From contig NZ_FOZK01000002.1 of NCBI RefSeq assembly GCF_900114435.1, positions 124,001 to 188,000 on the forward strand: a stretch of 64,000 bases of DNA, read 5' to 3'. Below the pieces are notes generated by a model, which had not been told where the DNA came from, did not search any database, and saw nothing but the letters and a program-made list of their open reading frames with translations. Made by a program: the position numbers and the translations under genes. Source of the DNA: Halomicrobium zhouii. GTDB lineage: Archaea; Halobacteriota; Halobacteria; Halobacteriales; Haloarculaceae. Of the stretch, positions 1-64,000 are shown in pieces; position 1 is the stretch's first letter; each line of letters begins with the position of its first letter.

Positions 1-290
1 GACAGATCTACGTGGCCGGACGTGTGGGGATGGGTGGGGAGTCTGCCGGGGACGGAATCCGGCAGGTAACTGACGGAGTGGACGAAGGATAGTAGGCCAG
101 GCTTACTCGTTAGGTACCGATCAGACTCGCCCGGAGCGCGGGGCCGAACGCCGAAAGCGACGCCGGTCGACGCGTCGGCGTCACGGATCGCACCCGCCCA
201 CGTGCGTGGGGGTTCGACACACACCGTCCCGATTTCGGACGGCAGATGGCGTCTGTCCCGAGATTGGCGGACGTACCCGCCCGATGACCA

Positions 291-299
291 CAATATCTA
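291..299 (+). promoter_or_regulatory. TATA-like box upstream of the cox operon
   Basis: The motif CAATATCTA ends four bases before the most upstream ATG (304), too close for transcription to include that codon. An archaeal start about 25 bases downstream falls near the in-frame GTG at 319, just ahead of the ATG at 328. The rest of bases 1-290 shows no convincing gene; its short reading frames look non-coding. Confidence 0.5.
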
Positions 300-327
300 A
301 TAGATGGGGGCAGCAAGAGTGAGTGGA

Positions 328-1272
328 ATGCTGGGTGTTCACACGGTATCGTCTTTCACACTCGCGTGGTTCCCCGTCGCCCACGCCGGGGACGTCAGGG
401 CCCCGGCCGACGTCTTCAACGAGATCTTCACGGTCTTTCTGGTGCTCGGGACGGCCGTCGGCGTGGTGGTGGTTGGATACACGCTGTACAACGCGTACAA
501 GTACCGGGACGGCGACGGCGACGGCGTCGACGCGGACGTCGAACGGCCCCAGATGGGCGAACTGCCCACGGGCGGGGGTGGTGGGAAGAAGCTGTTCCTC
601 TCACTGACGATCAGTGCGATCATCGTCGTCGGGCTGATCCTCTGGACGTACGTCTCGCTGCTGTACATCGAGGAGGGCCCGTCCAGTCAGCAGGCCCAGC
701 AGCAGGCCCTGGACAACGCCGGCATCGCGTCGGCGAGCGAGTCCGACGCGGCGGCACAGGCCCAGGCGAACCAGTCGGGCGAACTGGATCCGATCACCAT
801 CGACGTGGTCGGGATGCAGTTCTCCTGGCAGTTCGTCTACCCGAACGGGCACACGACGACGGGTGAGTTACGGGTGCCACAGAACCGCCTGATACAGCTC
901 AACGTCACCTCCGCGGACGTGTTCCACAACATCGGCTCGCCGGAGCTCCGGTTCAAGGCCGACGCCGTGCCGGGCCAGGAGACCGACGCCTGGTTCGTCG
1001 CCAAGCAGACGGGCACCTACCAGGCCAACTGCTACGAACTGTGTGGCTCGGGCCACTCCTACATGACCGCGGACATCCGCGTGGTCACCCAGAACGGCTA
1101 CGACCAGTGGTACGACCGGACCAACGAGTCAGGTAACGAGGCGGCGGGCAACGAGAGCGGCGGTAACGGCACGGCGGCCGGCAATAACGAGAGCGCCCGC
1201 GTGACGGCCGGTTCCGGACCCCCGACAGCTGGTTCCGGCCCCGCGGCGACCCAGCGGGTGATAGCCCCATGA
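328..1272 (+). CDS. coxB: Cytochrome c oxidase subunit II
   Basis: Subunit II of a haem-copper terminal oxidase; it receives electrons at the dinuclear CuA centre and passes them to subunit I. There are two membrane helices, the first near the N-terminus and the second beginning about 60 residues later. The external cupredoxin domain follows, with the ligand pattern HNIGSPEL and then CYELCGSGHSYM, which supplies both cysteines, the bridging Glu, His and Met. The C-terminus is a low-complexity Asn/Gly/Ser tail. The stop overlaps the start of the next gene (ATGA), implying translational coupling. In-frame starts exist at 304 (ATG), 319 (GTG) and 328 (ATG); 304 is unlikely because of the promoter position, and 319 is a real alternative if the mRNA is leaderless. 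Confidence 0.95.
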   Translation: MLGVHTVSSFTLAWFPVAHAGDVRAPADVFNEIFTVFLVLGTAVGVVVVGYTLYNAYKYRDGDGDGVDADVERPQMGELPTGGGGGKKLFLSLTISAIIVVGLILWTYVSLLYIEEGPSSQQAQQQALDNAGIASASESDAAAQAQANQSGELDPITIDVVGMQFSWQFVYPNGHTTTGELRVPQNRLIQLNVTSADVFHNIGSPELRFKADAVPGQETDAWFVAKQTGTYQANCYELCGSGHSYMTADIRVVTQNGYDQWYDRTNESGNEAAGNESGGNGTAAGNNESARVTAGSGPPTAGSGPAATQRVIAP

Positions 1273-3881
1273 GTGAACTCCCACCGAAATCGTCGATCAA
1301 GCGCTGGTTCCTGACGACCAACCACAAGGACATCGGCGTCCTCTACCTGATCACGGCGCTGTTCTTCCTGATCTTCGGCGGGCTGCTCGCCCTGCTGTTC
1401 CGGGTCGAGTTGCTCTCGCCCGCGGCCGACTTCCTGGGTGAGAGCGGCTACAACCAGGCTGTCTCGGCCCACGGACTGCTGATGGTGTTCTGGTTCATCT
1501 CGCCCTTCGCCTTCGGATTTGCCAACTACATCGTTCCCCTGCAGATCGGCGCCGACGACCTGGCGTTCCCGCGGCTGAACGCACTGTCGTACTGGTTCTA
1601 CCTCTTCTCGGGGCTCCTGTTCGGCGTCTCGTTCTTCCAGGGCCAGACGTTCTCCGGCGGCTGGACGATGTACGCGCCGCTGAACACCCCGACGTACCTC
1701 CCCGGCGAGGCGCTCGGGGCGACGACGGTCGTGCTGGCGCTCATCATGTTCGTCACGGCGGTCACGCTGGGTTCGGTGAACTTCCTGACGACGATGTACC
1801 GGATGCGTGCGGAGGGGCTTCGGATGCGGGACCTGCCGCTCTTTTCCATCTCGATCAACCTCACGGTGTGGATGATGCTGTTCGCCTTCGCCGCGCTGCT
1901 GGCGGCGCTGATGATCCTCACCTCGGACCACATCCTCGGGACCCACTACTTCTCCTACGAGATCGGCGGCGAGGGGATCACGCAGGGCGGGAACAACCCC
2001 GGCGCGTCGCTGCTGTGGGCCCACCTCTTCTGGTTCTTCGGCCACCCGGAGGTGTACATCGTCTTCTTCCCCGCACTGGGAATCATGGCCGAGTGCTTCC
2101 AGACGTTCACCGGCCGCCGCATCGTCGGGCGCAAGTGGTTCATCATCGCGATGGTGCTGGTCGCCCTGCAGAGCTTCATCGTCTGGATGCACCACATGTT
2201 CCTCACCGGGATCAACCTGCAGATCAAGACCGTCTTCATGGCGACGACCATCGGCATCTCCCTGCCGTTCGACCTGATGGTCTTCTCGCTGATCTACACG
2301 ATGATCAAGGGACGGATCCGATTCACGACGCCGTTTCTCTTCTCGCTGGGCGCGCTCATCGTCTTCATCCTCGGGGGCATCACCGGCGTCTTCCTCGGCG
2401 CCGTCGTGCTCGACTACCAGTTCCGGGGCACCTACTGGGTCGTCGCCCACTTCCACTACGTCATGGTCGGCGGCGCGACGGCGCTGTTCGGCGGCCTCTA
2501 CTACTGGTATCCGAAGATAACGGGGAAGATGTACGACGAGTTCCTCGGGAAGGTCCACTTCGGCGTGTTCATGCTCGGGTTCAACCTGCTGTACTTCCCG
2601 ATGTTCCTCGCCTGGGAGACGCCCCGGCGGGTGTTCGACTACGGTGACTTCACGACGACCATCGCGCTGGGCGACCTCGGAACGTACGTCGTCCCCTACG
2701 AGGTCTGGCACAACATGTCGACGATCGGGGCCGCCATCCTCGGGGCCTCGTTCCTCATCATGTTCTACAACCTCTTCGTCAGCTACTGGCACGGCGAGGA
2801 CGCCGGCGACAACCCCTGGGCCTACGCCACCTCCGCGGAGTGGGCCGTCTCCTCGCCGCCGCCCCTGGAGAACTTCCACGACACGCCGAGCTACGCCTCG
2901 GGCAGGCTGGAGTTCCTCGACGACGAGGAGGTGGCCAGGCGGAGTAGCGGCTCGTCGGGCGGTGGCCTCGCCGGCCACGGCGCCACGGCGACGGACGGCG
3001 GCACCTCCACGGACGGTGGCGCCATCGCGCAAGCGGGCCCCGAGGCCGCACTCGCGACGGGCACCGGCACCGCCGGCGAGCACGGCCACGACGGCCACGC
3101 CGACCACGCCAGCCTCTGGCCCTTCATCGTCGGCGTCGCCGGCTTCGTGCTCTTCCTCGGGCTCTCGGGCATCCGGACGGGGGGCACGTTCTACACGTCG
3201 CTCACCGTCGTCGGCGCCGTCGGGGTGTTCGGCAGCTTCGTCGGCATGGCCCAGGAGCCGTTCTACGCGCCCGAACCCCTGCTGGCCGAGCGGTGGCCCT
3301 ACGACGGCGTCGAGAAGATGAAACTCGGCATGTGGACGTTCCTGGCCAGCGACATCGTCCTCTTCGGGGCGTTCATCGGCTCGTACGTCTTCGTCCGGGT
3401 CGCCTACGGCTGGCAGGAGTGGCACCACCTCATCCCCGAGGCCCACGTGACGATGCCGGGGCTGATCAACACCTACCTGCTGCTCACCAGCAGTTTCGCC
3501 GTCGTGCTCGCGATGGTCGCCGCGGAGAAGGAGTCGCGCAAGGGCGTGCTGGCTTCGCTCGGCGCGACGTTCGCCCTGGGCGTGGGCTTCCTGATCAACA
3601 AGGCTCTGGAGTGGGACCACCTGTTCAACCTCCACGGCTCGGAGGCGTTCCCCCACGGCTGGGACCTGACGACCAACCTCGCGTCGTCGACGTTCTACCT
3701 GACGACCGGGCTCCACGGGGCCCACGTCGCCATCGGGCTCATCATGGTCGCCTACATGTTCCTCCGGGCGTGGAACGGCGCCTACATGGGCGACGAGAAG
3801 CCCATCGAGTACTTCGGACTGTACTGGCACCTGGTGGACATCGTCTGGCTGTTCCTGTTCCCGCTGTTCTACATCCTCTGA
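1269..3881 (+). CDS. coxA: Fused cytochrome c oxidase subunit I-III
   Basis: The catalytic oxidase subunit, reducing O2 to water while pumping protons, fused to subunit III. The first ~530 residues are subunit I: NHKDIGVLYL near the N-terminus, a haem-ligand His in SAHGLLMVF, GHPEVY (CuB His and the cross-linked Tyr), the WMHHMF CuB histidines and the HFHYVM haem ligands. A Gly/Ser/Thr/His-rich linker of roughly 80 residues follows. The last ~250 residues are subunit III, with WPYDGVEKMKLGMWTFLASD, TGLHGAHVAIGL and YWHLVDIVWLFLFPLFY. At 870 residues it is much longer than a single subunit I, which fits the fusion. It overlaps coxB by four bases and is followed 12 bases later by subunit IV. 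Confidence 0.96.
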   Translation: MSELPPKSSIKRWFLTTNHKDIGVLYLITALFFLIFGGLLALLFRVELLSPAADFLGESGYNQAVSAHGLLMVFWFISPFAFGFANYIVPLQIGADDLAFPRLNALSYWFYLFSGLLFGVSFFQGQTFSGGWTMYAPLNTPTYLPGEALGATTVVLALIMFVTAVTLGSVNFLTTMYRMRAEGLRMRDLPLFSISINLTVWMMLFAFAALLAALMILTSDHILGTHYFSYEIGGEGITQGGNNPGASLLWAHLFWFFGHPEVYIVFFPALGIMAECFQTFTGRRIVGRKWFIIAMVLVALQSFIVWMHHMFLTGINLQIKTVFMATTIGISLPFDLMVFSLIYTMIKGRIRFTTPFLFSLGALIVFILGGITGVFLGAVVLDYQFRGTYWVVAHFHYVMVGGATALFGGLYYWYPKITGKMYDEFLGKVHFGVFMLGFNLLYFPMFLAWETPRRVFDYGDFTTTIALGDLGTYVVPYEVWHNMSTIGAAILGASFLIMFYNLFVSYWHGEDAGDNPWAYATSAEWAVSSPPPLENFHDTPSYASGRLEFLDDEEVARRSSGSSGGGLAGHGATATDGGTSTDGGAIAQAGPEAALATGTGTAGEHGHDGHADHASLWPFIVGVAGFVLFLGLSGIRTGGTFYTSLTVVGAVGVFGSFVGMAQEPFYAPEPLLAERWPYDGVEKMKLGMWTFLASDIVLFGAFIGSYVFVRVAYGWQEWHHLIPEAHVTMPGLINTYLLLTSSFAVVLAMVAAEKESRKGVLASLGATFALGVGFLINKALEWDHLFNLHGSEAFPHGWDLTTNLASSTFYLTTGLHGAHVAIGLIMVAYMFLRAWNGAYMGDEKPIEYFGLYWHLVDIVWLFLFPLFYIL

Positions 3882-3893
3882 GGTGAACCACAC

Positions 3894-4163
3894 ATGTCAC
3901 ACACCAAACTGTACGCCGCGATCTACGTCGTCCTGTTCGCCTTCGCGACCATCCAGGCGGTCGTCGAGTACGCCGGCTTCCTCGAGCAGTCGTACTGGCT
4001 GGCCTTCTGGGCTATCATCGTCCTGTCGGTGATCAAGGCCGTCATCGTCGCCGCCTACTACCAGCACCTGCGCTGGGAACCGCGGGCGGTGTCGTACCTG
4101 GTCGTCGGCGGCGTCGTCGCCGCCGTGGCGCTGACCGCCGCCGCGAGCTTCTCCATCACGTGA
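3894..4163 (+). CDS. Cytochrome c oxidase subunit IV-like protein
   Basis: An 89-residue membrane protein with three predicted helices and the YYQHLRWEPR loop typical of prokaryotic oxidase subunit IV (COX4_pro type), a small accessory subunit that helps assemble or stabilise the oxidase core. It lies 12 bases after the fused subunit I-III gene and 2 bases before the next small ORF, in one operon. The identification rests on size, topology and gene order; there is no catalytic motif. Confidence 0.85.
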   Translation: MSHTKLYAAIYVVLFAFATIQAVVEYAGFLEQSYWLAFWAIIVLSVIKAVIVAAYYQHLRWEPRAVSYLVVGGVVAAVALTAAASFSIT

Positions 4164-4165
4164 CC

Positions 4166-4270
4166 ATGACTGGACCAGCACACACCCACGACGATACCGA
4201 CGAATCGACGCCGACCGAGCGGAGCAGGCACCGTCCGGCCATCCACACCGCGACGGGAGGGCGACCATGA
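4166..4270 (+). CDS. Small 34-residue ORF in the cox operon
   Basis: A short ORF beginning two bases after the subunit IV stop and ending in an ATGA overlap with the following gene at 4267. The product begins MTGPAHTHDDTDES and is hydrophilic, rich in His, Asp, Thr and Arg, with no membrane segment. The stop/start overlap at its 3' end and the 2-base gap at its 5' end suggest it is translated, if only to couple translation into the downstream membrane protein. No family is recognised. It could also be a chance reading frame in a short intergenic spacer. Confidence 0.5.
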   Translation: MTGPAHTHDDTDESTPTERSRHRPAIHTATGGRP

Positions 4271-4704
4271 GCGCGACGCTCCTCACGAGCGCGCTGGTGA
4301 TGGCCACCCTCGCCGTGCTCGTGCTGGTCGCGATCGTCCGGAGTCGCCGGTGGTACCACTACGCACCGGCGCCGGACGAACACGGTCAGGTTCCGGCGCT
4401 GGCGGGCCAACAGCGACCGCCGCTGCTCGAACGGCCGACGACCTGGATCGTCGGCTTCCTCGCGCTGATGCTCGGCGCCGTCGGCGGCGTCTTCGCGTTC
4501 GTCACAAACCCAGACGCCCCGGGCGAACTGTTCAGCGTGCCCGTCCTCGCCGTCGGAGGGCTCCTGCTGGGCGGCTACCTCCTGTACGGGACCTACTCGG
4601 CCGCGAAGGGTCGGGGCCACCCCAGTTCCATCGCCGCCGCCGAGACCGCGACGCTGGCCGGCGGGCTCTTCCTCCTCGCCGTCTCGGCCCAGTTGATCGG
4701 CTGA
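4267..4704 (+). CDS. Membrane protein of the cytochrome oxidase operon
   Basis: A 145-residue integral membrane protein with about four predicted helices (residues roughly 5-25, 58-80, 88-108 and 122-143) and a short hydrophilic stretch containing RSRRWYHYAPAPDEHGQ. No cofactor-binding motif is visible. It is the last gene of the cox operon, overlapping the preceding 34-residue ORF by four bases, so a role in assembly or stability of the oxidase is the natural guess. I do not recognise the family. A strong hairpin follows its stop codon. Confidence 0.8.
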   Translation: MSATLLTSALVMATLAVLVLVAIVRSRRWYHYAPAPDEHGQVPALAGQQRPPLLERPTTWIVGFLALMLGAVGGVFAFVTNPDAPGELFSVPVLAVGGLLLGGYLLYGTYSAAKGRGHPSSIAAAETATLAGGLFLLAVSAQLIG

Positions 4705-4706
4705 GG

Positions 4707-4734
4707 CGACGCTACGATTCTTTCGGTAGCGTCG
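4707..4734. terminator. Hairpin between convergent genes
   Basis: The arms CGACGCTAC (4707-4715) and GTAGCGTCG (4726-4734) are perfectly complementary over 9 bp around a 10-base loop containing TTCTTTC. It lies just after the cox-operon stop and before the end of the convergent phosphotriesterase-like gene, so it may help terminate both transcripts. Confidence 0.5.
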
Positions 4735-4787
4735 TCGCATCCTGGGGTCTGGAGTGCCACGCGGGGCGTCTCGTGGCCGCATTCGGC

Positions 4788-5711
4788 TCACCGCGCGTAC
4801 GCGTCGAATGGGTTGTCGTGCGTCATCCGTCGAATCGTCTCCTCGTCGATTCCGGTAGCACGGAGCTTCGGGAGGAACTCCTCGACGAGGTAGGTGTAGG
4901 GTCGCTGCTCGCCACCGCCCGGTTCGGACGGGTCGTACCACCCCCGGTCCTGGCTCAACAGGAGGTTCTCGGTGTATCCCGCGTCGATCATCGTCTCGAT
5001 CCGGTCGACGTAGTCGGCGTCGTCCTGGTCGTCGCCGCCGATCCAGTCGTACTCGACGAACGCACCGCGTTCGGCGACCTCGCGGTGGTACCGCTCGTCG
5101 TCGGCCTGCGCGTGGATCCAGACGAACCGGTCCGCGTCGTGGCCGGCTTCCTCGAGGACGTCGAGTTGCCGGTGGACGACGTCGCCGTGGAGCGTGTGGC
5201 TCCCGACGACGGCGCCGGTTTCGGCCCCCGCGCGGCCCGCTGCACGCAGGATCTTCGCCTCGTCGTCGGAGAGCCCCGTCGGGTCGTCGTCGTCCGTGCT
5301 GACCTTGATCCAGGCCGCCCGTACGCCGGTGTCGTCGACGCCGTCGGTCAGCTCTTCGACCATCCACGCGGCGAGTTCGTCCTCGCTCGCCTCGCGGGCC
5401 CACTGCGGAATCGACGGCTCCTGGTAGATGCCCGTCGGGACGACGATCGGGAAGTCGGTGGCCTCGGAGACGGCCAGGTCGATATCGACTCGCCGGCCGA
5501 CGCCCTCCGGCGTGGACTCGACGATGGCTGTGACGCCGGCGTCGCGTGCGCGTTCGATTTCCGGGCTCATCACGTCGACGACGTCGGCCGGATCGGCGTC
5601 GCGCCAGTTGGCTTCTTCCATGGGGCCCAGGTCGACGAAGACGTGCTCGTGAGGGAGGACGAGCCCCAGGTCTTCGCGTTCTATCGGCCCCAGCGTGGTG
5701 TACAGTCGCAT
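4788..5711 (-). CDS. Phosphotriesterase-family metal-dependent hydrolase
   Basis: A 307-residue TIM-barrel amidohydrolase of the phosphotriesterase (PTE/PHP) family. The metal-site pattern is visible in order: PHEH near residue 20 (the HxH pair), a Lys in AAWIKVST that would be the carbamylated bridge, GSHTLHG and FVWIHAQ histidines, and the Asp in LLSQDRGW. The length matches the family. Members hydrolyse phosphotriesters, lactones or related esters, and substrate cannot be read from sequence; in archaea a lactonase-like activity is as likely as a phosphotriesterase. It stands alone on the minus strand, convergent with the cox operon. Confidence 0.88.
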   Translation of the reverse strand: MRLYTTLGPIEREDLGLVLPHEHVFVDLGPMEEANWRDADPADVVDVMSPEIERARDAGVTAIVESTPEGVGRRVDIDLAVSEATDFPIVVPTGIYQEPSIPQWAREASEDELAAWMVEELTDGVDDTGVRAAWIKVSTDDDDPTGLSDDEAKILRAAGRAGAETGAVVGSHTLHGDVVHRQLDVLEEAGHDADRFVWIHAQADDERYHREVAERGAFVEYDWIGGDDQDDADYVDRIETMIDAGYTENLLLSQDRGWYDPSEPGGGEQRPYTYLVEEFLPKLRATGIDEETIRRMTHDNPFDAYAR

Positions 5712-5812
5712 GGCTCAGAGTGCGCGTGGTGAAAGGTAAACCTCCCCCATGGGTCCGGTGGAGACCCGCGAGTGACGCCCGTGGGTGAGTCCGGGCTGTC
5801 ACCGACGACTGA

Positions 5813-7771
<1,959 letters not shown>

Positions 7772-7817
7772 TACCGAGAGGCAAGGGCTGGTCGTTCAAA
7801 ATACTCTCGACACTGCG

Positions 7818-8834
7818 TCACTGGTTCGCGGGGAAACAGAGGCGGTCACCGACGTCGAGACCGGTCTCGTTCGTCCAGCCGCGGTTCACTTCGAGGACGT
7901 ACTGTCCGGTCCCCTCGTACCCCGTCAGTTCGCTCTCGTTCGTCCCCTCCGGGGGCACCGGCGCGTGGTGGATGGTCGTGACGGCGCCGTTCGCGTCGGC
8001 GAAGACGATGTCCAGCGGGAAGTCCATGTCCCGCATCACGAAGGTGTGGGTCCCCACCTCGTCGTAGACGAACAGCATCCCCTCGTCGGCGCCGAGGGAC
8101 TTCGTCTCGCTCAGCCCGGTGAACTTCTCGCTGCCGTTAGCCGCGACCATCGCACGCACCGATCCGAGCCGGGTCCCGTTCGCGTCGAGCGCCGACACGA
8201 CCGGGCGCTCCGCCGGTGCCATCGCGGCGGCGGCCGTCCCGTTGGCCGTGCAGGTCGCCATCGGGTCGCGGGTTTGATTGGCGTCGTTCACCTCCCCCGC
8301 CCCTGTCGTTCCGTCTGCTGCGCCCGTCCCGTTCGTTTCGCCCGGAATCTGCAGTCGGTCACCCACGTCGAGGCCGGTCCGGTTGGTCCAGCCGCGGTTC
8401 ACTTCGAGGACGTACTGTCCGGTCCCGCGATAGCGCTGGAGGTCGCTCTCGCCCGTGCCCTCGGCCGGGACGGGCGCGTGATGAATCGTCGTGACCGTCC
8501 CGTTCGCGTCGGCGAAGACGATGTCGAGCGGGAAGGCCATCTCCCGCATCACGAAGGCGCGCTCGGCCTCGCCGTCGTGGACGAACAGCATCCCCTCGTC
8601 GGGCCCGAGGGATTCGGTGTTACTCAACCCGACGTAGCGCTTCGTGTACGAGTCGGCGATGCGGACCTCCGCCGTCGCGAGTTCGGTGCCGTTGGCGTCG
8701 ACGGCCGTGACGTTGGTCCGGTCGTACTCGCCAGTCCCGACGACGTCCACCCACGCCCCCGTCTGGACCGCTAGCAGGGCCAGCACCAGCACGCCCAGGA
8801 GGGCTGCGACCGCCAGCGTCGAACGGCGCGGCAT
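7818..8834 (-). CDS. Secreted protein with two tandem DUF192 domains
   Basis: A 338-residue protein with one N-terminal hydrophobic segment (residues ~8-28; signal peptide or anchor) and two copies of DUF192, at about residues 48-155 and 218-338. Each copy contains the same landmarks: RYVGLS or KFTGLS, a GPDEGMLFV or GADEGMLFV strand, FVMR-MxFPLDIVFADANG, TTIHHAPVP and GTGQYVLEVNRGWTNxTGLDVGDRL. DUF192 is a small extracytoplasmic beta-domain of unknown biochemical function, usually found singly. The linker between copies is Thr/Gly/Asn-rich. The copies also match closely in DNA, pointing to a recent internal duplication. Confidence 0.85.
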   Translation of the reverse strand: MPRRSTLAVAALLGVLVLALLAVQTGAWVDVVGTGEYDRTNVTAVDANGTELATAEVRIADSYTKRYVGLSNTESLGPDEGMLFVHDGEAERAFVMREMAFPLDIVFADANGTVTTIHHAPVPAEGTGESDLQRYRGTGQYVLEVNRGWTNRTGLDVGDRLQIPGETNGTGAADGTTGAGEVNDANQTRDPMATCTANGTAAAAMAPAERPVVSALDANGTRLGSVRAMVAANGSEKFTGLSETKSLGADEGMLFVYDEVGTHTFVMRDMDFPLDIVFADANGAVTTIHHAPVPPEGTNESELTGYEGTGQYVLEVNRGWTNETGLDVGDRLCFPANQ

Positions 8835-8919
8835 GGGATAGCTGTCGGGCAGGGGTCAGGTAAGCGTTCCGTCGCAGAGAGAAAGCGTTATTCGTCCACG
8901 CGGGCATCTTTCGGCTACC

Positions 8920-8992
8920 GGGTCTGTGGTCTAGTGGTTATGACGCTTCCCTTACAAGGAAGAGGTCGGCGGTTCAAATCCGCCCGGACCCA
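8920..8992 (+). tRNA. tRNA-Val (anticodon UAC)
   Basis: A 73-base cloverleaf. The acceptor stem GGGTCTG (8920-8926) pairs with CGGACCC (8985-8991), with one T-G wobble and A as discriminator. The anticodon arm is CTTCC-CTTACAA-GGAAG, with TAC in the anticodon position (reads GUA valine codons). The T-arm is GGCGG-TTCAAAT-CCGCC. The 3' CCA is not encoded and no intron is seen. Its 3' end is repeated imperfectly downstream. Confidence 0.97.
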
Positions 8993-8997
8993 CTTCT

Positions 8998-9039
8998 GAC
9001 GGCGCCACGCGACGAGCGAAGCGAGTCGCCAGCGCCGTC
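8998..9039 (+). terminator. Hairpin after tRNA-Val
   Basis: GACGGCGC (8998-9005) pairs with GCGCCGTC (9032-9039), and GCGAC (9009-9013) with GTCGC (9025-9029) inside it. It begins six bases after the tRNA, so it may be a terminator or a processing structure. Confidence 0.45.
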
Positions 9040-9051
9040 TGTGTGGGCAAT

Positions 9052-9253
9052 GGCGGATTTGAAGCACGGAACGAGCGAACGGAGTGAGCGAAGTTCAGGC
9101 GGTTCAAATCCGCCCGGACCCATTCTGCGAGGAGCGGACGCGACGAGCGAATGGGTCAAAGGATTTGAAGCACGGAAGTCACGCGCAGCGAGCGATAGCG
9201 AGCGAGCATGTCTTCCTCCGGTTCAAATCCGCCGGGAGAGCGAAGCTCTCCCG
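9052..9253. repeat. Array of direct and inverted tRNA-Val T-arm copies
   Basis: The T-arm and 3' end of the upstream tRNA recur. A 25-base copy at 9098-9122 is identical to tRNA bases 8968-8992; a shorter copy at 9218-9236 shares GGTTCAAATCCGCC. Inverted copies precede them at 9052-9063 (GGCGGATTTGAA) and 9161-9169 (GGATTTGAA), both followed by GCACGGA. The array closes with a perfect 9-bp hairpin around GAA (9233-9253). No integrase gene lies between the copies. The stretch 9000-9409 otherwise holds no convincing gene. Confidence 0.75.
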
Positions 9254-9409
9254 AACCCTCCTTCACTTCGTCCGAGAGGACAGCACGTAACCGCCACTCG
9301 AACTCCCCAGGACGATTACAATTATCCGACTCACACTTGCTAAATTTTACGGTGGAAAACTACAATACCCGGCGCCACACGTATTCGTCCTCGCTACGTC
9401 CGTCGGTTA

Positions 9410-10906
9410 ATGACGAATCTGCCCGTGATGCGGGTTCTTACAGTCGTAATTCTCGTCGCCCTCGCCGGCTGTGGCGGTGCCGGGTTCGACGCCGTCGTCG
9501 GCCCCGACCAGGCCGCCGCGGAGACGGCCGAATCTCCCACGCCGTCGCCCGACGCGGTGGAGAGTCCGAACGGCACGCTGGAGGTCCACTTCATCAACGT
9601 CGGCCAGGGAGCGAGCACGCTGGTCGTCGGGCCGTCGAACGAGACGATGCTGATCGACTCCGGCGACTGGTCCGACGACGGGGAAGACGTGCTCTCGTAC
9701 CTGGAGGAGCGTGGCATCGATCGGATCGACTACCTCGTGACGACCCACGCCGACGCGGACCACATCGGCGGGCACGCGGCGGTCATCGAGCACTTCGAGA
9801 CGGAGGGTGAGGGCGTCGGTGCGGTCTACGACCCCGGCATCACGTCGAGTTCGCAGACCTACGGCGACTACCTCGACGCCGTCGAGGAACACGACGTGAC
9901 GCTGTACGAGACGCGAGCGGGCGACACCATCCCGTTCGAGGGCGTCGAGACGACGGTACTGCTGCCGCCCGAAGAGTACGTCGCGAACGGTGACCGCAAC
10001 GAGAACAGCATCGCCGTCCACCTCGGCTTCGGTGCGTCGAGTTTCCTCCTCCCGGGCGATACCGAGGACGCCGGCGAGGAGTACCTCGTCGACGAGTACG
10101 GGGCGTCGCTGAACGCCACGGTGTTGCAGGCCGGCCACCACGGGAGTCGCTCCAGTTCGAGTGACGCCTTCCTCGACGAGAGCCAGCCCCGGATCGCGCT
10201 GATTACGAGCGGCTACGACTCCCAGTACGGCCACCCCCACGAGGAGGTCCTCCAGCGCTTCGCCGACCGCGGTGTCGAGACGTACTGGACGGCGACCCAC
10301 GGCAACGTCCGGATGACCAGCAACGGGTCGGCGGTCACGGTGGCGACCCAGCGAGCGGCACCGACCGACCCGCTCGAACTCAGGGAGGGCGACGCCGTCG
10401 AACCGGGGTCGACCGACGACCTGCAGGTGCGGACCGTCCTCGACGTGAGCGGCGGGACGACCTCACCCGTCGCAACGGACGGCGGCACGACGCCGACGAC
10501 GGAATCGGCGACGACCGAGTCACAGACGGCGACCGAATCGCCGTCGGACTCGTCTGGGTCGGACGAAGGCGAGGCGGGCGCGCTCTCGGTGGCGACCATC
10601 CACGAGGACGCCGCGGGTGACGAGTACGAAAACCTCAACGACGAGTACGTCGTCTTCGAGAACACGGGCGAGGCCGCGCTCGACCTGTCGGGCTGGACGG
10701 TCCGGGACGAAGCGGACCACACGTACACGTTCCCCGAGGGCGTCACGCTCGACGTGGGCGCGCAGGTGACGCTCCGCACGGGCAGCGGCACCGACGACGA
10801 CGCCGACCTGTACTGGGGTGCCGACGCGCCGGTCTGGAACAACGGCGGCGACACGGTCGTCGTCCAGGACGACGACGGGGCGACCGTACTGGAGGAGGAA
10901 TACTGA
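9410..10906 (+). CDS. Lipoprotein with ComEC/Rec2-type metallo-beta-lactamase domain and lamin-tail domain
   Basis: A 498-residue exported protein. A lipobox-like LAGCGG lies about 20 residues in, followed by a Pro/Ser/Glu-rich linker. The metallo-beta-lactamase-fold domain (residues ~60-310) has TTHADADHIGG, the ComEC-type variant of HxHxDH, and later LLPGDTED, LQAGHHGSR and GHPHEEV. A Thr/Ser-rich linker leads to a C-terminal lamin-tail domain (residues ~395-498; VVFENTGEAALDLSGWTVRDE). The enzyme domain is probably a cell-surface nuclease or phosphodiesterase. Unlike true ComEC it has no membrane channel. Its stop overlaps the next start by one base. A start at 9428 is also possible. Confidence 0.85.
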   Translation: MTNLPVMRVLTVVILVALAGCGGAGFDAVVGPDQAAAETAESPTPSPDAVESPNGTLEVHFINVGQGASTLVVGPSNETMLIDSGDWSDDGEDVLSYLEERGIDRIDYLVTTHADADHIGGHAAVIEHFETEGEGVGAVYDPGITSSSQTYGDYLDAVEEHDVTLYETRAGDTIPFEGVETTVLLPPEEYVANGDRNENSIAVHLGFGASSFLLPGDTEDAGEEYLVDEYGASLNATVLQAGHHGSRSSSSDAFLDESQPRIALITSGYDSQYGHPHEEVLQRFADRGVETYWTATHGNVRMTSNGSAVTVATQRAAPTDPLELREGDAVEPGSTDDLQVRTVLDVSGGTTSPVATDGGTTPTTESATTESQTATESPSDSSGSDEGEAGALSVATIHEDAAGDEYENLNDEYVVFENTGEAALDLSGWTVRDEADHTYTFPEGVTLDVGAQVTLRTGSGTDDDADLYWGADAPVWNNGGDTVVVQDDDGATVLEEEY

Positions 10907-11202
10907 TGCCAACTGACGGAACCTACACGGCGGTGGTGGACCGGTTCGAGGCGGACCTGGCAGTGCTGCTGCTGGAAGACGACGGTGAGACGGTCGGTGA
11001 AGTCGTCGTCGACGAGGAGGCGCTGCCCGAGGATGGGCGACACGTCGACGCGGTGCTGGCGGTCGAACTCGACGACGACGAACTGGTCGGGGTCACGTAC
11101 GAGGAAGCAGAGACCGAAGACCGGTCAGAGCAGGCCCAGAGCCGGTTCGACAGCCTGTCACAGCGGCCGCCGTCGGAAGGCGACGAGGCCGACTCGGGCT
11201 GA
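10906..11202 (+). CDS. DUF3006 domain protein
   Basis: A 98-residue acidic protein whose first 70 residues match DUF3006, a small beta-rich domain (TYTAVVDRFEADLAVLLLEDDG then VDEEALPEDGRHVDAVLAVELDDDEL). The C-terminal 30 residues are hydrophilic and probably disordered. DUF3006 genes are often found beside ComEC-like hydrolases, as here, where start and stop overlap by one base (TGATG). The pair is likely co-translated and may work together; the biochemical role is unknown. Confidence 0.8.
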   Translation: MPTDGTYTAVVDRFEADLAVLLLEDDGETVGEVVVDEEALPEDGRHVDAVLAVELDDDELVGVTYEEAETEDRSEQAQSRFDSLSQRPPSEGDEADSG

Positions 11203-11333
11203 CCGCCCCGCTCTCCTGGTGCTCACTATCTCTGTCGGCACCCGACGTCGTGGTCTCCGACCGGTGAACCGGGGCACCCGGAGAACGAACGTTTAGGTGC
11301 GTTCTCCCCGTTACCTGTGCTACTAACTGGTCT

Positions 11334-13646
11334 ATGGAACTCATCGTCTCCGAGAAATACAACGCGGCCGAGCGGATCGCGGGCATACTGAGCAAGGATA
11401 GTGCGACGCGGGAGCAAGTCAGTGGCGTGACCGTGTTCAAGTGGGGCGGCACCTACTGTATGGGGCTGGCCGGCCACGTCGTCGAGGTGGACTTCCCGGA
11501 CGAGTACAACGAGTGGGGGAGCGTCTCGCCGGCCTCGCTGATCGACGCCGAAGTAACGAAGCGGGCGTCGAAGCCCGACATCGTCGCCGCGCTGAACACG
11601 CTGGCGAGCGAGGCCGACCGGGTCGTCATCGCGACGGACTACGACCGGGAAGGGGAGCTGATCGGGAAGGAAGCCTACGACCTCGTTCGGGCCGTCAACG
11701 ACAGCGCGCCCGTCGACCGGGTTCGGTTCTCGTCGCTGACCGGCCCCGAAGTCAGGAACGCCTTCGAGGACCCCGACGAGATCGACTTCGACCTCGCCGC
11801 GGCGGGTGAAGCCAGGCAACGGATCGACCTGCGCTGGGGGGCGTCGCTCACCCGCTTCCTCACGCTGGCCTCGAACCAGCGCGGCGACGGGTTCGTCAGC
11901 GTCGGTCGGGTGCAGACGCCGACGCTGAAACTGCTCGTCGACCGCGAGCGGGAGATCGAGAACTTCGACCCGGACGACTACTGGGAGATCTACGCCGACC
12001 TCGGGCGGACGGACGAGGACGACTCGTTCGAGGCCCAGTACTTCTACCTGAACGACCAGGAGAACGAGGCAGAACGGCTCTGGGACGAAGATGCGGCAAC
12101 AGCAGTCTACGGTGACGTCGACGACGCCTCGGAGGCCACGGTCGAGCGAGTCGACGACAGGACGCGGACGGACAATCCGCCGATCCCGTTCAACACGACG
12201 GAGTTCATCAAGGCCGCGAACGCCATCGGCTACGACGCCAAACCGGCGATGAACGTCGCCGAGGACCTCTACGACGACGGGTACGTCACGTACCCGCGCA
12301 CCGACAACACGGTGTATCCGGACGATCTGGACCCGCGAGCGTTGCTCGAGACGCTCTCGGAAGCGTCGCCGTTCGAGGCCGATGCCGAAGCCCTGCTCGA
12401 CCAGGAGTCCATCTCGCCGACTGCGGGGGAGACCGAGACGACGGACCACCCGCCGATACACCCGACCGAAGACGTGCCGAAGAAGAAAGCCCTGAAAGGC
12501 AGGGAGTGGGAGATATACGAGTTGATCGTTCGCCGGTTCTTCGCGACGCTCGCCGACGCCGCGACGTGGCGAAAACTCCGGGTCGACGTCGACGTCGCGG
12601 GCCACTCGCTGAAGGCGAACGGGAGCCGCCTCGTGAAACCGGGGTACCACGCCGTCTACCCGTACTACGACACGGAAGAGACGACCATCCCGGCGGTCAC
12701 CGAGGGGGACGCCCTGCAGATCGTCGAGAGCCGGCTCGACGAGAAACAGACGCGGCCGCCGAACCGCTACGGCCAGTCGAAGCTCGTCGAGAAGATGGAG
12801 TCGCTCGGTCTCGGCACGAAGAGCACGCGACACAACACGATCGAGAAGCTCTACGACCGGGACTACGTCACGGGCAACCCGCCCGAACCGACCGAGCTCG
12901 CCCGGAAAGTCGTGTCCGCGACCGAAGAGTACGGCGCCCACGTCGCTTCGGCCGAGATGACGGCACAGCTCGAGGACGACATGACGGCGATCGCGGACGG
13001 GGGAACGACGCTGGACGAGGTGACGCGGAGTTCGCGCGAGATGCTGGAGGACGTGTTCGAGGACCTCCAGGGCGCGAGAGACGAGATCGGCGAGTTGCTC
13101 CGTACGGAGATCGACGAGAGCGACAGCGTCGGCGACTGCCCGGAGTGTGGGGAACCGTTACTGCCGCGGCAGGCCAACAGCGGGTCGCGATTCGTCGGCT
13201 GCAACGGCTATCCGGACTGCGAGTTCACCCTCCCGCTCCCGAACAAAGGTCGGCCACACGTTCTCGACGAGCTGTGCGACGACCACGGGTTACACCACGT
13301 GAAGATGATCGCCGGGTCGAAGACGTTCGTCTTCGGGTGTCCGCGATGCCAGCAACGGGACGCCGCCGACACAGACGACCGGGTCATCGGTGACTGCCCG
13401 GAGTGTCACGCCAGCGAGGGTGGCGAACTGGCGATCAAGCGAGTCCACAGCGGCTCTCGGCTGGTGGGGTGTACCCGATATCCTGACTGCGACTACTCCC
13501 TCCCGCTTCCCCGTGACGGGGAACTCGAAGTCACCGACGACGTCTGCGACGACCACGACCTCCCGGCGGTCGTGATTCACCAGGAGGACAGCAGCCCGTG
13601 GCAGCTGGGGTGTCCCATCTGCAACTACGAGAACTACAAGAGCTGA
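11334..13646 (+). CDS. topA: DNA topoisomerase I (type IA)
   Basis: A 770-residue type IA topoisomerase that relaxes negative supercoils by single-strand passage. The TOPRIM domain begins at the N-terminus (ELIVSEKYNAAERIAGIL) and contains ATDYDREGELIG. The core has RFSSLT and VGRVQTPTLKLLVDRE; the active-site Tyr lies in YVTYPRTDN. The C-terminal part carries zinc-ribbon units: CPECGEPLL...GCNGYPDCEF, FGCPRCQQ...GDCPECHA, GCTRYPDCDY and a final GCPICNYENYK. Repeated zinc ribbons are usual for archaeal TopA. It is preceded by a 131-base gap and is followed by a long gene-free stretch. Confidence 0.96.
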   Translation: MELIVSEKYNAAERIAGILSKDSATREQVSGVTVFKWGGTYCMGLAGHVVEVDFPDEYNEWGSVSPASLIDAEVTKRASKPDIVAALNTLASEADRVVIATDYDREGELIGKEAYDLVRAVNDSAPVDRVRFSSLTGPEVRNAFEDPDEIDFDLAAAGEARQRIDLRWGASLTRFLTLASNQRGDGFVSVGRVQTPTLKLLVDREREIENFDPDDYWEIYADLGRTDEDDSFEAQYFYLNDQENEAERLWDEDAATAVYGDVDDASEATVERVDDRTRTDNPPIPFNTTEFIKAANAIGYDAKPAMNVAEDLYDDGYVTYPRTDNTVYPDDLDPRALLETLSEASPFEADAEALLDQESISPTAGETETTDHPPIHPTEDVPKKKALKGREWEIYELIVRRFFATLADAATWRKLRVDVDVAGHSLKANGSRLVKPGYHAVYPYYDTEETTIPAVTEGDALQIVESRLDEKQTRPPNRYGQSKLVEKMESLGLGTKSTRHNTIEKLYDRDYVTGNPPEPTELARKVVSATEEYGAHVASAEMTAQLEDDMTAIADGGTTLDEVTRSSREMLEDVFEDLQGARDEIGELLRTEIDESDSVGDCPECGEPLLPRQANSGSRFVGCNGYPDCEFTLPLPNKGRPHVLDELCDDHGLHHVKMIAGSKTFVFGCPRCQQRDAADTDDRVIGDCPECHASEGGELAIKRVHSGSRLVGCTRYPDCDYSLPLPRDGELEVTDDVCDDHDLPAVVIHQEDSSPWQLGCPICNYENYKS

Positions 13647-14410
13647 TGGCGCCGGCGCGTGGCCAGCGACCGTTCCCGCTGGCTGGCGCTGTCTCCGTGC
13701 CACCACCTGGTCTGGACGCTTTCGAGCGGCGCCAGCTGCCCCGACGGATTACCATCCTTCGGTCATTCTGGCCTACTTACATCGTCTGCTGTTATTCACT
13801 CCATTAATTCTAACATATTAACGGCGGTGGCACAGTACCGCTACGACATACCTACCCCACCCCACAGCCAGTTCAGTCCAGCCGCAGTCTGTCGGCACCC
13901 ACCGCGCGGCTGCCATCCGTTTCTCGCACCGTCGTCGTCCAGATGGGACCCGATATCGCCACCCGATTGCCACCAGTGGCCCCTGTAATGCGTCGGTCGG
14001 AGGAGCTATATCCCTCGGCGCTCCCCTTTCAAGGGCTAGTACTGGCACAAGTACTGGCATGGGAGACCCGGCCATCGAACGCTCATCCCCTGGCACTTGC
14101 TTGGGCTTCGAGCCGGGTCCTTTTCGTGAATCCTCGCCCGTTGCCGTCACTCGGGCCCACTGGTGCAACCTGGTGGCGCCACCAGCCGTCCGGCTGCCAC
14201 AGGGTGAATCTGGGCTCACCCCACTTGCAGCTGGTTCGGCTTCGAGACAGGTGTTTTACAAACCTAATTAAATCGGCATGCAGTTTTTACGTTGGCAACG
14301 TCTAGAACTGGTGCCGGAGTTCATTTGTGGTTCATCCGGCACTCCACCCAACCCACCCCACAAGTCCAGCCGTCGCGGCCATCACCTAACACGGCTGACT
14401 TTTCTACCGT
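13647..14410. other. Gene-free stretch between topA and the DUF7260 gene
   Basis: These 764 bases are more AT-rich than their surroundings in places (around 13790-13830 and 14255-14290). The reading frames here encode Pro/Arg/Ser/His-rich products without the acidic bias of the neighbouring genes, so I call none of them. A 10-base direct repeat AGTACTGGCA occurs at 14038-14047 and 14050-14059. No tRNA, terminal inverted repeat or recognisable gene remnant was found. Confidence 0.6.
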
Positions 14411-15160
14411 TCACTCCGGTACTGATATCGAGTCGAGCAATCGCGCGACCGCAGTGAGAATCGGATACGTCCACGACTCCTCGGCGTACAGATACGCACA
14501 GAGGCTGTGCTCGTCGATGTACGAGACGGACGATTGTGACCCGAGCGTCGACTGGCGAGTGCGAAGCACCTGTCTGACCTCCTCTTCGAACTGGTCGCGG
14601 TACCAGGCTGGGACGATACTCGTGTCGAGGTTGTCGAGGATGGTCGTGACGTCGTGGCGTCTCGAACGGAGCGAGTGCAGTTCCGAATCGAGCCTGTCAC
14701 AGAACTCATCGCGGTCACGCGCCCGCTTTTCCGCCGCGGCGACGAGCAACTCCCTGTGAGACCGCGTGAACGTCGTCGACGTCTCCGGGGAGAGGAGACT
14801 CGCCAGGTCCGGCCCGAACTCCGCCCTCGCGTTTTCCTCGACTGATTCGTCGTAGACGTCGTCGTAGTGCTGTACCGCCATCACCGTCGCTTCGTACGCT
14901 TCCCGGAGTGGCGCCGTCGCAGACGACGTCCCGCTGGTATCTACGCTTCCAGCCATGAGCGCAGGTGGTCTGGGCGAGTCGGCAGTGGTGGCAGCCACGC
15001 GGTCGGCGAACGCGTCGAACGCGTCCCGCTCGCTGGCGACCTCGTTTCGCACGCGCTCTGTGAGTGTTTCTGCCCTCAACACGGGTCCGAGGACGTGATG
15101 GCGGAGTATGGAGAGGTGCTGGCGCGGGTCGTGGTGGGACTCGAGTTCAGCCATTGGCAT
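14411..15160 (-). CDS. DUF7260-type haloarchaeal protein
   Basis: A 249-residue soluble protein, largely helical, with Glu/Arg-rich stretches consistent with coiled coils (EKRARDRDEFCDRLDSELHSLRSRRHDV). The pattern AYEATVMAVQHYDDVYDES...LASLLSPETSTTFTRSHRELLVAAAEKRARDRDEF, then PAWYRDQFEEEVRQVLRTRQ, matches my recollection of the haloarchaea-specific DUF7260 family, which has no assigned function. A TATA-like ATTTTAGTTATG about 27 bases upstream supports the start; the third residue is a second Met. Monocistronic. Confidence 0.72.
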   Translation of the reverse strand: MPMAELESHHDPRQHLSILRHHVLGPVLRAETLTERVRNEVASERDAFDAFADRVAATTADSPRPPALMAGSVDTSGTSSATAPLREAYEATVMAVQHYDDVYDESVEENARAEFGPDLASLLSPETSTTFTRSHRELLVAAAEKRARDRDEFCDRLDSELHSLRSRRHDVTTILDNLDTSIVPAWYRDQFEEEVRQVLRTRQSTLGSQSSVSYIDEHSLCAYLYAEESWTYPILTAVARLLDSISVPE

Positions 15161-15403
15161 GTACTACGGTACCACATAACTAAAATGCTTGTTTTACATT
15201 AATAGGTCTCGTCAGCTGTTTCTGCTTCGAATCGCCGAAATTAACTCCCTCGGCCGTTTCGCCTCGACGAGAGCGTCACTGTACGGGCAGCGATTCCGGG
15301 CACGCCAGTGCTCCTCGGCCCGCGCTTCCCTCCGCCACCTGTGGCGTCGCGTTCGGCCAGGCCGGAGACAGATACTTATCCCAATCTCTCCAAGCAGAGC
15401 GAA

Positions 15404-16969
15404 ATGGGCACTGACGTTTCGAGCATTACCGTCGTCGGTGGTGGAGACGCTGGACTCCTCGCCGCGCTCACGCTCCGCAGGGTGAACCCGGACGTGGACA
15501 TCGCCGTCGTCGACGACTTCGGCGAACCGCCGACGGAGGTCGGCCAGGGGACGTTCCAGTCGATCATCCCGCTGTTGCACGACGTGCTCGGGATCGACGA
15601 GGGACGGTTCCTCCGCGAGGTCAAGCCCGTCTGGAAGGCCTCGTCGTACTTCCGGGACTGGTGTGGCTACGAGCCGTTCCACTACGCCTTCGACATCCGG
15701 TCGGTCAAACCGGACGTGGACGACCCGAACTCCGTCGAGTCGCTGTATCACTACTACGAGACGGGGGACATGTCGACGCCCGCCGAGGGGATCGCCGAAC
15801 GCGGGAAGACGCCGCTGGTCTACGCGCCCAGCCAGGACACCTACGCCATGTACCCGAACATGGCGTACCACCTGAGCGTCGGTCGCTTCAACGAGTTCCT
15901 CCGGACGCTCTGTGAGGAACGGGACGTCCCGCTCGTCGACGACCGGATCACGGACGTCGAGACGGACGCCGACGGGACGCGTATCGCGGCCGTCCACGGC
16001 GCCTCGGGTGCGACCTACGAGGCCGACCTCTACGTCGATTCGACGGGGTTCAAGCGCCTCCTGATGGACGAACTCGACGCCGCCTACCGCAGTTTCGACG
16101 TGCCACTCGACACCGCCGTCCGGGCCGCCGCCGACCGCCCGCTCTCGGAGATCGTCCCCGCGACCGTCCTCGAGACGGGCGAGCACGGCTGGTTCTGGCA
16201 GATCGACACCTACGACAGCCGGAGCCTCGGCTACGTGTTCAGCTCCGACCACGTCTCCGACGAGGACGCGCTCGCGGAGTTCAGAGCCCACCGCGAGGAG
16301 GACCTCGGCGAGGTCGATTACTACCGCTTCGACTCGGGCTTCTACGAGGAGCCGTGGGTCGGCAACTGCGTCGCGACCGGCAACGCCCAGGGGTTCATCG
16401 AACCGCTCCAGGCGACGTCGCTGACCACCCACCTCAACACCGCGTTGCGACTGTCGCGACGGCTCGCCGCCAGGGGCCGGATCGTCGACGACGGGTTCCG
16501 GGAGTCGTACAACCGGTACGTCCGCGGCAGCTGGAACTCGGTCTACGACTTCATCAGCATCCACTACCGCTTCGCCGACGGCGACACCGCGTTCTGGGAG
16601 GAGATGCAGTCGATCCCGATAAGCGACCGCGTCCGCGACTACATCGACTACTACGACGCCAACGGCTTCGAGCTGTTCGACTCCGAACTCGTCACCGAGG
16701 AGGGCGCCCCGCGCGGAATGTTGGCCTTCCCGACGTCGAGTCTCTACTTCGTCATGCGACACATGGGCGCCGAGTCGAGCTTCTACGAGGACAACGACTT
16801 CACCGTGAGCGACGAGGTGCGAGAGCGCTGGCGACAGCGCAACGGCTACGTCGACGACCTCGCCGACACCTGTCTCTCCTACGAGCAGGTGTACAAGTCG
16901 GGCGTCGTGGACTCGTTCGTCCGGAACGAGCGGGCGTTCGCACAAGCCGCCGCGCCGTCCGGGCGATAG
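15404..16969 (+). CDS. FAD-dependent tryptophan-halogenase-like oxidoreductase
   Basis: A 521-residue flavoprotein. The Rossmann FAD-binding loop is VVGGGDAGLLAAL (residues 10-22). The layout follows flavin-dependent tryptophan halogenases: a KPVWKASSYFRDW segment where halogenases carry their conserved Lys, EHGWFWQID resembling the GWxWxIP motif (with Asp for Pro), and GNAQGFIEPLQATSL in the C-terminal FAD contact. Halogenation is a hypothesis; the altered GWxWxIP leaves open another monooxygenase or dehydrogenase role. The start at 15404 is preferred over an upstream frame because a TATA-like ATACTTATCC lies about 28 bases ahead and the N-terminus then begins at the FAD domain. No biosynthetic partner genes adjoin it. 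Confidence 0.75.
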   Translation: MGTDVSSITVVGGGDAGLLAALTLRRVNPDVDIAVVDDFGEPPTEVGQGTFQSIIPLLHDVLGIDEGRFLREVKPVWKASSYFRDWCGYEPFHYAFDIRSVKPDVDDPNSVESLYHYYETGDMSTPAEGIAERGKTPLVYAPSQDTYAMYPNMAYHLSVGRFNEFLRTLCEERDVPLVDDRITDVETDADGTRIAAVHGASGATYEADLYVDSTGFKRLLMDELDAAYRSFDVPLDTAVRAAADRPLSEIVPATVLETGEHGWFWQIDTYDSRSLGYVFSSDHVSDEDALAEFRAHREEDLGEVDYYRFDSGFYEEPWVGNCVATGNAQGFIEPLQATSLTTHLNTALRLSRRLAARGRIVDDGFRESYNRYVRGSWNSVYDFISIHYRFADGDTAFWEEMQSIPISDRVRDYIDYYDANGFELFDSELVTEEGAPRGMLAFPTSSLYFVMRHMGAESSFYEDNDFTVSDEVRERWRQRNGYVDDLADTCLSYEQVYKSGVVDSFVRNERAFAQAAAPSGR

Positions 16970-16994
16970 CGCGCTGTCCGGGCCATAGCACGCC
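16957..16994. repeat. Two-copy 19-bp tandem repeat at the oxidoreductase 3' end
   Basis: GTCCGGGCGATAGCGCGCT (16957-16975) is followed by an imperfect copy, GTCCGGGCCATAGCACGCC (16976-16994). The stop codon TAG lies within the first copy. A small local duplication. Confidence 0.6.
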
Positions 16995-17035
16995 GTCCCG
17001 CCGGTTCCTGTTGCTCCGCGGCTTATTCCTCGCCG

Positions 17036-19099
17036 TCAGTCGCCGCTCTCCACCGTGACGTCGTGTGCGGGGCCCTCGACGACCGCGAGGTCGCGGCCCG
17101 GAACGGTGGCGTCGCCGACCACCACGGCAGCGTCGCCGGCGTCGACCGCGACGGGGTCGCGACCGAAGTTCGTCACCCAGGTGTAGCCGTCGCGCTCGGT
17201 CAGGCGGACGCCGTCGGGGAGCGGGTCGGCCGCGGGGACGGCGGTGCGCTCCAGCAGGTCGGCCACGAGCGCGTCGGCGAGGTCGGACTCGGGCCAGACG
17301 CCGACGTAGGTGAGGCCGCCCTCGCCGTGGTCGTTGCGGACGATCGCTGGTTCGCCCGCTGCGGGTCCGGAGTCGTGGCGACCGAGCACGTCGGCGGCGT
17401 CGGCGTCGAGCCACTCGCCCCAGGTCCGGAACGCGTAGGGCTCACCGCCGTCGGTGCCGTCGCCACGCGACTGGTCCCCGTAGGTCACGCGAGTCTCGAC
17501 GCCGGGCGCGAGACTCTCGTGCTGGACGACGCGTGCGCCGAGTGATTCCGAGAGGGGCCCGGGAGCGAGCTCGTCGCGGAATTTGTGGTGTTCGTCCTTG
17601 GCGGCGCTGCGGACGGTGAGCACGAGTTCTCCGCCGTCGGCGGCGTAGTCGGCCAGTCGCCCGGCGAGGTCCTCGTCGACCAGGTGCAGGGAGGGTGCGA
17701 CGACCGCGCTGTAGTCGTCGAGATTCCGGTCCGTCGGGATTACGTCGACGGTGACGCCGCGTCGACGGAGCGCCCGGTAGTACGCCCGACAGTGCGGCCA
17801 GTAGTCGTAGTCGGGTGTGTGGCGTTCCGAGTGGAGCGCCCACATGCTGTCGTAGTCGACGAGCAGCGCCACCTCGCCCTCGGGCGCAGCGAGGTCGGGC
17901 AGTTCCGCGAACTCCCCGGCAGCTTTGGCAGCCTCGCCCACGCCGCGGTCCGGCGACCCGTCGTAGTTGTTGAGCGCGCCCCAGTACTGTTCCTGGCCGA
18001 ACCGGCAGCGCCGCCACCGGAAGTAGGAGACGACGTCACAGCCGTGGGCGGCGGCCTGGTGGGCCCACAGGCGCATCATGCCCTCGGCGGGTTCGGCCGA
18101 GTAGGGGTACGCGCGGATGTCGCCCGACTGGTTCTCCATCACCCAGAACGGCCCCTCGCTCGCGCCGCGGTAGAGCGCGTGGTTCAGCGCCGTGAGGTCG
18201 GGGTCGCCGACCCGCTGGACGTCGGCACCAGCCTCGCTCTCCGGGGCCGGCGTGTCGGGGGCCTGCTGGGCGTGCAGCGTCGGATACGAGTCCCACGCGG
18301 CGAAGTCGAGGTCATCGCTCACGTCGAAGGCGTCCAGCGGTTCGAAGTCGCCCATGAAGTTGTGCGTGATAAACCAGTCGTCGCCGTCGGCCTCGGCGCC
18401 GCGCAGCGCCTCGACGTGCAGTCGGTTGTAGTCGACGACGCTGTCGCTGGAAAAGCGGTGGAAATCGAGCAGCCGAGTCGGGTGGTGCTGTCCCTCCGCG
18501 GGCGTCGGCCCGGGGACGTCGACCTCTGAGAAGTCCCGGTACTCCTGGCTCCAGAAGGCGTTCCCCCAGGATTCGTTGAGCGCGTCGACGTCGTCGTACT
18601 TCCGGCGGAGCCAGTCCCGGAAGGCGCTCTGGCAGTCGTCACAGTAACACCGGACCGTCTCGTGACAGCCGAACTCGTTGTCGGTCTGCCAGCCTGCGAC
18701 GCCGTCGTGACCGGCGAAGTGCTCGGCCAGCTTCCCGATGATGCGCCGACTCTCGCGCCGGTAGTCGGGGGAGTTGTAACAGTACTGGCGGCGGCTGCCG
18801 AACTCCAGGGGGGTGCCGTCGGGTTCCTCCTGACGGATGCCGGGATACTCGTCCGTGAGCCACTTCGGTGGCGTGGCCGTGGGCGTACAGAGGACGGCCT
18901 GCATCCCGTGGTCGGCGACGAGGTCGACCGCGGTTTCGAGCCACTCGAAGTCGTACGTGCCCGGTTCGGGTTCGAAGCGGTTCCAGGCGAACTCGCCCAT
19001 GCGGACGTACTCGATGCCGGCCTCGGCCATGCGCTCGACGTCGGTCGCCCAGCGCTCGCGCGGCCAGTGCTCGGGGAAGTAACAGACGCCAATGTCCAT
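17036..19099 (-). CDS. bgaH: Beta-galactosidase, glycoside hydrolase family 42
   Basis: A 687-residue cytosolic glycosidase removing terminal beta-galactose. The family 42 TIM barrel starts at MDIGVCYFPEHWP. The acid/base Glu is E142 in WQTDNEFG and the nucleophile is E322 in FWVMENQSG. A cysteine cluster (C145, C151, C153, C156) follows the acid/base and probably binds zinc, as in other GH42 enzymes. The C-terminal part fits the trimerisation and beta-sandwich domains. A TATA box at 19121-19130 (minus) is about 27 bases before the ATG, implying a leaderless mRNA. No signal peptide is seen, so the substrate must be imported, consistent with the sugar ABC importer nearby. Confidence 0.94.
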   Translation of the reverse strand: MDIGVCYFPEHWPRERWATDVERMAEAGIEYVRMGEFAWNRFEPEPGTYDFEWLETAVDLVADHGMQAVLCTPTATPPKWLTDEYPGIRQEEPDGTPLEFGSRRQYCYNSPDYRRESRRIIGKLAEHFAGHDGVAGWQTDNEFGCHETVRCYCDDCQSAFRDWLRRKYDDVDALNESWGNAFWSQEYRDFSEVDVPGPTPAEGQHHPTRLLDFHRFSSDSVVDYNRLHVEALRGAEADGDDWFITHNFMGDFEPLDAFDVSDDLDFAAWDSYPTLHAQQAPDTPAPESEAGADVQRVGDPDLTALNHALYRGASEGPFWVMENQSGDIRAYPYSAEPAEGMMRLWAHQAAAHGCDVVSYFRWRRCRFGQEQYWGALNNYDGSPDRGVGEAAKAAGEFAELPDLAAPEGEVALLVDYDSMWALHSERHTPDYDYWPHCRAYYRALRRRGVTVDVIPTDRNLDDYSAVVAPSLHLVDEDLAGRLADYAADGGELVLTVRSAAKDEHHKFRDELAPGPLSESLGARVVQHESLAPGVETRVTYGDQSRGDGTDGGEPYAFRTWGEWLDADAADVLGRHDSGPAAGEPAIVRNDHGEGGLTYVGVWPESDLADALVADLLERTAVPAADPLPDGVRLTERDGYTWVTNFGRDPVAVDAGDAAVVVGDATVPGRDLAVVEGPAHDVTVESGD

Positions 19100-19120
19100 A
19101 CCGTTGGTGTCGGTAGCCGC

Positions 19121-19130
19121 GTTGATATAG
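19121..19130 (-). promoter_or_regulatory. TATA box of the beta-galactosidase gene
   Basis: CTATATCAAC on the minus strand is centred about 27 bases upstream of the ATG at 19099. This is the spacing expected for a leaderless haloarchaeal transcript. Confidence 0.6.
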
Positions 19131-19222
19131 GTATCCGCCGCAGCGAGTCGGGCCGGCCGAACGGACTGTTCGCCGGACCACGGTTGATTTATAGTCCCGG
19201 AGTGTGATACTCTCCCATACCT

Positions 19223-19417
19223 ATGTCCGTCAACTACGACAAACGGCGAAACGTCGGTATTCTGGTCGGCCTTATCCTGGCCACCGCCGTTCTCGTCTTC
19301 GTCGGCACCCAGTTCCTGCGCAACAGCCTCGGGTGGAACCTGATCGGGGAGCTGGCCTACGCGTTTTTGATCATCGTCCTCGCGCTGTTCGCCTACGACA
19401 AGCTACTGGTGCGATAA
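19223..19417 (+). CDS. Small two-helix membrane protein
   Basis: A 64-residue protein with a short basic N-terminus (MSVNYDKRRN) and two hydrophobic helices at about residues 11-29 and 41-60. No conserved catalytic residues are visible and the family is not recognised. It is transcribed divergently from the beta-galactosidase gene; a TATA-like ATTTATAG lies near 19187. The next gene starts about 34 bases after its stop, so it may be co-transcribed with the thermosome-like gene. Confidence 0.72.
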   Translation: MSVNYDKRRNVGILVGLILATAVLVFVGTQFLRNSLGWNLIGELAYAFLIIVLALFAYDKLLVR

Positions 19418-19450
19418 CGTGCTGGACGCTACGTGGGGGTCAGACCGACG

Positions 19451-21127
19451 ATGACGACTGACGAGACCTACACTGGCTGGTCGCGCGTGCCGTCGCGGGA
19501 GACCCGAGCGGCCGTCCGACAGACCTCGGGCGCCATGGCCGAGCTGGTCCGGTCGACACTCGGCCCGCTGGGACTGGACAAGATGATCGTCAGGCGGATG
19601 CCCGACGACGAACTCCGGGGGTTCGTCACCAACGACGGCATCGGCATCATCGAGGAGTTCGAGGGCGAGACAGACGACCCGATCGCCCAGCAGTACATCA
19701 CGCTCGCCGAGGACCACGAGGACGACGTCGGCGACGGCGTCACGACGATGTTCCTGCTCGCGTGTGACCTCCTCTCTGCGTCGATGGATCTGGTCGACCA
19801 GGGGGTCCACCCGAACGACGTCGTCGAGGGCTACTCGATCGCCGCCCAGCGGACTATCGAGAACTGGGTCGAGATGGCCGTCCCGGTCGCCCGTGAGGGT
19901 GAACTCCACCGCGATACACTCGAGACCATCGCGATGACGGGGATGACCAACGGGCGCACGCAGTCGTGGCCGCTCGACCAGGTCGTCGACACCGTCGTCG
20001 ACGCCGTCCTGCGCGTCTCGGACCCCGAAACGGGGACGACCCGACTCGACCACGCCGACACCGTCGCCGTCCACGGCGGCACCGTCACGGACACGGAACT
20101 CGTCGAGGGGGCGGTCGTCCCCCGCGAGGTCGTCGACGCGGAGTACCTCCTCCCCGCGGAGGGGCCGATACTGCTCGTCGACGGCGACCTGACCTCGCGC
20201 GAACTGACGGCCGACGTCTCCGTCTCCATCGACCCCGAGGACCCCGCCAAGACCGCCGAAAGCTTCGACGAGAGCGCCGGCATCGCGGAGGCCATCGGCG
20301 AGACCGGTGCCGTCGCCGTCGTCGTGACCGGCGACGCTGACATGCAGGTCGCCTACGAACTCGCCGGCGAGGGAGCGGTACTCGTCAGGGACACCAAGGA
20401 CTCCACCTTCGAGTACCTCCAGATCGTGACCGGCGCCACGCCGATCGGGCCGGTCAGCCCCGGCGCGAGTATCGATCCGGACGTCCTCGGTCACGTGCGG
20501 CTGAGCCGCCGGGACATGGCCCGTGACACGGACTGGCTCGCCTTCGAGGCACCGCCCGGGACCGGGCAGCCGGCCGTCACGATCGTCGTCCGCGGCGGCA
20601 CCGAATCGGTCGCAGAGGAGGCCGAGCGCCGCATCCGAACCGGGAAGAACGCACTCCGTGCGGTCGTCCAGGACCCGCGCGCGCTCCCGGCCGGCGGCGC
20701 GCCCGACGTCGCAGCGGCGGTCGACGTCCGGTCGTTCGCCAGGCGGTTCGACGGCCGCGAACAGCTCGCCGTCGAGACCTTCGCTGACGTCCTGGAGACG
20801 GTTCCGAAGACGCTGGCGCACAACGCGGGACTCGACCCGCTCGCAGCGCTGGCGGACCTGCGTGGCCGTCACGATGCCGGCGACGACCGCGCCGGCGTCT
20901 CGGCCGACGGCGAGGTGGTCGACGACGTGGTCGCCCACGACGGCCTCGACGCCTTCCGCGTCCGGGTCTCCGGGCTCGTCCGGGCCGTCGAGTTCGTCAA
21001 CGGCCTGACCCGCGTCGACAACTTCCTCGTCGACCAGCGGGTACCCACCGTCGACAGCGTCCTCGGCGAACCGGAGTACGACGAGCCGCCGGGGAACCTG
21101 ATGGCCGGGCCGGATATGGACGACTGA
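19451..21127 (+). CDS. Divergent group II chaperonin (thermosome paralogue)
   Basis: A 558-residue protein of the thermosome/CCT family, the ATP-driven double-ring folding chamber of archaea. The equatorial signatures are present but altered: canonical NDGATIL reads NDGIGII and GDGTTTAVV reads GDGVTTMFL. The Asp residues that contact magnesium and ATP are kept. The second equatorial half has PAGGAPDVAAAVDVRSFARRFDGRE and AVETFADVLETVPKTLAHNAGLDPLAAL, close to family consensus. The C-terminus lacks the usual GGM-rich tail. It is probably an accessory subunit rather than the main thermosome. The start at 19451 (MTTDETYTG) is preferred over an ATG 18 bases upstream. Confidence 0.85.
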   Translation: MTTDETYTGWSRVPSRETRAAVRQTSGAMAELVRSTLGPLGLDKMIVRRMPDDELRGFVTNDGIGIIEEFEGETDDPIAQQYITLAEDHEDDVGDGVTTMFLLACDLLSASMDLVDQGVHPNDVVEGYSIAAQRTIENWVEMAVPVAREGELHRDTLETIAMTGMTNGRTQSWPLDQVVDTVVDAVLRVSDPETGTTRLDHADTVAVHGGTVTDTELVEGAVVPREVVDAEYLLPAEGPILLVDGDLTSRELTADVSVSIDPEDPAKTAESFDESAGIAEAIGETGAVAVVVTGDADMQVAYELAGEGAVLVRDTKDSTFEYLQIVTGATPIGPVSPGASIDPDVLGHVRLSRRDMARDTDWLAFEAPPGTGQPAVTIVVRGGTESVAEEAERRIRTGKNALRAVVQDPRALPAGGAPDVAAAVDVRSFARRFDGREQLAVETFADVLETVPKTLAHNAGLDPLAALADLRGRHDAGDDRAGVSADGEVVDDVVAHDGLDAFRVRVSGLVRAVEFVNGLTRVDNFLVDQRVPTVDSVLGEPEYDEPPGNLMAGPDMDD

Positions 21128-21128
21128 T

Positions 21129-21263
21129 AGTGGTAGTTGTAAGCCCTTACCGGCGTCCGGCCGAACTGCGTGAGGCCGGGCTCGATAGACGAACGGAGTG
21201 AGTCTATCGGCGTTCGCCGGTACTGACCACGTCGAACGCTGGTACGGGCTTACAACTACCACT
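21129..21263. repeat. 135-bp near-palindrome between convergent genes
   Basis: The outer arms AGTGGTAGTTGTAAGCCC (21129-21146) and its exact reverse complement (21246-21263) are 18 bp long, and pairing continues imperfectly for about 14 more bases on each side. Inside sits a second hairpin, CGATAGAC/GTCTATCG, enclosing GAACGGAGTGA. It starts just after the thermosome-like stop and ends before the convergent membrane-protein gene. It could be a bidirectional terminator, a small structured RNA or a mobile-repeat remnant. Confidence 0.8.
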
Positions 21264-21290
21264 GTGACTCCCGGGCAGCGGCCGACGCGG

Positions 21291-22016
21291 TCAGACCAGC
21301 ACGGTCGCGACGACGGCGACCAGCGTCACCGGGAGCACCGAGACGACGGCCGCTTTCCTGTCGATTCCGTACAGTTCCCTGACGATCGGCAGGAGCAAGA
21401 ATCCGACCGCGACCCACCCCGCCGCGATCAGGACGCCGACGGCGCGCATCTGCGGCGTCGCGGCGAGTGCCCTGTGGGCGTCGGCGACGGCCGGTGCGCC
21501 CTCGCCCGTGAGGGTTACGACCGACGACGGTATGGTGGTCGCGACGACGGCGCTGATCGCCAGGAGCGGGACGAACACCAGCAACAGGTACGCGCCGGCC
21601 TTGAAGATGCCCGTGTCGATGCTCGTCTCCTCGGTGAAGAAGCCGGCGAACACGCCGACGACGCCGAAGTAGAGGAACCAGGAGAACCCGCCGAGGAAGA
21701 GGCCGAAGACGACGTTGATCAGGACCGCGGCCGGCCAGGCCTCGAAGAAGTAGCCGTTGGCGATGGCGTACGTCTCCGCGGTGAACTCGAAGACGCCTCT
21801 CGCGACGCCGTAGGTCACCAGTGCGAGCACGGGCGGGAGCCAGCCGTACGCTCGTATCGTCGCGACGAGTTCGGTGACGCTCTCGGCGCCCCGGAACTGG
21901 CTCGGTAACCGGCGGTAGGTCAGTTTCGTCCCGCCGACCCCCACGTCCGGACCGTGCGGGTCGGCGCTGGGGTCGTACCCCGTGTCGTATCTGGGTGAGC
22001 CGTCGTCAGCACTCAT
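21291..22016 (-). CDS. Yip1-like multi-pass membrane protein
   Basis: A 241-residue protein with a hydrophilic N-terminal ~50 residues and five or six membrane helices in the C-terminal ~180 residues, the layout of the Yip1/YIF1-like membrane domain. No catalytic or ligand-binding motif is visible. It lies 69 bases downstream of the sugar-transport ATPase gene on the same strand, so it may be the last gene of that operon, but it is not a standard importer component and its role is unknown. The Yip1 assignment rests on topology and is tentative. Confidence 0.65.
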   Translation of the reverse strand: MSADDGSPRYDTGYDPSADPHGPDVGVGGTKLTYRRLPSQFRGAESVTELVATIRAYGWLPPVLALVTYGVARGVFEFTAETYAIANGYFFEAWPAAVLINVVFGLFLGGFSWFLYFGVVGVFAGFFTEETSIDTGIFKAGAYLLLVFVPLLAISAVVATTIPSSVVTLTGEGAPAVADAHRALAATPQMRAVGVLIAAGWVAVGFLLLPIVRELYGIDRKAAVVSVLPVTLVAVVATVLV

Positions 22017-22085
22017 GTGTCGGTACCGGCGTCGTCCACGGGCACGAACGTGACGATCGGGACGTCACGGGTCCCGCGGCGGACG

Positions 22086-23312
22086 TCAGTCGTCGTCACC
22101 GGCGGTCTCGGTCTGTGCGTCGACCGTCGTCCGCGTCGTCGTCTCCACGTCGATGTTCTCCCCGGTCCGGGGGTCGAACACGTGCATGTGTTCGGTGTCG
22201 AAGGTCAGGTAGACGAGTTCGCCGGTGTCCTCGTACTCGATCGGCACCGAGTCTGGCTGGATGAACACCTTGTACTCCTCTTCGTCCTTTTCCTCGTCTT
22301 CGCCGATGCTGACGCTGTCGGCGATGACGTCCTCGACGCCGTTCCCGTCCTCGAGGTCGAAGTACAGGAGGTCGTTGCTCCCCAGGGGTTCGATGATGTC
22401 GACGGACGCGGGGACGGACTCCTCGACGGCCTCGAGGTGGACGGTGACGTGCTCCGGCCGGATGCCGAGCAGGAGCTCGTCTGACGTGGCGTTCTGTGCG
22501 ATGGCGCTGGCTCGCTCGGGGTCGATGGAGACGTCGATGTCGCCGACGAACCGACTGGCGTCGGTGTCGAGCTCCGAGACGAACATGTTCATCGACGGGC
22601 TGCCGATGAACTGCGCGACGAAGACGTTCTCGGGGTCGTTGTACACCGTCCGGGGCGAGCCGACCTGCTGGAGTTCCCCGTAGTTGAGGATGGCGATGCG
22701 GTCGGACATCGTCATCGCCTCTTCCTGGTCGTGAGTGACGTATATCGTCGTCGTGTCCAGCTGATTCTGGATGCGCTGGAGCTCCGTCCGCATGTGCTTC
22801 CGGAGCTTTGCGTCCAGGTTCGAGAGCGGCTCGTCGAACAGGAACACACCCGGGTCGCGGACGATGGCCCGCCCGGTGGCGACGCGCTGGCGCTGCCCGC
22901 CGGAGAGGTGTTTTGGCTTCTGGTCGAGGTGGGGTTCGATGCCCATCATCTCCGCGGCTTCCTGGACGCGGTCGTTGATCTCGGGGTCGGAGAGGTCGGT
23001 CGACCGCTTGAGGCCGAAGGCCATGTTCTCGCGCACCGTGAGGTGCGGGTAGAGCGCGTAGCTCTGGAACACCATGGCGATGTCCCGACTGCGCGGGGGG
23101 AGGTTGTTCACGACCTTGTCGCCGATGTGGATGGTGCCGTCGGTGATGTCCTCGAGCCCCGCGACCATCCGCAACAGCGTCGACTTCCCCGACCCGGAGG
23201 GACCGACGAGCGTCAGGAACTCGCCGTCCTCGATCTCGAGATCGAAGCCGTCCACGGCCAGCGTGTCGTCGCCGTAGATCTTGGTGACGTCGTCGAACAG
23301 TATTCGGGCCAT
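22086..23312 (-). CDS. Sugar ABC importer ATP-binding protein (MalK/UgpC type)
   Basis: A 408-residue ATPase energising the adjacent permeases. Walker A is GPSGSGKST (residues ~37-45), Q-loop VFQSYALYPHL, signature LSGGQRQRVATGRA, Walker B GVFLFDEPLSNLD and H-loop YVTHDQEEAM. After the ATPase core comes a TOBE/MalK regulatory extension of about 170 residues (LLGIRPEHVTV), typical of carbohydrate importers. The gene follows the two permease genes with a 73-base gap. The substrate is probably a plant-cell-wall oligosaccharide, judged from the neighbouring glycosidases. Confidence 0.93.
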   Translation of the reverse strand: MARILFDDVTKIYGDDTLAVDGFDLEIEDGEFLTLVGPSGSGKSTLLRMVAGLEDITDGTIHIGDKVVNNLPPRSRDIAMVFQSYALYPHLTVRENMAFGLKRSTDLSDPEINDRVQEAAEMMGIEPHLDQKPKHLSGGQRQRVATGRAIVRDPGVFLFDEPLSNLDAKLRKHMRTELQRIQNQLDTTTIYVTHDQEEAMTMSDRIAILNYGELQQVGSPRTVYNDPENVFVAQFIGSPSMNMFVSELDTDASRFVGDIDVSIDPERASAIAQNATSDELLLGIRPEHVTVHLEAVEESVPASVDIIEPLGSNDLLYFDLEDGNGVEDVIADSVSIGEDEEKDEEEYKVFIQPDSVPIEYEDTGELVYLTFDTEHMHVFDPRTGENIDVETTTRTTVDAQTETAGDDD

Positions 23313-23385
23313 AGTCTATCGCTCGCCTCCTCGCTGGGTTACGTTTTCGGTGGTGTGTGTGGTGTGTCGTGTCATTCTGAGTACC

Positions 23386-24273
23386 TCACGTCTTGACGGC
23401 CCCTTCGGCGAGGCCGGTGATGATGTACTTCTGCAGGAAGAACAGGATGATAATCAGCGGGAGCGTCGCGCCGATCGCGCCCGCCATCAGCAGGTCCCAC
23501 TGGAGCGAGTAGCGGCCGACCCACGTGCTCAGCCCCGGCGGGAGCGTCGTCTTGGAACTGTCGCTGATGAGGATGAGCGCCATGACGAACTCGTTCCAGG
23601 CGAAGATCCACGCGAAGATGGCCGTCGTCGCGATCGCCGGCGCCGACAGCGGGACGATGACGCGGATGACCGCGCCGACCCGGGTCGAGCCGTCGACCAT
23701 CGCCGCCTCCTCCAGGGACTCGGGGAGGTTCTCGTAGAACCCCCGCAGCATCCAGATCGAGAACGGGAGGATGAACGCGATGTAGGCGATCGTCAGGCCG
23801 TAGAGCGTGTTGACGAGGCCGAGATCCCTGAAGATGAGAAAGAGCGGGACGGCCACGAGGATGAGCGGGAACATCTGGGTCAACAACAGGAACGTCGCCA
23901 CCGCCTTGCGGCCGCGGAACCTGAGCCGACCGATGCTGTAGGCACCGAACGTACAGACGACGATCGTCAGCGCGGTCGCGGCGAGGGTGACGAGCGCCGA
24001 GTTCTTGAACCAGATCAGGAAGTCGGTCTCGTATATCGCCCGCTCGTAGGCGTCGAGACTGACGCCGTTGACCCATCGCATGGGGTCCTCGATGACGCTG
24101 AGGAAGGAGAGGGGGTTCAGGGACACGACGACCATCCAGAGGACCGGCAACAGGACGACGAAGATCGACCCCCACAGGAACGTGTGGAAGCCGACCGCTT
24201 TCAGCCGGTCGACGGTTGTCTCCGACAGCTCGACGCCGAACAGTTCGGTCGTATCGCGTGATTGGGTTGCCAT
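23386..24273 (-). CDS. Sugar ABC importer permease (MalG type)
   Basis: A 295-residue inner permease with six membrane helices. The EAA loop that docks on the ATPase is present: LEEAAMVDGSTRVGAVIRVIVPLSAPAI, followed by FAWNEFVMALIL. The N-terminal ~35 residues are hydrophilic. It starts one base after the stop of the MalF-type gene, so the two are co-translated and would form the heterodimeric channel. Confidence 0.93.
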   Translation of the reverse strand: MATQSRDTTELFGVELSETTVDRLKAVGFHTFLWGSIFVVLLPVLWMVVVSLNPLSFLSVIEDPMRWVNGVSLDAYERAIYETDFLIWFKNSALVTLAATALTIVVCTFGAYSIGRLRFRGRKAVATFLLLTQMFPLILVAVPLFLIFRDLGLVNTLYGLTIAYIAFILPFSIWMLRGFYENLPESLEEAAMVDGSTRVGAVIRVIVPLSAPAIATTAIFAWIFAWNEFVMALILISDSSKTTLPPGLSTWVGRYSLQWDLLMAGAIGATLPLIIILFFLQKYIITGLAEGAVKT

Positions 24274-24274
24274 G

Positions 24275-25198
24275 TTACTTGCCTCCGACCTCTTCCTGGT
24301 AGAGTCGCAGGTACACCAGTCCGTACCCCATCATGATGATCAGCATCACGACGGCGATGGCCGCGGCGAGCCCGAAGTCGTTCTGGCGGAACGCCTGCCG
24401 GTAGATGTACACCGGCAACACCATCGACGCGTTCCCGGGGCCCCCGCTGGTCATCACGTAGATCAGCGTGAAGTGGTTCAGCGTCCAGAGACTCATCAGC
24501 AGCGTCGTCACGATCCCGATCGGTTGCAGGAAGGGGAGCGTGATGTGTCGAAACAGGTCGAGCCGGGTCGACCCGTCGACCCGCGCCGCCTCGTAGAGGT
24601 CCTGGGGGATCCCCTTCATCGCCGCCAGGAACGTGATCATGAAGAAGGGGAAGTTCCGCCAGACGTACGCCAGCGTGACCGAGAACAGCGCGTACCGGCC
24701 GCGGCTGAGCCAGTCGAGCCGTTCGAACCCGAGGAGGTTCAGGATGCCGTTGAACATCCCCAGGTTGAAGTCGAACAGCAGGTTCCAGTTCAGCGCGACC
24801 GCGATGAAGGGGATCGTCCACGGTAGCAGGAGGAGCGTCGTCGCGATGGACCGCCCCTTGAACTCCCGGTCGAGGAGCAACGCGAAGCCCAGGCCCAGCG
24901 CTGCCATCATCACGACCGAAGCGAACGACCAGACGAACGTGTTCTTCAGGACGTTCCAGAACTCCGGCAGCCCGAAGATCGTGGTGTAGTTGCCGAACCC
25001 GAGCCAGACGTTCGGTCTGAGGGCGTTGTACTCGTAGAAGCTCAACAGGATCCCGCGAATGATCGGGAAGACGCTCACGACCGCGAGCGCGACGAGCGTC
25101 GGTAAGAGGAACAACCAGCCCCAGACACTCTCTTTCGAGAGCAGGTATCGGTACTCCTCTATTATCGACCCTCCCTCGGTCGGCGTTGCGTTTGACAT
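24275..25198 (-). CDS. Sugar ABC importer permease (MalF type)
   Basis: A 307-residue permease with six membrane helices and the EAA loop YEAARVDGSTRLDLFRHITLPFLQPIG. It is the first gene after a 284-base gap downstream of the binding-protein gene. A TATA-like TTCAATAAAG (minus, near 25228-25236) lies about 30 bases upstream, so the permease-ATPase block probably has its own promoter in addition to read-through from the binding-protein gene. Confidence 0.93.
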   Translation of the reverse strand: MSNATPTEGGSIIEEYRYLLSKESVWGWLFLLPTLVALAVVSVFPIIRGILLSFYEYNALRPNVWLGFGNYTTIFGLPEFWNVLKNTFVWSFASVVMMAALGLGFALLLDREFKGRSIATTLLLLPWTIPFIAVALNWNLLFDFNLGMFNGILNLLGFERLDWLSRGRYALFSVTLAYVWRNFPFFMITFLAAMKGIPQDLYEAARVDGSTRLDLFRHITLPFLQPIGIVTTLLMSLWTLNHFTLIYVMTSGGPGNASMVLPVYIYRQAFRQNDFGLAAAIAVVMLIIMMGYGLVYLRLYQEEVGGK

Positions 25199-25482
25199 AC
25201 TCTATCAAACCAAGCAGGCCCAGATACTTTATTGAATCGGCTGCGGGCGACCGAACAGTCGGTTAGCTGACGGTACTGGTCCGGTAGTCGTCGGTTTCCG
25301 GACGGTGTAGCGCAGTGCTGGTGACCTGGTTCGACGAGCCCTCGAGCGCGTGTCGGCGGCGAAACGCGCGTCGAAGCGCCGACGGGAGCGACCGCCCTCG
25401 TGGGGGTGAGCCAGGTCGACCGCACCGGTCCCGTCGGCCGCGAATCCCCGGGCCGTCCGGGGTCGGGCACCGGTTCCGGTAG

Positions 25483-27096
25483 CTACTCGTAGGGGTTCCA
25501 GATCTGGGGTTTGCCGTCGCCGGAGATCCAGTCCTGAACCATGTCGGGGGCGTCGTCCAGCGACGGGCCCGACGACGATTCCTCGAGCGTCTGGTCGACG
25601 TAGTCGGCCTCGTTGATCGTCGAGCGGATGTTGTTGGCCATGTTCCGGAGCGCCGTCTTGGGGTCGGCGTCGTTGCCGATCATCGCCGAGATCGCGACGG
25701 AGTAGCCGCTGGTGGACCCCTCCAGTGAACCCATGAACGGGGTGGCCTGTCCGGAGCCGGTGACCCCGTAGCGGACGGCCTGGGGGGCTTGCTCCAGGCG
25801 AGTCTCCAGCCAGGAGTCGGGGAGTTCCGTCGGGTTGTTGGTGTAGAGTTCCATCTCCTCTTGCCCGCTCCGGACCGGCATGAACGTCGGCGCCGACACC
25901 GGGAAGTACTCGCTGAGGTTCTCCGGTTGCGTCATGTAGTCGACGAAGCCCTTCGAGATCTCCGATCCCGCGCTGTACGAGGCGACCTCGTCGGTGAACG
26001 AACCGAAGACGCTGCCGCCCATGAACGAGTGGCTCTCGCCGTTCGGTCCCTCGGGCATCGGTTCGAGCTCGGTCGCCTCGGCGAGGTCCGCGTACTCCTC
26101 GTTGACGCCTTCCTGTGGGTCGATGAGGCTCCGTGCCAGGTCCGTCGGGAGGTGGGCCGCGGCGACCTCGCCCGACTGGAAGAGCTCCTGGTTCGACGTG
26201 CTGTCGATACTACCCCAGCCGCCCGGGGCCGTACCCCACTGCTCGCGCATACTCATCACCCACAGGTGGGTGAACAGCGAGCCTGCGGCGTCGGCCTCGA
26301 CGCTCCACTGGTCGTCCTCGTACCCGTAGTACTTCCCGCCGGCCTGGTAGTTGAACGCGGCCACGTTCTGCCCGGTCGTGGTGTCCTGGGCCCCGGGCGT
26401 CGTCCACGCGCCGGCCAGGTCCGTGTTCTCCATGATCGTCTGGCCCTTCGAGACGATGTCCTCCCAGGTCTCGAAGGTACCGTCGACGCCGGCCTCGTCC
26501 ATGAGGTTCCGGTTGACGTGTGTCGTGCGCACCTCCATGAACCACGGGACAGCCCACTGCTCGCCCTGGAAGTTCTGCCACTTGTTGATCACGTCGTACC
26601 AGTCGTCGTACTGGTTGAACAGGTCGGTGAGGGGTTCGGCCGCGCCGCGGTACCCGAAGTCGACGGCGTGTTCGCCCGCCATCTCCGAGACGTTCGGCAG
26701 CGACCGCCCCTGGACGCCCGCCTCCCACTCCTGGAAGATGGAGTCCCAGGTGATGACCTCCGTGCTCAGGTTGACGTTGGCGTCCGCGGCATCTTCGAAG
26801 CCCTTGGCGGCGTTCTTGATCCCCTCGGTCTCGGCGGGGATGTACCCCCGCATGGTCCACCAGAGGAAGTCCTGTTCGCCGGTCCCGTCCGTACCACCGT
26901 CTCCGCCGTCACCACCGTCTCCGCCGTCTCCGCCGTCGCCGTCTCCCGAACAACCCGCGAGACCGCCCGTGGCGCCGACAGCCCCCACTGCAGCCGCTGT
27001 TTCCATGAAGTTCCGTCGAGAGTACTCTCCGCCGTCGTCGCCGGTGTCGACGGGCTCGCCGTCTGCGTCTGCGTCACTGTCATCGGACTGTGGCAT
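25483..27096 (-). CDS. Sugar ABC importer substrate-binding lipoprotein
   Basis: A 537-residue extracellular solute-binding protein of the MalE/family 1 type. It begins with a long acidic n-region, then the twin-arginine motif SRRNF (residues 26-30), a hydrophobic stretch and the lipobox LAGC (Cys49), followed by a GDGG-repeat tether. This predicts Tat export and lipid anchoring outside the membrane. The mature protein has the usual two-lobe length. A TATA box at 27121-27130 (minus) lies about 28 bases from the ATG, implying a leaderless mRNA. The ligand is unknown; the neighbouring GH42, GH43 and GH95 genes suggest a xylose- or galactose-containing oligosaccharide. Confidence 0.92.
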   Translation of the reverse strand: MPQSDDSDADADGEPVDTGDDGGEYSRRNFMETAAAVGAVGATGGLAGCSGDGDGGDGGDGGDGGDGGTDGTGEQDFLWWTMRGYIPAETEGIKNAAKGFEDAADANVNLSTEVITWDSIFQEWEAGVQGRSLPNVSEMAGEHAVDFGYRGAAEPLTDLFNQYDDWYDVINKWQNFQGEQWAVPWFMEVRTTHVNRNLMDEAGVDGTFETWEDIVSKGQTIMENTDLAGAWTTPGAQDTTTGQNVAAFNYQAGGKYYGYEDDQWSVEADAAGSLFTHLWVMSMREQWGTAPGGWGSIDSTSNQELFQSGEVAAAHLPTDLARSLIDPQEGVNEEYADLAEATELEPMPEGPNGESHSFMGGSVFGSFTDEVASYSAGSEISKGFVDYMTQPENLSEYFPVSAPTFMPVRSGQEEMELYTNNPTELPDSWLETRLEQAPQAVRYGVTGSGQATPFMGSLEGSTSGYSVAISAMIGNDADPKTALRNMANNIRSTINEADYVDQTLEESSSGPSLDDAPDMVQDWISGDGKPQIWNPYE

Positions 27097-27120
27097 ATGT
27101 TGACTTGTACAACGGCATCA

Positions 27121-27130
27121 GTATATATCT
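27121..27130 (-). promoter_or_regulatory. TATA box of the sugar importer binding-protein gene
   Basis: AGATATATAC on the minus strand is centred about 28 bases upstream of the ATG at 27096. The spacer contains TTGTACAA, a small palindrome that could be an operator (inference). Confidence 0.6.
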
Positions 27131-27293
27131 AACGGGACATGTATCATTTCACACTGATCCGAGTACCTCGTAAACGCCCCATCTAGGCGTCAAAACGGTG
27201 GAAATCCCCTTTCCTGGCGTGTCGAACGGTGCTACGTGTACCTGGCCAAAAGCGAGTCGTCGGCTATGTCCAGATTCGACTGTCGACGTCTGG

Positions 27294-27719
27294 TCAGCCC
27301 CGTCGGTGTATCGGCGGCCGATCTTTCGGCTCCTGGGCGGCCCGCGGCAGGGCCAGCGACCAGATGACGAACTCCAGCACCCCGAGCGCAATCCCGATCC
27401 CGGCGGCGAGCAGCGAGTCCCCGAGGAGTTCCAAGAGCGCGAGGACGACGAGGCCGGTCACGCCCAGTGCGGCCCCGGCGGCCCCGGGATTGACCCGTCG
27501 TCGATCCTCGTCGTCGTCGGCCTGGCCGAACCGGTCGAGTCGTACCACGTACGGGACGAACAGGAACGCGCCGGCCCCGGAGACGGTCGCGACGAGCGCC
27601 GCGATCCCCACGCCGCCCCCGTTCCGCAGGGTCACGTACCCGAGTGCGACGGCAGTCAGGACGCCACTCACCGCACCGGCGACCGTCAGCGAATCCGCGC
27701 TGTCCACGGTGGCTCCCAT
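27294..27719 (-). CDS. Small haloarchaeal membrane protein
   Basis: A 141-residue protein with about four hydrophobic helices arranged as two pairs, separated by a charged loop (LDRFGQADDDEDRRRVNP). The family is not recognised. The reading frame extends upstream another 69 codons, but that extension is Arg/Ser-rich and lacks acidic bias; a TATA-like GTTTTACG about 27 bases before the ATG at 27719 supports the shorter start. It stands alone between the importer and the dehydrogenase gene. Confidence 0.65.
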   Translation of the reverse strand: MGATVDSADSLTVAGAVSGVLTAVALGYVTLRNGGGVGIAALVATVSGAGAFLFVPYVVRLDRFGQADDDEDRRRVNPGAAGAALGVTGLVVLALLELLGDSLLAAGIGIALGVLEFVIWSLALPRAAQEPKDRPPIHRRG

Positions 27720-27977
27720 CGCCCCACGTTGCTGGGCGAGCGACGTAAAACCGACCGGAACACGGTCGGTCCAGGTTCGCGACGCGCCAGAACGGGTAGT
27801 GTGCTCCGCTTTCCGTCCACGGGAACCCCTTCGAGCACGACAGGAACTTCTTCGAGCACTGCGACGCCACTCGTGGGCGACCGGATCGTCGGCCATGCTC
27901 CCGGGGATCGGCGCTGCTCGATGCACGTAGATCCACGGGCACGAAGATTATCAATCGGGGGCAGCCAATCCTTGCGT

Positions 27978-29048
27978 ATGGAGTACGATCTCGACAGTTT
28001 CAGTGCCCGCGACTGGGAGCGCCCCACAGACGCCGACCCGATTCGGTTCGCCATGGTCGGACTCGGCTGGTGGACGCGCGAGCAGGCGATCCCCGCCGTC
28101 GAAGACGCAGACTACTGCACGACGACGGTCCTCGTCAGTTCCAGTACGGAGAAGGCCGACGAGGTCGCCGCCGACCTCGACGGGATCGAGGCGACGCTCA
28201 CCTACGACGAGTACGCCGACGGCGCCGCGACCGACGCCTACGACGCGGCCTACGTCGGCACGCCGAACGGTCTCCACCGCGGCCACGTCGAAGCCGCGGC
28301 CGAGCACGACAAAGCCGTTCTCTGCGAGAAGCCCCTCGAAGCGACCGTCGAGGATGCCCGGGCGTGCGTCGACGCCTGCCGGCAAGCCGACGTCCCGCTG
28401 ATGGTCGCCTACCGCGTCCAGACCGAACCGGTGGCTCGTCGCGCCCGGGAACTGATCGACGACGGCGCCATCGGCGACGTCGTCTCGGTACTCGGACACA
28501 TGTCGGACCGGATCCTCGACGCCGTCGGCGAGGACAGCTGGCGGTTCGACCCCGAGCTCTCCGGGGGAACGACCCTCAACGACATCGGGATCTACCCGCT
28601 GAACACGATCCGGTTCATCCTGGAGGAAAACCCCGAGGCGGTGTACGCCCGGACGGAGTCCGAACAGCCCGCCTACGACGGGACCGACGAGCACGGGGCG
28701 TTCCAGCTCGAGTTCCCCGACGGCAAGCTCGCCTCGTGTACGGTCACGCACAGCGCGACGCTTGCATCGAGTCTGCGGTTCGTCGGCACCGAGGGCGAAC
28801 TGAGCATCGAGGGGCTGTTCTTCCCGAACACCCGGAAGGTGCTCCGGGTCTCCGGCCCGGATATCGAGGGCGAGTACCGGCCGGAACCGGTCGACCAGAT
28901 GCGCGAGGAGTTCGACTACTTCGCCAACCGCCTCCAGCACGGGGAAGACCCCGAGCCCGACGGCGAACACGGCATGGTCGACATGCGCACGATCCGCGCG
29001 CTCTACGAATCCGCCGAGCAGGGGCGACGCGTCGAACTCGACCGGTGA
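27978..29048 (+). CDS. gfo6: Gfo/Idh/MocA oxidoreductase, Gfo6-like D-xylose 1-dehydrogenase
   Basis: A 356-residue NAD(P)-dependent dehydrogenase. The N-terminal Rossmann fold has FAMVGLGWWTREQAIPAV, and the catalytic Lys lies in AVLCEKPLEA. DIGIYPLN and the preceding SGGTTLND match the haloarchaeal Gfo6 D-xylose 1-dehydrogenase pattern as I know it, including DEHGAFQLEFPDG. That enzyme oxidises xylose to xylonate as the first step of the oxidative pentose route. A related aldose specificity is possible. A TATA-like GATTATCAAT (27946-27955) sits about 27 bases before the ATG. Its position between the importer and GH43 xylosidase genes supports a role in xylose use. Confidence 0.82.
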   Translation: MEYDLDSFSARDWERPTDADPIRFAMVGLGWWTREQAIPAVEDADYCTTTVLVSSSTEKADEVAADLDGIEATLTYDEYADGAATDAYDAAYVGTPNGLHRGHVEAAAEHDKAVLCEKPLEATVEDARACVDACRQADVPLMVAYRVQTEPVARRARELIDDGAIGDVVSVLGHMSDRILDAVGEDSWRFDPELSGGTTLNDIGIYPLNTIRFILEENPEAVYARTESEQPAYDGTDEHGAFQLEFPDGKLASCTVTHSATLASSLRFVGTEGELSIEGLFFPNTRKVLRVSGPDIEGEYRPEPVDQMREEFDYFANRLQHGEDPEPDGEHGMVDMRTIRALYESAEQGRRVELDR

Positions 29049-29240
29049 GGCGGTGCGTGCGGGTCGGCGAACGGTAGCCAGTCGGTCTCCGACGAGCAGA
29101 CGAATCAGACCGAAGCGAGAGCGTGAGGGTTCGGCTACCCGTTCGACGGCTCAGTCTCCAGGCCTTCGGTCGCCCAGTCACAGTACGGGGAGCCAGATGG
29201 GACAGGCTCACTTTTCAATCCGGGAGGAATAGAGACAGAT

Positions 29241-30044
29241 ATGACGACAGGTGACGCTGCGAAATTCCTGGCGGGGTCGCCGGAACGACGGCGTCTACTG
29301 ACCTCCCTGTCGGCCGACCCCGCGACGCCGGCGGACCTGGCCGAGACCCTCGACGTCTCGCGCCGGAGCGTCCAGCGCCATCTCAAGGACCTCGTCGACC
29401 GGGGCTGGGCGACGAAAACGGACGGGCGCTACGAGTCGACCACGACTGGCGAGCTCGTGGTCGAGGAACACGCGACGTACCTGGATGCCCTCGACCGGAT
29501 CGACGCCTTCGGTCCGTTCTTCCGCCACCTGCCCGACAGCGACCACACGCCGGAGCTACGGTGGCTTCGGGACGCGACGCTCAGGACGGCGACTGAGCAG
29601 CATCCCCAGGCGCCCGTCGAGTTCTACGTCGAGCGCGTCCGGGCGTTCGACGGCGACCGCGTCCGGATGATCGCGCCGGTCCTGAGCCGGTTGTTCCACC
29701 GGGCCCACGCCGACCTCGCCTTCGACGGAGTACACACGGACCTCGTTCTCTCGGCGTCGACGATCGCAGCGGCACGCGATCTGAACCCGACGGAGTTCGA
29801 CGTCGTCACCAGCGTCGACGTCCTCACGGTGTACGAGTACCCCGACGAGGTCGGGTTCGGACTTACGCTCGGGGACGACCGATTGCTGATGGCCGCCTAC
29901 GACGGCGACGGACCGCTCAGGGCGTGCATCGAGTCCACGGATCCCGACTGCTATCAGTGGGCCGAACGACTGTTCGAACGGTACGTGGAGCAGTCGACGA
30001 CCATCGACTCGCCGTTCTCAGTCCCGTTTCCCCGCCGCAAGTGA
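29241..30044 (+). CDS. HTH transcriptional regulator with a methanogen-output-type sensor domain
   Basis: A 267-residue regulator. Residues ~5-75 form a winged helix of the ArsR type (PERRRLLTSLSADPATPADLAETLDVSRRSVQRHLKDLVDRGWATKTDGRYESTTTG has the full helix-turn-helix and wing). The C-terminal domain (EFYVERVRAFDGDRVRMIAPVLSRLFHRAHADL and beyond) resembles the archaeal MOD1/DUF1724 output domain. The placement between sugar genes suggests it regulates them, but no operator can be shown. A TATA-like CTTTTCAATC near 29211 supports the start. Confidence 0.78.
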   Translation: MTTGDAAKFLAGSPERRRLLTSLSADPATPADLAETLDVSRRSVQRHLKDLVDRGWATKTDGRYESTTTGELVVEEHATYLDALDRIDAFGPFFRHLPDSDHTPELRWLRDATLRTATEQHPQAPVEFYVERVRAFDGDRVRMIAPVLSRLFHRAHADLAFDGVHTDLVLSASTIAAARDLNPTEFDVVTSVDVLTVYEYPDEVGFGLTLGDDRLLMAAYDGDGPLRACIESTDPDCYQWAERLFERYVEQSTTIDSPFSVPFPRRK

Positions 30045-30149
30045 GCGCGGAGGGACAGAGCGCGGATGGATATATCGTTGCAGGTGTGACAGCGCCTGTC
30101 CCGAGTGACTGGCGGTGACGTAAGGTGCCGTCCGCGCCCAGAGACGCCT

Positions 30150-30203
30150 ATGAAGGTCCTCGTACTCGGCCCCGGGTTCCCGACAGGTGGCGTCCTGGGA
30201 TGA
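30150..30203 (+). other. 17-codon micro-ORF overlapping the next start
   Basis: MKVLVLGPGFPTGGVLG is followed by a TGA that overlaps the next gene's ATG (ATGA). It resembles the first strand and loop of a Rossmann nucleotide-binding fold. It may be a coupling leader, a remnant, or coincidence. Confidence 0.3.
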
Positions 30204-30661
30204 GTTCCGGACGCTCTCTCCGCCGGCTCGCCCGCATCGCCGGCGGCGCAGCCGGGCTGAGTGGTTCGTACGGCTTCTTGCGACTGATGGGCGCGTTCGG
30301 CCCGGTCTCGTGCTGGACCAGCCAGACCAGTAGCGAAAGTTCCAGCGGGGGAGTCACCTCGACAGCGGTGAGCCGCGGCTGCGAAGCGGGCGTCGACTAC
30401 TTGCTGGGCAGTACGGGGGGCAACGCGCCCGTCCTGTTCTTCTGGGCCGTCGTCCTGCTGGCGCTCACCGGCGTCGGCGTCGTCTCGGTCTGGACGGACC
30501 GCCGACTGCTCAACTGGGCGACCGTCTGTCTCGGCGGCGTCATCACCGTCGTCGGGATGTTCAGCATCGGGGGTCAGTTCCTGTTCCCGACGCTGTGCCT
30601 GTTCGCCGCCGCGGTCGCGCTCTCCGTCCGTGCCCGTCGAGAGCCGTCCGTTCGGGCCTGA
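30200..30661 (+). CDS. Small membrane protein, function unknown
   Basis: A 153-residue protein with an N-terminal hydrophobic stretch, an external-looking Ser/Thr-rich loop containing two cysteines (VSCWTSQTSSESSSGG and SRGCEAG) that could form a disulfide, then three membrane helices in the C-terminal ~85 residues. The family is not recognised. The ATG at 30200 overlaps a 17-codon micro-ORF; a TATA-like GGATATATCG lies near 30068-30077, giving a leader of about 50 bases before the micro-ORF. An ATP- or metal-binding motif is absent. Confidence 0.6.
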   Translation: MSSGRSLRRLARIAGGAAGLSGSYGFLRLMGAFGPVSCWTSQTSSESSSGGVTSTAVSRGCEAGVDYLLGSTGGNAPVLFFWAVVLLALTGVGVVSVWTDRRLLNWATVCLGGVITVVGMFSIGGQFLFPTLCLFAAAVALSVRARREPSVRA

Positions 30662-30704
30662 CTGGGGACGTTCGAACCGGCAAGATCCGACACGGGAGCG
30701 AACG

Positions 30705-30712
30705 GAATATAC
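30705..30712 (+). promoter_or_regulatory. TATA box of the GH43 gene
   Basis: GAATATAC is centred about 27 bases upstream of the ATG at 30736, consistent with a leaderless mRNA and supporting that start over longer in-frame extensions. Confidence 0.6.
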
Positions 30713-30735
30713 CAGCCCTGTGTGAAGGACTGTCT

Positions 30736-32217
30736 ATGCGTTACGAGAACCCAGTACTGCCGGGATTTCATCCGGACCCCTCCCTCTGCCAGGTCGACGG
30801 AACCTTCTACCTCGCCACGAGCACCTTCGAGTACTTCCCAGGCGTCCCGCTCTACGAGAGCGAGAACCTCGTCGACTGGGAACCGATCGGCCACGCGCTC
30901 ACTCGCGACTCCCAGCTGGCACTCCGAGACGTCGGTGCGTCCGGCGGCGTCTTCGCGCCCACGCTCCGGCACCACGAGGGCACGTTCTACCTCGTCACGA
31001 CGAACGTCAGCGGCGACGGTCACGTCTTCGTCACCGCCGAGGACCCGGCGGGCGAGTGGTCCGACCCGACGTGGGTGGACGCGCCGGGGTTCGACCCGGA
31101 CCTCTTCTTCGACGGCGACACCTGCTATTTCACCTACCACGTCGAGGACACCGAGAACCCGATCCAGCAGGCCGAACTCGACGTGGAGACCGGTGAACTC
31201 GGCGACCCGCGGACGATCTGGACGGGGTTCCGTGACCCCCACGTCGAGGCACCACACGTCTTCGAACGGGACGGCACGTACCACCTGATCCTCGCCGAAG
31301 GGGGGACCCACGCAGGCCACATGGTCGTCGCGGCGCGTGCCGACGACCCGACGGGGCCCTACGAGGGCTGTCCGGACAACCCCGTCCTCACGCACTGGGG
31401 CCGGCCACGAGACGACATCCGCGCAGTCGGCCACGCCGACCTCGTCGAAGACGAAAACGGGAGATGGTGGCTCGTCTGCCTGGGCATCCGCCAGCGCGGG
31501 CCGTGGCCGCGGTACCACCACCTCGGTCGAGAGACGTTCCTCGCGCCCGTCTCGTGGGAGGATGGCTGGCCGGTGGTCAACGATGGGAATCCGATCCGGG
31601 CCGAGATGGACGCACCGCTCCCCGGCGAGCGCCGGGCAGAGCCGAACAGTATCGAGCGTACCGACACCGGGTTCGCGGACGGACTGGGCGTCGAGTGGGA
31701 GTTCCGCCGCAACCCCGACCGGGACCGCTATCGGACGACCGCGGACGGACTCCGCCTCCGCGGCGGTCCGGAGACCCTCGACGAACCCGGGGCGACCTTC
31801 GTCGGCCGGCGCCAGACCGCCTTCGACTGCCGGGCCGAGCTGTCGCTGTCGTTCGACCCGGGCGACGGCGACGAGGCCGGCCTCGCGGTGGTCGCCAACG
31901 AACGGCACCACTACCAGCTCGGCGTGACCCGTCGAAACGGGCAGCGGGAAGCCGTCGTCCGCCTCCGCATCGGCGACGCGACGGACGTGGTCGGACGGAC
32001 CCCGGTCGGGGCGTCGACCGACCTGGCCGTGGTGGCCGACACCGACGACTACCGCTTCCACGTCGACGGCGAGGAACTCGCGTCGGCGGCGACGCGCTAC
32101 CTCTCGACGGAGGTTGCCACCGGGTTCACGGGCGTCTTCCTCGGCCCCTACGCGACCGGCCGTGGAACCACGTGCGATGCGGACGCGGTGGTCGAACGCT
32201 TCGTCTACGAATCCTGA
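30736..32217 (+). CDS. Glycoside hydrolase family 43 beta-xylosidase
   Basis: A 493-residue intracellular glycosidase with the five-bladed propeller of GH43 followed by a beta-sandwich (residues ~310-493). The opening NPVLPGFHPDPSLCQVDGTFYLATSTFEYFPGVPLYES is the GH43 beta-xylosidase (XynB-like) hallmark. Predicted catalytic residues are base D14 (HPDPS), pKa-tuning D120 (GFDPDLFF) and acid E171 (VEAPHVF). It would release xylose, or arabinose, from imported oligosaccharides and feed the xylose dehydrogenase encoded just upstream. No signal peptide is seen. Confidence 0.92.
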   Translation: MRYENPVLPGFHPDPSLCQVDGTFYLATSTFEYFPGVPLYESENLVDWEPIGHALTRDSQLALRDVGASGGVFAPTLRHHEGTFYLVTTNVSGDGHVFVTAEDPAGEWSDPTWVDAPGFDPDLFFDGDTCYFTYHVEDTENPIQQAELDVETGELGDPRTIWTGFRDPHVEAPHVFERDGTYHLILAEGGTHAGHMVVAARADDPTGPYEGCPDNPVLTHWGRPRDDIRAVGHADLVEDENGRWWLVCLGIRQRGPWPRYHHLGRETFLAPVSWEDGWPVVNDGNPIRAEMDAPLPGERRAEPNSIERTDTGFADGLGVEWEFRRNPDRDRYRTTADGLRLRGGPETLDEPGATFVGRRQTAFDCRAELSLSFDPGDGDEAGLAVVANERHHYQLGVTRRNGQREAVVRLRIGDATDVVGRTPVGASTDLAVVADTDDYRFHVDGEELASAATRYLSTEVATGFTGVFLGPYATGRGTTCDADAVVERFVYES

Positions 32218-32323
32218 AACGGCGGGGTCGCGGCTGGCGCACCAGCGAACCAGACATTCCGCGTCTCCACACGGCTCGAGATTCCCAGTTAATTTTTCTA
32301 CCCAGGCCGGGAGATTCTAGCCA

Positions 32324-33226
32324 ATGAGTGACCGAACGCAGGTCCCGGACCAGTGGGAGCGCGGCTTCGTCGAGGCGAACGGCATCGAGTTGCACTACTG
32401 CCGCAGCGGTGGCTCGAGGCCGACGTTCGTCGTCTCACACGGCTTCACCGACGACGGGTACTGTCGGCTCGACCTCGCCCGCGAACTCGGTGACGAGTTC
32501 GACGTCGTGCTGTACGACGCTCGCGGACACGGTCGTTCCGACGCCCCCGACGAGGACTACGGCGCGCCCGAACGGGCGACGGACCTGCTCGGACTGCTCG
32601 ACGCGCTCTCGATCGACGACCCGATCCTGTTCGGCCACTCCATGGGCGCCGACACGGTCGCGGCGGCCGCGGCCCGTCGACCCGACCGGCCGCGAGCGGT
32701 CGTCCTCGAAGACCCCGTCTGGCCGGTCGAGGGAGTCAACGACGTCATCGAGGCCGGACCGGGCGACGACGGCGAGGACGGGCCCGGCGACGACGGCGAG
32801 GACGGACCCGGCGACGACGGCGAGGGCGGACCCGGCGACGATATCGAGGCGCAGGTCGAAGAGTGGCAGGACACCAGCGTCGAGGAACTCCTCGAGGCAG
32901 ACACGATGTTCCGGGACCTCGCCGAGCGCGGTCAGCCCGACCTCGCACGGCGGGTGGCCGAAGCCAGGGGCCGGCTCCGGCCGGAAATCGCCCGCGTGTT
33001 CCAGGCCGACCTCGTCGACCCGACCGAGCGGTACGGCGACGTCGCGGCGCCGACGCTGATCGTGAAAGCCGACGCGGACGAACCGGAACGCGAGCGCGAA
33101 CGGGAGATTGCCGCGTACCTCCAGGACGGCCAAATCGTACACGTGGACGACGCCGGCCACTGCGTCTTCTGGGACGAGCGCGAGCGTGCGACCGAGGAAC
33201 TCCGGGCGTTCCTCGCGACGGTCTGA
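32324..33226 (+). CDS. Alpha/beta hydrolase with an internal acidic repeat
   Basis: A 300-residue hydrolase of the alpha/beta-fold superfamily. The nucleophile is S106 in the elbow GHSMGA, the acid is probably D250 (VKAD) and the base is H279 (DDAGHC); oxyanion-loop residues lie in VSHGFTDDG. The lid region holds four tandem copies of GPGDDGED-like octapeptides (residues 145-176), encoded by a 24-bp DNA repeat. The substrate is not predictable; esterase or lactonase are possibilities, and a lactonase would suit the neighbouring xylose oxidation route (inference). A TATA-like GTTAATTTTTC (32288-32298) supports a leaderless start. Confidence 0.85.
   Translation: MSDRTQVPDQWERGFVEANGIELHYCRSGGSRPTFVVSHGFTDDGYCRLDLARELGDEFDVVLYDARGHGRSDAPDEDYGAPERATDLLGLLDALSIDDPILFGHSMGADTVAAAAARRPDRPRAVVLEDPVWPVEGVNDVIEAGPGDDGEDGPGDDGEDGPGDDGEGGPGDDIEAQVEEWQDTSVEELLEADTMFRDLAERGQPDLARRVAEARGRLRPEIARVFQADLVDPTERYGDVAAPTLIVKADADEPEREREREIAAYLQDGQIVHVDDAGHCVFWDERERATEELRAFLATV
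32756..32851 (+). repeat. 24-bp minisatellite, four units, inside the hydrolase gene
   Basis: Four in-frame copies of a unit beginning GGACCGGGCGACGACGGCGA encode GPGDDGED (twice), GPGDDGEG and GPGDDIEA. The first three differ at only a few bases; the fourth diverges at its end. The array falls in the cap region between nucleophile and acid, a place that tolerates insertions in this fold. Confidence 0.85.
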
Positions 33227-33270
33227 GAGGTTCCCGTTCCGGAGTCGGCGAGCGGAGTCCTCGTCAGCGT

Positions 33271-35616
33271 TCAACTGGAGTCCGAGACCGGAGTCACACA
33301 GTAGTTCTCACCCGCCCGCGTCTCGAAGACCACCTGGCCGTCGTCGCGGTGTGCGTCCACCGACCTGCCGTCGACGGTCTCGACTGCGAGGTCGAGCGTC
33401 GCCCTTACGCGACAGGGCTCGCCGGATTCCGACCGGACGGTCGCGCCGTCCAGGCTCCCCTCGGACCATTCGATATCGACCTCGAAGTCACCCCGGGCGC
33501 GCAGTCCCGAGACCGCCCCCTCGGCCCACGCGTCGGGGAGCGCCGGCAGGAGGCGGATCTCCTCGCCGTGACTGCCCAGCAGCATCTCGACGACGCCCGC
33601 GGTGGCGCCGAAGTTCCCGTCTATCTGGAACGGCGGGTGGAGGTCGAACAGGTTCGGCGCCGTCGACTCCGTGAGCAACGTCTCGACCCACTCGTGGGCT
33701 CGCTCGCCGTCTTCCAGGCGGGCGAACTGGTTGACCAGCCACGCGGCGCTCCAGCCGGTGTGGCCGCCGCCGTGTTCGAGCCGGCGCTCCAGCGACGTCC
33801 GGACCGCGTCGGCGAGTTCCGGTGTCTCCCGCGGGGTTATCTGGTCGCTCGGGTGCGTGCCGTAGAGGTGGGAGATGTGCCGGTGGCCCGGGTCGGCCTC
33901 GTCGTAGTCCTCGACCCACTCCTGTAGCTGGCCGTGTTCGCCCACCTGCATCGGCGGGAGGCGGTCGGCGGCGGCGACCAGGTCCTCGTGAAAGTCGCCC
34001 TCGATATCCAGGACCGCCGCGGCGGCGACGCAGTGTTCGAAGCAGTCGCGAGTGAGCTGGACGTCCATGGTCGGCGCATAGGTGACGGTGGCTTCCTGCC
34101 CGTCGTCGGTGACGTAGGCGTTCTCGGGCGAGATAGACGGCGCGGTCACCAGCCAGTCTTCCTCCGGGTGTTCGACGAGGAAGTCCAGGAGGAACGACGC
34201 CGCGTCACGCAGGATGGGGTACGCCGTCTCGCGGAGGAACGTCTCGTCGCGCGTGAATGCGTAGTGGTCCCAGACCAGCCGGGAGAGCCACGCCGCCCCC
34301 ATCGGCCAGAGCCCCCACCGCGCGCCGTCGACGGGCGCCACGTTCCGCCAGAGATCCGAGTTGTGGTGGACGGCGAACCCGTCACAGCCGTAGTGCGTCT
34401 CCGCGACGCGCTCCCCGGGACCGCGCAAGTCGTCCACGAAGTCGTACAGCGGAGCCGCACACTCCGCGAGGTTCGCCTGCAGCGCCGGCCAGTAGTTCAT
34501 CTCCAGGTTGACGTTCAGCGTGTACCCGCTGTTCCACGGCGGGTCGAACTCGGCGTTCCAGACGCCCTGCAGGTTCGCGGGCTCGGATCCGGGCCGGGAA
34601 CTCACCAGCAGGAGATAGCGCCCGAACTGGGCGTACAGCGCCGCGAGGTGCGGGTCCTCGGCCCCCTCGGCCACCCGGGCGAGGCGCTCGTCCGTCGGCC
34701 GGTCGACCGGGTCGCCAAGATCCAGTGCCACGCGGTCGAAGAGGGAGCGGTGGTCGGCGACGTGGGCCCGCCGCAGGTCGTCGTACGGGCGGTCCGCGAT
34801 GGTGGCCAGCACGTCCTCGCAGGCCCCGGTCGGGTCCGCCGTTTCGTGGCTCGTGAATCCGGTCAGCGTTATCGTCACGTCGTCGGCGCCCATGACCGCG
34901 AGACCGGCCTCCGACGCGCCCGGTGCGTCTGCACCAGTTACCGGTTCGATCGACCCAGTTGGCGCGTCCACGCGGGCCTGCGCTTCGAATCGCATCCCCC
35001 AGCCCCCCGCGCCCCGGTCGCCGGCCGGCATATCGACGACCGAACCACGGAGAAAGAGCGTGTCGTCCCGGGCGACCGCTCGCGCACCGCGGTCGCGGTG
35101 GAGGCCGGCCGTCACGTCCACCTCGCCGGGACCGTCGGCAGTGAGTCGGACCACGATCGCGTCGTCCGGTGCCGAGGCGAAGTACTCGCGCGTGTACGTC
35201 GTCCCCTCGTGGTCGTACCGGACGCGAACGACGCCCGTCGACAGGTCGAGTTCGCGCCGGTAGTCGGTGACGTCGTCGTGGCCCACGGCCAGCGCGAGGT
35301 CGCCGAAGGGCTGGTAGGGACGCAGGCGAACGGGATCACCCAGCAGTTTCTCGTCGGCGAGCGCCTGTGCTCGCTCGACCTCGCCGTCGAAGAGTAACTG
35401 CCGGACCGCTTCGAGATGCTCCCGTGCGACCGGGTTCGTCCGGTCCTCGTGTCCGCCCGCCCACAGCGTGTCGGCGTTGAACTGGACCCGGTCGACGCGG
35501 GGGCCGCCGAAGGCCATCGCGCCGAGGCGGCCGTTACCGACCGGCAGCGCTTCCAGCCACTCCGTGGCTGGCGAGTCGTACCACGTCGTGGTCTGTGGGT
35601 CGAAGGCAGCACGCAT
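33271..35616 (-). CDS. Glycoside hydrolase family 95 alpha-L-fucosidase
   Basis: A 781-residue enzyme matching GH95 across its length. The N-terminal beta-domain contains [19 protein letters not shown] and [14 protein letters not shown]. The (alpha/alpha)6 barrel has [43 protein letters not shown] and [10 protein letters not shown], and a C-terminal domain has [18 protein letters not shown] and [11 protein letters not shown]95 enzymes remove alpha-1,2-linked fucose (some act on galactose). No signal peptide is seen, so it works on imported oligosaccharides. A TATA box at 35641-35648 (minus) sits about 28 bases before the ATG. It converges with the hydrolase gene. Confidence 0.92.
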
Positions 35617-35640
35617 GGTTTCGGATTGCGCACCGTCGGG

Positions 35641-35648
35641 TTAAATCT
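35641..35648 (-). promoter_or_regulatory. TATA box of the GH95 gene
   Basis: AGATTTAA on the minus strand is centred about 28 bases upstream of the ATG at 35616, the spacing of a leaderless mRNA. Confidence 0.55.
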
Positions 35649-35723
35649 GGGGTCCCGGGAGGGGGTGTTCGTTCGAGAAGCAAGGAGGTCGTAGCGTGGA
35701 GTGGGTATGCGACTCCCAGGAGC

Positions 35724-36128
35724 CTACGACGTCGTTGCGGGGTGGTTGTCGTCCTGGCGCGAGTGGGGAAACGGAACGTTCACGATCAGCTCGTCGAACG
35801 GAAAGACCGGCTGCTTCGCCTGGCCGACTTCCTCGAACCGGATGATACCCATCGCTTCGAGGCGCGTCAGTTCGTCGTGGACGTTCTTGACATCCCGCTC
35901 GACCAGCCGGGCCGTCTCGCGGATACTCGCCGGTTCGTGTGCCGAGAGGGCTCTGAGGAGCGCCAGCGTGGTCGCCGTGAGCGTCTTTGCGAGGAGTTCC
36001 TCGCTCGGAAAGGAGACCGTATGCGCGGAGTCCACTGATTCCCCGTGTTGCAAGCGCTCGACCGCCGAACGGACTTCGTCATCGAACGCTTCGTCGGATT
36101 CGACAGTGACGACGAGTGTTCGTGTCAT
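35724..36128 (-). CDS. HVO_A0114-type HTH protein, probable antitoxin (TumA-like)
   Basis: A 134-residue protein. A short N-terminal beta segment (MTRTLVVTVESDEAFDDEV) precedes a MarR-like winged helix (SEELLAKTLTATTLALLRALSAHEPASIRETARLVERDVKNVHDELTRLEAMGIIRFE). This layout matches the haloarchaeal HVO_A0114 family of putative DNA-binding proteins. It begins four bases after the stop of the TumE-like gene, so the two form one unit, and it would be the antitoxin that also represses the operon. Upstream in-frame codons exist but overlap the partner gene. Confidence 0.78.
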   Translation of the reverse strand: MTRTLVVTVESDEAFDDEVRSAVERLQHGESVDSAHTVSFPSEELLAKTLTATTLALLRALSAHEPASIRETARLVERDVKNVHDELTRLEAMGIIRFEEVGQAKQPVFPFDELIVNVPFPHSRQDDNHPATTS

Positions 36129-36132
36129 TGGA

Positions 36133-36477
36133 TTATTCCTCCCCCGGAAGGTCGAAAGTCGACTTTGGAATCTCGCCCCAGAATCGCTTCCAGAGTTCGA
36201 GGATTCCCGGAAAATCGATATGAATGGGCTCTCGCTCGGAAGCGACGTGGAGTTCGTGGCCCTTGGTATCCTCGTGAGAATTGCCGTACCGGCGAATCGT
36301 CCCATCGGGCAACGTTCCTGGAGACTCCGGATCGAGAGCTCCGTAGTGAAACGTGTACTTCCACCCCGACGGATACGCGTCGCTGTCTGTGCGACGGAGC
36401 GAGACGCGGACGACAGTCCCGTCTGGATACACCCGCGAACGGCTGAACTCGTCCAGGCGGTCCGCCGTTAGTCCCAT
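36133..36477 (-). CDS. tumE: TumE/DUF6516-type putative toxin
   Basis: A 114-residue protein matching the TumE (DUF6516) family: a central beta-sheet with SGWKYTFHYGALDPES, the loop GTIRRYGNSHEDTKGHELHV with conserved His residues, and a C-terminal FPGILELWKRFWGE helix. TumE is the toxin of the TumE-TumA toxin-antitoxin system; its biochemical target is not evident here. The gene lies immediately upstream of the HTH partner on the same strand (toxin first). The pair marks the edge of the defence island. Confidence 0.75.
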   Translation of the reverse strand: MGLTADRLDEFSRSRVYPDGTVVRVSLRRTDSDAYPSGWKYTFHYGALDPESPGTLPDGTIRRYGNSHEDTKGHELHVASEREPIHIDFPGILELWKRFWGEIPKSTFDLPGEE

Positions 36478-36922
36478 TCATCATCCGTTGGTTGGGTCAC
36501 CAACGCCATAGTTCCGTTGGTCGAGTTACCATCGCCTTCGGTGGCCTGCTTTCCGGTGAGCGAGTGCTCGATGAACCGACGGCGAGCTATTGAACCGTCT
36601 CTTATGGGTGGGACGACAGCGTTCGACAGCTTTGCTCGTCGATGAAATTGGTTTTCAGCGACCATTACCACCTGCTGGCCCCGTCTTCACTGATGAATCT
36701 TCGAGGGGAGTGCACGGCCACAGTACGTCTGGTCATTGCTGGTCATGGTGAGATGTGAAGCGTACGACCGCTTGCACTCGGCGTCTCCTGCCCAAAATCA
36801 CCTTCTTTCAAACCGGCAACATCGATTCGCTGCACTGGCTGTCGAATGGCTGCGACTTGTTTTAGGTTACAGTTCTCTGATGTTATTTTATTTAAGCCGT
36901 GCTGCCCGTACGTGGAATTACC

Positions 36923-37333
36923 ATGGGCTCGGATCAAACGCGTTCAGTCCACGGCGATGCCCCGGAAGATCCGGAGGATCTGCTGCCAGCGGACAGCATT
37001 CTCACCCTCGACGAGTACCTCGATATGCACGCCGCAGTCGGGCACCGGACCCGCTACGAGATCCTCTATCGACTCGTCCACGGCGGCGAGATGAGCCCCA
37101 CGGAACTCGAAGACGCGATCAGCATCGACGACAGCACGCTTCACTACCACCTCAACGAACTCGTGGACGTCGGTCTCGTCGAGAAGCGCCAGCGCACCGA
37201 ACGGGGACAGGACGGTCTCTACACATATTACCGGGCGACCGTCTTTGGCGAGGTCACGCTCACCGACGGCGTCGACGATCTGATCCGCGGTGAGCAGGCC
37301 TTCGAGGGGATGTACGACAGCGGGGCCGAGTAG
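36923..37333 (+). CDS. ArsR-like winged-helix regulator
   Basis: A 136-residue DNA-binding protein. After ~30 acidic residues comes a winged helix: YLDMHAAVGHRTRYEILYRLVHGGEMSPTELEDAISIDDSTLHYHLNELVDVGLVEKRQRTERGQDGLYTYYRATVFG, where the DDSTLHYHL helix recognises DNA. No metal-binding cysteines are present, so it is not a classical metal sensor. A TATA box at 36889-36896 (TATTTAAG) sits about 29 bases before the ATG, implying a leaderless mRNA. It converges with the AddA-like gene. What it controls is unknown; plasmid- and virus-rich loci often carry such regulators. Confidence 0.82.
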   Translation: MGSDQTRSVHGDAPEDPEDLLPADSILTLDEYLDMHAAVGHRTRYEILYRLVHGGEMSPTELEDAISIDDSTLHYHLNELVDVGLVEKRQRTERGQDGLYTYYRATVFGEVTLTDGVDDLIRGEQAFEGMYDSGAE

Positions 37334-37440
37334 GCTGCGATGTGGCCCACTCGGTTTGAGATACGCGTTACCTGACGCGGACGGAGACCTGCAAGAACAT
37401 CCGGGAAGCGTTGTCGGCCGGAATCGGGAATCGCTGCCGA

Positions 37441-40398
37441 CTACGACGAGGCACGGACGACGTCTTCGAGTTCAGCCAGCGAGACTGGCTCGATAGTTCG
37501 GCGTTCGTTCGTCGCCGTGTAGAAGAGTCTCGCCGTTACCACCTTCTCGGGGAAGCACTCGCTGACGACGTGGTAGTAGACGCTCAGCTGTTTCCGGTAC
37601 TCCGATTCGGCACGTCTGCTCTGGTCGGTCTTGTAGTCGATTATCTCGATGCGGTCCGCCGTTTCGTGGACGAGGTCGACGATGCCCGAGACGGTCACCT
37701 GCTCGCCGTCGATCTCCAGGGGAAGGACGGCCCGCTCTTCGACGTGGAGGTCGCCGGAGAGCCCGTCGATGAATGCCTTCACGTGACGCTGGTCGTCGTG
37801 GCCGTCGGTGGTCGGCGAGACGTCCTCGCCGAGCGCGTAGGCCTCCGCAAAGTCGTGAACGCGGGAGCCGAAGTCACGGCCGCGGAACGCCATCGACTCC
37901 GTGGTTTCGAGTTCGACGTCGGCGTCCTCGAACACCGCGTCGTCCATCAGCGTGTGCGGTGTGTGTCCGGTCGGGCCCTCCGGCGTGACGACCGAGAACG
38001 GGAGCTGAGTCTGGACCGTCTCGCGCCGGTCGACAGGCTCGACGGCCGGGTCGAGGCGTGTTCCCTCGAACGGGAGTTCCTCGTAGAACGTGTTGGGGTC
38101 CTCGCCGCCGGCGAAGACGACGTGGTTCTCGGCGCGCGTGACCGCGACGTAGAGCAGGCGTCGCTCCTCGTCGTTGTCGTCCTGCAGGCAGTGCCGAAGG
38201 ACGTCGTGGGTCCAGTTGTCGTAGACGTGCGGGTGGGCGTGTTCCTCGACGTCGGCGTAGATCTTGCGCTGCCGGAGACCGACTGGCTCCTCGTACTGGA
38301 CGACGCTCGACCCGCCGACGTTCGGCGGGAACTTCCCGGCGTTCATGTTCGCGAGGACGACGATGGGGTACTCCAGGCCCTTCGCCGAGTGGATGGTCTG
38401 GACCGTCACGGAGTCGACGCCGGCGCTGGTGACGACGTCGTGCGTGCTCCCGTTCTCGATGCCGCGCTCGACGATGCGAACGAGGTCGCCGCGCGTGAGC
38501 GTCGAGGTGTCGTGGAGCGACTGGACGGTGTGCAGGATGACGTCGGCGTACTCGCCGGTGAAGCCGTACCGGTCGAAGACGCGCCTGGCGACGGCGCCGA
38601 CGGCCTCCATCGCGTCGAGTCGCTCGCGGAAGGTGACCATGTTCGACGGATAGTTGCGGTTTTCGAGGACGTGGTCGATTTCGTCGAGGGTGTAGCCCGC
38701 CTCCTCCATGACGACGGCCCAGCCACGGTCGGCGTCGGATTCGAGGATGCGGAGCCAGGCGAGCAGGAGTTTCGCCTGGTCGGTCCGGAAGAGTTCCACG
38801 CCGCCGTCGTAGGCCATCGGGAAGTCGTAGTCGTCGGCGACGGAGAGGAGTTCACGGCCGAAGTCCCTCGTCCGGGTGAGCACGGCGACGTCACCGAACT
38901 GGGGTGGTCTGGGGTCGCCGTCCTCGTCCTCGACGGCGTAGTCGTCGTTCCCGACGATAGACTGTATCTTCGTGAGGACGGCCTCGTGTTGGTCAGGGTG
39001 ATGGATCCCCTCGATGGTGGTGTTGTCGAACGACGCGTTCGAGGAGAGCGACACGACGTCGTCGAGGACGTCTTCGTCCACGTCCTCGTTGTTCGACGCG
39101 GGCGTGACGAGCGTCTCCTCCGAGAAGTCGAGGATCGACTGCGTCGACCGGTAGTTCTCCTCGAGTTCGATGGTCTCGACGTCGTCGACGGGGAAGGCGA
39201 CGCGTTCCTGGTCGTCGTTCAGGTCGCTGGCGAATCGGTCGATCCGGTCCTCGAAGGAGCGGATGTTCTCGACGTCGGCGTACTGGAACGAGTAGATGCT
39301 CTGCTTCCAGTCGCCGACGGCACAGAGGTTGTCCGTCCCGGCGAGCAAGAGTGCGAGCTTGAACTGGATCTCGCTGGTGTCCTGGAACTCGTCGACCATC
39401 ACGTACTCGAAGCTCACCCGGTCACGAAGCGACTCGTTCTCACAGAGCAGGACGAACGCGAACAGCTGGAGGAACCCGAAGGTGAGGTAGCTCCGGGAGA
39501 GGGCGAACGCCAGGTATTCGTGGTAGACGTCGTGGACGAACGCCTTCAGGTCCTCACGGTCCTCGTCGAAGGCCCGGCGAGCGGTCTCCTCGGGTGCTTG
39601 CTTCGTCCCGTCGCCCCGTAGCACTCCCTTGTCTGGCGCGTCCGGGAGGTAAGTCCGGCGCTTCCCGTACCCGTTCAGCTTCGACCGGAGGACCGACTGC
39701 TTGCTCCCGCCGTTGCGGGGCTCGTTCACCTCGTCGAAAAGGTCCTGGAATGTTTCGAAGTCGCCATCGACGAACGACTCGCCGTCGCGATACCAGCCGT
39801 CGGCCGTCGGGAAGACGCCCTTCGACGCGAACTCCGTGACGACGTCGAGCAGGTCGCTCCTGTCCGAGAGCGCCCGGAAGAACTCCGCGTACTCGGGGTG
39901 GTCGTCCTGGAACCCGTCGAGGAACTCGCGGAACAGCTCAGCCTCGACCAGTTCGTCCTCGACGACGCGGGTCGCCCCGGTGATGCGGTCGTCGATGCCG
40001 AGGTGGGTCGGGGCGCGATAGCCGTGTTCCTCCAGGAGGTCGAGACAGTGGGAGTGGAACGTCTGGATCGACGCGTCGGCGAGTTCCCGGAGCGAATAGG
40101 TGGAGTGGTCGACGATGCGCTCTTTCATCTCCGTCGCGGCGCTCCGGGTGAACGTCACCAGGAGGACGTCCGCCGGCTCGACGTCGGGCTGGTCGACGAT
40201 CGCTGCGTACCGGCGCGTGACGGCGAAGGTCTTGCCCGTCCCGGCGCCCGCGTCGACGACGTAGATGCCCGCCGTGTTCTCGATGAGCTGGCGCTGTTTC
40301 GCGTTCGGCGTCGGCGCACTCTCGGCTAGGTCACCCTTGGCTGATTCACTCGCTGCTGAGTCACTCTCGGCTGGTTCATCTACCGCTGGATCACTCAT
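37441..40398 (-). CDS. AddA/RecB-like helicase-nuclease
   Basis: A 985-residue UvrD-family SF1 helicase with a C-terminal PD-(D/E)XK nuclease. Walker A is AGAGTGKT, motif II VMVDEFQDTSEIQ, motif III-IV region GDWKQSIYSFQYAD, motif V GLEYPIVVLANMN and motif VI YVAVTRAENHVVF. The nuclease signature is GIVDLVHETADRIEIIDYKTD near the end, as in AddA and RecB. It would unwind and degrade DNA ends with its partner, in double-strand-break processing or against phage DNA. Its start overlaps the end of the AddB-like gene by eight bases. An ATG nine bases further upstream is possible. Confidence 0.88.
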   Translation of the reverse strand: MSDPAVDEPAESDSAASESAKGDLAESAPTPNAKQRQLIENTAGIYVVDAGAGTGKTFAVTRRYAAIVDQPDVEPADVLLVTFTRSAATEMKERIVDHSTYSLRELADASIQTFHSHCLDLLEEHGYRAPTHLGIDDRITGATRVVEDELVEAELFREFLDGFQDDHPEYAEFFRALSDRSDLLDVVTEFASKGVFPTADGWYRDGESFVDGDFETFQDLFDEVNEPRNGGSKQSVLRSKLNGYGKRRTYLPDAPDKGVLRGDGTKQAPEETARRAFDEDREDLKAFVHDVYHEYLAFALSRSYLTFGFLQLFAFVLLCENESLRDRVSFEYVMVDEFQDTSEIQFKLALLLAGTDNLCAVGDWKQSIYSFQYADVENIRSFEDRIDRFASDLNDDQERVAFPVDDVETIELEENYRSTQSILDFSEETLVTPASNNEDVDEDVLDDVVSLSSNASFDNTTIEGIHHPDQHEAVLTKIQSIVGNDDYAVEDEDGDPRPPQFGDVAVLTRTRDFGRELLSVADDYDFPMAYDGGVELFRTDQAKLLLAWLRILESDADRGWAVVMEEAGYTLDEIDHVLENRNYPSNMVTFRERLDAMEAVGAVARRVFDRYGFTGEYADVILHTVQSLHDTSTLTRGDLVRIVERGIENGSTHDVVTSAGVDSVTVQTIHSAKGLEYPIVVLANMNAGKFPPNVGGSSVVQYEEPVGLRQRKIYADVEEHAHPHVYDNWTHDVLRHCLQDDNDEERRLLYVAVTRAENHVVFAGGEDPNTFYEELPFEGTRLDPAVEPVDRRETVQTQLPFSVVTPEGPTGHTPHTLMDDAVFEDADVELETTESMAFRGRDFGSRVHDFAEAYALGEDVSPTTDGHDDQRHVKAFIDGLSGDLHVEERAVLPLEIDGEQVTVSGIVDLVHETADRIEIIDYKTDQSRRAESEYRKQLSVYYHVVSECFPEKVVTARLFYTATNERRTIEPVSLAELEDVVRASS

Positions 40399-42976
40399 CG
40401 CTGGCACCCTCCAGGATGCAGTCGCGGTGGTCGACCCGCCTGTAGTTCGGCTCGCCGCCGGGGCCCTCGACGGGGAACCGTTCCTCGCCGGCGCGGTGCC
40501 GGTTCAGTTCGTCGATGCGTCCCGCGACGAAGTCCTCCAGGGCGTCCAGGTCCTCTTCGAAGAACGTCTTCTGTCGGTGGCCGTTGAGTGCGCGAATGGC
40601 CTGGTCGCAGCCTTTCTCGGCGTCGACCGAGTCGCTGGTCCGCTCCACCACGGCGTTCGTGAACTCGGTCGCGAAGGAGGAGTCCCGGAGTTCGTCCTTC
40701 TCGGTCGTCTCGGGGAAGGAGAGCCGTTCCACGATGGCGGCGTAGGCCTCGTAGCCCAGGTCCTCGAACGTCGCCACGCAGTCGTTGTAGCCGTCGAGGA
40801 GGACGTCGAACGCGTCTCTGGTACCCACGTGCTCGTCGAACGTCCACGGGTAGTACGAGACCGTCGTGAGCGTGTCGGCGACGTCGTGGTCACCCGTGAC
40901 GACGTCGTCCAGCGTCTCCAGGAAGTGGAAGAACGTGAACTCGAGGGGCTCGTCGGGCCGTTCCGTCCGGTAGTGACAGAGGTACATCGCCGCCTGGAAG
41001 TCCGGCGTATCGCCGGGCGGGTCGACGGCCGCGTTCTCGATCACGTTCCGCCGGGACTTCTTCGAGCCGCTCTTGAAATCCAGCAGGTGCGCCGGGTCGC
41101 TGACGAGGTCGATCTTCCCCTTCATCCCGAGGGCGCCGTTCTCGAACCAGCGCTCGGTGATCGGCGAGTCGACGGGCCTGTCGAAGTACTCGGCGAAGAC
41201 GTTCTCGCCCCAGCCCGAGGAGGGGGTGAGGAAGTCGTCCCTGAACGGCCGCTGGTCGTCGAGGTACTCGACGATGGTCTCAAGACCGATCCGGTACGTT
41301 CGTTCCCGGAGTGGCTGGTCGCTCGTGGCGAAGTACGGCGTCGCCTCCTCGAGCATCAGGTCGACGACTTCGTCGATAGCGGCGTCGTCGACGACATCGG
41401 GGTGGGTGACGTAGAACTCGGCGAAGTCGTGGAACAGGTTCCCCTCTTTGAAGTAATCCCTGTCCGGGCCGTCGACGAGGCGGTCGAAGAAGTAGTCCCG
41501 GGGACAGTTGACGTAGGTGGTGAGACTCGAGTTGCTGACGTTCCGGACGGTCTCGGCGTCGCCGTCCACGGGCTCCTTCTCGAATCCCTCGCCGACGCCG
41601 TCGAAGGTCCGGGTGTGGGACACCGACTGGAGGTCGCTGAATCGCTCGTACTCCTCGTCGAGGAGTTCGCCGAAGTAGAGACACGGCGTGACGGGCTGGC
41701 CACCCGCGGTGTCCTGGACGAGGTAGTACTGCTCGACGCCGCTCTGGAGGAGCAACTGGAACTGCTGTATGTAGCGCTCGAACTGCGTCTCCGTGTCGAC
41801 CCAGGGCCGCTTGGGCGCGGTGTGGGTCCACGCCTCGTCGAGGCCGACGTGGAAGACGACCGGGCGGTCGACGTAGCCCGACGATTTCGCGTCGGCGAGC
41901 AGGACGCCCTCGTTCTCACGGTCGACGGGCACCTCGTAGGCCTGGAGGTAGTAGGCCAGTTCGTCGAGGCGACGTTCGTCTATCCGCGTCTCGGCGAGTC
42001 CGAGCTGGGCGAGTTCGTCCCGGAACAGGTCCAGTGACGCGCCCGTCCTCGATTCGTACTCGGCGAGGCACTCATCGAAAGTTTGGGATTCCAGCGTCGA
42101 ACAGAACGCCCGGATCCACTCGGTCTCGGGGACGTCTAGCGCGTGAAGTCGCTTGTCGTCGTGGGTGATATCGACGTCGACGCCCATCTGTGTGAGGGCC
42201 GGCCTGACGTCGGAGACGAGCGTCTCCGACCCCCGGAACGCCGTCCGGCAGAGACAGAGCAGGGACCGGTGATGTGGGTCGTCGACGAATCCCGGGCCGC
42301 CGTAGTACGGGACGTCGGCCGCCGCGAACGCCGACTCGACGAGCGAGGAGTAGCGACTGTTGCTGTCGAGGACCACCGCGACGTCGTCGGCCGTCTCGGC
42401 GTCGACCGTGTCGAGGATGGCGTCGACGATGTCCGCCGAGGACTCGAAGACGTTGAACGACGGGTACTCGAACTTGTCGTCGGTGAACAGGTCGAACCGG
42501 TCGTACTCGTCCGGGAGGATAGACCGTTCGAGTTCGGTGAGCTGGTCCTCGCCGACGACGGCGACGGAGTCCGCCTCGATGGTGTACTCGGTGAGGCGCC
42601 TCGATGTCGACCGCAGCTCGGCCATAATCTCGACGACTGCCTCGGTGGCGTCGTCGACGTAGGCGTCGTACGTCAGGATCGACTCGATGGACCCCTGGTG
42701 CTCCCAGCACTGGAGCGTGTTCCCGACGGCGTAGCTGATGGACTTCCAGTCGTGGTCAGTCCGGTCGACGACTTCGAGGAACGCGCTCCGGTCCTCGGCT
42801 CGCTCCTTGCGACCGGCCGCGAGTCGGCGTGGCGTCGTCGCGAACGTCCCGAAGTGCGGGACGTCCAGTCGGCGATTGATCGCACTCGCCAGCGGCGCGT
42901 CGGGCGTCAGGACGAGGTCGTACCCCGCGACCTCGTCGTAGAGTGTTTCCACGGGCTTCGCGCGCTGAATAGGCAC
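40391..42976 (-). CDS. AddB-like helicase-nuclease partner
   Basis: An 861-residue protein resembling AddB. The N-terminal part looks like a degenerate UvrD-type fold without a Walker A motif. The C-terminal PD-(D/E)XK nuclease has NCPRDYFFDRLV, LFHDFAEFYV, MKGKIDLVSDPAHLLDFKSGSKK and FQAAMYLCHY. It overlaps the AddA-like gene, so the pair is co-translated. The frame is open 31 codons further upstream, but a TATA box at 43001-43007 (minus) lies 28 bases from the in-frame GTG at 42976, so I prefer that start. Confidence 0.85.
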   Translation of the reverse strand: MPIQRAKPVETLYDEVAGYDLVLTPDAPLASAINRRLDVPHFGTFATTPRRLAAGRKERAEDRSAFLEVVDRTDHDWKSISYAVGNTLQCWEHQGSIESILTYDAYVDDATEAVVEIMAELRSTSRRLTEYTIEADSVAVVGEDQLTELERSILPDEYDRFDLFTDDKFEYPSFNVFESSADIVDAILDTVDAETADDVAVVLDSNSRYSSLVESAFAAADVPYYGGPGFVDDPHHRSLLCLCRTAFRGSETLVSDVRPALTQMGVDVDITHDDKRLHALDVPETEWIRAFCSTLESQTFDECLAEYESRTGASLDLFRDELAQLGLAETRIDERRLDELAYYLQAYEVPVDRENEGVLLADAKSSGYVDRPVVFHVGLDEAWTHTAPKRPWVDTETQFERYIQQFQLLLQSGVEQYYLVQDTAGGQPVTPCLYFGELLDEEYERFSDLQSVSHTRTFDGVGEGFEKEPVDGDAETVRNVSNSSLTTYVNCPRDYFFDRLVDGPDRDYFKEGNLFHDFAEFYVTHPDVVDDAAIDEVVDLMLEEATPYFATSDQPLRERTYRIGLETIVEYLDDQRPFRDDFLTPSSGWGENVFAEYFDRPVDSPITERWFENGALGMKGKIDLVSDPAHLLDFKSGSKKSRRNVIENAAVDPPGDTPDFQAAMYLCHYRTERPDEPLEFTFFHFLETLDDVVTGDHDVADTLTTVSYYPWTFDEHVGTRDAFDVLLDGYNDCVATFEDLGYEAYAAIVERLSFPETTEKDELRDSSFATEFTNAVVERTSDSVDAEKGCDQAIRALNGHRQKTFFEEDLDALEDFVAGRIDELNRHRAGEERFPVEGPGGEPNYRRVDHRDCILEGASDE

Positions 42977-43000
42977 GCACAATGAACTCGTAAGTAACTG

Positions 43001-43007
43001 GTTAAAG
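43001..43007 (-). promoter_or_regulatory. TATA box of the AddB-like gene
   Basis: CTTTAAC on the minus strand is centred 28 bases upstream of the GTG at 42976. It decides the start codon in favour of GTG over an ATG about 93 bases upstream. Confidence 0.55.
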
Positions 43008-43095
43008 GTTGGCGTGACGTTCGCAGTCGGGAACGTTACGAACAGTCTCACCCGCTTCAGAACGAACAACTGGTACGCGGGCCCTTGTCAGCGGA

Positions 43096-43725
43096 CTACG
43101 TGAATTCCCCACTGAGGTGGGTCTCGAGTTCGTCTCCGAGCGCATCGAGATCTGCAGCGACGTCGCCGTCGGGCTGGACAGAACTACCAGGTTGACCCTC
43201 ATCGCTATCACCGAGCATTTGACCATCGATTACCTCGCGTTCCTCTTCCCAGTCGTTGACTCGCTTGATGGTATACTTCTGGCGCCGACGCCACTCGCCA
43301 TCTTGTTCTTGCCACAGGTAGACCATCACCTCGTTCGTCTCCCACGTCCCCTTCCCGACGACGTTGACGATAGCCTTCCACCAGCCGTCGCTCTGGAAAA
43401 TCGTTTCACCGTCGCCGACGGTGTAGTAGTCGCTCACCGGGAACGAGGTATTCTCTGCCGATGGAGCATCGCTCCGGATGTAGTCGTCGATGACCTCCCG
43501 GTCGATTGCCCAGGCGTCCGGTGTTTTGATGACGTACTTGTTCTTGCGCGTCCAGCCGTCGCCGTCGTCGTGCCAGAGGTACATCGCCGTCTCGTCGGTG
43601 TCCGAGTCACCCTCGAACTGGTAGGTGACGACGGCCTTCCACCATTCGTCCTTCTGGTACAGGGAGACAGCGTCTGTGACGTGGAGCGAGTCGTGAACGG
43701 GGACGGTCGCGCTGGTTCCGTCCAT
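43096..43725 (-). CDS. Unknown protein with an internal duplication
   Basis: A 209-residue acidic protein made of two related ~65-residue units. Unit 1 runs through SLYQKDEWWKAVVTYQFEG, AMYLWHDDGDGW, RKNKYVIKTPDAW and REVIDDYI. Unit 2 runs through TIFQSDGWWKAIVNVVGKG, MVYLWQEQDGEW, RRQKYTIKRVNDW and REVIDGQM. The shared WWKA, YLW and EVID positions suggest a small beta-rich fold with a helix. The C-terminal ~40 residues are acidic and probably disordered. The family is not recognised. It is the last gene of the Dnd-like module, 83 bases after the previous gene. A start seven codons upstream (43746) is also possible. Confidence 0.78.
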   Translation of the reverse strand: MDGTSATVPVHDSLHVTDAVSLYQKDEWWKAVVTYQFEGDSDTDETAMYLWHDDGDGWTRKNKYVIKTPDAWAIDREVIDDYIRSDAPSAENTSFPVSDYYTVGDGETIFQSDGWWKAIVNVVGKGTWETNEVMVYLWQEQDGEWRRRQKYTIKRVNDWEEEREVIDGQMLGDSDEGQPGSSVQPDGDVAADLDALGDELETHLSGEFT

Positions 43726-43808
43726 ACTACCAGCGTAACGTCGCATTGCGGACGCCTGGCCGAACGTTGGTCTCTGTGACAGGCGGGTGCGTCTCCGGAT
43801 GACTCTCC

Positions 43809-44291
43809 CTATTCATAGCCCATCATCTCGTCGTCGAACGAGTCGACGATGCTCTGGAGTTCGGTCTCGATTTCGTCTTCCTCGTCGTCCTCCTCCTTGG
43901 ACTTGATGTAGTCGACGATCGCATCTGTCGGGTCGCCGGCGTTCTGACCGAACTTTTTCCTGGCGACTTCGAGCCCGCCAGCGGCGTACTGGGCGATGAC
44001 GCGCTTGTGTTCGTCCGGATCCACGAGTGCCTCTGGCTCGCCCGTGTCCTGGTACGCGAGACAGGCTGCGATAGTGTGGTAGAGGTCGCGAGAATGGATG
44101 TTTTGCAGCCCGGCTTCGCTCTGGGTCTCGTCCGGGATTCCCTTGTAGTTCTCGCGCTTCACGTTCCCCTCGCGATATCCGAGGACAGCGAGGAACACGA
44201 GGACTTCGTAGTAGTGTTCGAACACCGCGTGTTCGTCGACGAGTTGTTCGTACAGTTCGCCCTGTTCGTACTGGATATTCGTCTTTGCCAT
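43809..44291 (-). CDS. Dnd system-associated protein 4-like
   Basis: A 160-residue acidic, largely helical protein. The stretch EHYYEVLVFLAVLGYREGNVKREN resembles the core of the family known as Dnd system-associated protein 4, small proteins found beside phosphorothioation restriction genes. The C-terminal 45 residues are strongly acidic. It begins two bases after the stop of the SMC-type ATPase gene, so the two are surely co-expressed. The biochemical function is unknown. The assignment rests on pattern memory plus context; a profile search would settle it. Confidence 0.68.
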   Translation of the reverse strand: MAKTNIQYEQGELYEQLVDEHAVFEHYYEVLVFLAVLGYREGNVKRENYKGIPDETQSEAGLQNIHSRDLYHTIAACLAYQDTGEPEALVDPDEHKRVIAQYAAGGLEVARKKFGQNAGDPTDAIVDYIKSKEEDDEEDEIETELQSIVDSFDDEMMGYE

Positions 44292-44293
44292 CG

Positions 44294-46324
44294 TCAGTCA
44301 CCTGCCTGAGCGGCCTGCTCGCCCTTGATTTGCGTCTGCGGACTCTTGTTCGTCCCCTCTCCATCGTCGAAGTCGAGCCAGTACTGCTCCCCGGCGATGT
44401 CGCTCATCTCCTCCTCGACGGGACCCTCCCACTGCGAGTCAGTGGCGAAGACGACGACTTGCGACGCCAGGGTCGGGAGGATACGACTCACTTCTCGTCG
44501 GTGGTCTTTGTCGAGTGCACCGAACGGCGAGTCCATGACGAGCGGGTAGATACCACCGGTGAAATACTCCGATTCGGAGCCCGCTTCGTAGCGCTTCTTG
44601 GCGATTTTGACCAGGCTTCCGACGAACGCCAGACTCGCGATCTGGCGTTCACCCGTCGACTTGTCGACTTCGACTTGCTGGTCTTCGACGGATTGCTGGA
44701 TCTTCAGTTCGAACTCCTCCGTAATTTCGGCTTCGAGGTTCTTGCTCGCAATCTTGCCGAATGTATCGTTCACTTCCTGATTCGACCACGTTCGAACTTT
44801 ATCCTTGAGTGCCTCGAAGTTGTTCGCGAGGTCGGTCTCGACGAGTTCTGCTGCACGCTGTCTGCGCCGTGCGAGCTGGGTCTCCGCCTGTTCGTCCTTC
44901 TGCTCGGCGATATCCGCTTCGAGCTCTTCGACGTCGGCTTCCTTCGAGGAAATCTGCTCTTCGATGCCTCCCCTGTCTGCGATGAGTTGCTCCTTTTCTT
45001 GCTGCTTGTTCTCTCGATCGGTTTCGAGGTCACTGATCGACTGCCCGCCGGGGGTGGTGGCGTCGAGTCCCTTGAGTTCGGAGCTGATCGACGAGATGCG
45101 TTCTTCGAGCCTGTCGATCTGTTCGTGTTTCTCCTGCCGGCGTTCGATAAGTTCGTCGACGTCGTCGAAGAACTCCGTGCGGCCATCGGTGAACTGCCTG
45201 AGGTGACCGACGACTCGGAGCGCGCCCTGCTCGACGCCGTCAGACGCAACCTCACCACGGAGGGAGGCGACGTGGTCGTACGGCTCTGAGTCGTGCTCGA
45301 GATCTCGACCACAGAGACACTGCTTGGCTTCGAGCAGTGAATTGAGGAAGTCGTCGCTCAGTTCCGAGGGGATGACGCCGTCTTTCCGGAGCTGGTCGAT
45401 TTCCTGTGCAGATTCCCGGATCAGGGGCATCGCGAGCGGGATGAATCCGTTCTCCGTGATCGCCGCTTTGATCTGGGCGTTGATCTCGTCGACATCGTCT
45501 TCGAGACCGGTCACGTCTTCCCGGTACGCCTCTCGATTCTCCTGTAGCTGCGCGCTCTCGTCGAGACGTTCGAGCTTCTGGTCGATATCCGAGATTTCCG
45601 TTCCGACGCGTTCGATCGCGCGTTCCTTGTCCTTCTTTTTCCGCTGGAGGTCCTCGATGTCGGTTTCTGTCGCCTGCTTTTCGTCGATCAGCTCCCGGAG
45701 TTCTTCGCTGGCACTATCCTGAACCTGGGACTCGAATCGGTCGGCGACATCTCCGAGGTGTCGGGTGGCCCGTTCCAGAATCGTCAGCCCCATGATGTTC
45801 TGGATGGCCTCCTGGATACGGTCCTGGTTGTCGATTCCGGCCAGCTCGTCGATGTCCTCCCCATCGAAGAAGAACAGTTCGCTGAGTCGCTCCGGGATGA
45901 TCTGGCTGAGGACCTCGCCGGGATTCTCCGGTCGATTGACGCCGCTGCCGTCGTCGTACTCGACGACGAGAGTCGGTTCGTTCAGGATGCCGTCGAAATC
46001 TGTCGGCGACTGCTTTTCGTACGTGGCCGTTCGCGTGGCGGTGTAGTCGGCGTCGTCGTGCGAGAACTCGAGTGTGACCGAGACGGTCACTTCGTCGCCA
46101 GGATCCGCCGCAGCCATCGCACCTTCGCTCGCGAGCCGTTCGGGACGTGTATCGAAATCGACCTCCTCGTAGAGGAGCCAGGTGAACGCATTCAGCAGCG
46201 TGGTCTTCCCTGAACCGTTCGACCCGTGAATGACCGTCACGTTCCGCGTCTCGCCGCGTGCGAACGAGATTTCCTCGTCGCGAAACTGCCGGAAATTCTG
46301 GAGTGAAAGTGTGTCTAACTTCAT
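44294..46324 (-). CDS. DndD/Rad50-like SMC ATPase
   Basis: A 676-residue SMC-type ATPase. The N-terminal half-ATPase has the Walker A GSNGSGKT (residues 34-41). A long coiled coil (roughly 190-560) is interrupted by a hook-like CLCGRDLEHD segment, as in DndD- and RloC-type proteins. The C-terminal half-ATPase has Walker B LVMDSPFGALDKDHR and VVFATDSQW. In Dnd systems DndD is the ATPase that acts with the sulfur-transfer complex; related ATPases also drive restriction. Its start overlaps the 51-residue gene by one base (TGATG) and it ends two bases before the Dnd-associated-4-like gene. No DndC homologue lies in the window, so I do not call it dndD. Confidence 0.82.
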   Translation of the reverse strand: MKLDTLSLQNFRQFRDEEISFARGETRNVTVIHGSNGSGKTTLLNAFTWLLYEEVDFDTRPERLASEGAMAAADPGDEVTVSVTLEFSHDDADYTATRTATYEKQSPTDFDGILNEPTLVVEYDDGSGVNRPENPGEVLSQIIPERLSELFFFDGEDIDELAGIDNQDRIQEAIQNIMGLTILERATRHLGDVADRFESQVQDSASEELRELIDEKQATETDIEDLQRKKKDKERAIERVGTEISDIDQKLERLDESAQLQENREAYREDVTGLEDDVDEINAQIKAAITENGFIPLAMPLIRESAQEIDQLRKDGVIPSELSDDFLNSLLEAKQCLCGRDLEHDSEPYDHVASLRGEVASDGVEQGALRVVGHLRQFTDGRTEFFDDVDELIERRQEKHEQIDRLEERISSISSELKGLDATTPGGQSISDLETDRENKQQEKEQLIADRGGIEEQISSKEADVEELEADIAEQKDEQAETQLARRRQRAAELVETDLANNFEALKDKVRTWSNQEVNDTFGKIASKNLEAEITEEFELKIQQSVEDQQVEVDKSTGERQIASLAFVGSLVKIAKKRYEAGSESEYFTGGIYPLVMDSPFGALDKDHRREVSRILPTLASQVVVFATDSQWEGPVEEEMSDIAGEQYWLDFDDGEGTNKSPQTQIKGEQAAQAGD

Positions 46325-46479
46325 CAGTAGACTTCTTCTTCGACTATCTCCTCGATTTGATTGACAACACCGCGCGGATTATCGAGATTGAGTTTCTTCT
46401 TCTCGGCTGATAGGACCCGGTCGGTAATGCGGGCTATCGTTTCGTCCGGAATGGAGATGTCATCGTTGCTGTCCGTCAT
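46324..46479 (-). CDS. 51-residue protein heading the Dnd-like operon
   Basis: A short acidic protein beginning MTDSNDDISIPDETIAR and ending IEEIVEEEVY, probably one or two helices. No family is recognised. Its ATG lies 27 bases after a clear TATA box (46501-46510 on the minus strand), and its stop overlaps the ATPase ATG by one base. Both facts argue it is a real translated gene, and the first of a four-gene operon. By position it could take the place of the small DndE-type subunit, but I see no direct sequence evidence for that. Confidence 0.78.
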   Translation of the reverse strand: MTDSNDDISIPDETIARITDRVLSAEKKKLNLDNPRGVVNQIEEIVEEEVY

Positions 46480-46500
46480 CACCCCACCCAGACGCTGTGC

Positions 46501-46510
46501 GTATTTATAT
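46501..46510 (-). promoter_or_regulatory. TATA box of the Dnd-like operon
   Basis: ATATAAATAC on the minus strand is centred 27 bases upstream of the ATG at 46479, a textbook leaderless haloarchaeal promoter. Confidence 0.7.
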
Positions 46511-46581
46511 CTTGTAACGCACCACCCGTTTACAGGTTGTCTCCGGTTTGTTCTGCGATTGATCAGCAGTTCCTGTAATTA

Positions 46582-47988
46582 TCAACTGCCAAGCAGATCG
46601 TACTGTCGCTTGAGCCGTTGCAGAGATCCGTCAGTCGTCGGGACACCGTCCACTTCGGCGTCGGGATGATTGCGTGCGGCATCGGCGAACGTCGAGACGC
46701 GCTCGAGCTCCTTCTCCAGGAGGCGACGTTCGACGTCGAACTCACTGCCGGAGAGGAACGCAGGCTGGCCGTTGACGCTCGGGACGGTGATGAAATCGTG
46801 GATGACGGCGAAGTCCTTGCCCGGGTGAGTGCGGAGGATGCGTCCCCGGCGCTGGACGAACTGCCGTGGATTGCTGGTACTGGCCAGGATGTAGGCCGTC
46901 CGTGTCGCGGGGACGTCGACGCCCTCGTCGAGACAGCGAATCGAGGTGAGAACGTCGATACTGCCGTCGTCGAACCGGTCGAGCAGTCGTTCTCGATCTG
47001 CCTGCGACTCGCGGGCAGTGAATCGGTCGACGGTGAGGTCACTTTCCGATCGGATACGGTCCGTCGTCGCGTCGACGTGGCGCTGTCCCTCCCCTGATTC
47101 GATTCCCATCGATCCATCGCTACAATAGACGAGCGTGTGGTCGACCTCGCGCTCTCGTTCGAGGAGATCGACGAGCACGTCGAGTTTCTGCCGGGCAGTT
47201 CCCACCAGACGGGCGCGTTTAAATAGTGCTTGCTGGAGTGCGGGATTGTCCTCGAGAGCGACGTCGGACTGACCACCCGATAGTCGACCGATCTTCGCCG
47301 TGAGTCGTCTGTACTCCTCGAGCTCTTCGGCGTCGAACTCGACGATGTGTGGGATGTAGTAGTACTCACAAAGCGCCCCAGCCTCGATCGCCGCTGTGAG
47401 TCCGTACTCGAACACTGTCTCACCGAAGTACCGTTCGAGTACGCGCGTCCCCTCGTCGTCGTACCAGCGTTCTGGCGTCGCAGACAGGCCCAGTCGGAAG
47501 TCGAACGCCTGGGAGAGTCCCGTACGCATCTGTTCTGCGCCGAGGTGATGGACTTCGTCGGCGATCAGCATCATCGGTCCCCGACCCCTGCCGATGGTCT
47601 GCTGGGCAGGCTCCATCGAGAGCGTTCGATGCGTCGTTACGACGAAGCACAGCGACCGGGAGCCGTGATTGTATTCGAGCAGTTCGCGTTCGAGACGAGG
47701 CTGCCAGTTCTTTCGCGACTGATACGCCCGGACGGGCGTGATGCCGAATTCGTTCAGTTCCTCGGCCCACTGGTCGACGAGATGCTGGTACGGGACTGTG
47801 ACGACGAGAAAGAGCCCTCGATCTATCGATTCGGCGACTCGTGACGCCGCGAGCAGTGCCGTGATGGTCTTCCCCGTCCCCGTCGCCATGTGGAGAATCC
47901 CCTGGCCGTCAGCGTTGACCCACTCCCTGATTGCTGTCCGCTGGTACTCTCGCGGTTCGATCCAGTCGGGTGGTTGGAGTTGGGGCAT
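46582..47988 (-). CDS. SF2 helicase resembling Dnd restriction helicases
   Basis: A 468-residue superfamily 2 helicase of the XPB/Rad25-like group. Motif I is MATGTGKT, motif II ADEVHHLG, motif III LSATPERW, motif V TSIRCLDEGVDVP and motif VI NPRQFVQRRGRILR. Length, the NPRQFVQRRGRILR box and the neighbours fit the helicase family linked to phosphorothioation restriction (dnd_restrict type). It could translocate on DNA lacking or carrying the cognate modification. It ends 102 bases before the 51-residue gene, which has its own promoter. It is divergent from the gene at 48294. Confidence 0.82.
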   Translation of the reverse strand: MPQLQPPDWIEPREYQRTAIREWVNADGQGILHMATGTGKTITALLAASRVAESIDRGLFLVVTVPYQHLVDQWAEELNEFGITPVRAYQSRKNWQPRLERELLEYNHGSRSLCFVVTTHRTLSMEPAQQTIGRGRGPMMLIADEVHHLGAEQMRTGLSQAFDFRLGLSATPERWYDDEGTRVLERYFGETVFEYGLTAAIEAGALCEYYYIPHIVEFDAEELEEYRRLTAKIGRLSGGQSDVALEDNPALQQALFKRARLVGTARQKLDVLVDLLEREREVDHTLVYCSDGSMGIESGEGQRHVDATTDRIRSESDLTVDRFTARESQADRERLLDRFDDGSIDVLTSIRCLDEGVDVPATRTAYILASTSNPRQFVQRRGRILRTHPGKDFAVIHDFITVPSVNGQPAFLSGSEFDVERRLLEKELERVSTFADAARNHPDAEVDGVPTTDGSLQRLKRQYDLLGS

Positions 47989-48293
47989 ATTTCGTGGTCA
48001 CCTGTGAGGGAAAGTCGCGTTCAGTCGCATCCAGGAACTCCAGAGACAACGCCGGATTTGATGCTACAATTCGGTTTTGCGACAGCTTTCATCTGGAGCA
48101 GGCTGCTCGGTTGATACACGTAGTGGCATTCCACTACTTGAATGTGCTTCTCCATCAGGGGTATCTCGATTCTGTCACAGCAAATACGGAACTCACGACG
48201 GTACCACTGACTCGTGCCGTTCTGTCGTTGATCAGTTTACAGAACGTGAGCGGGCCACAGACTCTATATACGAAGTCAGGAAACTCTCAACGA
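47989..48293. promoter_or_regulatory. Divergent intergenic region with a plus-strand promoter
   Basis: This 305-base AT-richer region separates the two arms of the defence island. A TATA box CTATATA at 48264-48270 lies 27 bases before the ATG at 48294. No equally clear box is seen for the minus-strand helicase. Reading frames running through it lack acidic bias and are not called. Confidence 0.6.
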
Positions 48294-49646
48294 ATGAGTT
48301 CGGATTCGGGGTTCCCGGTTTCGTTGCTCCTCGATGGGCCGCTGTTTCTGGACGAACTCGAGACCCAGCCGCAGCATTTTCGGCAGGAACACGATATCGA
48401 TTCACTCAGGCTCGTACCCGCCAAGTCCGCCGCGACTGGTGTTCACACGGTCTACTTCAAACCGGAACACCGCCAGTGGGCGCTGGTCAGATTGCTGAAG
48501 CGGTATCGATGGCTCTTCGAGATACTGCTCCAGCGCGGTCTCTCCGGGGAGCACATGCTGCTACGACAGGGGTTCTCGACGGACGATCTTGATTTCTTTT
48601 ACGACATTGTCCCTCAGCCTCCGGCCGAGTACAATCCCATCGTGTACGACATGCTCTGGCTCGTCGCGACCCACGATGAGTATCTCGCTCTCACCGAGGC
48701 CATGGCAGACCGCACGCGGTTCGTCCCGGAACGGCTCCTCCGTGAGACGTCCGGGATTTCGGCCGACGACAGTGGCTACTTCAGTCGGTTTCTCCGGAGC
48801 CACCTCATTAGCCGAACCGTGGATACGTCCCGGCCCGTAGACGAGCGAGCCGACCACACTGAAGGAGGGACTGCCGTCACTCCGGATGCGACGTACGAGG
48901 TGACTCCCGAGGGACGTGACGCGCTGGCAGGAATCCTCGCGGAGTACGAGCGGATCTTCGAACAGCGGGAGTTCGAGCCGTTGCTCATCAACCCGGAGCT
49001 CGATCCACACGAACATCTCAGGGAGTACGATCCCGGACCGGATGCACAGGCCCCGGACGTGTCGTTCGACGAAATGCAGGAAGAGGAGGGTATCCTCGGC
49101 GAGATTGCCGGTTCGTTCGCGCCGCTCGACGAGGAGTTCGGCTCGCCGGCCGAATCGACGGTGGACGAACCGGACGACGTAGCGCCAGAACCGGAACCAG
49201 TGGGCGACGATCGAGGTACCACCGCTGGTGGCCAAAGCGACACCTCGGGGAGGATGGTCGAACCAAGTCCCGAGAGACAAACCGGGACGTCTCGCGGACG
49301 GCAGGCGAATCAGACGGCCGAGTCCCCTGACGAAGATAGCCCCAGTAAGGCTGACGAGGTGGACAGGCAGGCGCTCGACGAACAGGTTCCGGATGAGACG
49401 TTCGTGGGCGAGTACACCCGGGAGGAGGTTCTGCGTGCCGCCGTGGCCGCTGCCAGGGAAATCCACGCTGGCGGACTCGTTCGAACCTCGGCGGTGAAAT
49501 CGGCCGTCTGGGAAGCCGTCGAGACCGAGGGACGGAGCCGGACCGTCCTCTGGGAAGCTGTTCGTGACATCCTCATCACGATGGACGCGACACACGGGCG
49601 AGGCGGTGGCCACGTCTGGGCGTCGAACAGCACCACCGCCGAGTGA
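48294..49646 (+). CDS. Unknown defence-island protein with winged-helix-like ends
   Basis: A 450-residue acidic protein. Residues ~1-210 are mixed helix/strand and include HTVYFKPEHRQWALVRLLKRYRWLFEILLQRGLSGEHMLLRQGFSTDDLDFFYDIV, which has the look of a nucleic-acid-binding helical domain. The middle (~250-375) is low-complexity and rich in Glu, Asp, Pro, Ser and Gly. The C-terminal ~75 residues (YTREEVLRAAVAAAREIHAGGLVRTSAVKSAVWEAVE...GRGGGHVWAS) resemble a winged helix. No catalytic motif is visible. A leaderless promoter supports the start. It lies between the Dnd-like module and the preQ0 operon and may be a recognition subunit (inference). Confidence 0.72.
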   Translation: MSSDSGFPVSLLLDGPLFLDELETQPQHFRQEHDIDSLRLVPAKSAATGVHTVYFKPEHRQWALVRLLKRYRWLFEILLQRGLSGEHMLLRQGFSTDDLDFFYDIVPQPPAEYNPIVYDMLWLVATHDEYLALTEAMADRTRFVPERLLRETSGISADDSGYFSRFLRSHLISRTVDTSRPVDERADHTEGGTAVTPDATYEVTPEGRDALAGILAEYERIFEQREFEPLLINPELDPHEHLREYDPGPDAQAPDVSFDEMQEEEGILGEIAGSFAPLDEEFGSPAESTVDEPDDVAPEPEPVGDDRGTTAGGQSDTSGRMVEPSPERQTGTSRGRQANQTAESPDEDSPSKADEVDRQALDEQVPDETFVGEYTREEVLRAAVAAAREIHAGGLVRTSAVKSAVWEAVETEGRSRTVLWEAVRDILITMDATHGRGGGHVWASNSTTAE

Positions 49647-49671
49647 GAAGTGACACTCCCCCTCGACTGGG

Positions 49672-50157
49672 CTACGATTCCGGCTCGTCGTCCGAGATCA
49701 AGTTACTGATTCGCACCGCCGTCTCGTCAGCGATTTCCTCCCAGTTTTCCGGCCGGTCCGCACCACGTTTCGGTGGATCGAGCTCGAACTCGACTGGCCG
49801 GTAGGTGAGCTGGTCGATGGTCTCCGTCGCGATTCGACCGACGAACTCCGCGTTCTTTCGCTTCGACGAGACGCCGCCACGGGCCAACTGGTAGTACTCC
49901 GTAAAAATCTGGAACAGGACCACTGTCGTCCCCTCGACCGTCTCCTCGTCGAGGTGGCGGAAGAGCTTTGCAGCGTTGTCCGCCGGGTCGGCCCGGCGCC
50001 ACTCCAGTTCCAGAAGGTACAGGTGAGAATCTGTCGTGCCTGCGACGTCGACTGGTGTCCCCGCAATGTGATATTCGGTTTCCCACTCGAGCTCGGGGTG
50101 CCGAACCGCAAGCTGGTCGCGGAGAGACGCTTGCACGGACGTCGCGAACGAGCCCAT
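49672..50157 (-). CDS. Small protein, possible PD-(D/E)XK-type nuclease
   Basis: A 161-residue protein. The early part reads ELEWETEYHIAGTPVDVAGTTDSHLYLLELEWRRADPADNAAKLFRHL, where a Glu, then VDV, then a hydrophobic strand with ELEW, and a downstream helix with NAAKL are arranged like a PD-(D/E)XK nuclease core. The expected Lys is replaced, so the assignment is an inference. A TATA-like CAATACTG (minus, ~50182-50189) lies about 29 bases before the ATG at 50157; an in-frame GTG at 50181 is the alternative. It is the only minus-strand gene within the plus-strand arm and is divergent from queD. Confidence 0.55.
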   Translation of the reverse strand: MGSFATSVQASLRDQLAVRHPELEWETEYHIAGTPVDVAGTTDSHLYLLELEWRRADPADNAAKLFRHLDEETVEGTTVVLFQIFTEYYQLARGGVSSKRKNAEFVGRIATETIDQLTYRPVEFELDPPKRGADRPENWEEIADETAVRISNLISDDEPES

Positions 50158-50292
50158 GAGCGGTTCCCGTCTAACACTCACAGTATTGGCCTTAGCAATT
50201 GGGGTCTCTAGCCCTAACCGGAGGCATCGTCGGCAGTTACTCTCCTCCCTGACCGTCTGTTCTGCTCCGAGGTCCCGTGGAACTGGGATAGC

Positions 50293-50299
50293 TTTATAT
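50293..50299 (+). promoter_or_regulatory. TATA box of the preQ0 operon
   Basis: TTTATAT is centred about 26 bases upstream of the queD ATG at 50322, predicting a leaderless operon mRNA. A short out-of-frame ATG at 50312 falls before the expected transcription start. Confidence 0.65.
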
Positions 50300-50321
50300 C
50301 CTATCCAAGTAATGCCCGAAT

Positions 50322-50780
50322 ATGCCTATAGGAACACTCGAAGAATATGATGGGGGTGTGATCGCGGATTCAGGTGAGCGTGAACTGGTCGTCGGCGGTG
50401 ACCGCCCGATACGGATCAGCGCAGGCCACCGGATTCAACACCACGACGGAAAGTGCAGTCGCCCCCACGGCCACAATTACGAGATATCCGTTCGCATCAG
50501 TGGAGAGCTAACGGAGGAAGGATGGATCGTCGACAAAGGTGATATTACCGACGTACTCTCCGAGTGGGACCACCGGTTCCTCCTCGAGGCAGGTGACCCG
50601 CTGATCGAGGCGATGGAAGCGAGCGGCGACGAGGATGCAGTGGTCGTGATCGATGCACCGCCGACGGCCGAAGTCATGGCAGTGACGCTCGAACGGGAAC
50701 TGGAACGCCGCCTCCCCGAGACCGTCTCCGACGTCGGTGTGACAGTCAAGGAAACGAGCGAGCTCTGCGCCGGGCCCTAA
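50322..50780 (+). CDS. queD: 6-carboxytetrahydropterin synthase QueD
   Basis: A 152-residue enzyme converting dihydroneopterin triphosphate to 6-carboxytetrahydropterin, the second step of the 7-deazaguanine (preQ0) pathway. The zinc ligands are H36 and the pair H49/H51 in the CSRPHGH box; C45 is the catalytic Cys and the C-x3-HGH spacing is the QueD signature. The WDHRFLL pair (D83, H84) and the final VKETSELCAG, with its pterin-binding Glu, are present. It is the first gene of a four-gene operon; queE starts one base after its stop. Confidence 0.93.
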   Translation: MPIGTLEEYDGGVIADSGERELVVGGDRPIRISAGHRIQHHDGKCSRPHGHNYEISVRISGELTEEGWIVDKGDITDVLSEWDHRFLLEAGDPLIEAMEASGDEDAVVVIDAPPTAEVMAVTLERELERRLPETVSDVGVTVKETSELCAGP

Positions 50781-50781
50781 C

Positions 50782-51555
50782 ATGCCGGTGAATGCAGACG
50801 CCACCGTCCCGGCAAACGAAGCGGAAGTCCAGGATGGGCTACCGATCAACGAGCTGTTCTACTCACTCCAGGGAGAGGGACGACTGGCTGGCGTCCCGTC
50901 CGTCTTCGTTCGGACCAGTGGCTGTAATCTGCGGTGCTGGTTCTGCGATTCCTACCACACCTCCTGGGAACCGACGCACGCCTGGATGGATATAGACGAC
51001 GTGCTGGCGGAGGTTCGAAACCACGCCCAGGCGAACCACGTCGTGCTGACGGGCGGTGAGCCGATGATGCACGACCACAGTGTCGAGCTTCTCGAACGGC
51101 TCGACGAAGCGGGCTATCACACCACCGTCGAGACGAACGGAACGATCTACCGGGAGGCACCGATCGACCTCGCGAGTATCAGCCCGAAGCTCGCCTCGAG
51201 CACGCCGACCCCCGAACGGGACCCGAAGGGGGACGGTGCGTGGGAGGAACGACACGAGGACCGCCGGATCGACATCGAGGCACTCTCCCGGCTGGTCGAG
51301 ACGTACGACTTCCAGCTGAAGTTCGTCGTGACCGACAGCACGGACATGCCGGAGATCGACGAGCTCGTCGAGCGCATCGACGACGCGACGGGCACGACAG
51401 TCCGGTCGACGGACGTCCTCCTCATGCCGGAAGGAGCGACCCGCGACCGCCTCGAAGAGACGCGTGAGACCGTCGCCGAACTGGCGATGGAACGTGGCTA
51501 CCAGTTCACGCCGCGACTGCACGTCACGCTGTGGAACGACGCACCGGGGACCTGA
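50782..51555 (+). CDS. queE: 7-carboxy-7-deazaguanine synthase QueE (radical SAM)
   Basis: A 257-residue radical SAM enzyme rearranging carboxytetrahydropterin to 7-carboxy-7-deazaguanine. FYSLQGEG is the QueE start motif, and CNLRCWFC (C48, C52, C55) holds the 4Fe-4S cluster. VVLTGGEPMMH binds S-adenosylmethionine. The downstream DVLLMPEG matches the substrate-binding end of the family. It starts one base after queD and is followed by folE four bases later. Confidence 0.94.
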   Translation: MPVNADATVPANEAEVQDGLPINELFYSLQGEGRLAGVPSVFVRTSGCNLRCWFCDSYHTSWEPTHAWMDIDDVLAEVRNHAQANHVVLTGGEPMMHDHSVELLERLDEAGYHTTVETNGTIYREAPIDLASISPKLASSTPTPERDPKGDGAWEERHEDRRIDIEALSRLVETYDFQLKFVVTDSTDMPEIDELVERIDDATGTTVRSTDVLLMPEGATRDRLEETRETVAELAMERGYQFTPRLHVTLWNDAPGT

Positions 51556-51559
51556 ATCC

Positions 51560-52180
51560 ATGCGTGAGCACGTGACACCAGACGTCGACGAGCCACGACG
51601 GACAGAGAATCACCCATCAGAGACGGCCATCGACTGGGAACAGGCACAGGAAGGCGTGCGCCTCCTCCTCGACGCCGTCGGCGAGGACACCACGGAGGAG
51701 ACGCTGATCGAGACGTGGTCCCGGCGCGTGCCTGCGGCGTTCGAAACCCTGACCGAGGGCGGCCGCGAGGCGGCGAAACCGTCGATGCAGACGTTCGAGA
51801 CGGCCAGTGACGACTTCGTCGTGAAGACGGGGATTCCACTCTACAGTCTCTGTGAACACCACCTCCTCCCGTATTACGGGGAAGCGCACGTCGGCTACCG
51901 ACCGGGGGATGCCGTCGTCGGTCTCTCGAAACTCTCCCGGTACGTCCGGTGGCAGTCACGAGAACTGACGATCCAGGAGGGTCTCACCAGCGACATCGCG
52001 ACCGGCCTCGCCGAGGAAATCGGCGCAGAAGGCGTCGTCGTCGAACTCCACGCCACGCACCTCTGTGAGGCGATGCGCGGCGTCGAGACGGCGACGGAGA
52101 CGGTGACCCGGTCCACTGTCGGCGCTCTGACCGACGACGAACAGCGACGATTCGACCAGCACGTCCGTACGACCGACTGA
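51560..52180 (+). CDS. folE: GTP cyclohydrolase I (FolE)
   Basis: A 206-residue type I GTP cyclohydrolase, converting GTP to dihydroneopterin triphosphate, the entry step to preQ0. CEHHLLPYYGEAHVGYRP and ATHLCEAMRGV give the zinc ligands (C98, H101 and C169) and active-site His. Many archaea use the unrelated FolE2/MptA enzyme, so a bacterial-type FolE inside this operon is noteworthy and suggests the operon was acquired as a self-sufficient unit (inference). The start lies four bases after the queE stop; an upstream in-frame extension overlaps queE and is rejected. Confidence 0.93.
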   Translation: MREHVTPDVDEPRRTENHPSETAIDWEQAQEGVRLLLDAVGEDTTEETLIETWSRRVPAAFETLTEGGREAAKPSMQTFETASDDFVVKTGIPLYSLCEHHLLPYYGEAHVGYRPGDAVVGLSKLSRYVRWQSRELTIQEGLTSDIATGLAEEIGAEGVVVELHATHLCEAMRGVETATETVTRSTVGALTDDEQRRFDQHVRTTD

Positions 52181-52188
52181 ATCCGACG

Positions 52189-52887
52189 ATGACACAGAAC
52201 ACCCGCGCTGTCGTCCTCGCATCTGGCGGGATGGACAGCGCCACGGCAGCCTACGAGGCACAGGCACAGGGCTACGACGAGCTATTTCTCCTCCACACGA
52301 GTTACGGCCAGCAGACGGAGGCCAGGGAACACGACTGCGCACAGGCGCTGGCAGCCCACGTCGAGGCGGCGGATTTCCTGCACATCGAGACGAGCCACCT
52401 GAGCGAGATCGGTGCCTCCTCACTGACGGACCAGGAGATGGAGGTCACTGACGCGGACATGGACAGCGACGAGATTCCGTCCTCGTACGTGCCGTTCCGG
52501 AACGCGAACCTCCTCTCGATGGCCGTCTCCTACGCCGAGGCCAACGAGTGCAGCGCCGTCTTCATCGGCGCACACTCGGAGGACTTCGCCGGGTATCCCG
52601 ACTGTCGACCGGCGTTCTTCGACGCCTTCCAGCAGGTCGTCGACGTCGGGACGAAGCCAGCGACGTCGATTACGATGGAAGCGCCGTTCGTCGAGTGGTC
52701 GAAGACGGACATCGCCGAACGGGGACTCGAACTCGACGTTCCCTACGAGGACACCTGGAGTTGCTACCGTGCGGAAGCACCAGCCTGTGGCACCTGTGAT
52801 TCGTGTGCCTTCCGACTCAGGGCGTTCCAGGAACTCGATGCACGCGACCCGATCGAGTACGCCGAGCGGCCGTCGTACGTGGAATAG
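52189..52887 (+). CDS. queC: 7-cyano-7-deazaguanine (preQ0) synthase QueC
   Basis: A 232-residue ATP-dependent ligase of the PP-loop family, turning 7-carboxy-7-deazaguanine into preQ0. The PP-loop is SGGMDS (residues 12-17), and VPFRNANLLSMAVSYAE and GAHSEDFAGYPDCRPAFF are family signatures. The zinc site is C192, C200, C203 and C206 (SCY...ACGTCDSC). It closes the operon eight bases after folE. A weak GGCCCC/GGGGCT hairpin follows about 20 bases after the stop. Confidence 0.95.
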   Translation: MTQNTRAVVLASGGMDSATAAYEAQAQGYDELFLLHTSYGQQTEAREHDCAQALAAHVEAADFLHIETSHLSEIGASSLTDQEMEVTDADMDSDEIPSSYVPFRNANLLSMAVSYAEANECSAVFIGAHSEDFAGYPDCRPAFFDAFQQVVDVGTKPATSITMEAPFVEWSKTDIAERGLELDVPYEDTWSCYRAEAPACGTCDSCAFRLRAFQELDARDPIEYAERPSYVE

Positions 52888-53171
52888 AGCCTTCTACGAT
52901 ACCCATCTGGCCCCATACTATCTGGGGCTGAAATCACCCAAAACCGTCTGGCCCCCCGTTCACAATCAATCTCCAGCAGCGGACTGAGAAACCGGAATGA
53001 GCGTCATTGGCCACCGCGGTCCGCGTGAAACAGCCTCCGAGAGAAAGCATCTTTGTTCGCACATATCACCGTCTGTACTGACGCGAATCTATTTGTGAGG
53101 TCATAGGTAACAAGCGTCCATCACCCGTGTCAATCGCCCCCACAACTGAGCGACGCTTCGCCTCCTAACAC

Positions 53172-56100
53172 ATGGCAAACAGTAACAATATCGACATCGA
53201 CGCCATCGTCAGTGGCAAGCAGGCGTTCAAAGCGGACCTGCTCAGTGACTTCGACAAGTCCCAGTGGCCGGACCGGATCGATTACGTCGCCCGCAAACTC
53301 ACCGATGGGGAATACATCGTCAACCCGCAGGCGCAGAACCCCCGGTTTCTGACTGGCGGTGCCGACCTCGACAAAGCTGCGCGTGACTACTACCTCCGTG
53401 GCATTGGCGCGCTCACCGGAGATATCTCGCGCTCGACGGCGCTCCCGGACACGTTCGCTCTGGGCACTCTTCTCGTCGAATTCGCCGGGTTGCAAGCGGG
53501 GCTCGAGCACGTCGACCGACGTGACGTCCCGCCCGGTGAGATACTCTCGCGACTGATCACCCGCAATATACAGCGCCAGACGCGGGATCAGTCGGCGCAA
53601 CTCGCACGCCAGCTGCGTGCCGACGCTGAAACGCCCCGTGAACTCGTCGCGGAACTCACCTCGGTTCCGGAAGTCGCACCGGTCGTCGAACAGGCGCTGC
53701 CTGACCCGGACGATGCCGACACGCTCACGACGCAGCTGGCAGAGCTGGACCTGACGACCGAGCTGTGGGACCACCAGCTGGAGAGCCTCGCGCTCTGGTT
53801 GCACCACGACACGAACGCGTACGTAGATATGGCCACGGCGACGGGAAAGACGGTGCTCGGACTCGCCGCCGTCGCACACGCCGTCGACTCGGGGTCGCTC
53901 CACCCTGCGGACCAGCAACGCCTCTCGGACATTTTCGACGGCGACCTCCCGGACCCACACCGTGACCGCCCGAACGACGTCCTCATCGTCACCACGGACG
54001 ACTTGCTCGGCGTCCAGTGGGCGCGGCTGTTCCAGGACCACTGTCACACGCCGGCCGCGTTCACGCAGGTACGGGAGTCCGGTATCCGGCTGCCATGGGG
54101 CCACATCGACATCCGGTCGGCGCGGAACATGGAAGACGTCGACCCGAGCGACTACCGGCTGGCGATTTTCGACGAGGTGCACAACTACTCGACACGGGGT
54201 GGGTGGGGTGACCATCTGGTTTCGTTCATCGAGTCTTCGTGTCCCGTCCTCGCGATGACCGGCAGCGTCACCGAGCAACTCGAGTCGCTCGTCCAGCGGG
54301 CCGACCGGTCGTTCCCTCTGGTCTATCGCTACACGCACCAGCTCGCGCTCGCCGACGGCGTGATCCCAGACTTCGAGTGGACGCTGTCGTTCACCGAAGT
54401 GACCGACTCCGACTCGCTTTCGCAGTTCCGGGAGACGGCCAGCCATTTCGACGACGTCGTCGAGTACGACGCTGGGACGTACCACCTCGAGAACGACGCC
54501 CTGGCTGAAGCAGCGCCGGAACTTCCGAACGCCACCGTCGACGAGGTGGCTGGCGACTACGTCTCGGGGTCGGCACTCGCTGCCGGACTTCGCGACCACG
54601 GCGATGACGACATAGCGCCAACGAAGCAACTCGAGACACTCGCGAGTGGCATCGGCAACCGGACGATCCATCGGCTCAACCTCGACGCCGACCTCGCGGC
54701 AGTCGTCGAACTGGCAGAACAGGCACTTTCGGACGGCCGACCGGTACTCGTGCTGACCCGGTCCTACCGCGAGGCGAAGGAAATCTGGCAGGAACTGTAC
54801 GACCAGCACGGCGATCGCGTCGTCCGACGACTCGACGCGGATCAGGACGCGGCGAAACAGGACTCTATCATCAGGTCGTTCGACGAGGCCGAAACCGACG
54901 AGAAAGCACTGATCGGTCCCGGGAAACGTATCGGACAGGGGAACGACATCAGGTCCGTCGAAGTCGGCATCAACATCGCCCGCCCGGGCAGTGGTGTGAA
55001 CACGTCCCTCGTCCAGCGACTCGGTCGCCTGCTCCGTGACGCGGGCGGCAAGGAGACGGTCTCGTTCTATCACCTCGTCGGGGTACCGCCGGCCGACGCC
55101 ACGATCGAACCCGACGGTGAATCGTTCGTCCGGACCATCGCGGAGTTCTTCGGCCAGGTGCTCGAACCCGACACCGACGGCATCCTCAAACAGCCTTCAG
55201 TGTCGATCGAGGACGACGTGGCGTCGGATATCGTCACGCTGGAACAACTCGGCGCGCCGAATGTCCGCGACGACCCGCGGGCAACCGCCATCGAGACGGC
55301 GTACGCGACAGCGATCGACGACCATCCTGACACCCCCACAGTCGCGACAGACTGGTTCGCCGCAGCCTTCGGCGATCAGACCGATCCCTCCAGGGTCACC
55401 GACGCGAGCACGGGGCGTGTCCGCCGGGAACCAGACGACGACTCCGGGTCCGGGCAACAGGAACCACCCGAGGGTGCCAGTTCGAGCGATGACGAGACGG
55501 ATGACTCGTCGACGGGGCCCGAGTCAGGCGATGGTTCGGACGAGGTGGACGAGAGTGATGACGACGAGACGAATCTAACTGTCGAGGACAATCCATCGCC
55601 TCTGGCCGAGCACTACGACGCGTTCCGGAGTCTGGGTATCATCCACCGAGCGATCCGTGAATCGGCCAGGACTACCTTCCCCGAGACGGATCCCCAGCAG
55701 CGGTGGATGGACGATGCCCGTTCGATCATCACCGAACAGGGATGGGGCGACCAGGACACTGGCTACGGGAGACAGCAGATGGAACGGAGCCCGTTCAAAA
55801 TCTCGGAGTACCGGGAAGCGTACGGCACGGAAGACCGGATCACTACGTTCGAGACGGTCGGGACTCAGACACTCTCGCCGGCGATAACGGCACTGCTGGA
55901 CGAATCACTCGCCGAACTCGAGTCGTGGGTCGTCCCCGTCGCCCCGGAGAGTGGGGTGCCACTGCCAGTACTCGTCGAGTCCGAAGCGGAATTAGCGCAG
56001 GCGCGGGCCTTACTCGACGAATTCCCCGCGGAGCCTCCCGTCACTCTCGAGGATGCCTCGAACGATGAGACTACCAGTGGTAGTAGTGACGAGTCGGGTG

Positions 56101-56348
56101 AGGAGACGGACGGTAGCGATACGACTGGTGGACCGGAAGTCGGCTCCGAAGACGATACATCGACACCAGTCGAAGACGTGCGCGGCGTACCCGCCGCGGC
56201 GACGGAGGCGTTGCACGCTGCAGGCTACGATCAACTCGACGACCTCCGGAGAGCGACCGACGACGAACTCACCGCGATAGACGGGATTTCAGCACAGCGC
56301 GTCACGATGATTCGAGCAGCAGTCGGTCGGCAGCAGGACGATTCGTGA
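53172..56348 (+). CDS. Large SF2 helicase with C-terminal helix-hairpin-helix
   Basis: A 1058-residue superfamily 2 helicase. A ~190-residue N-terminal domain of unknown type precedes the motor: motif I MATATGKT, motif II IFDEVHNYS, motif III AMTGSVTEQ, motif IV LVLTRSYREA, motif V NIARPGSGVN and motif VI VQRLGRLLRDAGGKE. A long acidic Ser/Asp/Glu linker, a conserved-looking helical block (~800-940) and another acidic linker follow. The last ~55 residues (GVPAAATEALHAAGYDQLDDLRRATDDELTAIDGISAQRVTMIRAAV) form paired helix-hairpin-helix motifs that bind DNA non-specifically. It resembles helicases of Dnd/Dpd restriction modules; the exact Dpd letter is not assigned. It lies 284 bases after queC, a gap in which I see no gene. 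Confidence 0.85.
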   Translation: MANSNNIDIDAIVSGKQAFKADLLSDFDKSQWPDRIDYVARKLTDGEYIVNPQAQNPRFLTGGADLDKAARDYYLRGIGALTGDISRSTALPDTFALGTLLVEFAGLQAGLEHVDRRDVPPGEILSRLITRNIQRQTRDQSAQLARQLRADAETPRELVAELTSVPEVAPVVEQALPDPDDADTLTTQLAELDLTTELWDHQLESLALWLHHDTNAYVDMATATGKTVLGLAAVAHAVDSGSLHPADQQRLSDIFDGDLPDPHRDRPNDVLIVTTDDLLGVQWARLFQDHCHTPAAFTQVRESGIRLPWGHIDIRSARNMEDVDPSDYRLAIFDEVHNYSTRGGWGDHLVSFIESSCPVLAMTGSVTEQLESLVQRADRSFPLVYRYTHQLALADGVIPDFEWTLSFTEVTDSDSLSQFRETASHFDDVVEYDAGTYHLENDALAEAAPELPNATVDEVAGDYVSGSALAAGLRDHGDDDIAPTKQLETLASGIGNRTIHRLNLDADLAAVVELAEQALSDGRPVLVLTRSYREAKEIWQELYDQHGDRVVRRLDADQDAAKQDSIIRSFDEAETDEKALIGPGKRIGQGNDIRSVEVGINIARPGSGVNTSLVQRLGRLLRDAGGKETVSFYHLVGVPPADATIEPDGESFVRTIAEFFGQVLEPDTDGILKQPSVSIEDDVASDIVTLEQLGAPNVRDDPRATAIETAYATAIDDHPDTPTVATDWFAAAFGDQTDPSRVTDASTGRVRREPDDDSGSGQQEPPEGASSSDDETDDSSTGPESGDGSDEVDESDDDETNLTVEDNPSPLAEHYDAFRSLGIIHRAIRESARTTFPETDPQQRWMDDARSIITEQGWGDQDTGYGRQQMERSPFKISEYREAYGTEDRITTFETVGTQTLSPAITALLDESLAELESWVVPVAPESGVPLPVLVESEAELAQARALLDEFPAEPPVTLEDASNDETTSGSSDESGEETDGSDTTGGPEVGSEDDTSTPVEDVRGVPAAATEALHAAGYDQLDDLRRATDDELTAIDGISAQRVTMIRAAVGRQQDDS

Positions 56349-56428
56349 CCCGCGAGAGGGTGATCATCCGGACTGCATCCCGGAGGCGAAGGACCTATCT
56401 GGGCCAATCGAGTACCGGTGTCTGATCT

Positions 56429-58435
56429 ATGGCAGACTTCCGGGTGACGTCAGTCGGCGACGACGGCTATGGCCGGCTTGGAGAACTCGACGTTCCCCAC
56501 GGACCGGTCGATACGCCGGCGCTCTTTCCCGTGGTCAGCCTTATCGGTGGCTCGACGACGAACTCGGGTGGCATCTGGTCCCGACTTCGCGAGAACCTCT
56601 TTGCGAACGACGAGCTGCAGGGGGTCATGTTCCAGGCGATGAGTTTCACGGACTTCGGCGTTTCTCCGAAGAACCTCAACGAACACTGGCGAACACAGCC
56701 GTTCCAGGAGTGGTACCCAGACCTCGATGCGCCGGTGTTCATCGACTCGGGGGGGTTCAAGCTGATGAACTCGAACACGTTCAGCGACGCCCCGACCGAA
56801 GGTGGCGACGAGAACGACTGGGGGCTCTACACCAACCCGGCGAGCATTCTTGGGCTCCAGCTCGATTTCGGTGCCGACATCATCGCGACGCTCGACTATC
56901 CGATTCCGCCAGACCTCAAAGAGGAAGAGAAGATGGAGCGGATGGAGCAGAGCATCGAGAGCGCCGTGGAGTGTCTGCGGATCATCGACGACCCATCCCT
57001 GTTGACCGCGGACAACAACGACAACGAGCGCGCGAGAGAACACCTCGAACGCCGCAAAGCCGAGGGGAACGAGCCCGGCGTGTACGTCGCCCTCCACGGC
57101 ACCGACTTCGAGACGGTCAGCTGGTACGTCGGGAACTTCATCGAGGCAGTGGACGAGGCTGGTCTCAACCACGCCTTCGAGGGATTCGCTCTCGGGTCGC
57201 TCGTCCCCCTCCGGAGCAGTATGGACGTACTGGTCAAACTCATCCAGGGGGCGAAAGCGGCGATCCCGGAGGCACGTGCGGACGAGATTGGACTGCACGT
57301 CTTCGGAATCGGTGGCAAGCAGGTCTCCCTGCTGGCGCTCCTCGGCGTCGACTCGTTCGACTGTTCGAGCCACGTTCAGGCTGCGAAGTACAGGAAGTAC
57401 GTCGTCCCCGGCGAGTGGGAGAACGTCGCGTTGGAGGACCTCCCGGCGTACATCGACGACGACGGCAACTTCCCCTGTGACATGCCCAACTGCACGCTCT
57501 GTGGCCCCGAGAGCGACGTCGCGAGTTACGAGGAGATGATGCACGTCCTGAACAGCGACATGGGCTACGACGAGCGCGAGGAGCGGAAAGCCAACGGCGA
57601 GTTCATCAAGAGCGACTACTACGCGCACCTGGCACGGCACAACTTCGAGGTGTACAACCAGGAACTGATGCGTGTGCGGGAGCAGATTCGGCAGGGAACG
57701 CTCCTGGACTACGTCGTCGAGGAGGCCAGGAAGGACGACGACATCAAAAAGGGTCTCAAGGAAGCGCAGTTGCACGACGACCGCGGACTGCAAGCAGACC
57801 TCGAGGAACGCGGTGCGTACGACCTCGTCGCGGGGATGGACCTCACGAGTGACCAGGCGAAGCTCTCGACGTTCGACGCCGGCGTCGACGAGGCGACCGA
57901 GAGTCGGACGATTTCGCTCAAACACAGTCCGCACGACTTCGACGTCCTGGCCCGCGAGTACGCACCACCGTCGGAGACAGACGTCCTCCTCGTCGTCCCG
58001 TGCAGTCAGCAAAAGCCCTACTCCGAATCGCGAACACACTCCGTGCTCTCGAAGAAATTAGGCGGACACCGGGAGAATACCCACAAGGTCACCGTCTCGG
58101 GGATGTACGGGCCCGTTCCGAAGGATTTCGAGGAGGAACAGCCGGTCCTCGAGTACGAGTACGTGCTCGCGAAAGAGGATGATGCCCAGATGGAACTCGT
58201 CACCGACCGACTCGTCGAGTTCCTCGACCGTTACGGCGACCAGTTCGACGAAATCGTCGGGTACGTGACGAGCAAGACCTATCGTGAAGTCATCGAAACT
58301 GCGTTCGACACGTACGGCCGCGGGACCGTCTTCCCCCGTGACCCCGAAGCGCTCCAGCTGACGGAGTTTTTCCGTTCGAGCAATATGCAGGAACTTCGTG
58401 AACACCTGGACCACGAACTCGCGACTGGGTCCTGA
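56429..58435 (+). CDS. dpdA: DpdA-type transglycosylase with an ArcS-like C-terminal domain
   Basis: A 668-residue protein predicted to exchange guanine for preQ0 in DNA. The N-terminal transglycosylase barrel keeps the general base D106 (FIDSGGFKLM), FALGSLVP (253-260) and nucleophile D311 (SFDCSSH). A cysteine cluster (C350, C355, C358) with H400/H404 resembles the tRNA-guanine transglycosylase zinc site, followed by HNFEVYNQELMRVREQI. The C-terminal half contains P524-C525-x3-K529-P530-Y531-x2-S534-x2-H537, the signature of archaeosine synthase ArcS. Known ArcS proteins have a degenerate transglycosylase domain; here both halves look intact. No PUA domain is visible at the end, consistent with a non-tRNA target. 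It lies 80 bases after the helicase gene. Confidence 0.85.
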   Translation: MADFRVTSVGDDGYGRLGELDVPHGPVDTPALFPVVSLIGGSTTNSGGIWSRLRENLFANDELQGVMFQAMSFTDFGVSPKNLNEHWRTQPFQEWYPDLDAPVFIDSGGFKLMNSNTFSDAPTEGGDENDWGLYTNPASILGLQLDFGADIIATLDYPIPPDLKEEEKMERMEQSIESAVECLRIIDDPSLLTADNNDNERAREHLERRKAEGNEPGVYVALHGTDFETVSWYVGNFIEAVDEAGLNHAFEGFALGSLVPLRSSMDVLVKLIQGAKAAIPEARADEIGLHVFGIGGKQVSLLALLGVDSFDCSSHVQAAKYRKYVVPGEWENVALEDLPAYIDDDGNFPCDMPNCTLCGPESDVASYEEMMHVLNSDMGYDEREERKANGEFIKSDYYAHLARHNFEVYNQELMRVREQIRQGTLLDYVVEEARKDDDIKKGLKEAQLHDDRGLQADLEERGAYDLVAGMDLTSDQAKLSTFDAGVDEATESRTISLKHSPHDFDVLAREYAPPSETDVLLVVPCSQQKPYSESRTHSVLSKKLGGHRENTHKVTVSGMYGPVPKDFEEEQPVLEYEYVLAKEDDAQMELVTDRLVEFLDRYGDQFDEIVGYVTSKTYREVIETAFDTYGRGTVFPRDPEALQLTEFFRSSNMQELREHLDHELATGS

Positions 58436-58692
58436 GAACCAGGTGTTAATTCTGTCGACGAGTTTCGTCGTTTCTGCAGACGGTTTACAATTTAAGTAGG
58501 TGAGGCGTCCTCAAGTGAGTGAGAGTTGCCCCACGGCTGTTCTCAGATACCAATGTTGGCTGTGGAACCACGAGGGACGATCGACCGGCCAGTCTGTTTC
58601 AGACGGATCTCCCGGTTCAGCACGCCGCCGCTGTGCCGGCCACGAGAACTAACTACCGGGGCAGTAGTACCATTTTCAACTCACCAAGCACG

Positions 58693-61600
58693 ATGAACAC
58701 ACCAAGGGACCGGCTCGACAGGGCCGTCGACAGAGCGGCCGAAGTAACGTGGTGGAACCGGAATCTGACGAAGCTCACGGACGTCGACGGGATCGCGAAC
58801 TCCCAGTCGTTCGTCGAAGACGACCTCGTCGAACGAAAGGGCCCGTACGTGGAGTACGTCGACGCCCCGGCGTTCCACGACCAGACTGCAGCCGAGTTCC
58901 TCTCCGATCTCGGCTATCATCAGGACATCGTCGCGGCGATCACGGCGAAGCTGTTCGGTGGCGACACCGACGGCTCGCTCTACCAGCACCAGGCCGAGAC
59001 GATCGCGACGATCGACGCCAACGACGACGACAACATCCTCGCCGTGCCGACGGCGACGGGGAAGACGGAGTCGTTCTTCCTGCCGATCCTCGACCACTGT
59101 CTGTCGACCGACGAGGAAGGGCTGAAGGCGATCGTCCTGTACCCGATGAAGACGCTCGGCGTCGACCAGCTCAACCGGTTCGTCTCGTATCTCGACGAGA
59201 TCAACCGCCGACGCGATCCGGAAGACCGGATCACGATCGGTATCTGGGACTCCGACACGCCCTCGCGGGTCGGGACGCGCGACCACGAAATCGAAGTCGG
59301 GTCGTACGTCCGGGGACTCGAGTGTCCACGCGAGGACGACAAGCTGAAAGTCCTCGGCGAGATGAACGTCGGGACCGACGACCACTCGTACCCGTGGCTT
59401 CGCGTGACTCGCGAGAGTATCCGCCAGGGTGTCGACATCCTCCTGACCGGGCCGGAGGCGCTGGACTACATGTTCGTCAGCGACAACCAGGAGACCCGGG
59501 GTATTCTGGGTGAACAGCCCGGAGACGTACCACTCAAGCACGTCGTCTTCGACGAGGCCCACGTCTGGAGTGGTATCCAGGGCGCAGCGGTTTCGCTGCT
59601 CTCCCAGCGTCTCAAGGCCTACTACGCGGACCGGGACCCACAGATCACGATGGTTTCCGCGACCGTCGACAATCCGACGGAACTGGCTGCGGACCTGACG
59701 GGGGCTGACGAGACAGCTATCAACACCGTCGAGTTCCGGGCGCGAGAGTTCGCGGCCCAGGGGACGCCCGACTTCGAGCGGCTGGCGCCGTGTACCATCG
59801 ACGACCTCGTGACGACGCTCGCGCTCGTGCACGTCCTCGACGTCGACGCGGGAACGCTCTCGACGGAGTATGGCCTTGGAAATGCGGTGGAGACACTACA
59901 GACCGTGGGGCTGCTCACCCGGTCGTCGCCGCTATCACTGGGGAACGCGGCCGGCGACTGGGTGACAGGACCGATCGACCAGGCAGTGGCCCGGGCGACG
60001 GATTCGGACCCCGAGCGGTTCCCCGACGCCGAAGCCGTCGTCACGACAGACCGTGGCCAGACGCGCGTCGTCGACGCGGTGGTCGAAGCCAGTGGAATCC
60101 AGTCCGGCTGGTTCGAGTACGCCATGGCCAACGTCCCGGAGGTGGCCCGGTTCGCCGACTGGTTCGACGAGGAGACGACGGGCGTCGTGGGGTTCAAACA
60201 CTACGACGCCCTCGTCGACCAGGTCGCCGAAACTGGCGTCGACGACCCGGAAGGAGTGCTCCAGTCTGTACTGGCGTTCGGCCGCCTCGCGGGCGTCGTC
60301 ACCGAGAAGTACCACACCTTCCTCAAGCCGCCGTACAAGGTGTACTGGTGTCGCGACTGCGAGCGAGTGGCGCGGGACAGCCGGTGTCCCGACTGCGGTA
60401 GTGACCTGCTGGAGATGCAGTTCTGTCGACGGTGCCACCAGCCGTACGTCGAAATCGGGGCTGACGGGACTGTCGGAGACGGTGGCGTCTCTGGGCGCGA
60501 CGCGTCGGCGGACTCGTCGTTCATCCCGGTCGGTGCTGACGCGAGTGGCGTCCCGTCGGGAGGTGACCGGTGTCCGGGCTGCAAGGGAACTCCCCAGCTC
60601 TCCGACGTCGGCGTCCCGACGCCGTCGTTGCTCTCGTACATGTTGACCGAGCTCTGCCGGGTCTCTCCGTCGAAGAAGACCCTGGTGTTCTCCGATTCGC
60701 GGAGTACGGCGGAGTCGGTCGGCGACCGAATCATCGACACGGAGTACGGGCTGATGGCCGAGACGCTCTACGTCGACGAACTCATCGACAGGGGCGGGCG
60801 GGCGGACAACTACGACCTCTTCCGAGCCGTCTCCGACCGACTCCGCGAAGAGTACTGGGACCCGCTCATCCAGAACGACGTCAACGAGGACGGGACGGCC
60901 TACAACTTCCTCCGGACGTTGCTCGACGACATCGAGGCCCACGCCATGCTGTCCAACTGTGATCACCTGCTGGACAGCGCCCTCGTCACGGCCGCGCCGG
61001 TGTACGAAACAGAGAATCTAGAAGCACTGCAGGTCGGTCACGCCCTGTACAAGCTGTTCGCGGGATCGTCGGCTCCTTCCTTCTCCAAGCAGCGGATGCA
61101 GTTCGCTGGCCTGACACGCGAAAAGGCCCTCGACCGGCTGGACTCTCGACTGGGCTACGACCGCTCGCTGATAGACCGGCATCTCGATTCGCAGCTGCGG
61201 ACGTTGCTCGACGTCGGTGTCATCAGCGAACTGTCCTGGGACGAAGCCAGAGAGACCATCCAGTCGTCGTCGCAGTCCGAGGCCGTCAAACACGAGGTGT
61301 TCGACTTCATCGAGGCGGCCAGAGAGGAAGTCGTCGAGCGCGATCTGACTCCCGAGCCGGAGAGCGGTGTGTACACGCGCACGCCCAAGCGCGACGATAG
61401 TGACCTCGTCTTGCTACCACAGGCGGCGTTCTGTGCGGGGTGTTACCGTTCGTATCCCGTTACTGCCGATGGCGACGCTCCGACGACGTGTCTCCACTGC
61501 GACGCGGCGCTGGAAACGTATCAGCGGTTCCGTGAATCCGACGAGGGATTCGTCGCCGATCCGGGATACGCGACCGCCGCCAGCGACTGGGAATACGCGG

Positions 61601-63477
61601 TCGATCACTGGGCCTACGACATCACCCGGTTCATCCGGGATGGGGCGATTCCGGAGTACATCTCCGTCGGGATCCACAAAGGAAACATTCCGCATACCCT
61701 CCGCGGAGCGATCGAGGAAGGGTTCCGGAAGGACGACCCGGACGTGAACATCGTCAGCGCGACGCCGACCATGGAACTCGGCGTCGACATCGGCACACTG
61801 GACACGGTCGCCCAGGTGGGGATCCCACCGACGCTGACGAACTACGTCCAGCGGAGCGGGCGAACGGGACGAACCCGGGGAAGTTCCTCACTCGTGGTCA
61901 CGGCCATCCGTGGCAATCATCCGGTCGATAGCCACTACTACGGGAATCTGGAGACGTTCCTCGGTGAGTTCGAACCGGTCCGGGTCCCGGATCCCTACGA
62001 GTTCGACGAGCTCCTCGCCAGCCACGTGGTCACGGAGACGTTCGCCTACCTCGCCCGGAACCCCCACGAGAGTAACGTCTTCCAGAAGATGTACCGCATC
62101 GACGAGCGCAAGGAGAATCTGGTCAACTTCATCAACTCGGTGACCAACCAGCTCGACATCCTCCGTGAGTTCATGCTCGACGAGCGGCGCGATGCCGTCG
62201 TTCGGCATATCGAGGACATCTTCGGCGAACGCGGCGTCGAACTGTTCGAGCAGGTGTTCGAGGGCGACGGCCCGCTCTCCCTCGACGACCGGATGGACAA
62301 GACGTTCTCGAAGCTGACCAGTATGTCCGGGGAGGGGGAGATGAACAAGTCGTTCACCGAGCAGAACGGCCGTCTGGACGGCTGGCTCAGCCGCCTCGGC
62401 TACCTGGCCAACTACCGGTCGTTCGGCCAGCAGTTCCCCGTCCGGTTCACCGGGGCCAACGACGGCATCCAGTTCGAAGGGTCGGGCCGGCTGTACGATA
62501 TGTTCCCCGGCGAGGAGAACGACCTCGGATCGGTGCTCACGCTCCACGGGACGGACTACATCGTCGACGACGTCCACGGGACCGAGACGCCGTTGACGAC
62601 CGTCACCGTCTGTGCGAACGACGAGTGCGAACGGCCTTTCCAGAGCTACGACGCCGACGGTACGACCTGTCCCCACTGCGAGGAGGAGATGGTCGAAACA
62701 CCTGTCCACGGCGTGAGCTCCGTCGAGTGCAAGGCTGCCAAAGGAGGCCAGAAAGGCTACACCACACGCGGGCTCCGGTCGACGTTCATCGAGGAACCGA
62801 CCGACGATGCAGCAATCAGGGTGGACGAGCGCCGGTCGGTCTTCGGGCTTGACGCGCGCCTCACCTACGGACAGCTCGAGGTGACCGACTTCGTCTACGC
62901 CTTCGAGCGGTGGCACACCAGGGGAAGCGACAAGGAAATTCTCCGATCTGAGGCCGTCATCGAGCGTGACGAGGCCGGCGGGTCGACAGGCAGTTCCTGG
63001 CAGGAACGCATGGCGGACGTCGAGGAGGAGATCTACCGCCCGGTGGGCCAGCAGTACTTCACGCAGGGGCTGACGATGCGTTTCGACGAAGCAGCCGTCC
63101 GAGAGCGCTACCAGGCCCTGGCTCACGATACCGTCTCCTGGCCCCAGGCGCTCGTCAGCCTCGAACAGGCCATGGAGAAGGCAATCGCCATCGTCGCCGA
63201 GTGCGACCGCGACGACTTCCGCGTGAAGGCGACGACCACGGGAACGGACGTCGTCGTGCACGTCGTCGACTCACGCCAGGGCGGCAACGGCATCACGTGG
63301 CAGGTCCTGGACCGACTCCAGGCCGTCGAACGCCGTGTCCGGGAGGTCGCCGACTGCGACCGGTGTAGCGATTACTGCGACGAGTGCCTCCTCCTGGCCC
63401 GGACGCCCGCGTACTACCTCGACAACGACCTGCTCGACAGGCGGACGCTGAGCGCCGTCGTCGGGGGCAGCCAGTGA
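58693..63477 (+). CDS. Giant DEAD/DEAH helicase with zinc clusters and DUF1998-type C-terminus
   Basis: A 1594-residue SF2 helicase. Motif I is PTATGKTES, motif II VFDEAHVWSG, motif III VSATVDNP, motif V TPTMELGVDIGTLD and motif VI NYVQRSGRTGRTRG. Between the RecA-like lobes are cysteine clusters (CRDCERVARDSRCPDC, FCRRCHQ, RCPGCKG, FCAGCYRS...CLHCD). Another zinc ribbon (CANDECE...CPHCEEE) precedes a C-terminal DUF1998/MZB-like region ending in DSRQGGNGITW and CDRCSDYCDECLLL. The architecture is that of DISARM DrmA/B- and DpdJ-like defence helicases. The frame is open 58 codons upstream to a GTG at 58519 near a TATA-like TTTAAGTA, but that extension lacks acidic residues, so 58693 is preferred. 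Confidence 0.87.
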   Translation: MNTPRDRLDRAVDRAAEVTWWNRNLTKLTDVDGIANSQSFVEDDLVERKGPYVEYVDAPAFHDQTAAEFLSDLGYHQDIVAAITAKLFGGDTDGSLYQHQAETIATIDANDDDNILAVPTATGKTESFFLPILDHCLSTDEEGLKAIVLYPMKTLGVDQLNRFVSYLDEINRRRDPEDRITIGIWDSDTPSRVGTRDHEIEVGSYVRGLECPREDDKLKVLGEMNVGTDDHSYPWLRVTRESIRQGVDILLTGPEALDYMFVSDNQETRGILGEQPGDVPLKHVVFDEAHVWSGIQGAAVSLLSQRLKAYYADRDPQITMVSATVDNPTELAADLTGADETAINTVEFRAREFAAQGTPDFERLAPCTIDDLVTTLALVHVLDVDAGTLSTEYGLGNAVETLQTVGLLTRSSPLSLGNAAGDWVTGPIDQAVARATDSDPERFPDAEAVVTTDRGQTRVVDAVVEASGIQSGWFEYAMANVPEVARFADWFDEETTGVVGFKHYDALVDQVAETGVDDPEGVLQSVLAFGRLAGVVTEKYHTFLKPPYKVYWCRDCERVARDSRCPDCGSDLLEMQFCRRCHQPYVEIGADGTVGDGGVSGRDASADSSFIPVGADASGVPSGGDRCPGCKGTPQLSDVGVPTPSLLSYMLTELCRVSPSKKTLVFSDSRSTAESVGDRIIDTEYGLMAETLYVDELIDRGGRADNYDLFRAVSDRLREEYWDPLIQNDVNEDGTAYNFLRTLLDDIEAHAMLSNCDHLLDSALVTAAPVYETENLEALQVGHALYKLFAGSSAPSFSKQRMQFAGLTREKALDRLDSRLGYDRSLIDRHLDSQLRTLLDVGVISELSWDEARETIQSSSQSEAVKHEVFDFIEAAREEVVERDLTPEPESGVYTRTPKRDDSDLVLLPQAAFCAGCYRSYPVTADGDAPTTCLHCDAALETYQRFRESDEGFVADPGYATAASDWEYAVDHWAYDITRFIRDGAIPEYISVGIHKGNIPHTLRGAIEEGFRKDDPDVNIVSATPTMELGVDIGTLDTVAQVGIPPTLTNYVQRSGRTGRTRGSSSLVVTAIRGNHPVDSHYYGNLETFLGEFEPVRVPDPYEFDELLASHVVTETFAYLARNPHESNVFQKMYRIDERKENLVNFINSVTNQLDILREFMLDERRDAVVRHIEDIFGERGVELFEQVFEGDGPLSLDDRMDKTFSKLTSMSGEGEMNKSFTEQNGRLDGWLSRLGYLANYRSFGQQFPVRFTGANDGIQFEGSGRLYDMFPGEENDLGSVLTLHGTDYIVDDVHGTETPLTTVTVCANDECERPFQSYDADGTTCPHCEEEMVETPVHGVSSVECKAAKGGQKGYTTRGLRSTFIEEPTDDAAIRVDERRSVFGLDARLTYGQLEVTDFVYAFERWHTRGSDKEILRSEAVIERDEAGGSTGSSWQERMADVEEEIYRPVGQQYFTQGLTMRFDEAAVRERYQALAHDTVSWPQALVSLEQAMEKAIAIVAECDRDDFRVKATTTGTDVVVHVVDSRQGGNGITWQVLDRLQAVERRVREVADCDRCSDYCDECLLLARTPAYYLDNDLLDRRTLSAVVGGSQ

Positions 63478-64000
63478 TTCGCGACCAGCTCCTCAACGAG
63501 GTCCAGGACGCCGCCATCGCGTGCCTGTACGACCCGAGAGAGAACTCGCGCTGGGGACTGCTCCGCGGGCTGCCAGCCCTCCACTACCTCGGCGTGGACG
63601 ATTTCACCTACCCCACGTCGTGGTGCCAGTTCGGGCGCGGGGGCCGCCACCACGAACTCGACTACGACTACCACGTCGTCAGCAACGGCCTCGACATCCC
63701 CGACGACAATCCCGACTTCGGCGTCGTCACCAACCGGCACTACGAACACGAGACGCCGTACACGATCAAGTACCTCATCAACCGGTATTCGACGACCGAT
63801 TCGATACTGTTCGTGCTCACGGACGACCGCCGGTTCCAGCCACAGGACTCGCTTCGACCGCTGTTCCAGGAACCGTTCGTCGATATGCTCGGCACCTACG
63901 CGTCCGTGTACGAGACGTTCGAGTCGGCATACGAAGACGCCGGGTGGCGGTTCCCGCTCTCCGACACGAAGAACGTCTTCGTGCAGGACAACGCTTCACT
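63474..64000 (+). CDS. Unknown protein coupled to the giant helicase (partial)
   Basis: A GTG start overlaps the helicase stop by four bases, and the frame stays open for 175 codons to the end of the window. The visible part begins MIRDQLLNEVQDAAIACLYD and contains WCQFGRGGRHHELDYDYHVVSNGL, PYTIKYLINRYSTTDSILFVLTDDRRF and DMLGTYASVYETFESAY. It is mixed alpha/beta with many Asp and aromatic residues. No motif or family is recognised. Tight translational coupling makes it a probable component of the helicase-containing defence system. The 3' end is missing. Confidence 0.8.
   Translation, partial: MIRDQLLNEVQDAAIACLYDPRENSRWGLLRGLPALHYLGVDDFTYPTSWCQFGRGGRHHELDYDYHVVSNGLDIPDDNPDFGVVTNRHYEHETPYTIKYLINRYSTTDSILFVLTDDRRFQPQDSLRPLFQEPFVDMLGTYASVYETFESAYEDAGWRFPLSDTKNVFVQDNAS

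Follow-up and report, generated by a model that had tools for sequence, protein, structure and literature searches.

Modification of DNA with 7-deazaguanines is already known, as are the proteins DpdA and DpdC and the dpd islands. Like the island described here, the known DpdA/DpdC islands (e.g. that of Salmonella Montevideo) combine an intact transglycosylase of the TGT fold and a supply of preQ0 with helicase and PLD genes of the DpdJ/DpdK-like kind and with a protein for the second step. That protein, DpdC, has been reported as either the DUF6884 or the DUF328/YaaA type (PMC11888242, PMC12839542), and the bacterial DUF328 (YaaA-like) DpdC makes an amide (PMC12839542). In Vibrio phage nt-1, DpdA2 and ArcS are encoded by separate genes, and the phage DNA carries the 7-deazaguanines dG+, dPreQ0, and dADG (PMC6884629). 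The ArcS of T. kodakarensis attaches lysine to preQ0, whether this stands in tRNA, in short RNA fragments, or in the free nucleoside, an addition that blocks back-exchange; it needs RaSEA in a complex and is inactive alone. M. jannaschii ArcS, by contrast, was reported to work with ammonium, asparagine, or glutamine (PMC11298593).

The island studied here lies in and just beyond a 64,000-nucleotide stretch of Halomicrobium zhouii DNA (the window). It differs from the DpdA/DpdC islands in that its second domain is of the DUF5591/ArcS type and forms the C-terminal part of a transglycosylase, and in that the haloarchaeal carriers tested lack DpdB (no match to the DGQHR family model TIGR03187 in genome G000 and four other haloarchaeal carriers). 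As in phage nt-1, both activities appear to be encoded, but nt-1 has two genes in a virus, whereas the fusion is one polypeptide found in cellular defence islands. In the database records that we examined, the TGT–DUF5591 fusion is annotated as a tRNA-guanine transglycosylase only. We consider it fairly probable that the fusion is a two-step 7-deazaguanine writer, acting most likely on DNA, in a Dpd-like restriction-modification or defence island.

A transglycosylase and an ArcS-type domain in one polypeptide

The gene, its parts, and its neighbours are listed in Table 1.

Table 1. The fusion gene and its island (positions are those of the window unless a contig or locus is named)
Feature	Position	Strand	Basis
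queD (6-carboxytetrahydropterin synthase), sole genomic copy	50322..50780	+	
que-operon gene between queD and folE	50782..51555	+	
folE (GTP cyclohydrolase I), start inferred; listed ORF opens at 51464	51560..52180	+	
queC (preQ0 synthase), sole true genomic copy	52189..52887	+	
SF2 helicase, helix-hairpin-helix at its C terminus; gene end 80 bp upstream of the fusion	53172..56348	+	
TGT–DUF5591 fusion gene, 668 aa	56429..58435	+	ORF, Pfam, alignment
Transglycosylase part of the fusion, approximately residues 1-440	56429..57748	+	Pfam TGT, alignments, AlphaFold model
ArcS-type domain (DUF5591) of the fusion, residues 508-635	57950..58333	+	Pfam, hhalign, C-terminal model
DEAD helicase with MrfA-type zinc domain (DruE/DpdJ-like), likely start 58693	58519..63477	+	
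Conserved island gene (start), unassigned function, extends past window end	63474..64000	+	
GHKL ATPase, TGT2, DUF6884 protein	C2:192835-196090 = L008 6836-10091	minus	

The Pfam TGT model matches residues 13–327 of the fusion (74.7 bits, E 9e-21, cut-off 26.3) and the DUF5591 model matches the stretch given in Table 1 (67.5 bits, E 1.5e-18, cut-off 26); these are real domains and not chance motifs. The original prediction had named D106 in DSGGFK and D311 in SFDCSS, a Cys/His cluster, and an exact ArcS motif, and had noted the absence of a recognizable PUA domain. On recheck, the open reading frame, its length, and the catalytic residues proved exact, with DSGGFK at 106–111 and SFDCSS at 309–314. 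The cluster corresponds to a zinc site of C350, C355, C358, and H404 (CDMPNCTLC spans 350–358), and the motif PC-x3-KPY-x2-S-x2-H is present without deviation at 524–537 (PCSQQKPYSESRTH), inside the DUF5591 domain. The Pfam search likewise finds no PUA match in the fusion, in which only 33 residues follow the DUF5591 match. Further key residues of the transglycosylase part are D156, H223, G256, and H290, and the DUF5591 part has a second motif, SGMYGPVP, at 557–564.

Structure prediction had been suggested at the outset as a check, and the models were compared with the PDB. The AlphaFold model is confident (mean pLDDT 86.8, pTM 0.83) and has a TGT fold N-terminally, with the Zymomonas (Z. mobilis) TGT and the Pyrococcus (P. 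horikoshii) ArcTGT as best matches. The C-terminal part modelled alone (mean pLDDT 90.6) matches AF0587 (2q07), the sole match at E 0.001, and 2q07 is also the only match when the PDB is searched with the sequence of that part. An hhalign comparison with the ArcS core gives 99.4%, and by this profile evidence the C-terminal part is homologous to that core. DUF6884 was considered as a direct relative of the C-terminal domain and set aside, the profile match being weak (16% probability); ArcS and DUF6884 compared with each other reach 83%.

Residues of both active sites are strongly conserved. Among 49 full-length homologues, D106, S107, G108, G109, D156, H223, G256, D311, C355, and H404 are invariant in the transglycosylase part, as are C525, K529, P530, Y531, S534, S557, G558, and Y560–P564 in the second domain, and C350 is conserved in at least 90%. 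Because these signatures are invariant or nearly so in archaea and bacteria alike, the two sites have been retained together in one chain. This bears on the explanation that only the transglycosylase is active, in which case DUF5591 would only bind nucleic acid or preQ0, the base written by the island would be preQ0 itself, and any second step would fall to the DUF6884 protein or to some other partner. The apparent distant relationship between DUF5591 and DUF6884/YaaA-like proteins, the dependence of ArcS activity on RaSEA (PMC11298593), and the separate DUF6884 protein beside TGT2 in haloarchaea all speak for such a role. Yet invariance of C525, K529-P530-Y531, and S534 goes beyond what binding needs, and no DUF6884 gene was found in the searched flanks of the bacterial loci; we regard a binding-only domain as improbable.

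Fusion homologues have a patchy spread, which also sets them apart from the tRNA enzymes: they occur in 28 of 292 haloarchaeal genomes (20 of 77 genera), and all five same-genus genomes in that sample lack one. A scan of one genome per species recovered full-length bacterial relatives in Cyanobacteria, Poribacteria, Chloroflexi, Thermodesulfovibrio, Deinococcales, and Kuenenia. A viral origin was considered and rejected, as no relative appeared in an IMG/VR scan or in a tblastn search of a phage collection. At two loci (L132 and L133), a TGT-like gene and a DUF5591-like gene adjoin each other as separate genes, both divergent, so the two functions are linked there once more. A Haladaptatus plasmid carries, besides TGT2, a second, diverged fusion copy beside the first (L045 22736-24700, minus strand), and many archaea (methanogen and other archaeal genomes) encode, besides ArcS, a standalone DUF5591 protein of approximately 230–270 aa.

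Comparison with the tRNA enzymes and DpdA

The host genome has four TGT-family genes: TgtA and ArcS lie together on contig C1, where the RaSEA gene is also found, and the fusion and a second transglycosylase (TGT2, 413 aa, with intact sites) lie on contig C2. In the alignment, the TGT part of the host ArcS is degenerate, as the original prediction had supposed of ArcS in general, whereas that of the fusion is intact. With ArcS (archaeosine synthase alpha, NF040592), the fusion has in common the core motif and the order of TGT part and core, but it scores only 104 of the required 440 bits, has no PUA region, and is also present in bacteria that lack RaSEA (13 fusion-bearing bacterial genomes were tested, and none has a match over cut-off). 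It has the catalytic Asp pair, zinc site, and base-pocket Asp and Gly of TgtA (TIGR00432), but reaches 91 of 350 bits and lacks the C-terminal PUA. DpdA also has the TGT fold, both catalytic Asp residues, and the zinc site, but its model NF041059 (equivalog cut-off 200 bits) does not match the fusion at E 0.001, and a Deinococcales homologue of the fusion obtains 20 bits against it. Some NCBI-named DpdA proteins (cyanobacterial and Paenibacillus) have an N-terminal DUF6884-like part, so they parallel the fusion, in a different arrangement, in carrying a transglycosylase and a second-step domain together.

Phylogeny against TgtA and ArcS had been chosen beforehand as a test of the prediction, and it places the fusion outside both: the fusions form one clade (bootstrap support of 89 and 97), TgtA another (100), and ArcS a third (100). 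We claim no branching order among these clades, because several long branches meet in the trees. The 967-aa Halorientalis DpdA, whose cut points are approximate (the DpdA match begins near residue 175), was given no weight in the tree or in the N-terminal alignment. Where tRNA TGTs have a Gln in the base pocket, every fusion has His223, and TGT2 likewise has a His; the substitution separates the fusion from the tRNA enzymes but is not a DNA signature, since proteobacterial DpdA retains the Gln.

The ArcS-like domain order and the C-terminal similarity to ArcS would be expected if the fusion were a duplicated haloarchaeal TgtA or ArcS in the role of a back-up enzyme for tRNA archaeosine. Such a role is largely refuted and, in our estimate, very improbable, given the separate clade with its deep bacterial members, the fact that ArcS passes its cut-off in 55 of the 59 haloarchaeal genomes sampled, in those with the fusion and in those without it, and the contrast between the degenerate TGT part of ArcS and the intact one of the fusion. 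Judged by these sequence comparisons, the fusion is not the tRNA TgtA or ArcS enzyme of its host, nor does it stand as the host's sole tRNA enzyme.

The preQ0 operon and the surrounding genes

Upstream of the fusion, the genes run in the order queD, queE, folE, queC, and helicase. The genome has no other copies of queD and queC, so this one preQ0 operon must feed tRNA archaeosine too, and the operon is kept in same-genus genomes without the island. Its closeness to the fusion is therefore supporting but not decisive, and the operon counts for less as proof of the fusion's role. Of 20 relatives searched, not all of them complete, 8 gave no match to the host QueC. Further upstream of the operon (window 37441-47988, minus strand) lie genes for a UvrD-type helicase with a PD-(D/E)XK domain, another PD-(D/E)XK protein, an SMC-like AAA ATPase, and a type III restriction-like helicase, which are possibly more defence or repair genes.

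Beyond the end of the window follow a second conserved gene of unassigned function, a STAND ATPase gene, and a coiled-coil gene, and then the set that encodes TGT2, the DUF6884 protein, and the GHKL protein (a GHKL/MutL-like ATPase), after which come a DpdJ-like helicase gene and a DpdK-like PLD gene. Among 22 named haloarchaeal loci, 19 have this conserved triad within 10 kb of the fusion, with DpdJ-like helicase, PLD, and STAND ATPase genes as neighbours; on a Natrinema plasmid, approximately 33 kb separate TGT2 from the fusion. The queD-queE-queC genes are within the same 10 kb in 8 of the 22 loci. The island's best DpdJ and DpdK candidates score 159.6 of 800 bits (NF041067) and 39.5 of 100 bits, respectively, both below the NCBI cut-offs; they are related to the Dpd proteins but divergent. 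The haloarchaeal island has two transglycosylases, the fusion and TGT2. A different two-transglycosylase set occurs on other haloarchaeal plasmids (L046, L047, and L182), which encode a long protein of the DpdA type, exceeding the NCBI DpdA cut-off in Halorientalis, together with a TGT of 344 aa and an ATP-binding protein of the BREX type.

Defence genes also surround the fusion in bacteria, where the neighbours scanned were hand-picked rather than drawn at random and the PADLOC names given to neighbours are homology-based, without tests in these organisms. Models for DpdJ, DpdK, LmuA, and PD-T7-1 match neighbours at L120, which also has queD-queE-queC. GmrSD/NsnA-type nuclease genes are found near the fusion at L098, L101, and L107, a DISARM DrmA gene at L128, PDC-M02B at L103, PD-T4-6/CARF at L126, a TIR-like protein at L118, and an HKD-Snf2 helicase at L105. 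There is no second TGT-like gene in the examined flanks of the bacterial loci (up to 10 kb), so the fusion may be the island's only transglycosylase there. DpdB (TIGR03187) is present somewhere in the genome of four of eight bacterial carriers. An Aeromonas match (H11) was rejected as a bacterial DpdA, since it appears to be a normal tgt among housekeeping genes. In cyanobacteria, a GmrSD_N/NsnA-type gene is the next gene to the fusion at L098 (11900-13635) and lies one gene on from it at L107 (15947-17657), followed by a HEPN protein; the fusion and this gene may form a compact modification-plus-restriction unit.

The setting of the fusion among virus-defence genes makes DNA marking probable. 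It could instead modify RNA, either at another tRNA position or as viral or host RNA during defence: all ArcS activity in PMC11298593 was on RNA, TGT relatives are mostly tRNA enzymes, and the preQ0 genes are common to the tRNA pathway. The missing PUA domain, the host's own TgtA, ArcS, and RaSEA, the replacement of the pocket Gln, and the helicase, DpdJ/DpdK-like, and nuclease genes around the fusion all argue against an RNA target, which we judge slightly more improbable than a binding-only second domain.

Proposed function and its meaning

In this family, an intact two-Asp TGT site is the mark of a transglycosylase step. Under the favoured reading, that of a two-step writer, the N-terminal domain would use this chemistry to put preQ0 in place of a guanine in its target, a nucleic acid that is most likely DNA, and the C-terminal ArcS-type domain would then act on the nitrile of the inserted base. 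The product would be of the amidine type (a lysine adduct or deoxyarchaeosine) or an amide (dADG), the conversion would make the base exchange irreversible, and the resulting self-mark would be read by the helicase, ATPase, and nuclease genes of the island. The precedents of ArcS and DpdC agree with a second site, fused to the first, that fixes the inserted base in place. Since T. kodakarensis ArcS alone is inactive without RaSEA, however, the second domain of the fusion may need a partner or be inactive.

The original prediction that one polypeptide inserts and converts preQ0 is partly supported, in that an intact preQ0-type TGT and an ArcS-type domain, both strongly conserved, share one chain. 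No RaSEA was found in the bacterial carriers tested, and an archaeosine formed through ArcS and RaSEA is therefore unlikely to be what the family as a whole makes. Assuming a catalytic second domain, we would, as a rough weighting, tentatively put an amine or lysine adduct first, with an amide and a directly made amidine as possibilities of lower and equal weight. To our knowledge, neither a terminal lysine-amidine (preQ0-Lys type) nor another amine adduct has been described in DNA. It is a possible but rather unlikely reading that Archaea and several bacterial phyla have in common one bifunctional enzyme which places preQ0 in DNA and, without RaSEA, turns it on the spot into such an adduct as a self-mark of the defence islands.

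The term DUF5591 was not found in the open-access literature searched; an earlier mention is possible, as key Dpd papers lie outside that search. If the function that we propose is true, the chemistry of archaeal tRNA archaeosine would have been recruited, in one polypeptide, for DNA marking, and 7-deazaguanine modification islands would extend to many haloarchaea, and also to bacteria whose carriers escape the current DpdA model. Action of an ArcS-type protein on DNA, a question left open by the phage nt-1 study (PMC6884629), becomes directly testable, and in the fusion there is a new route, open to testing, by which a modified DNA letter could arise.
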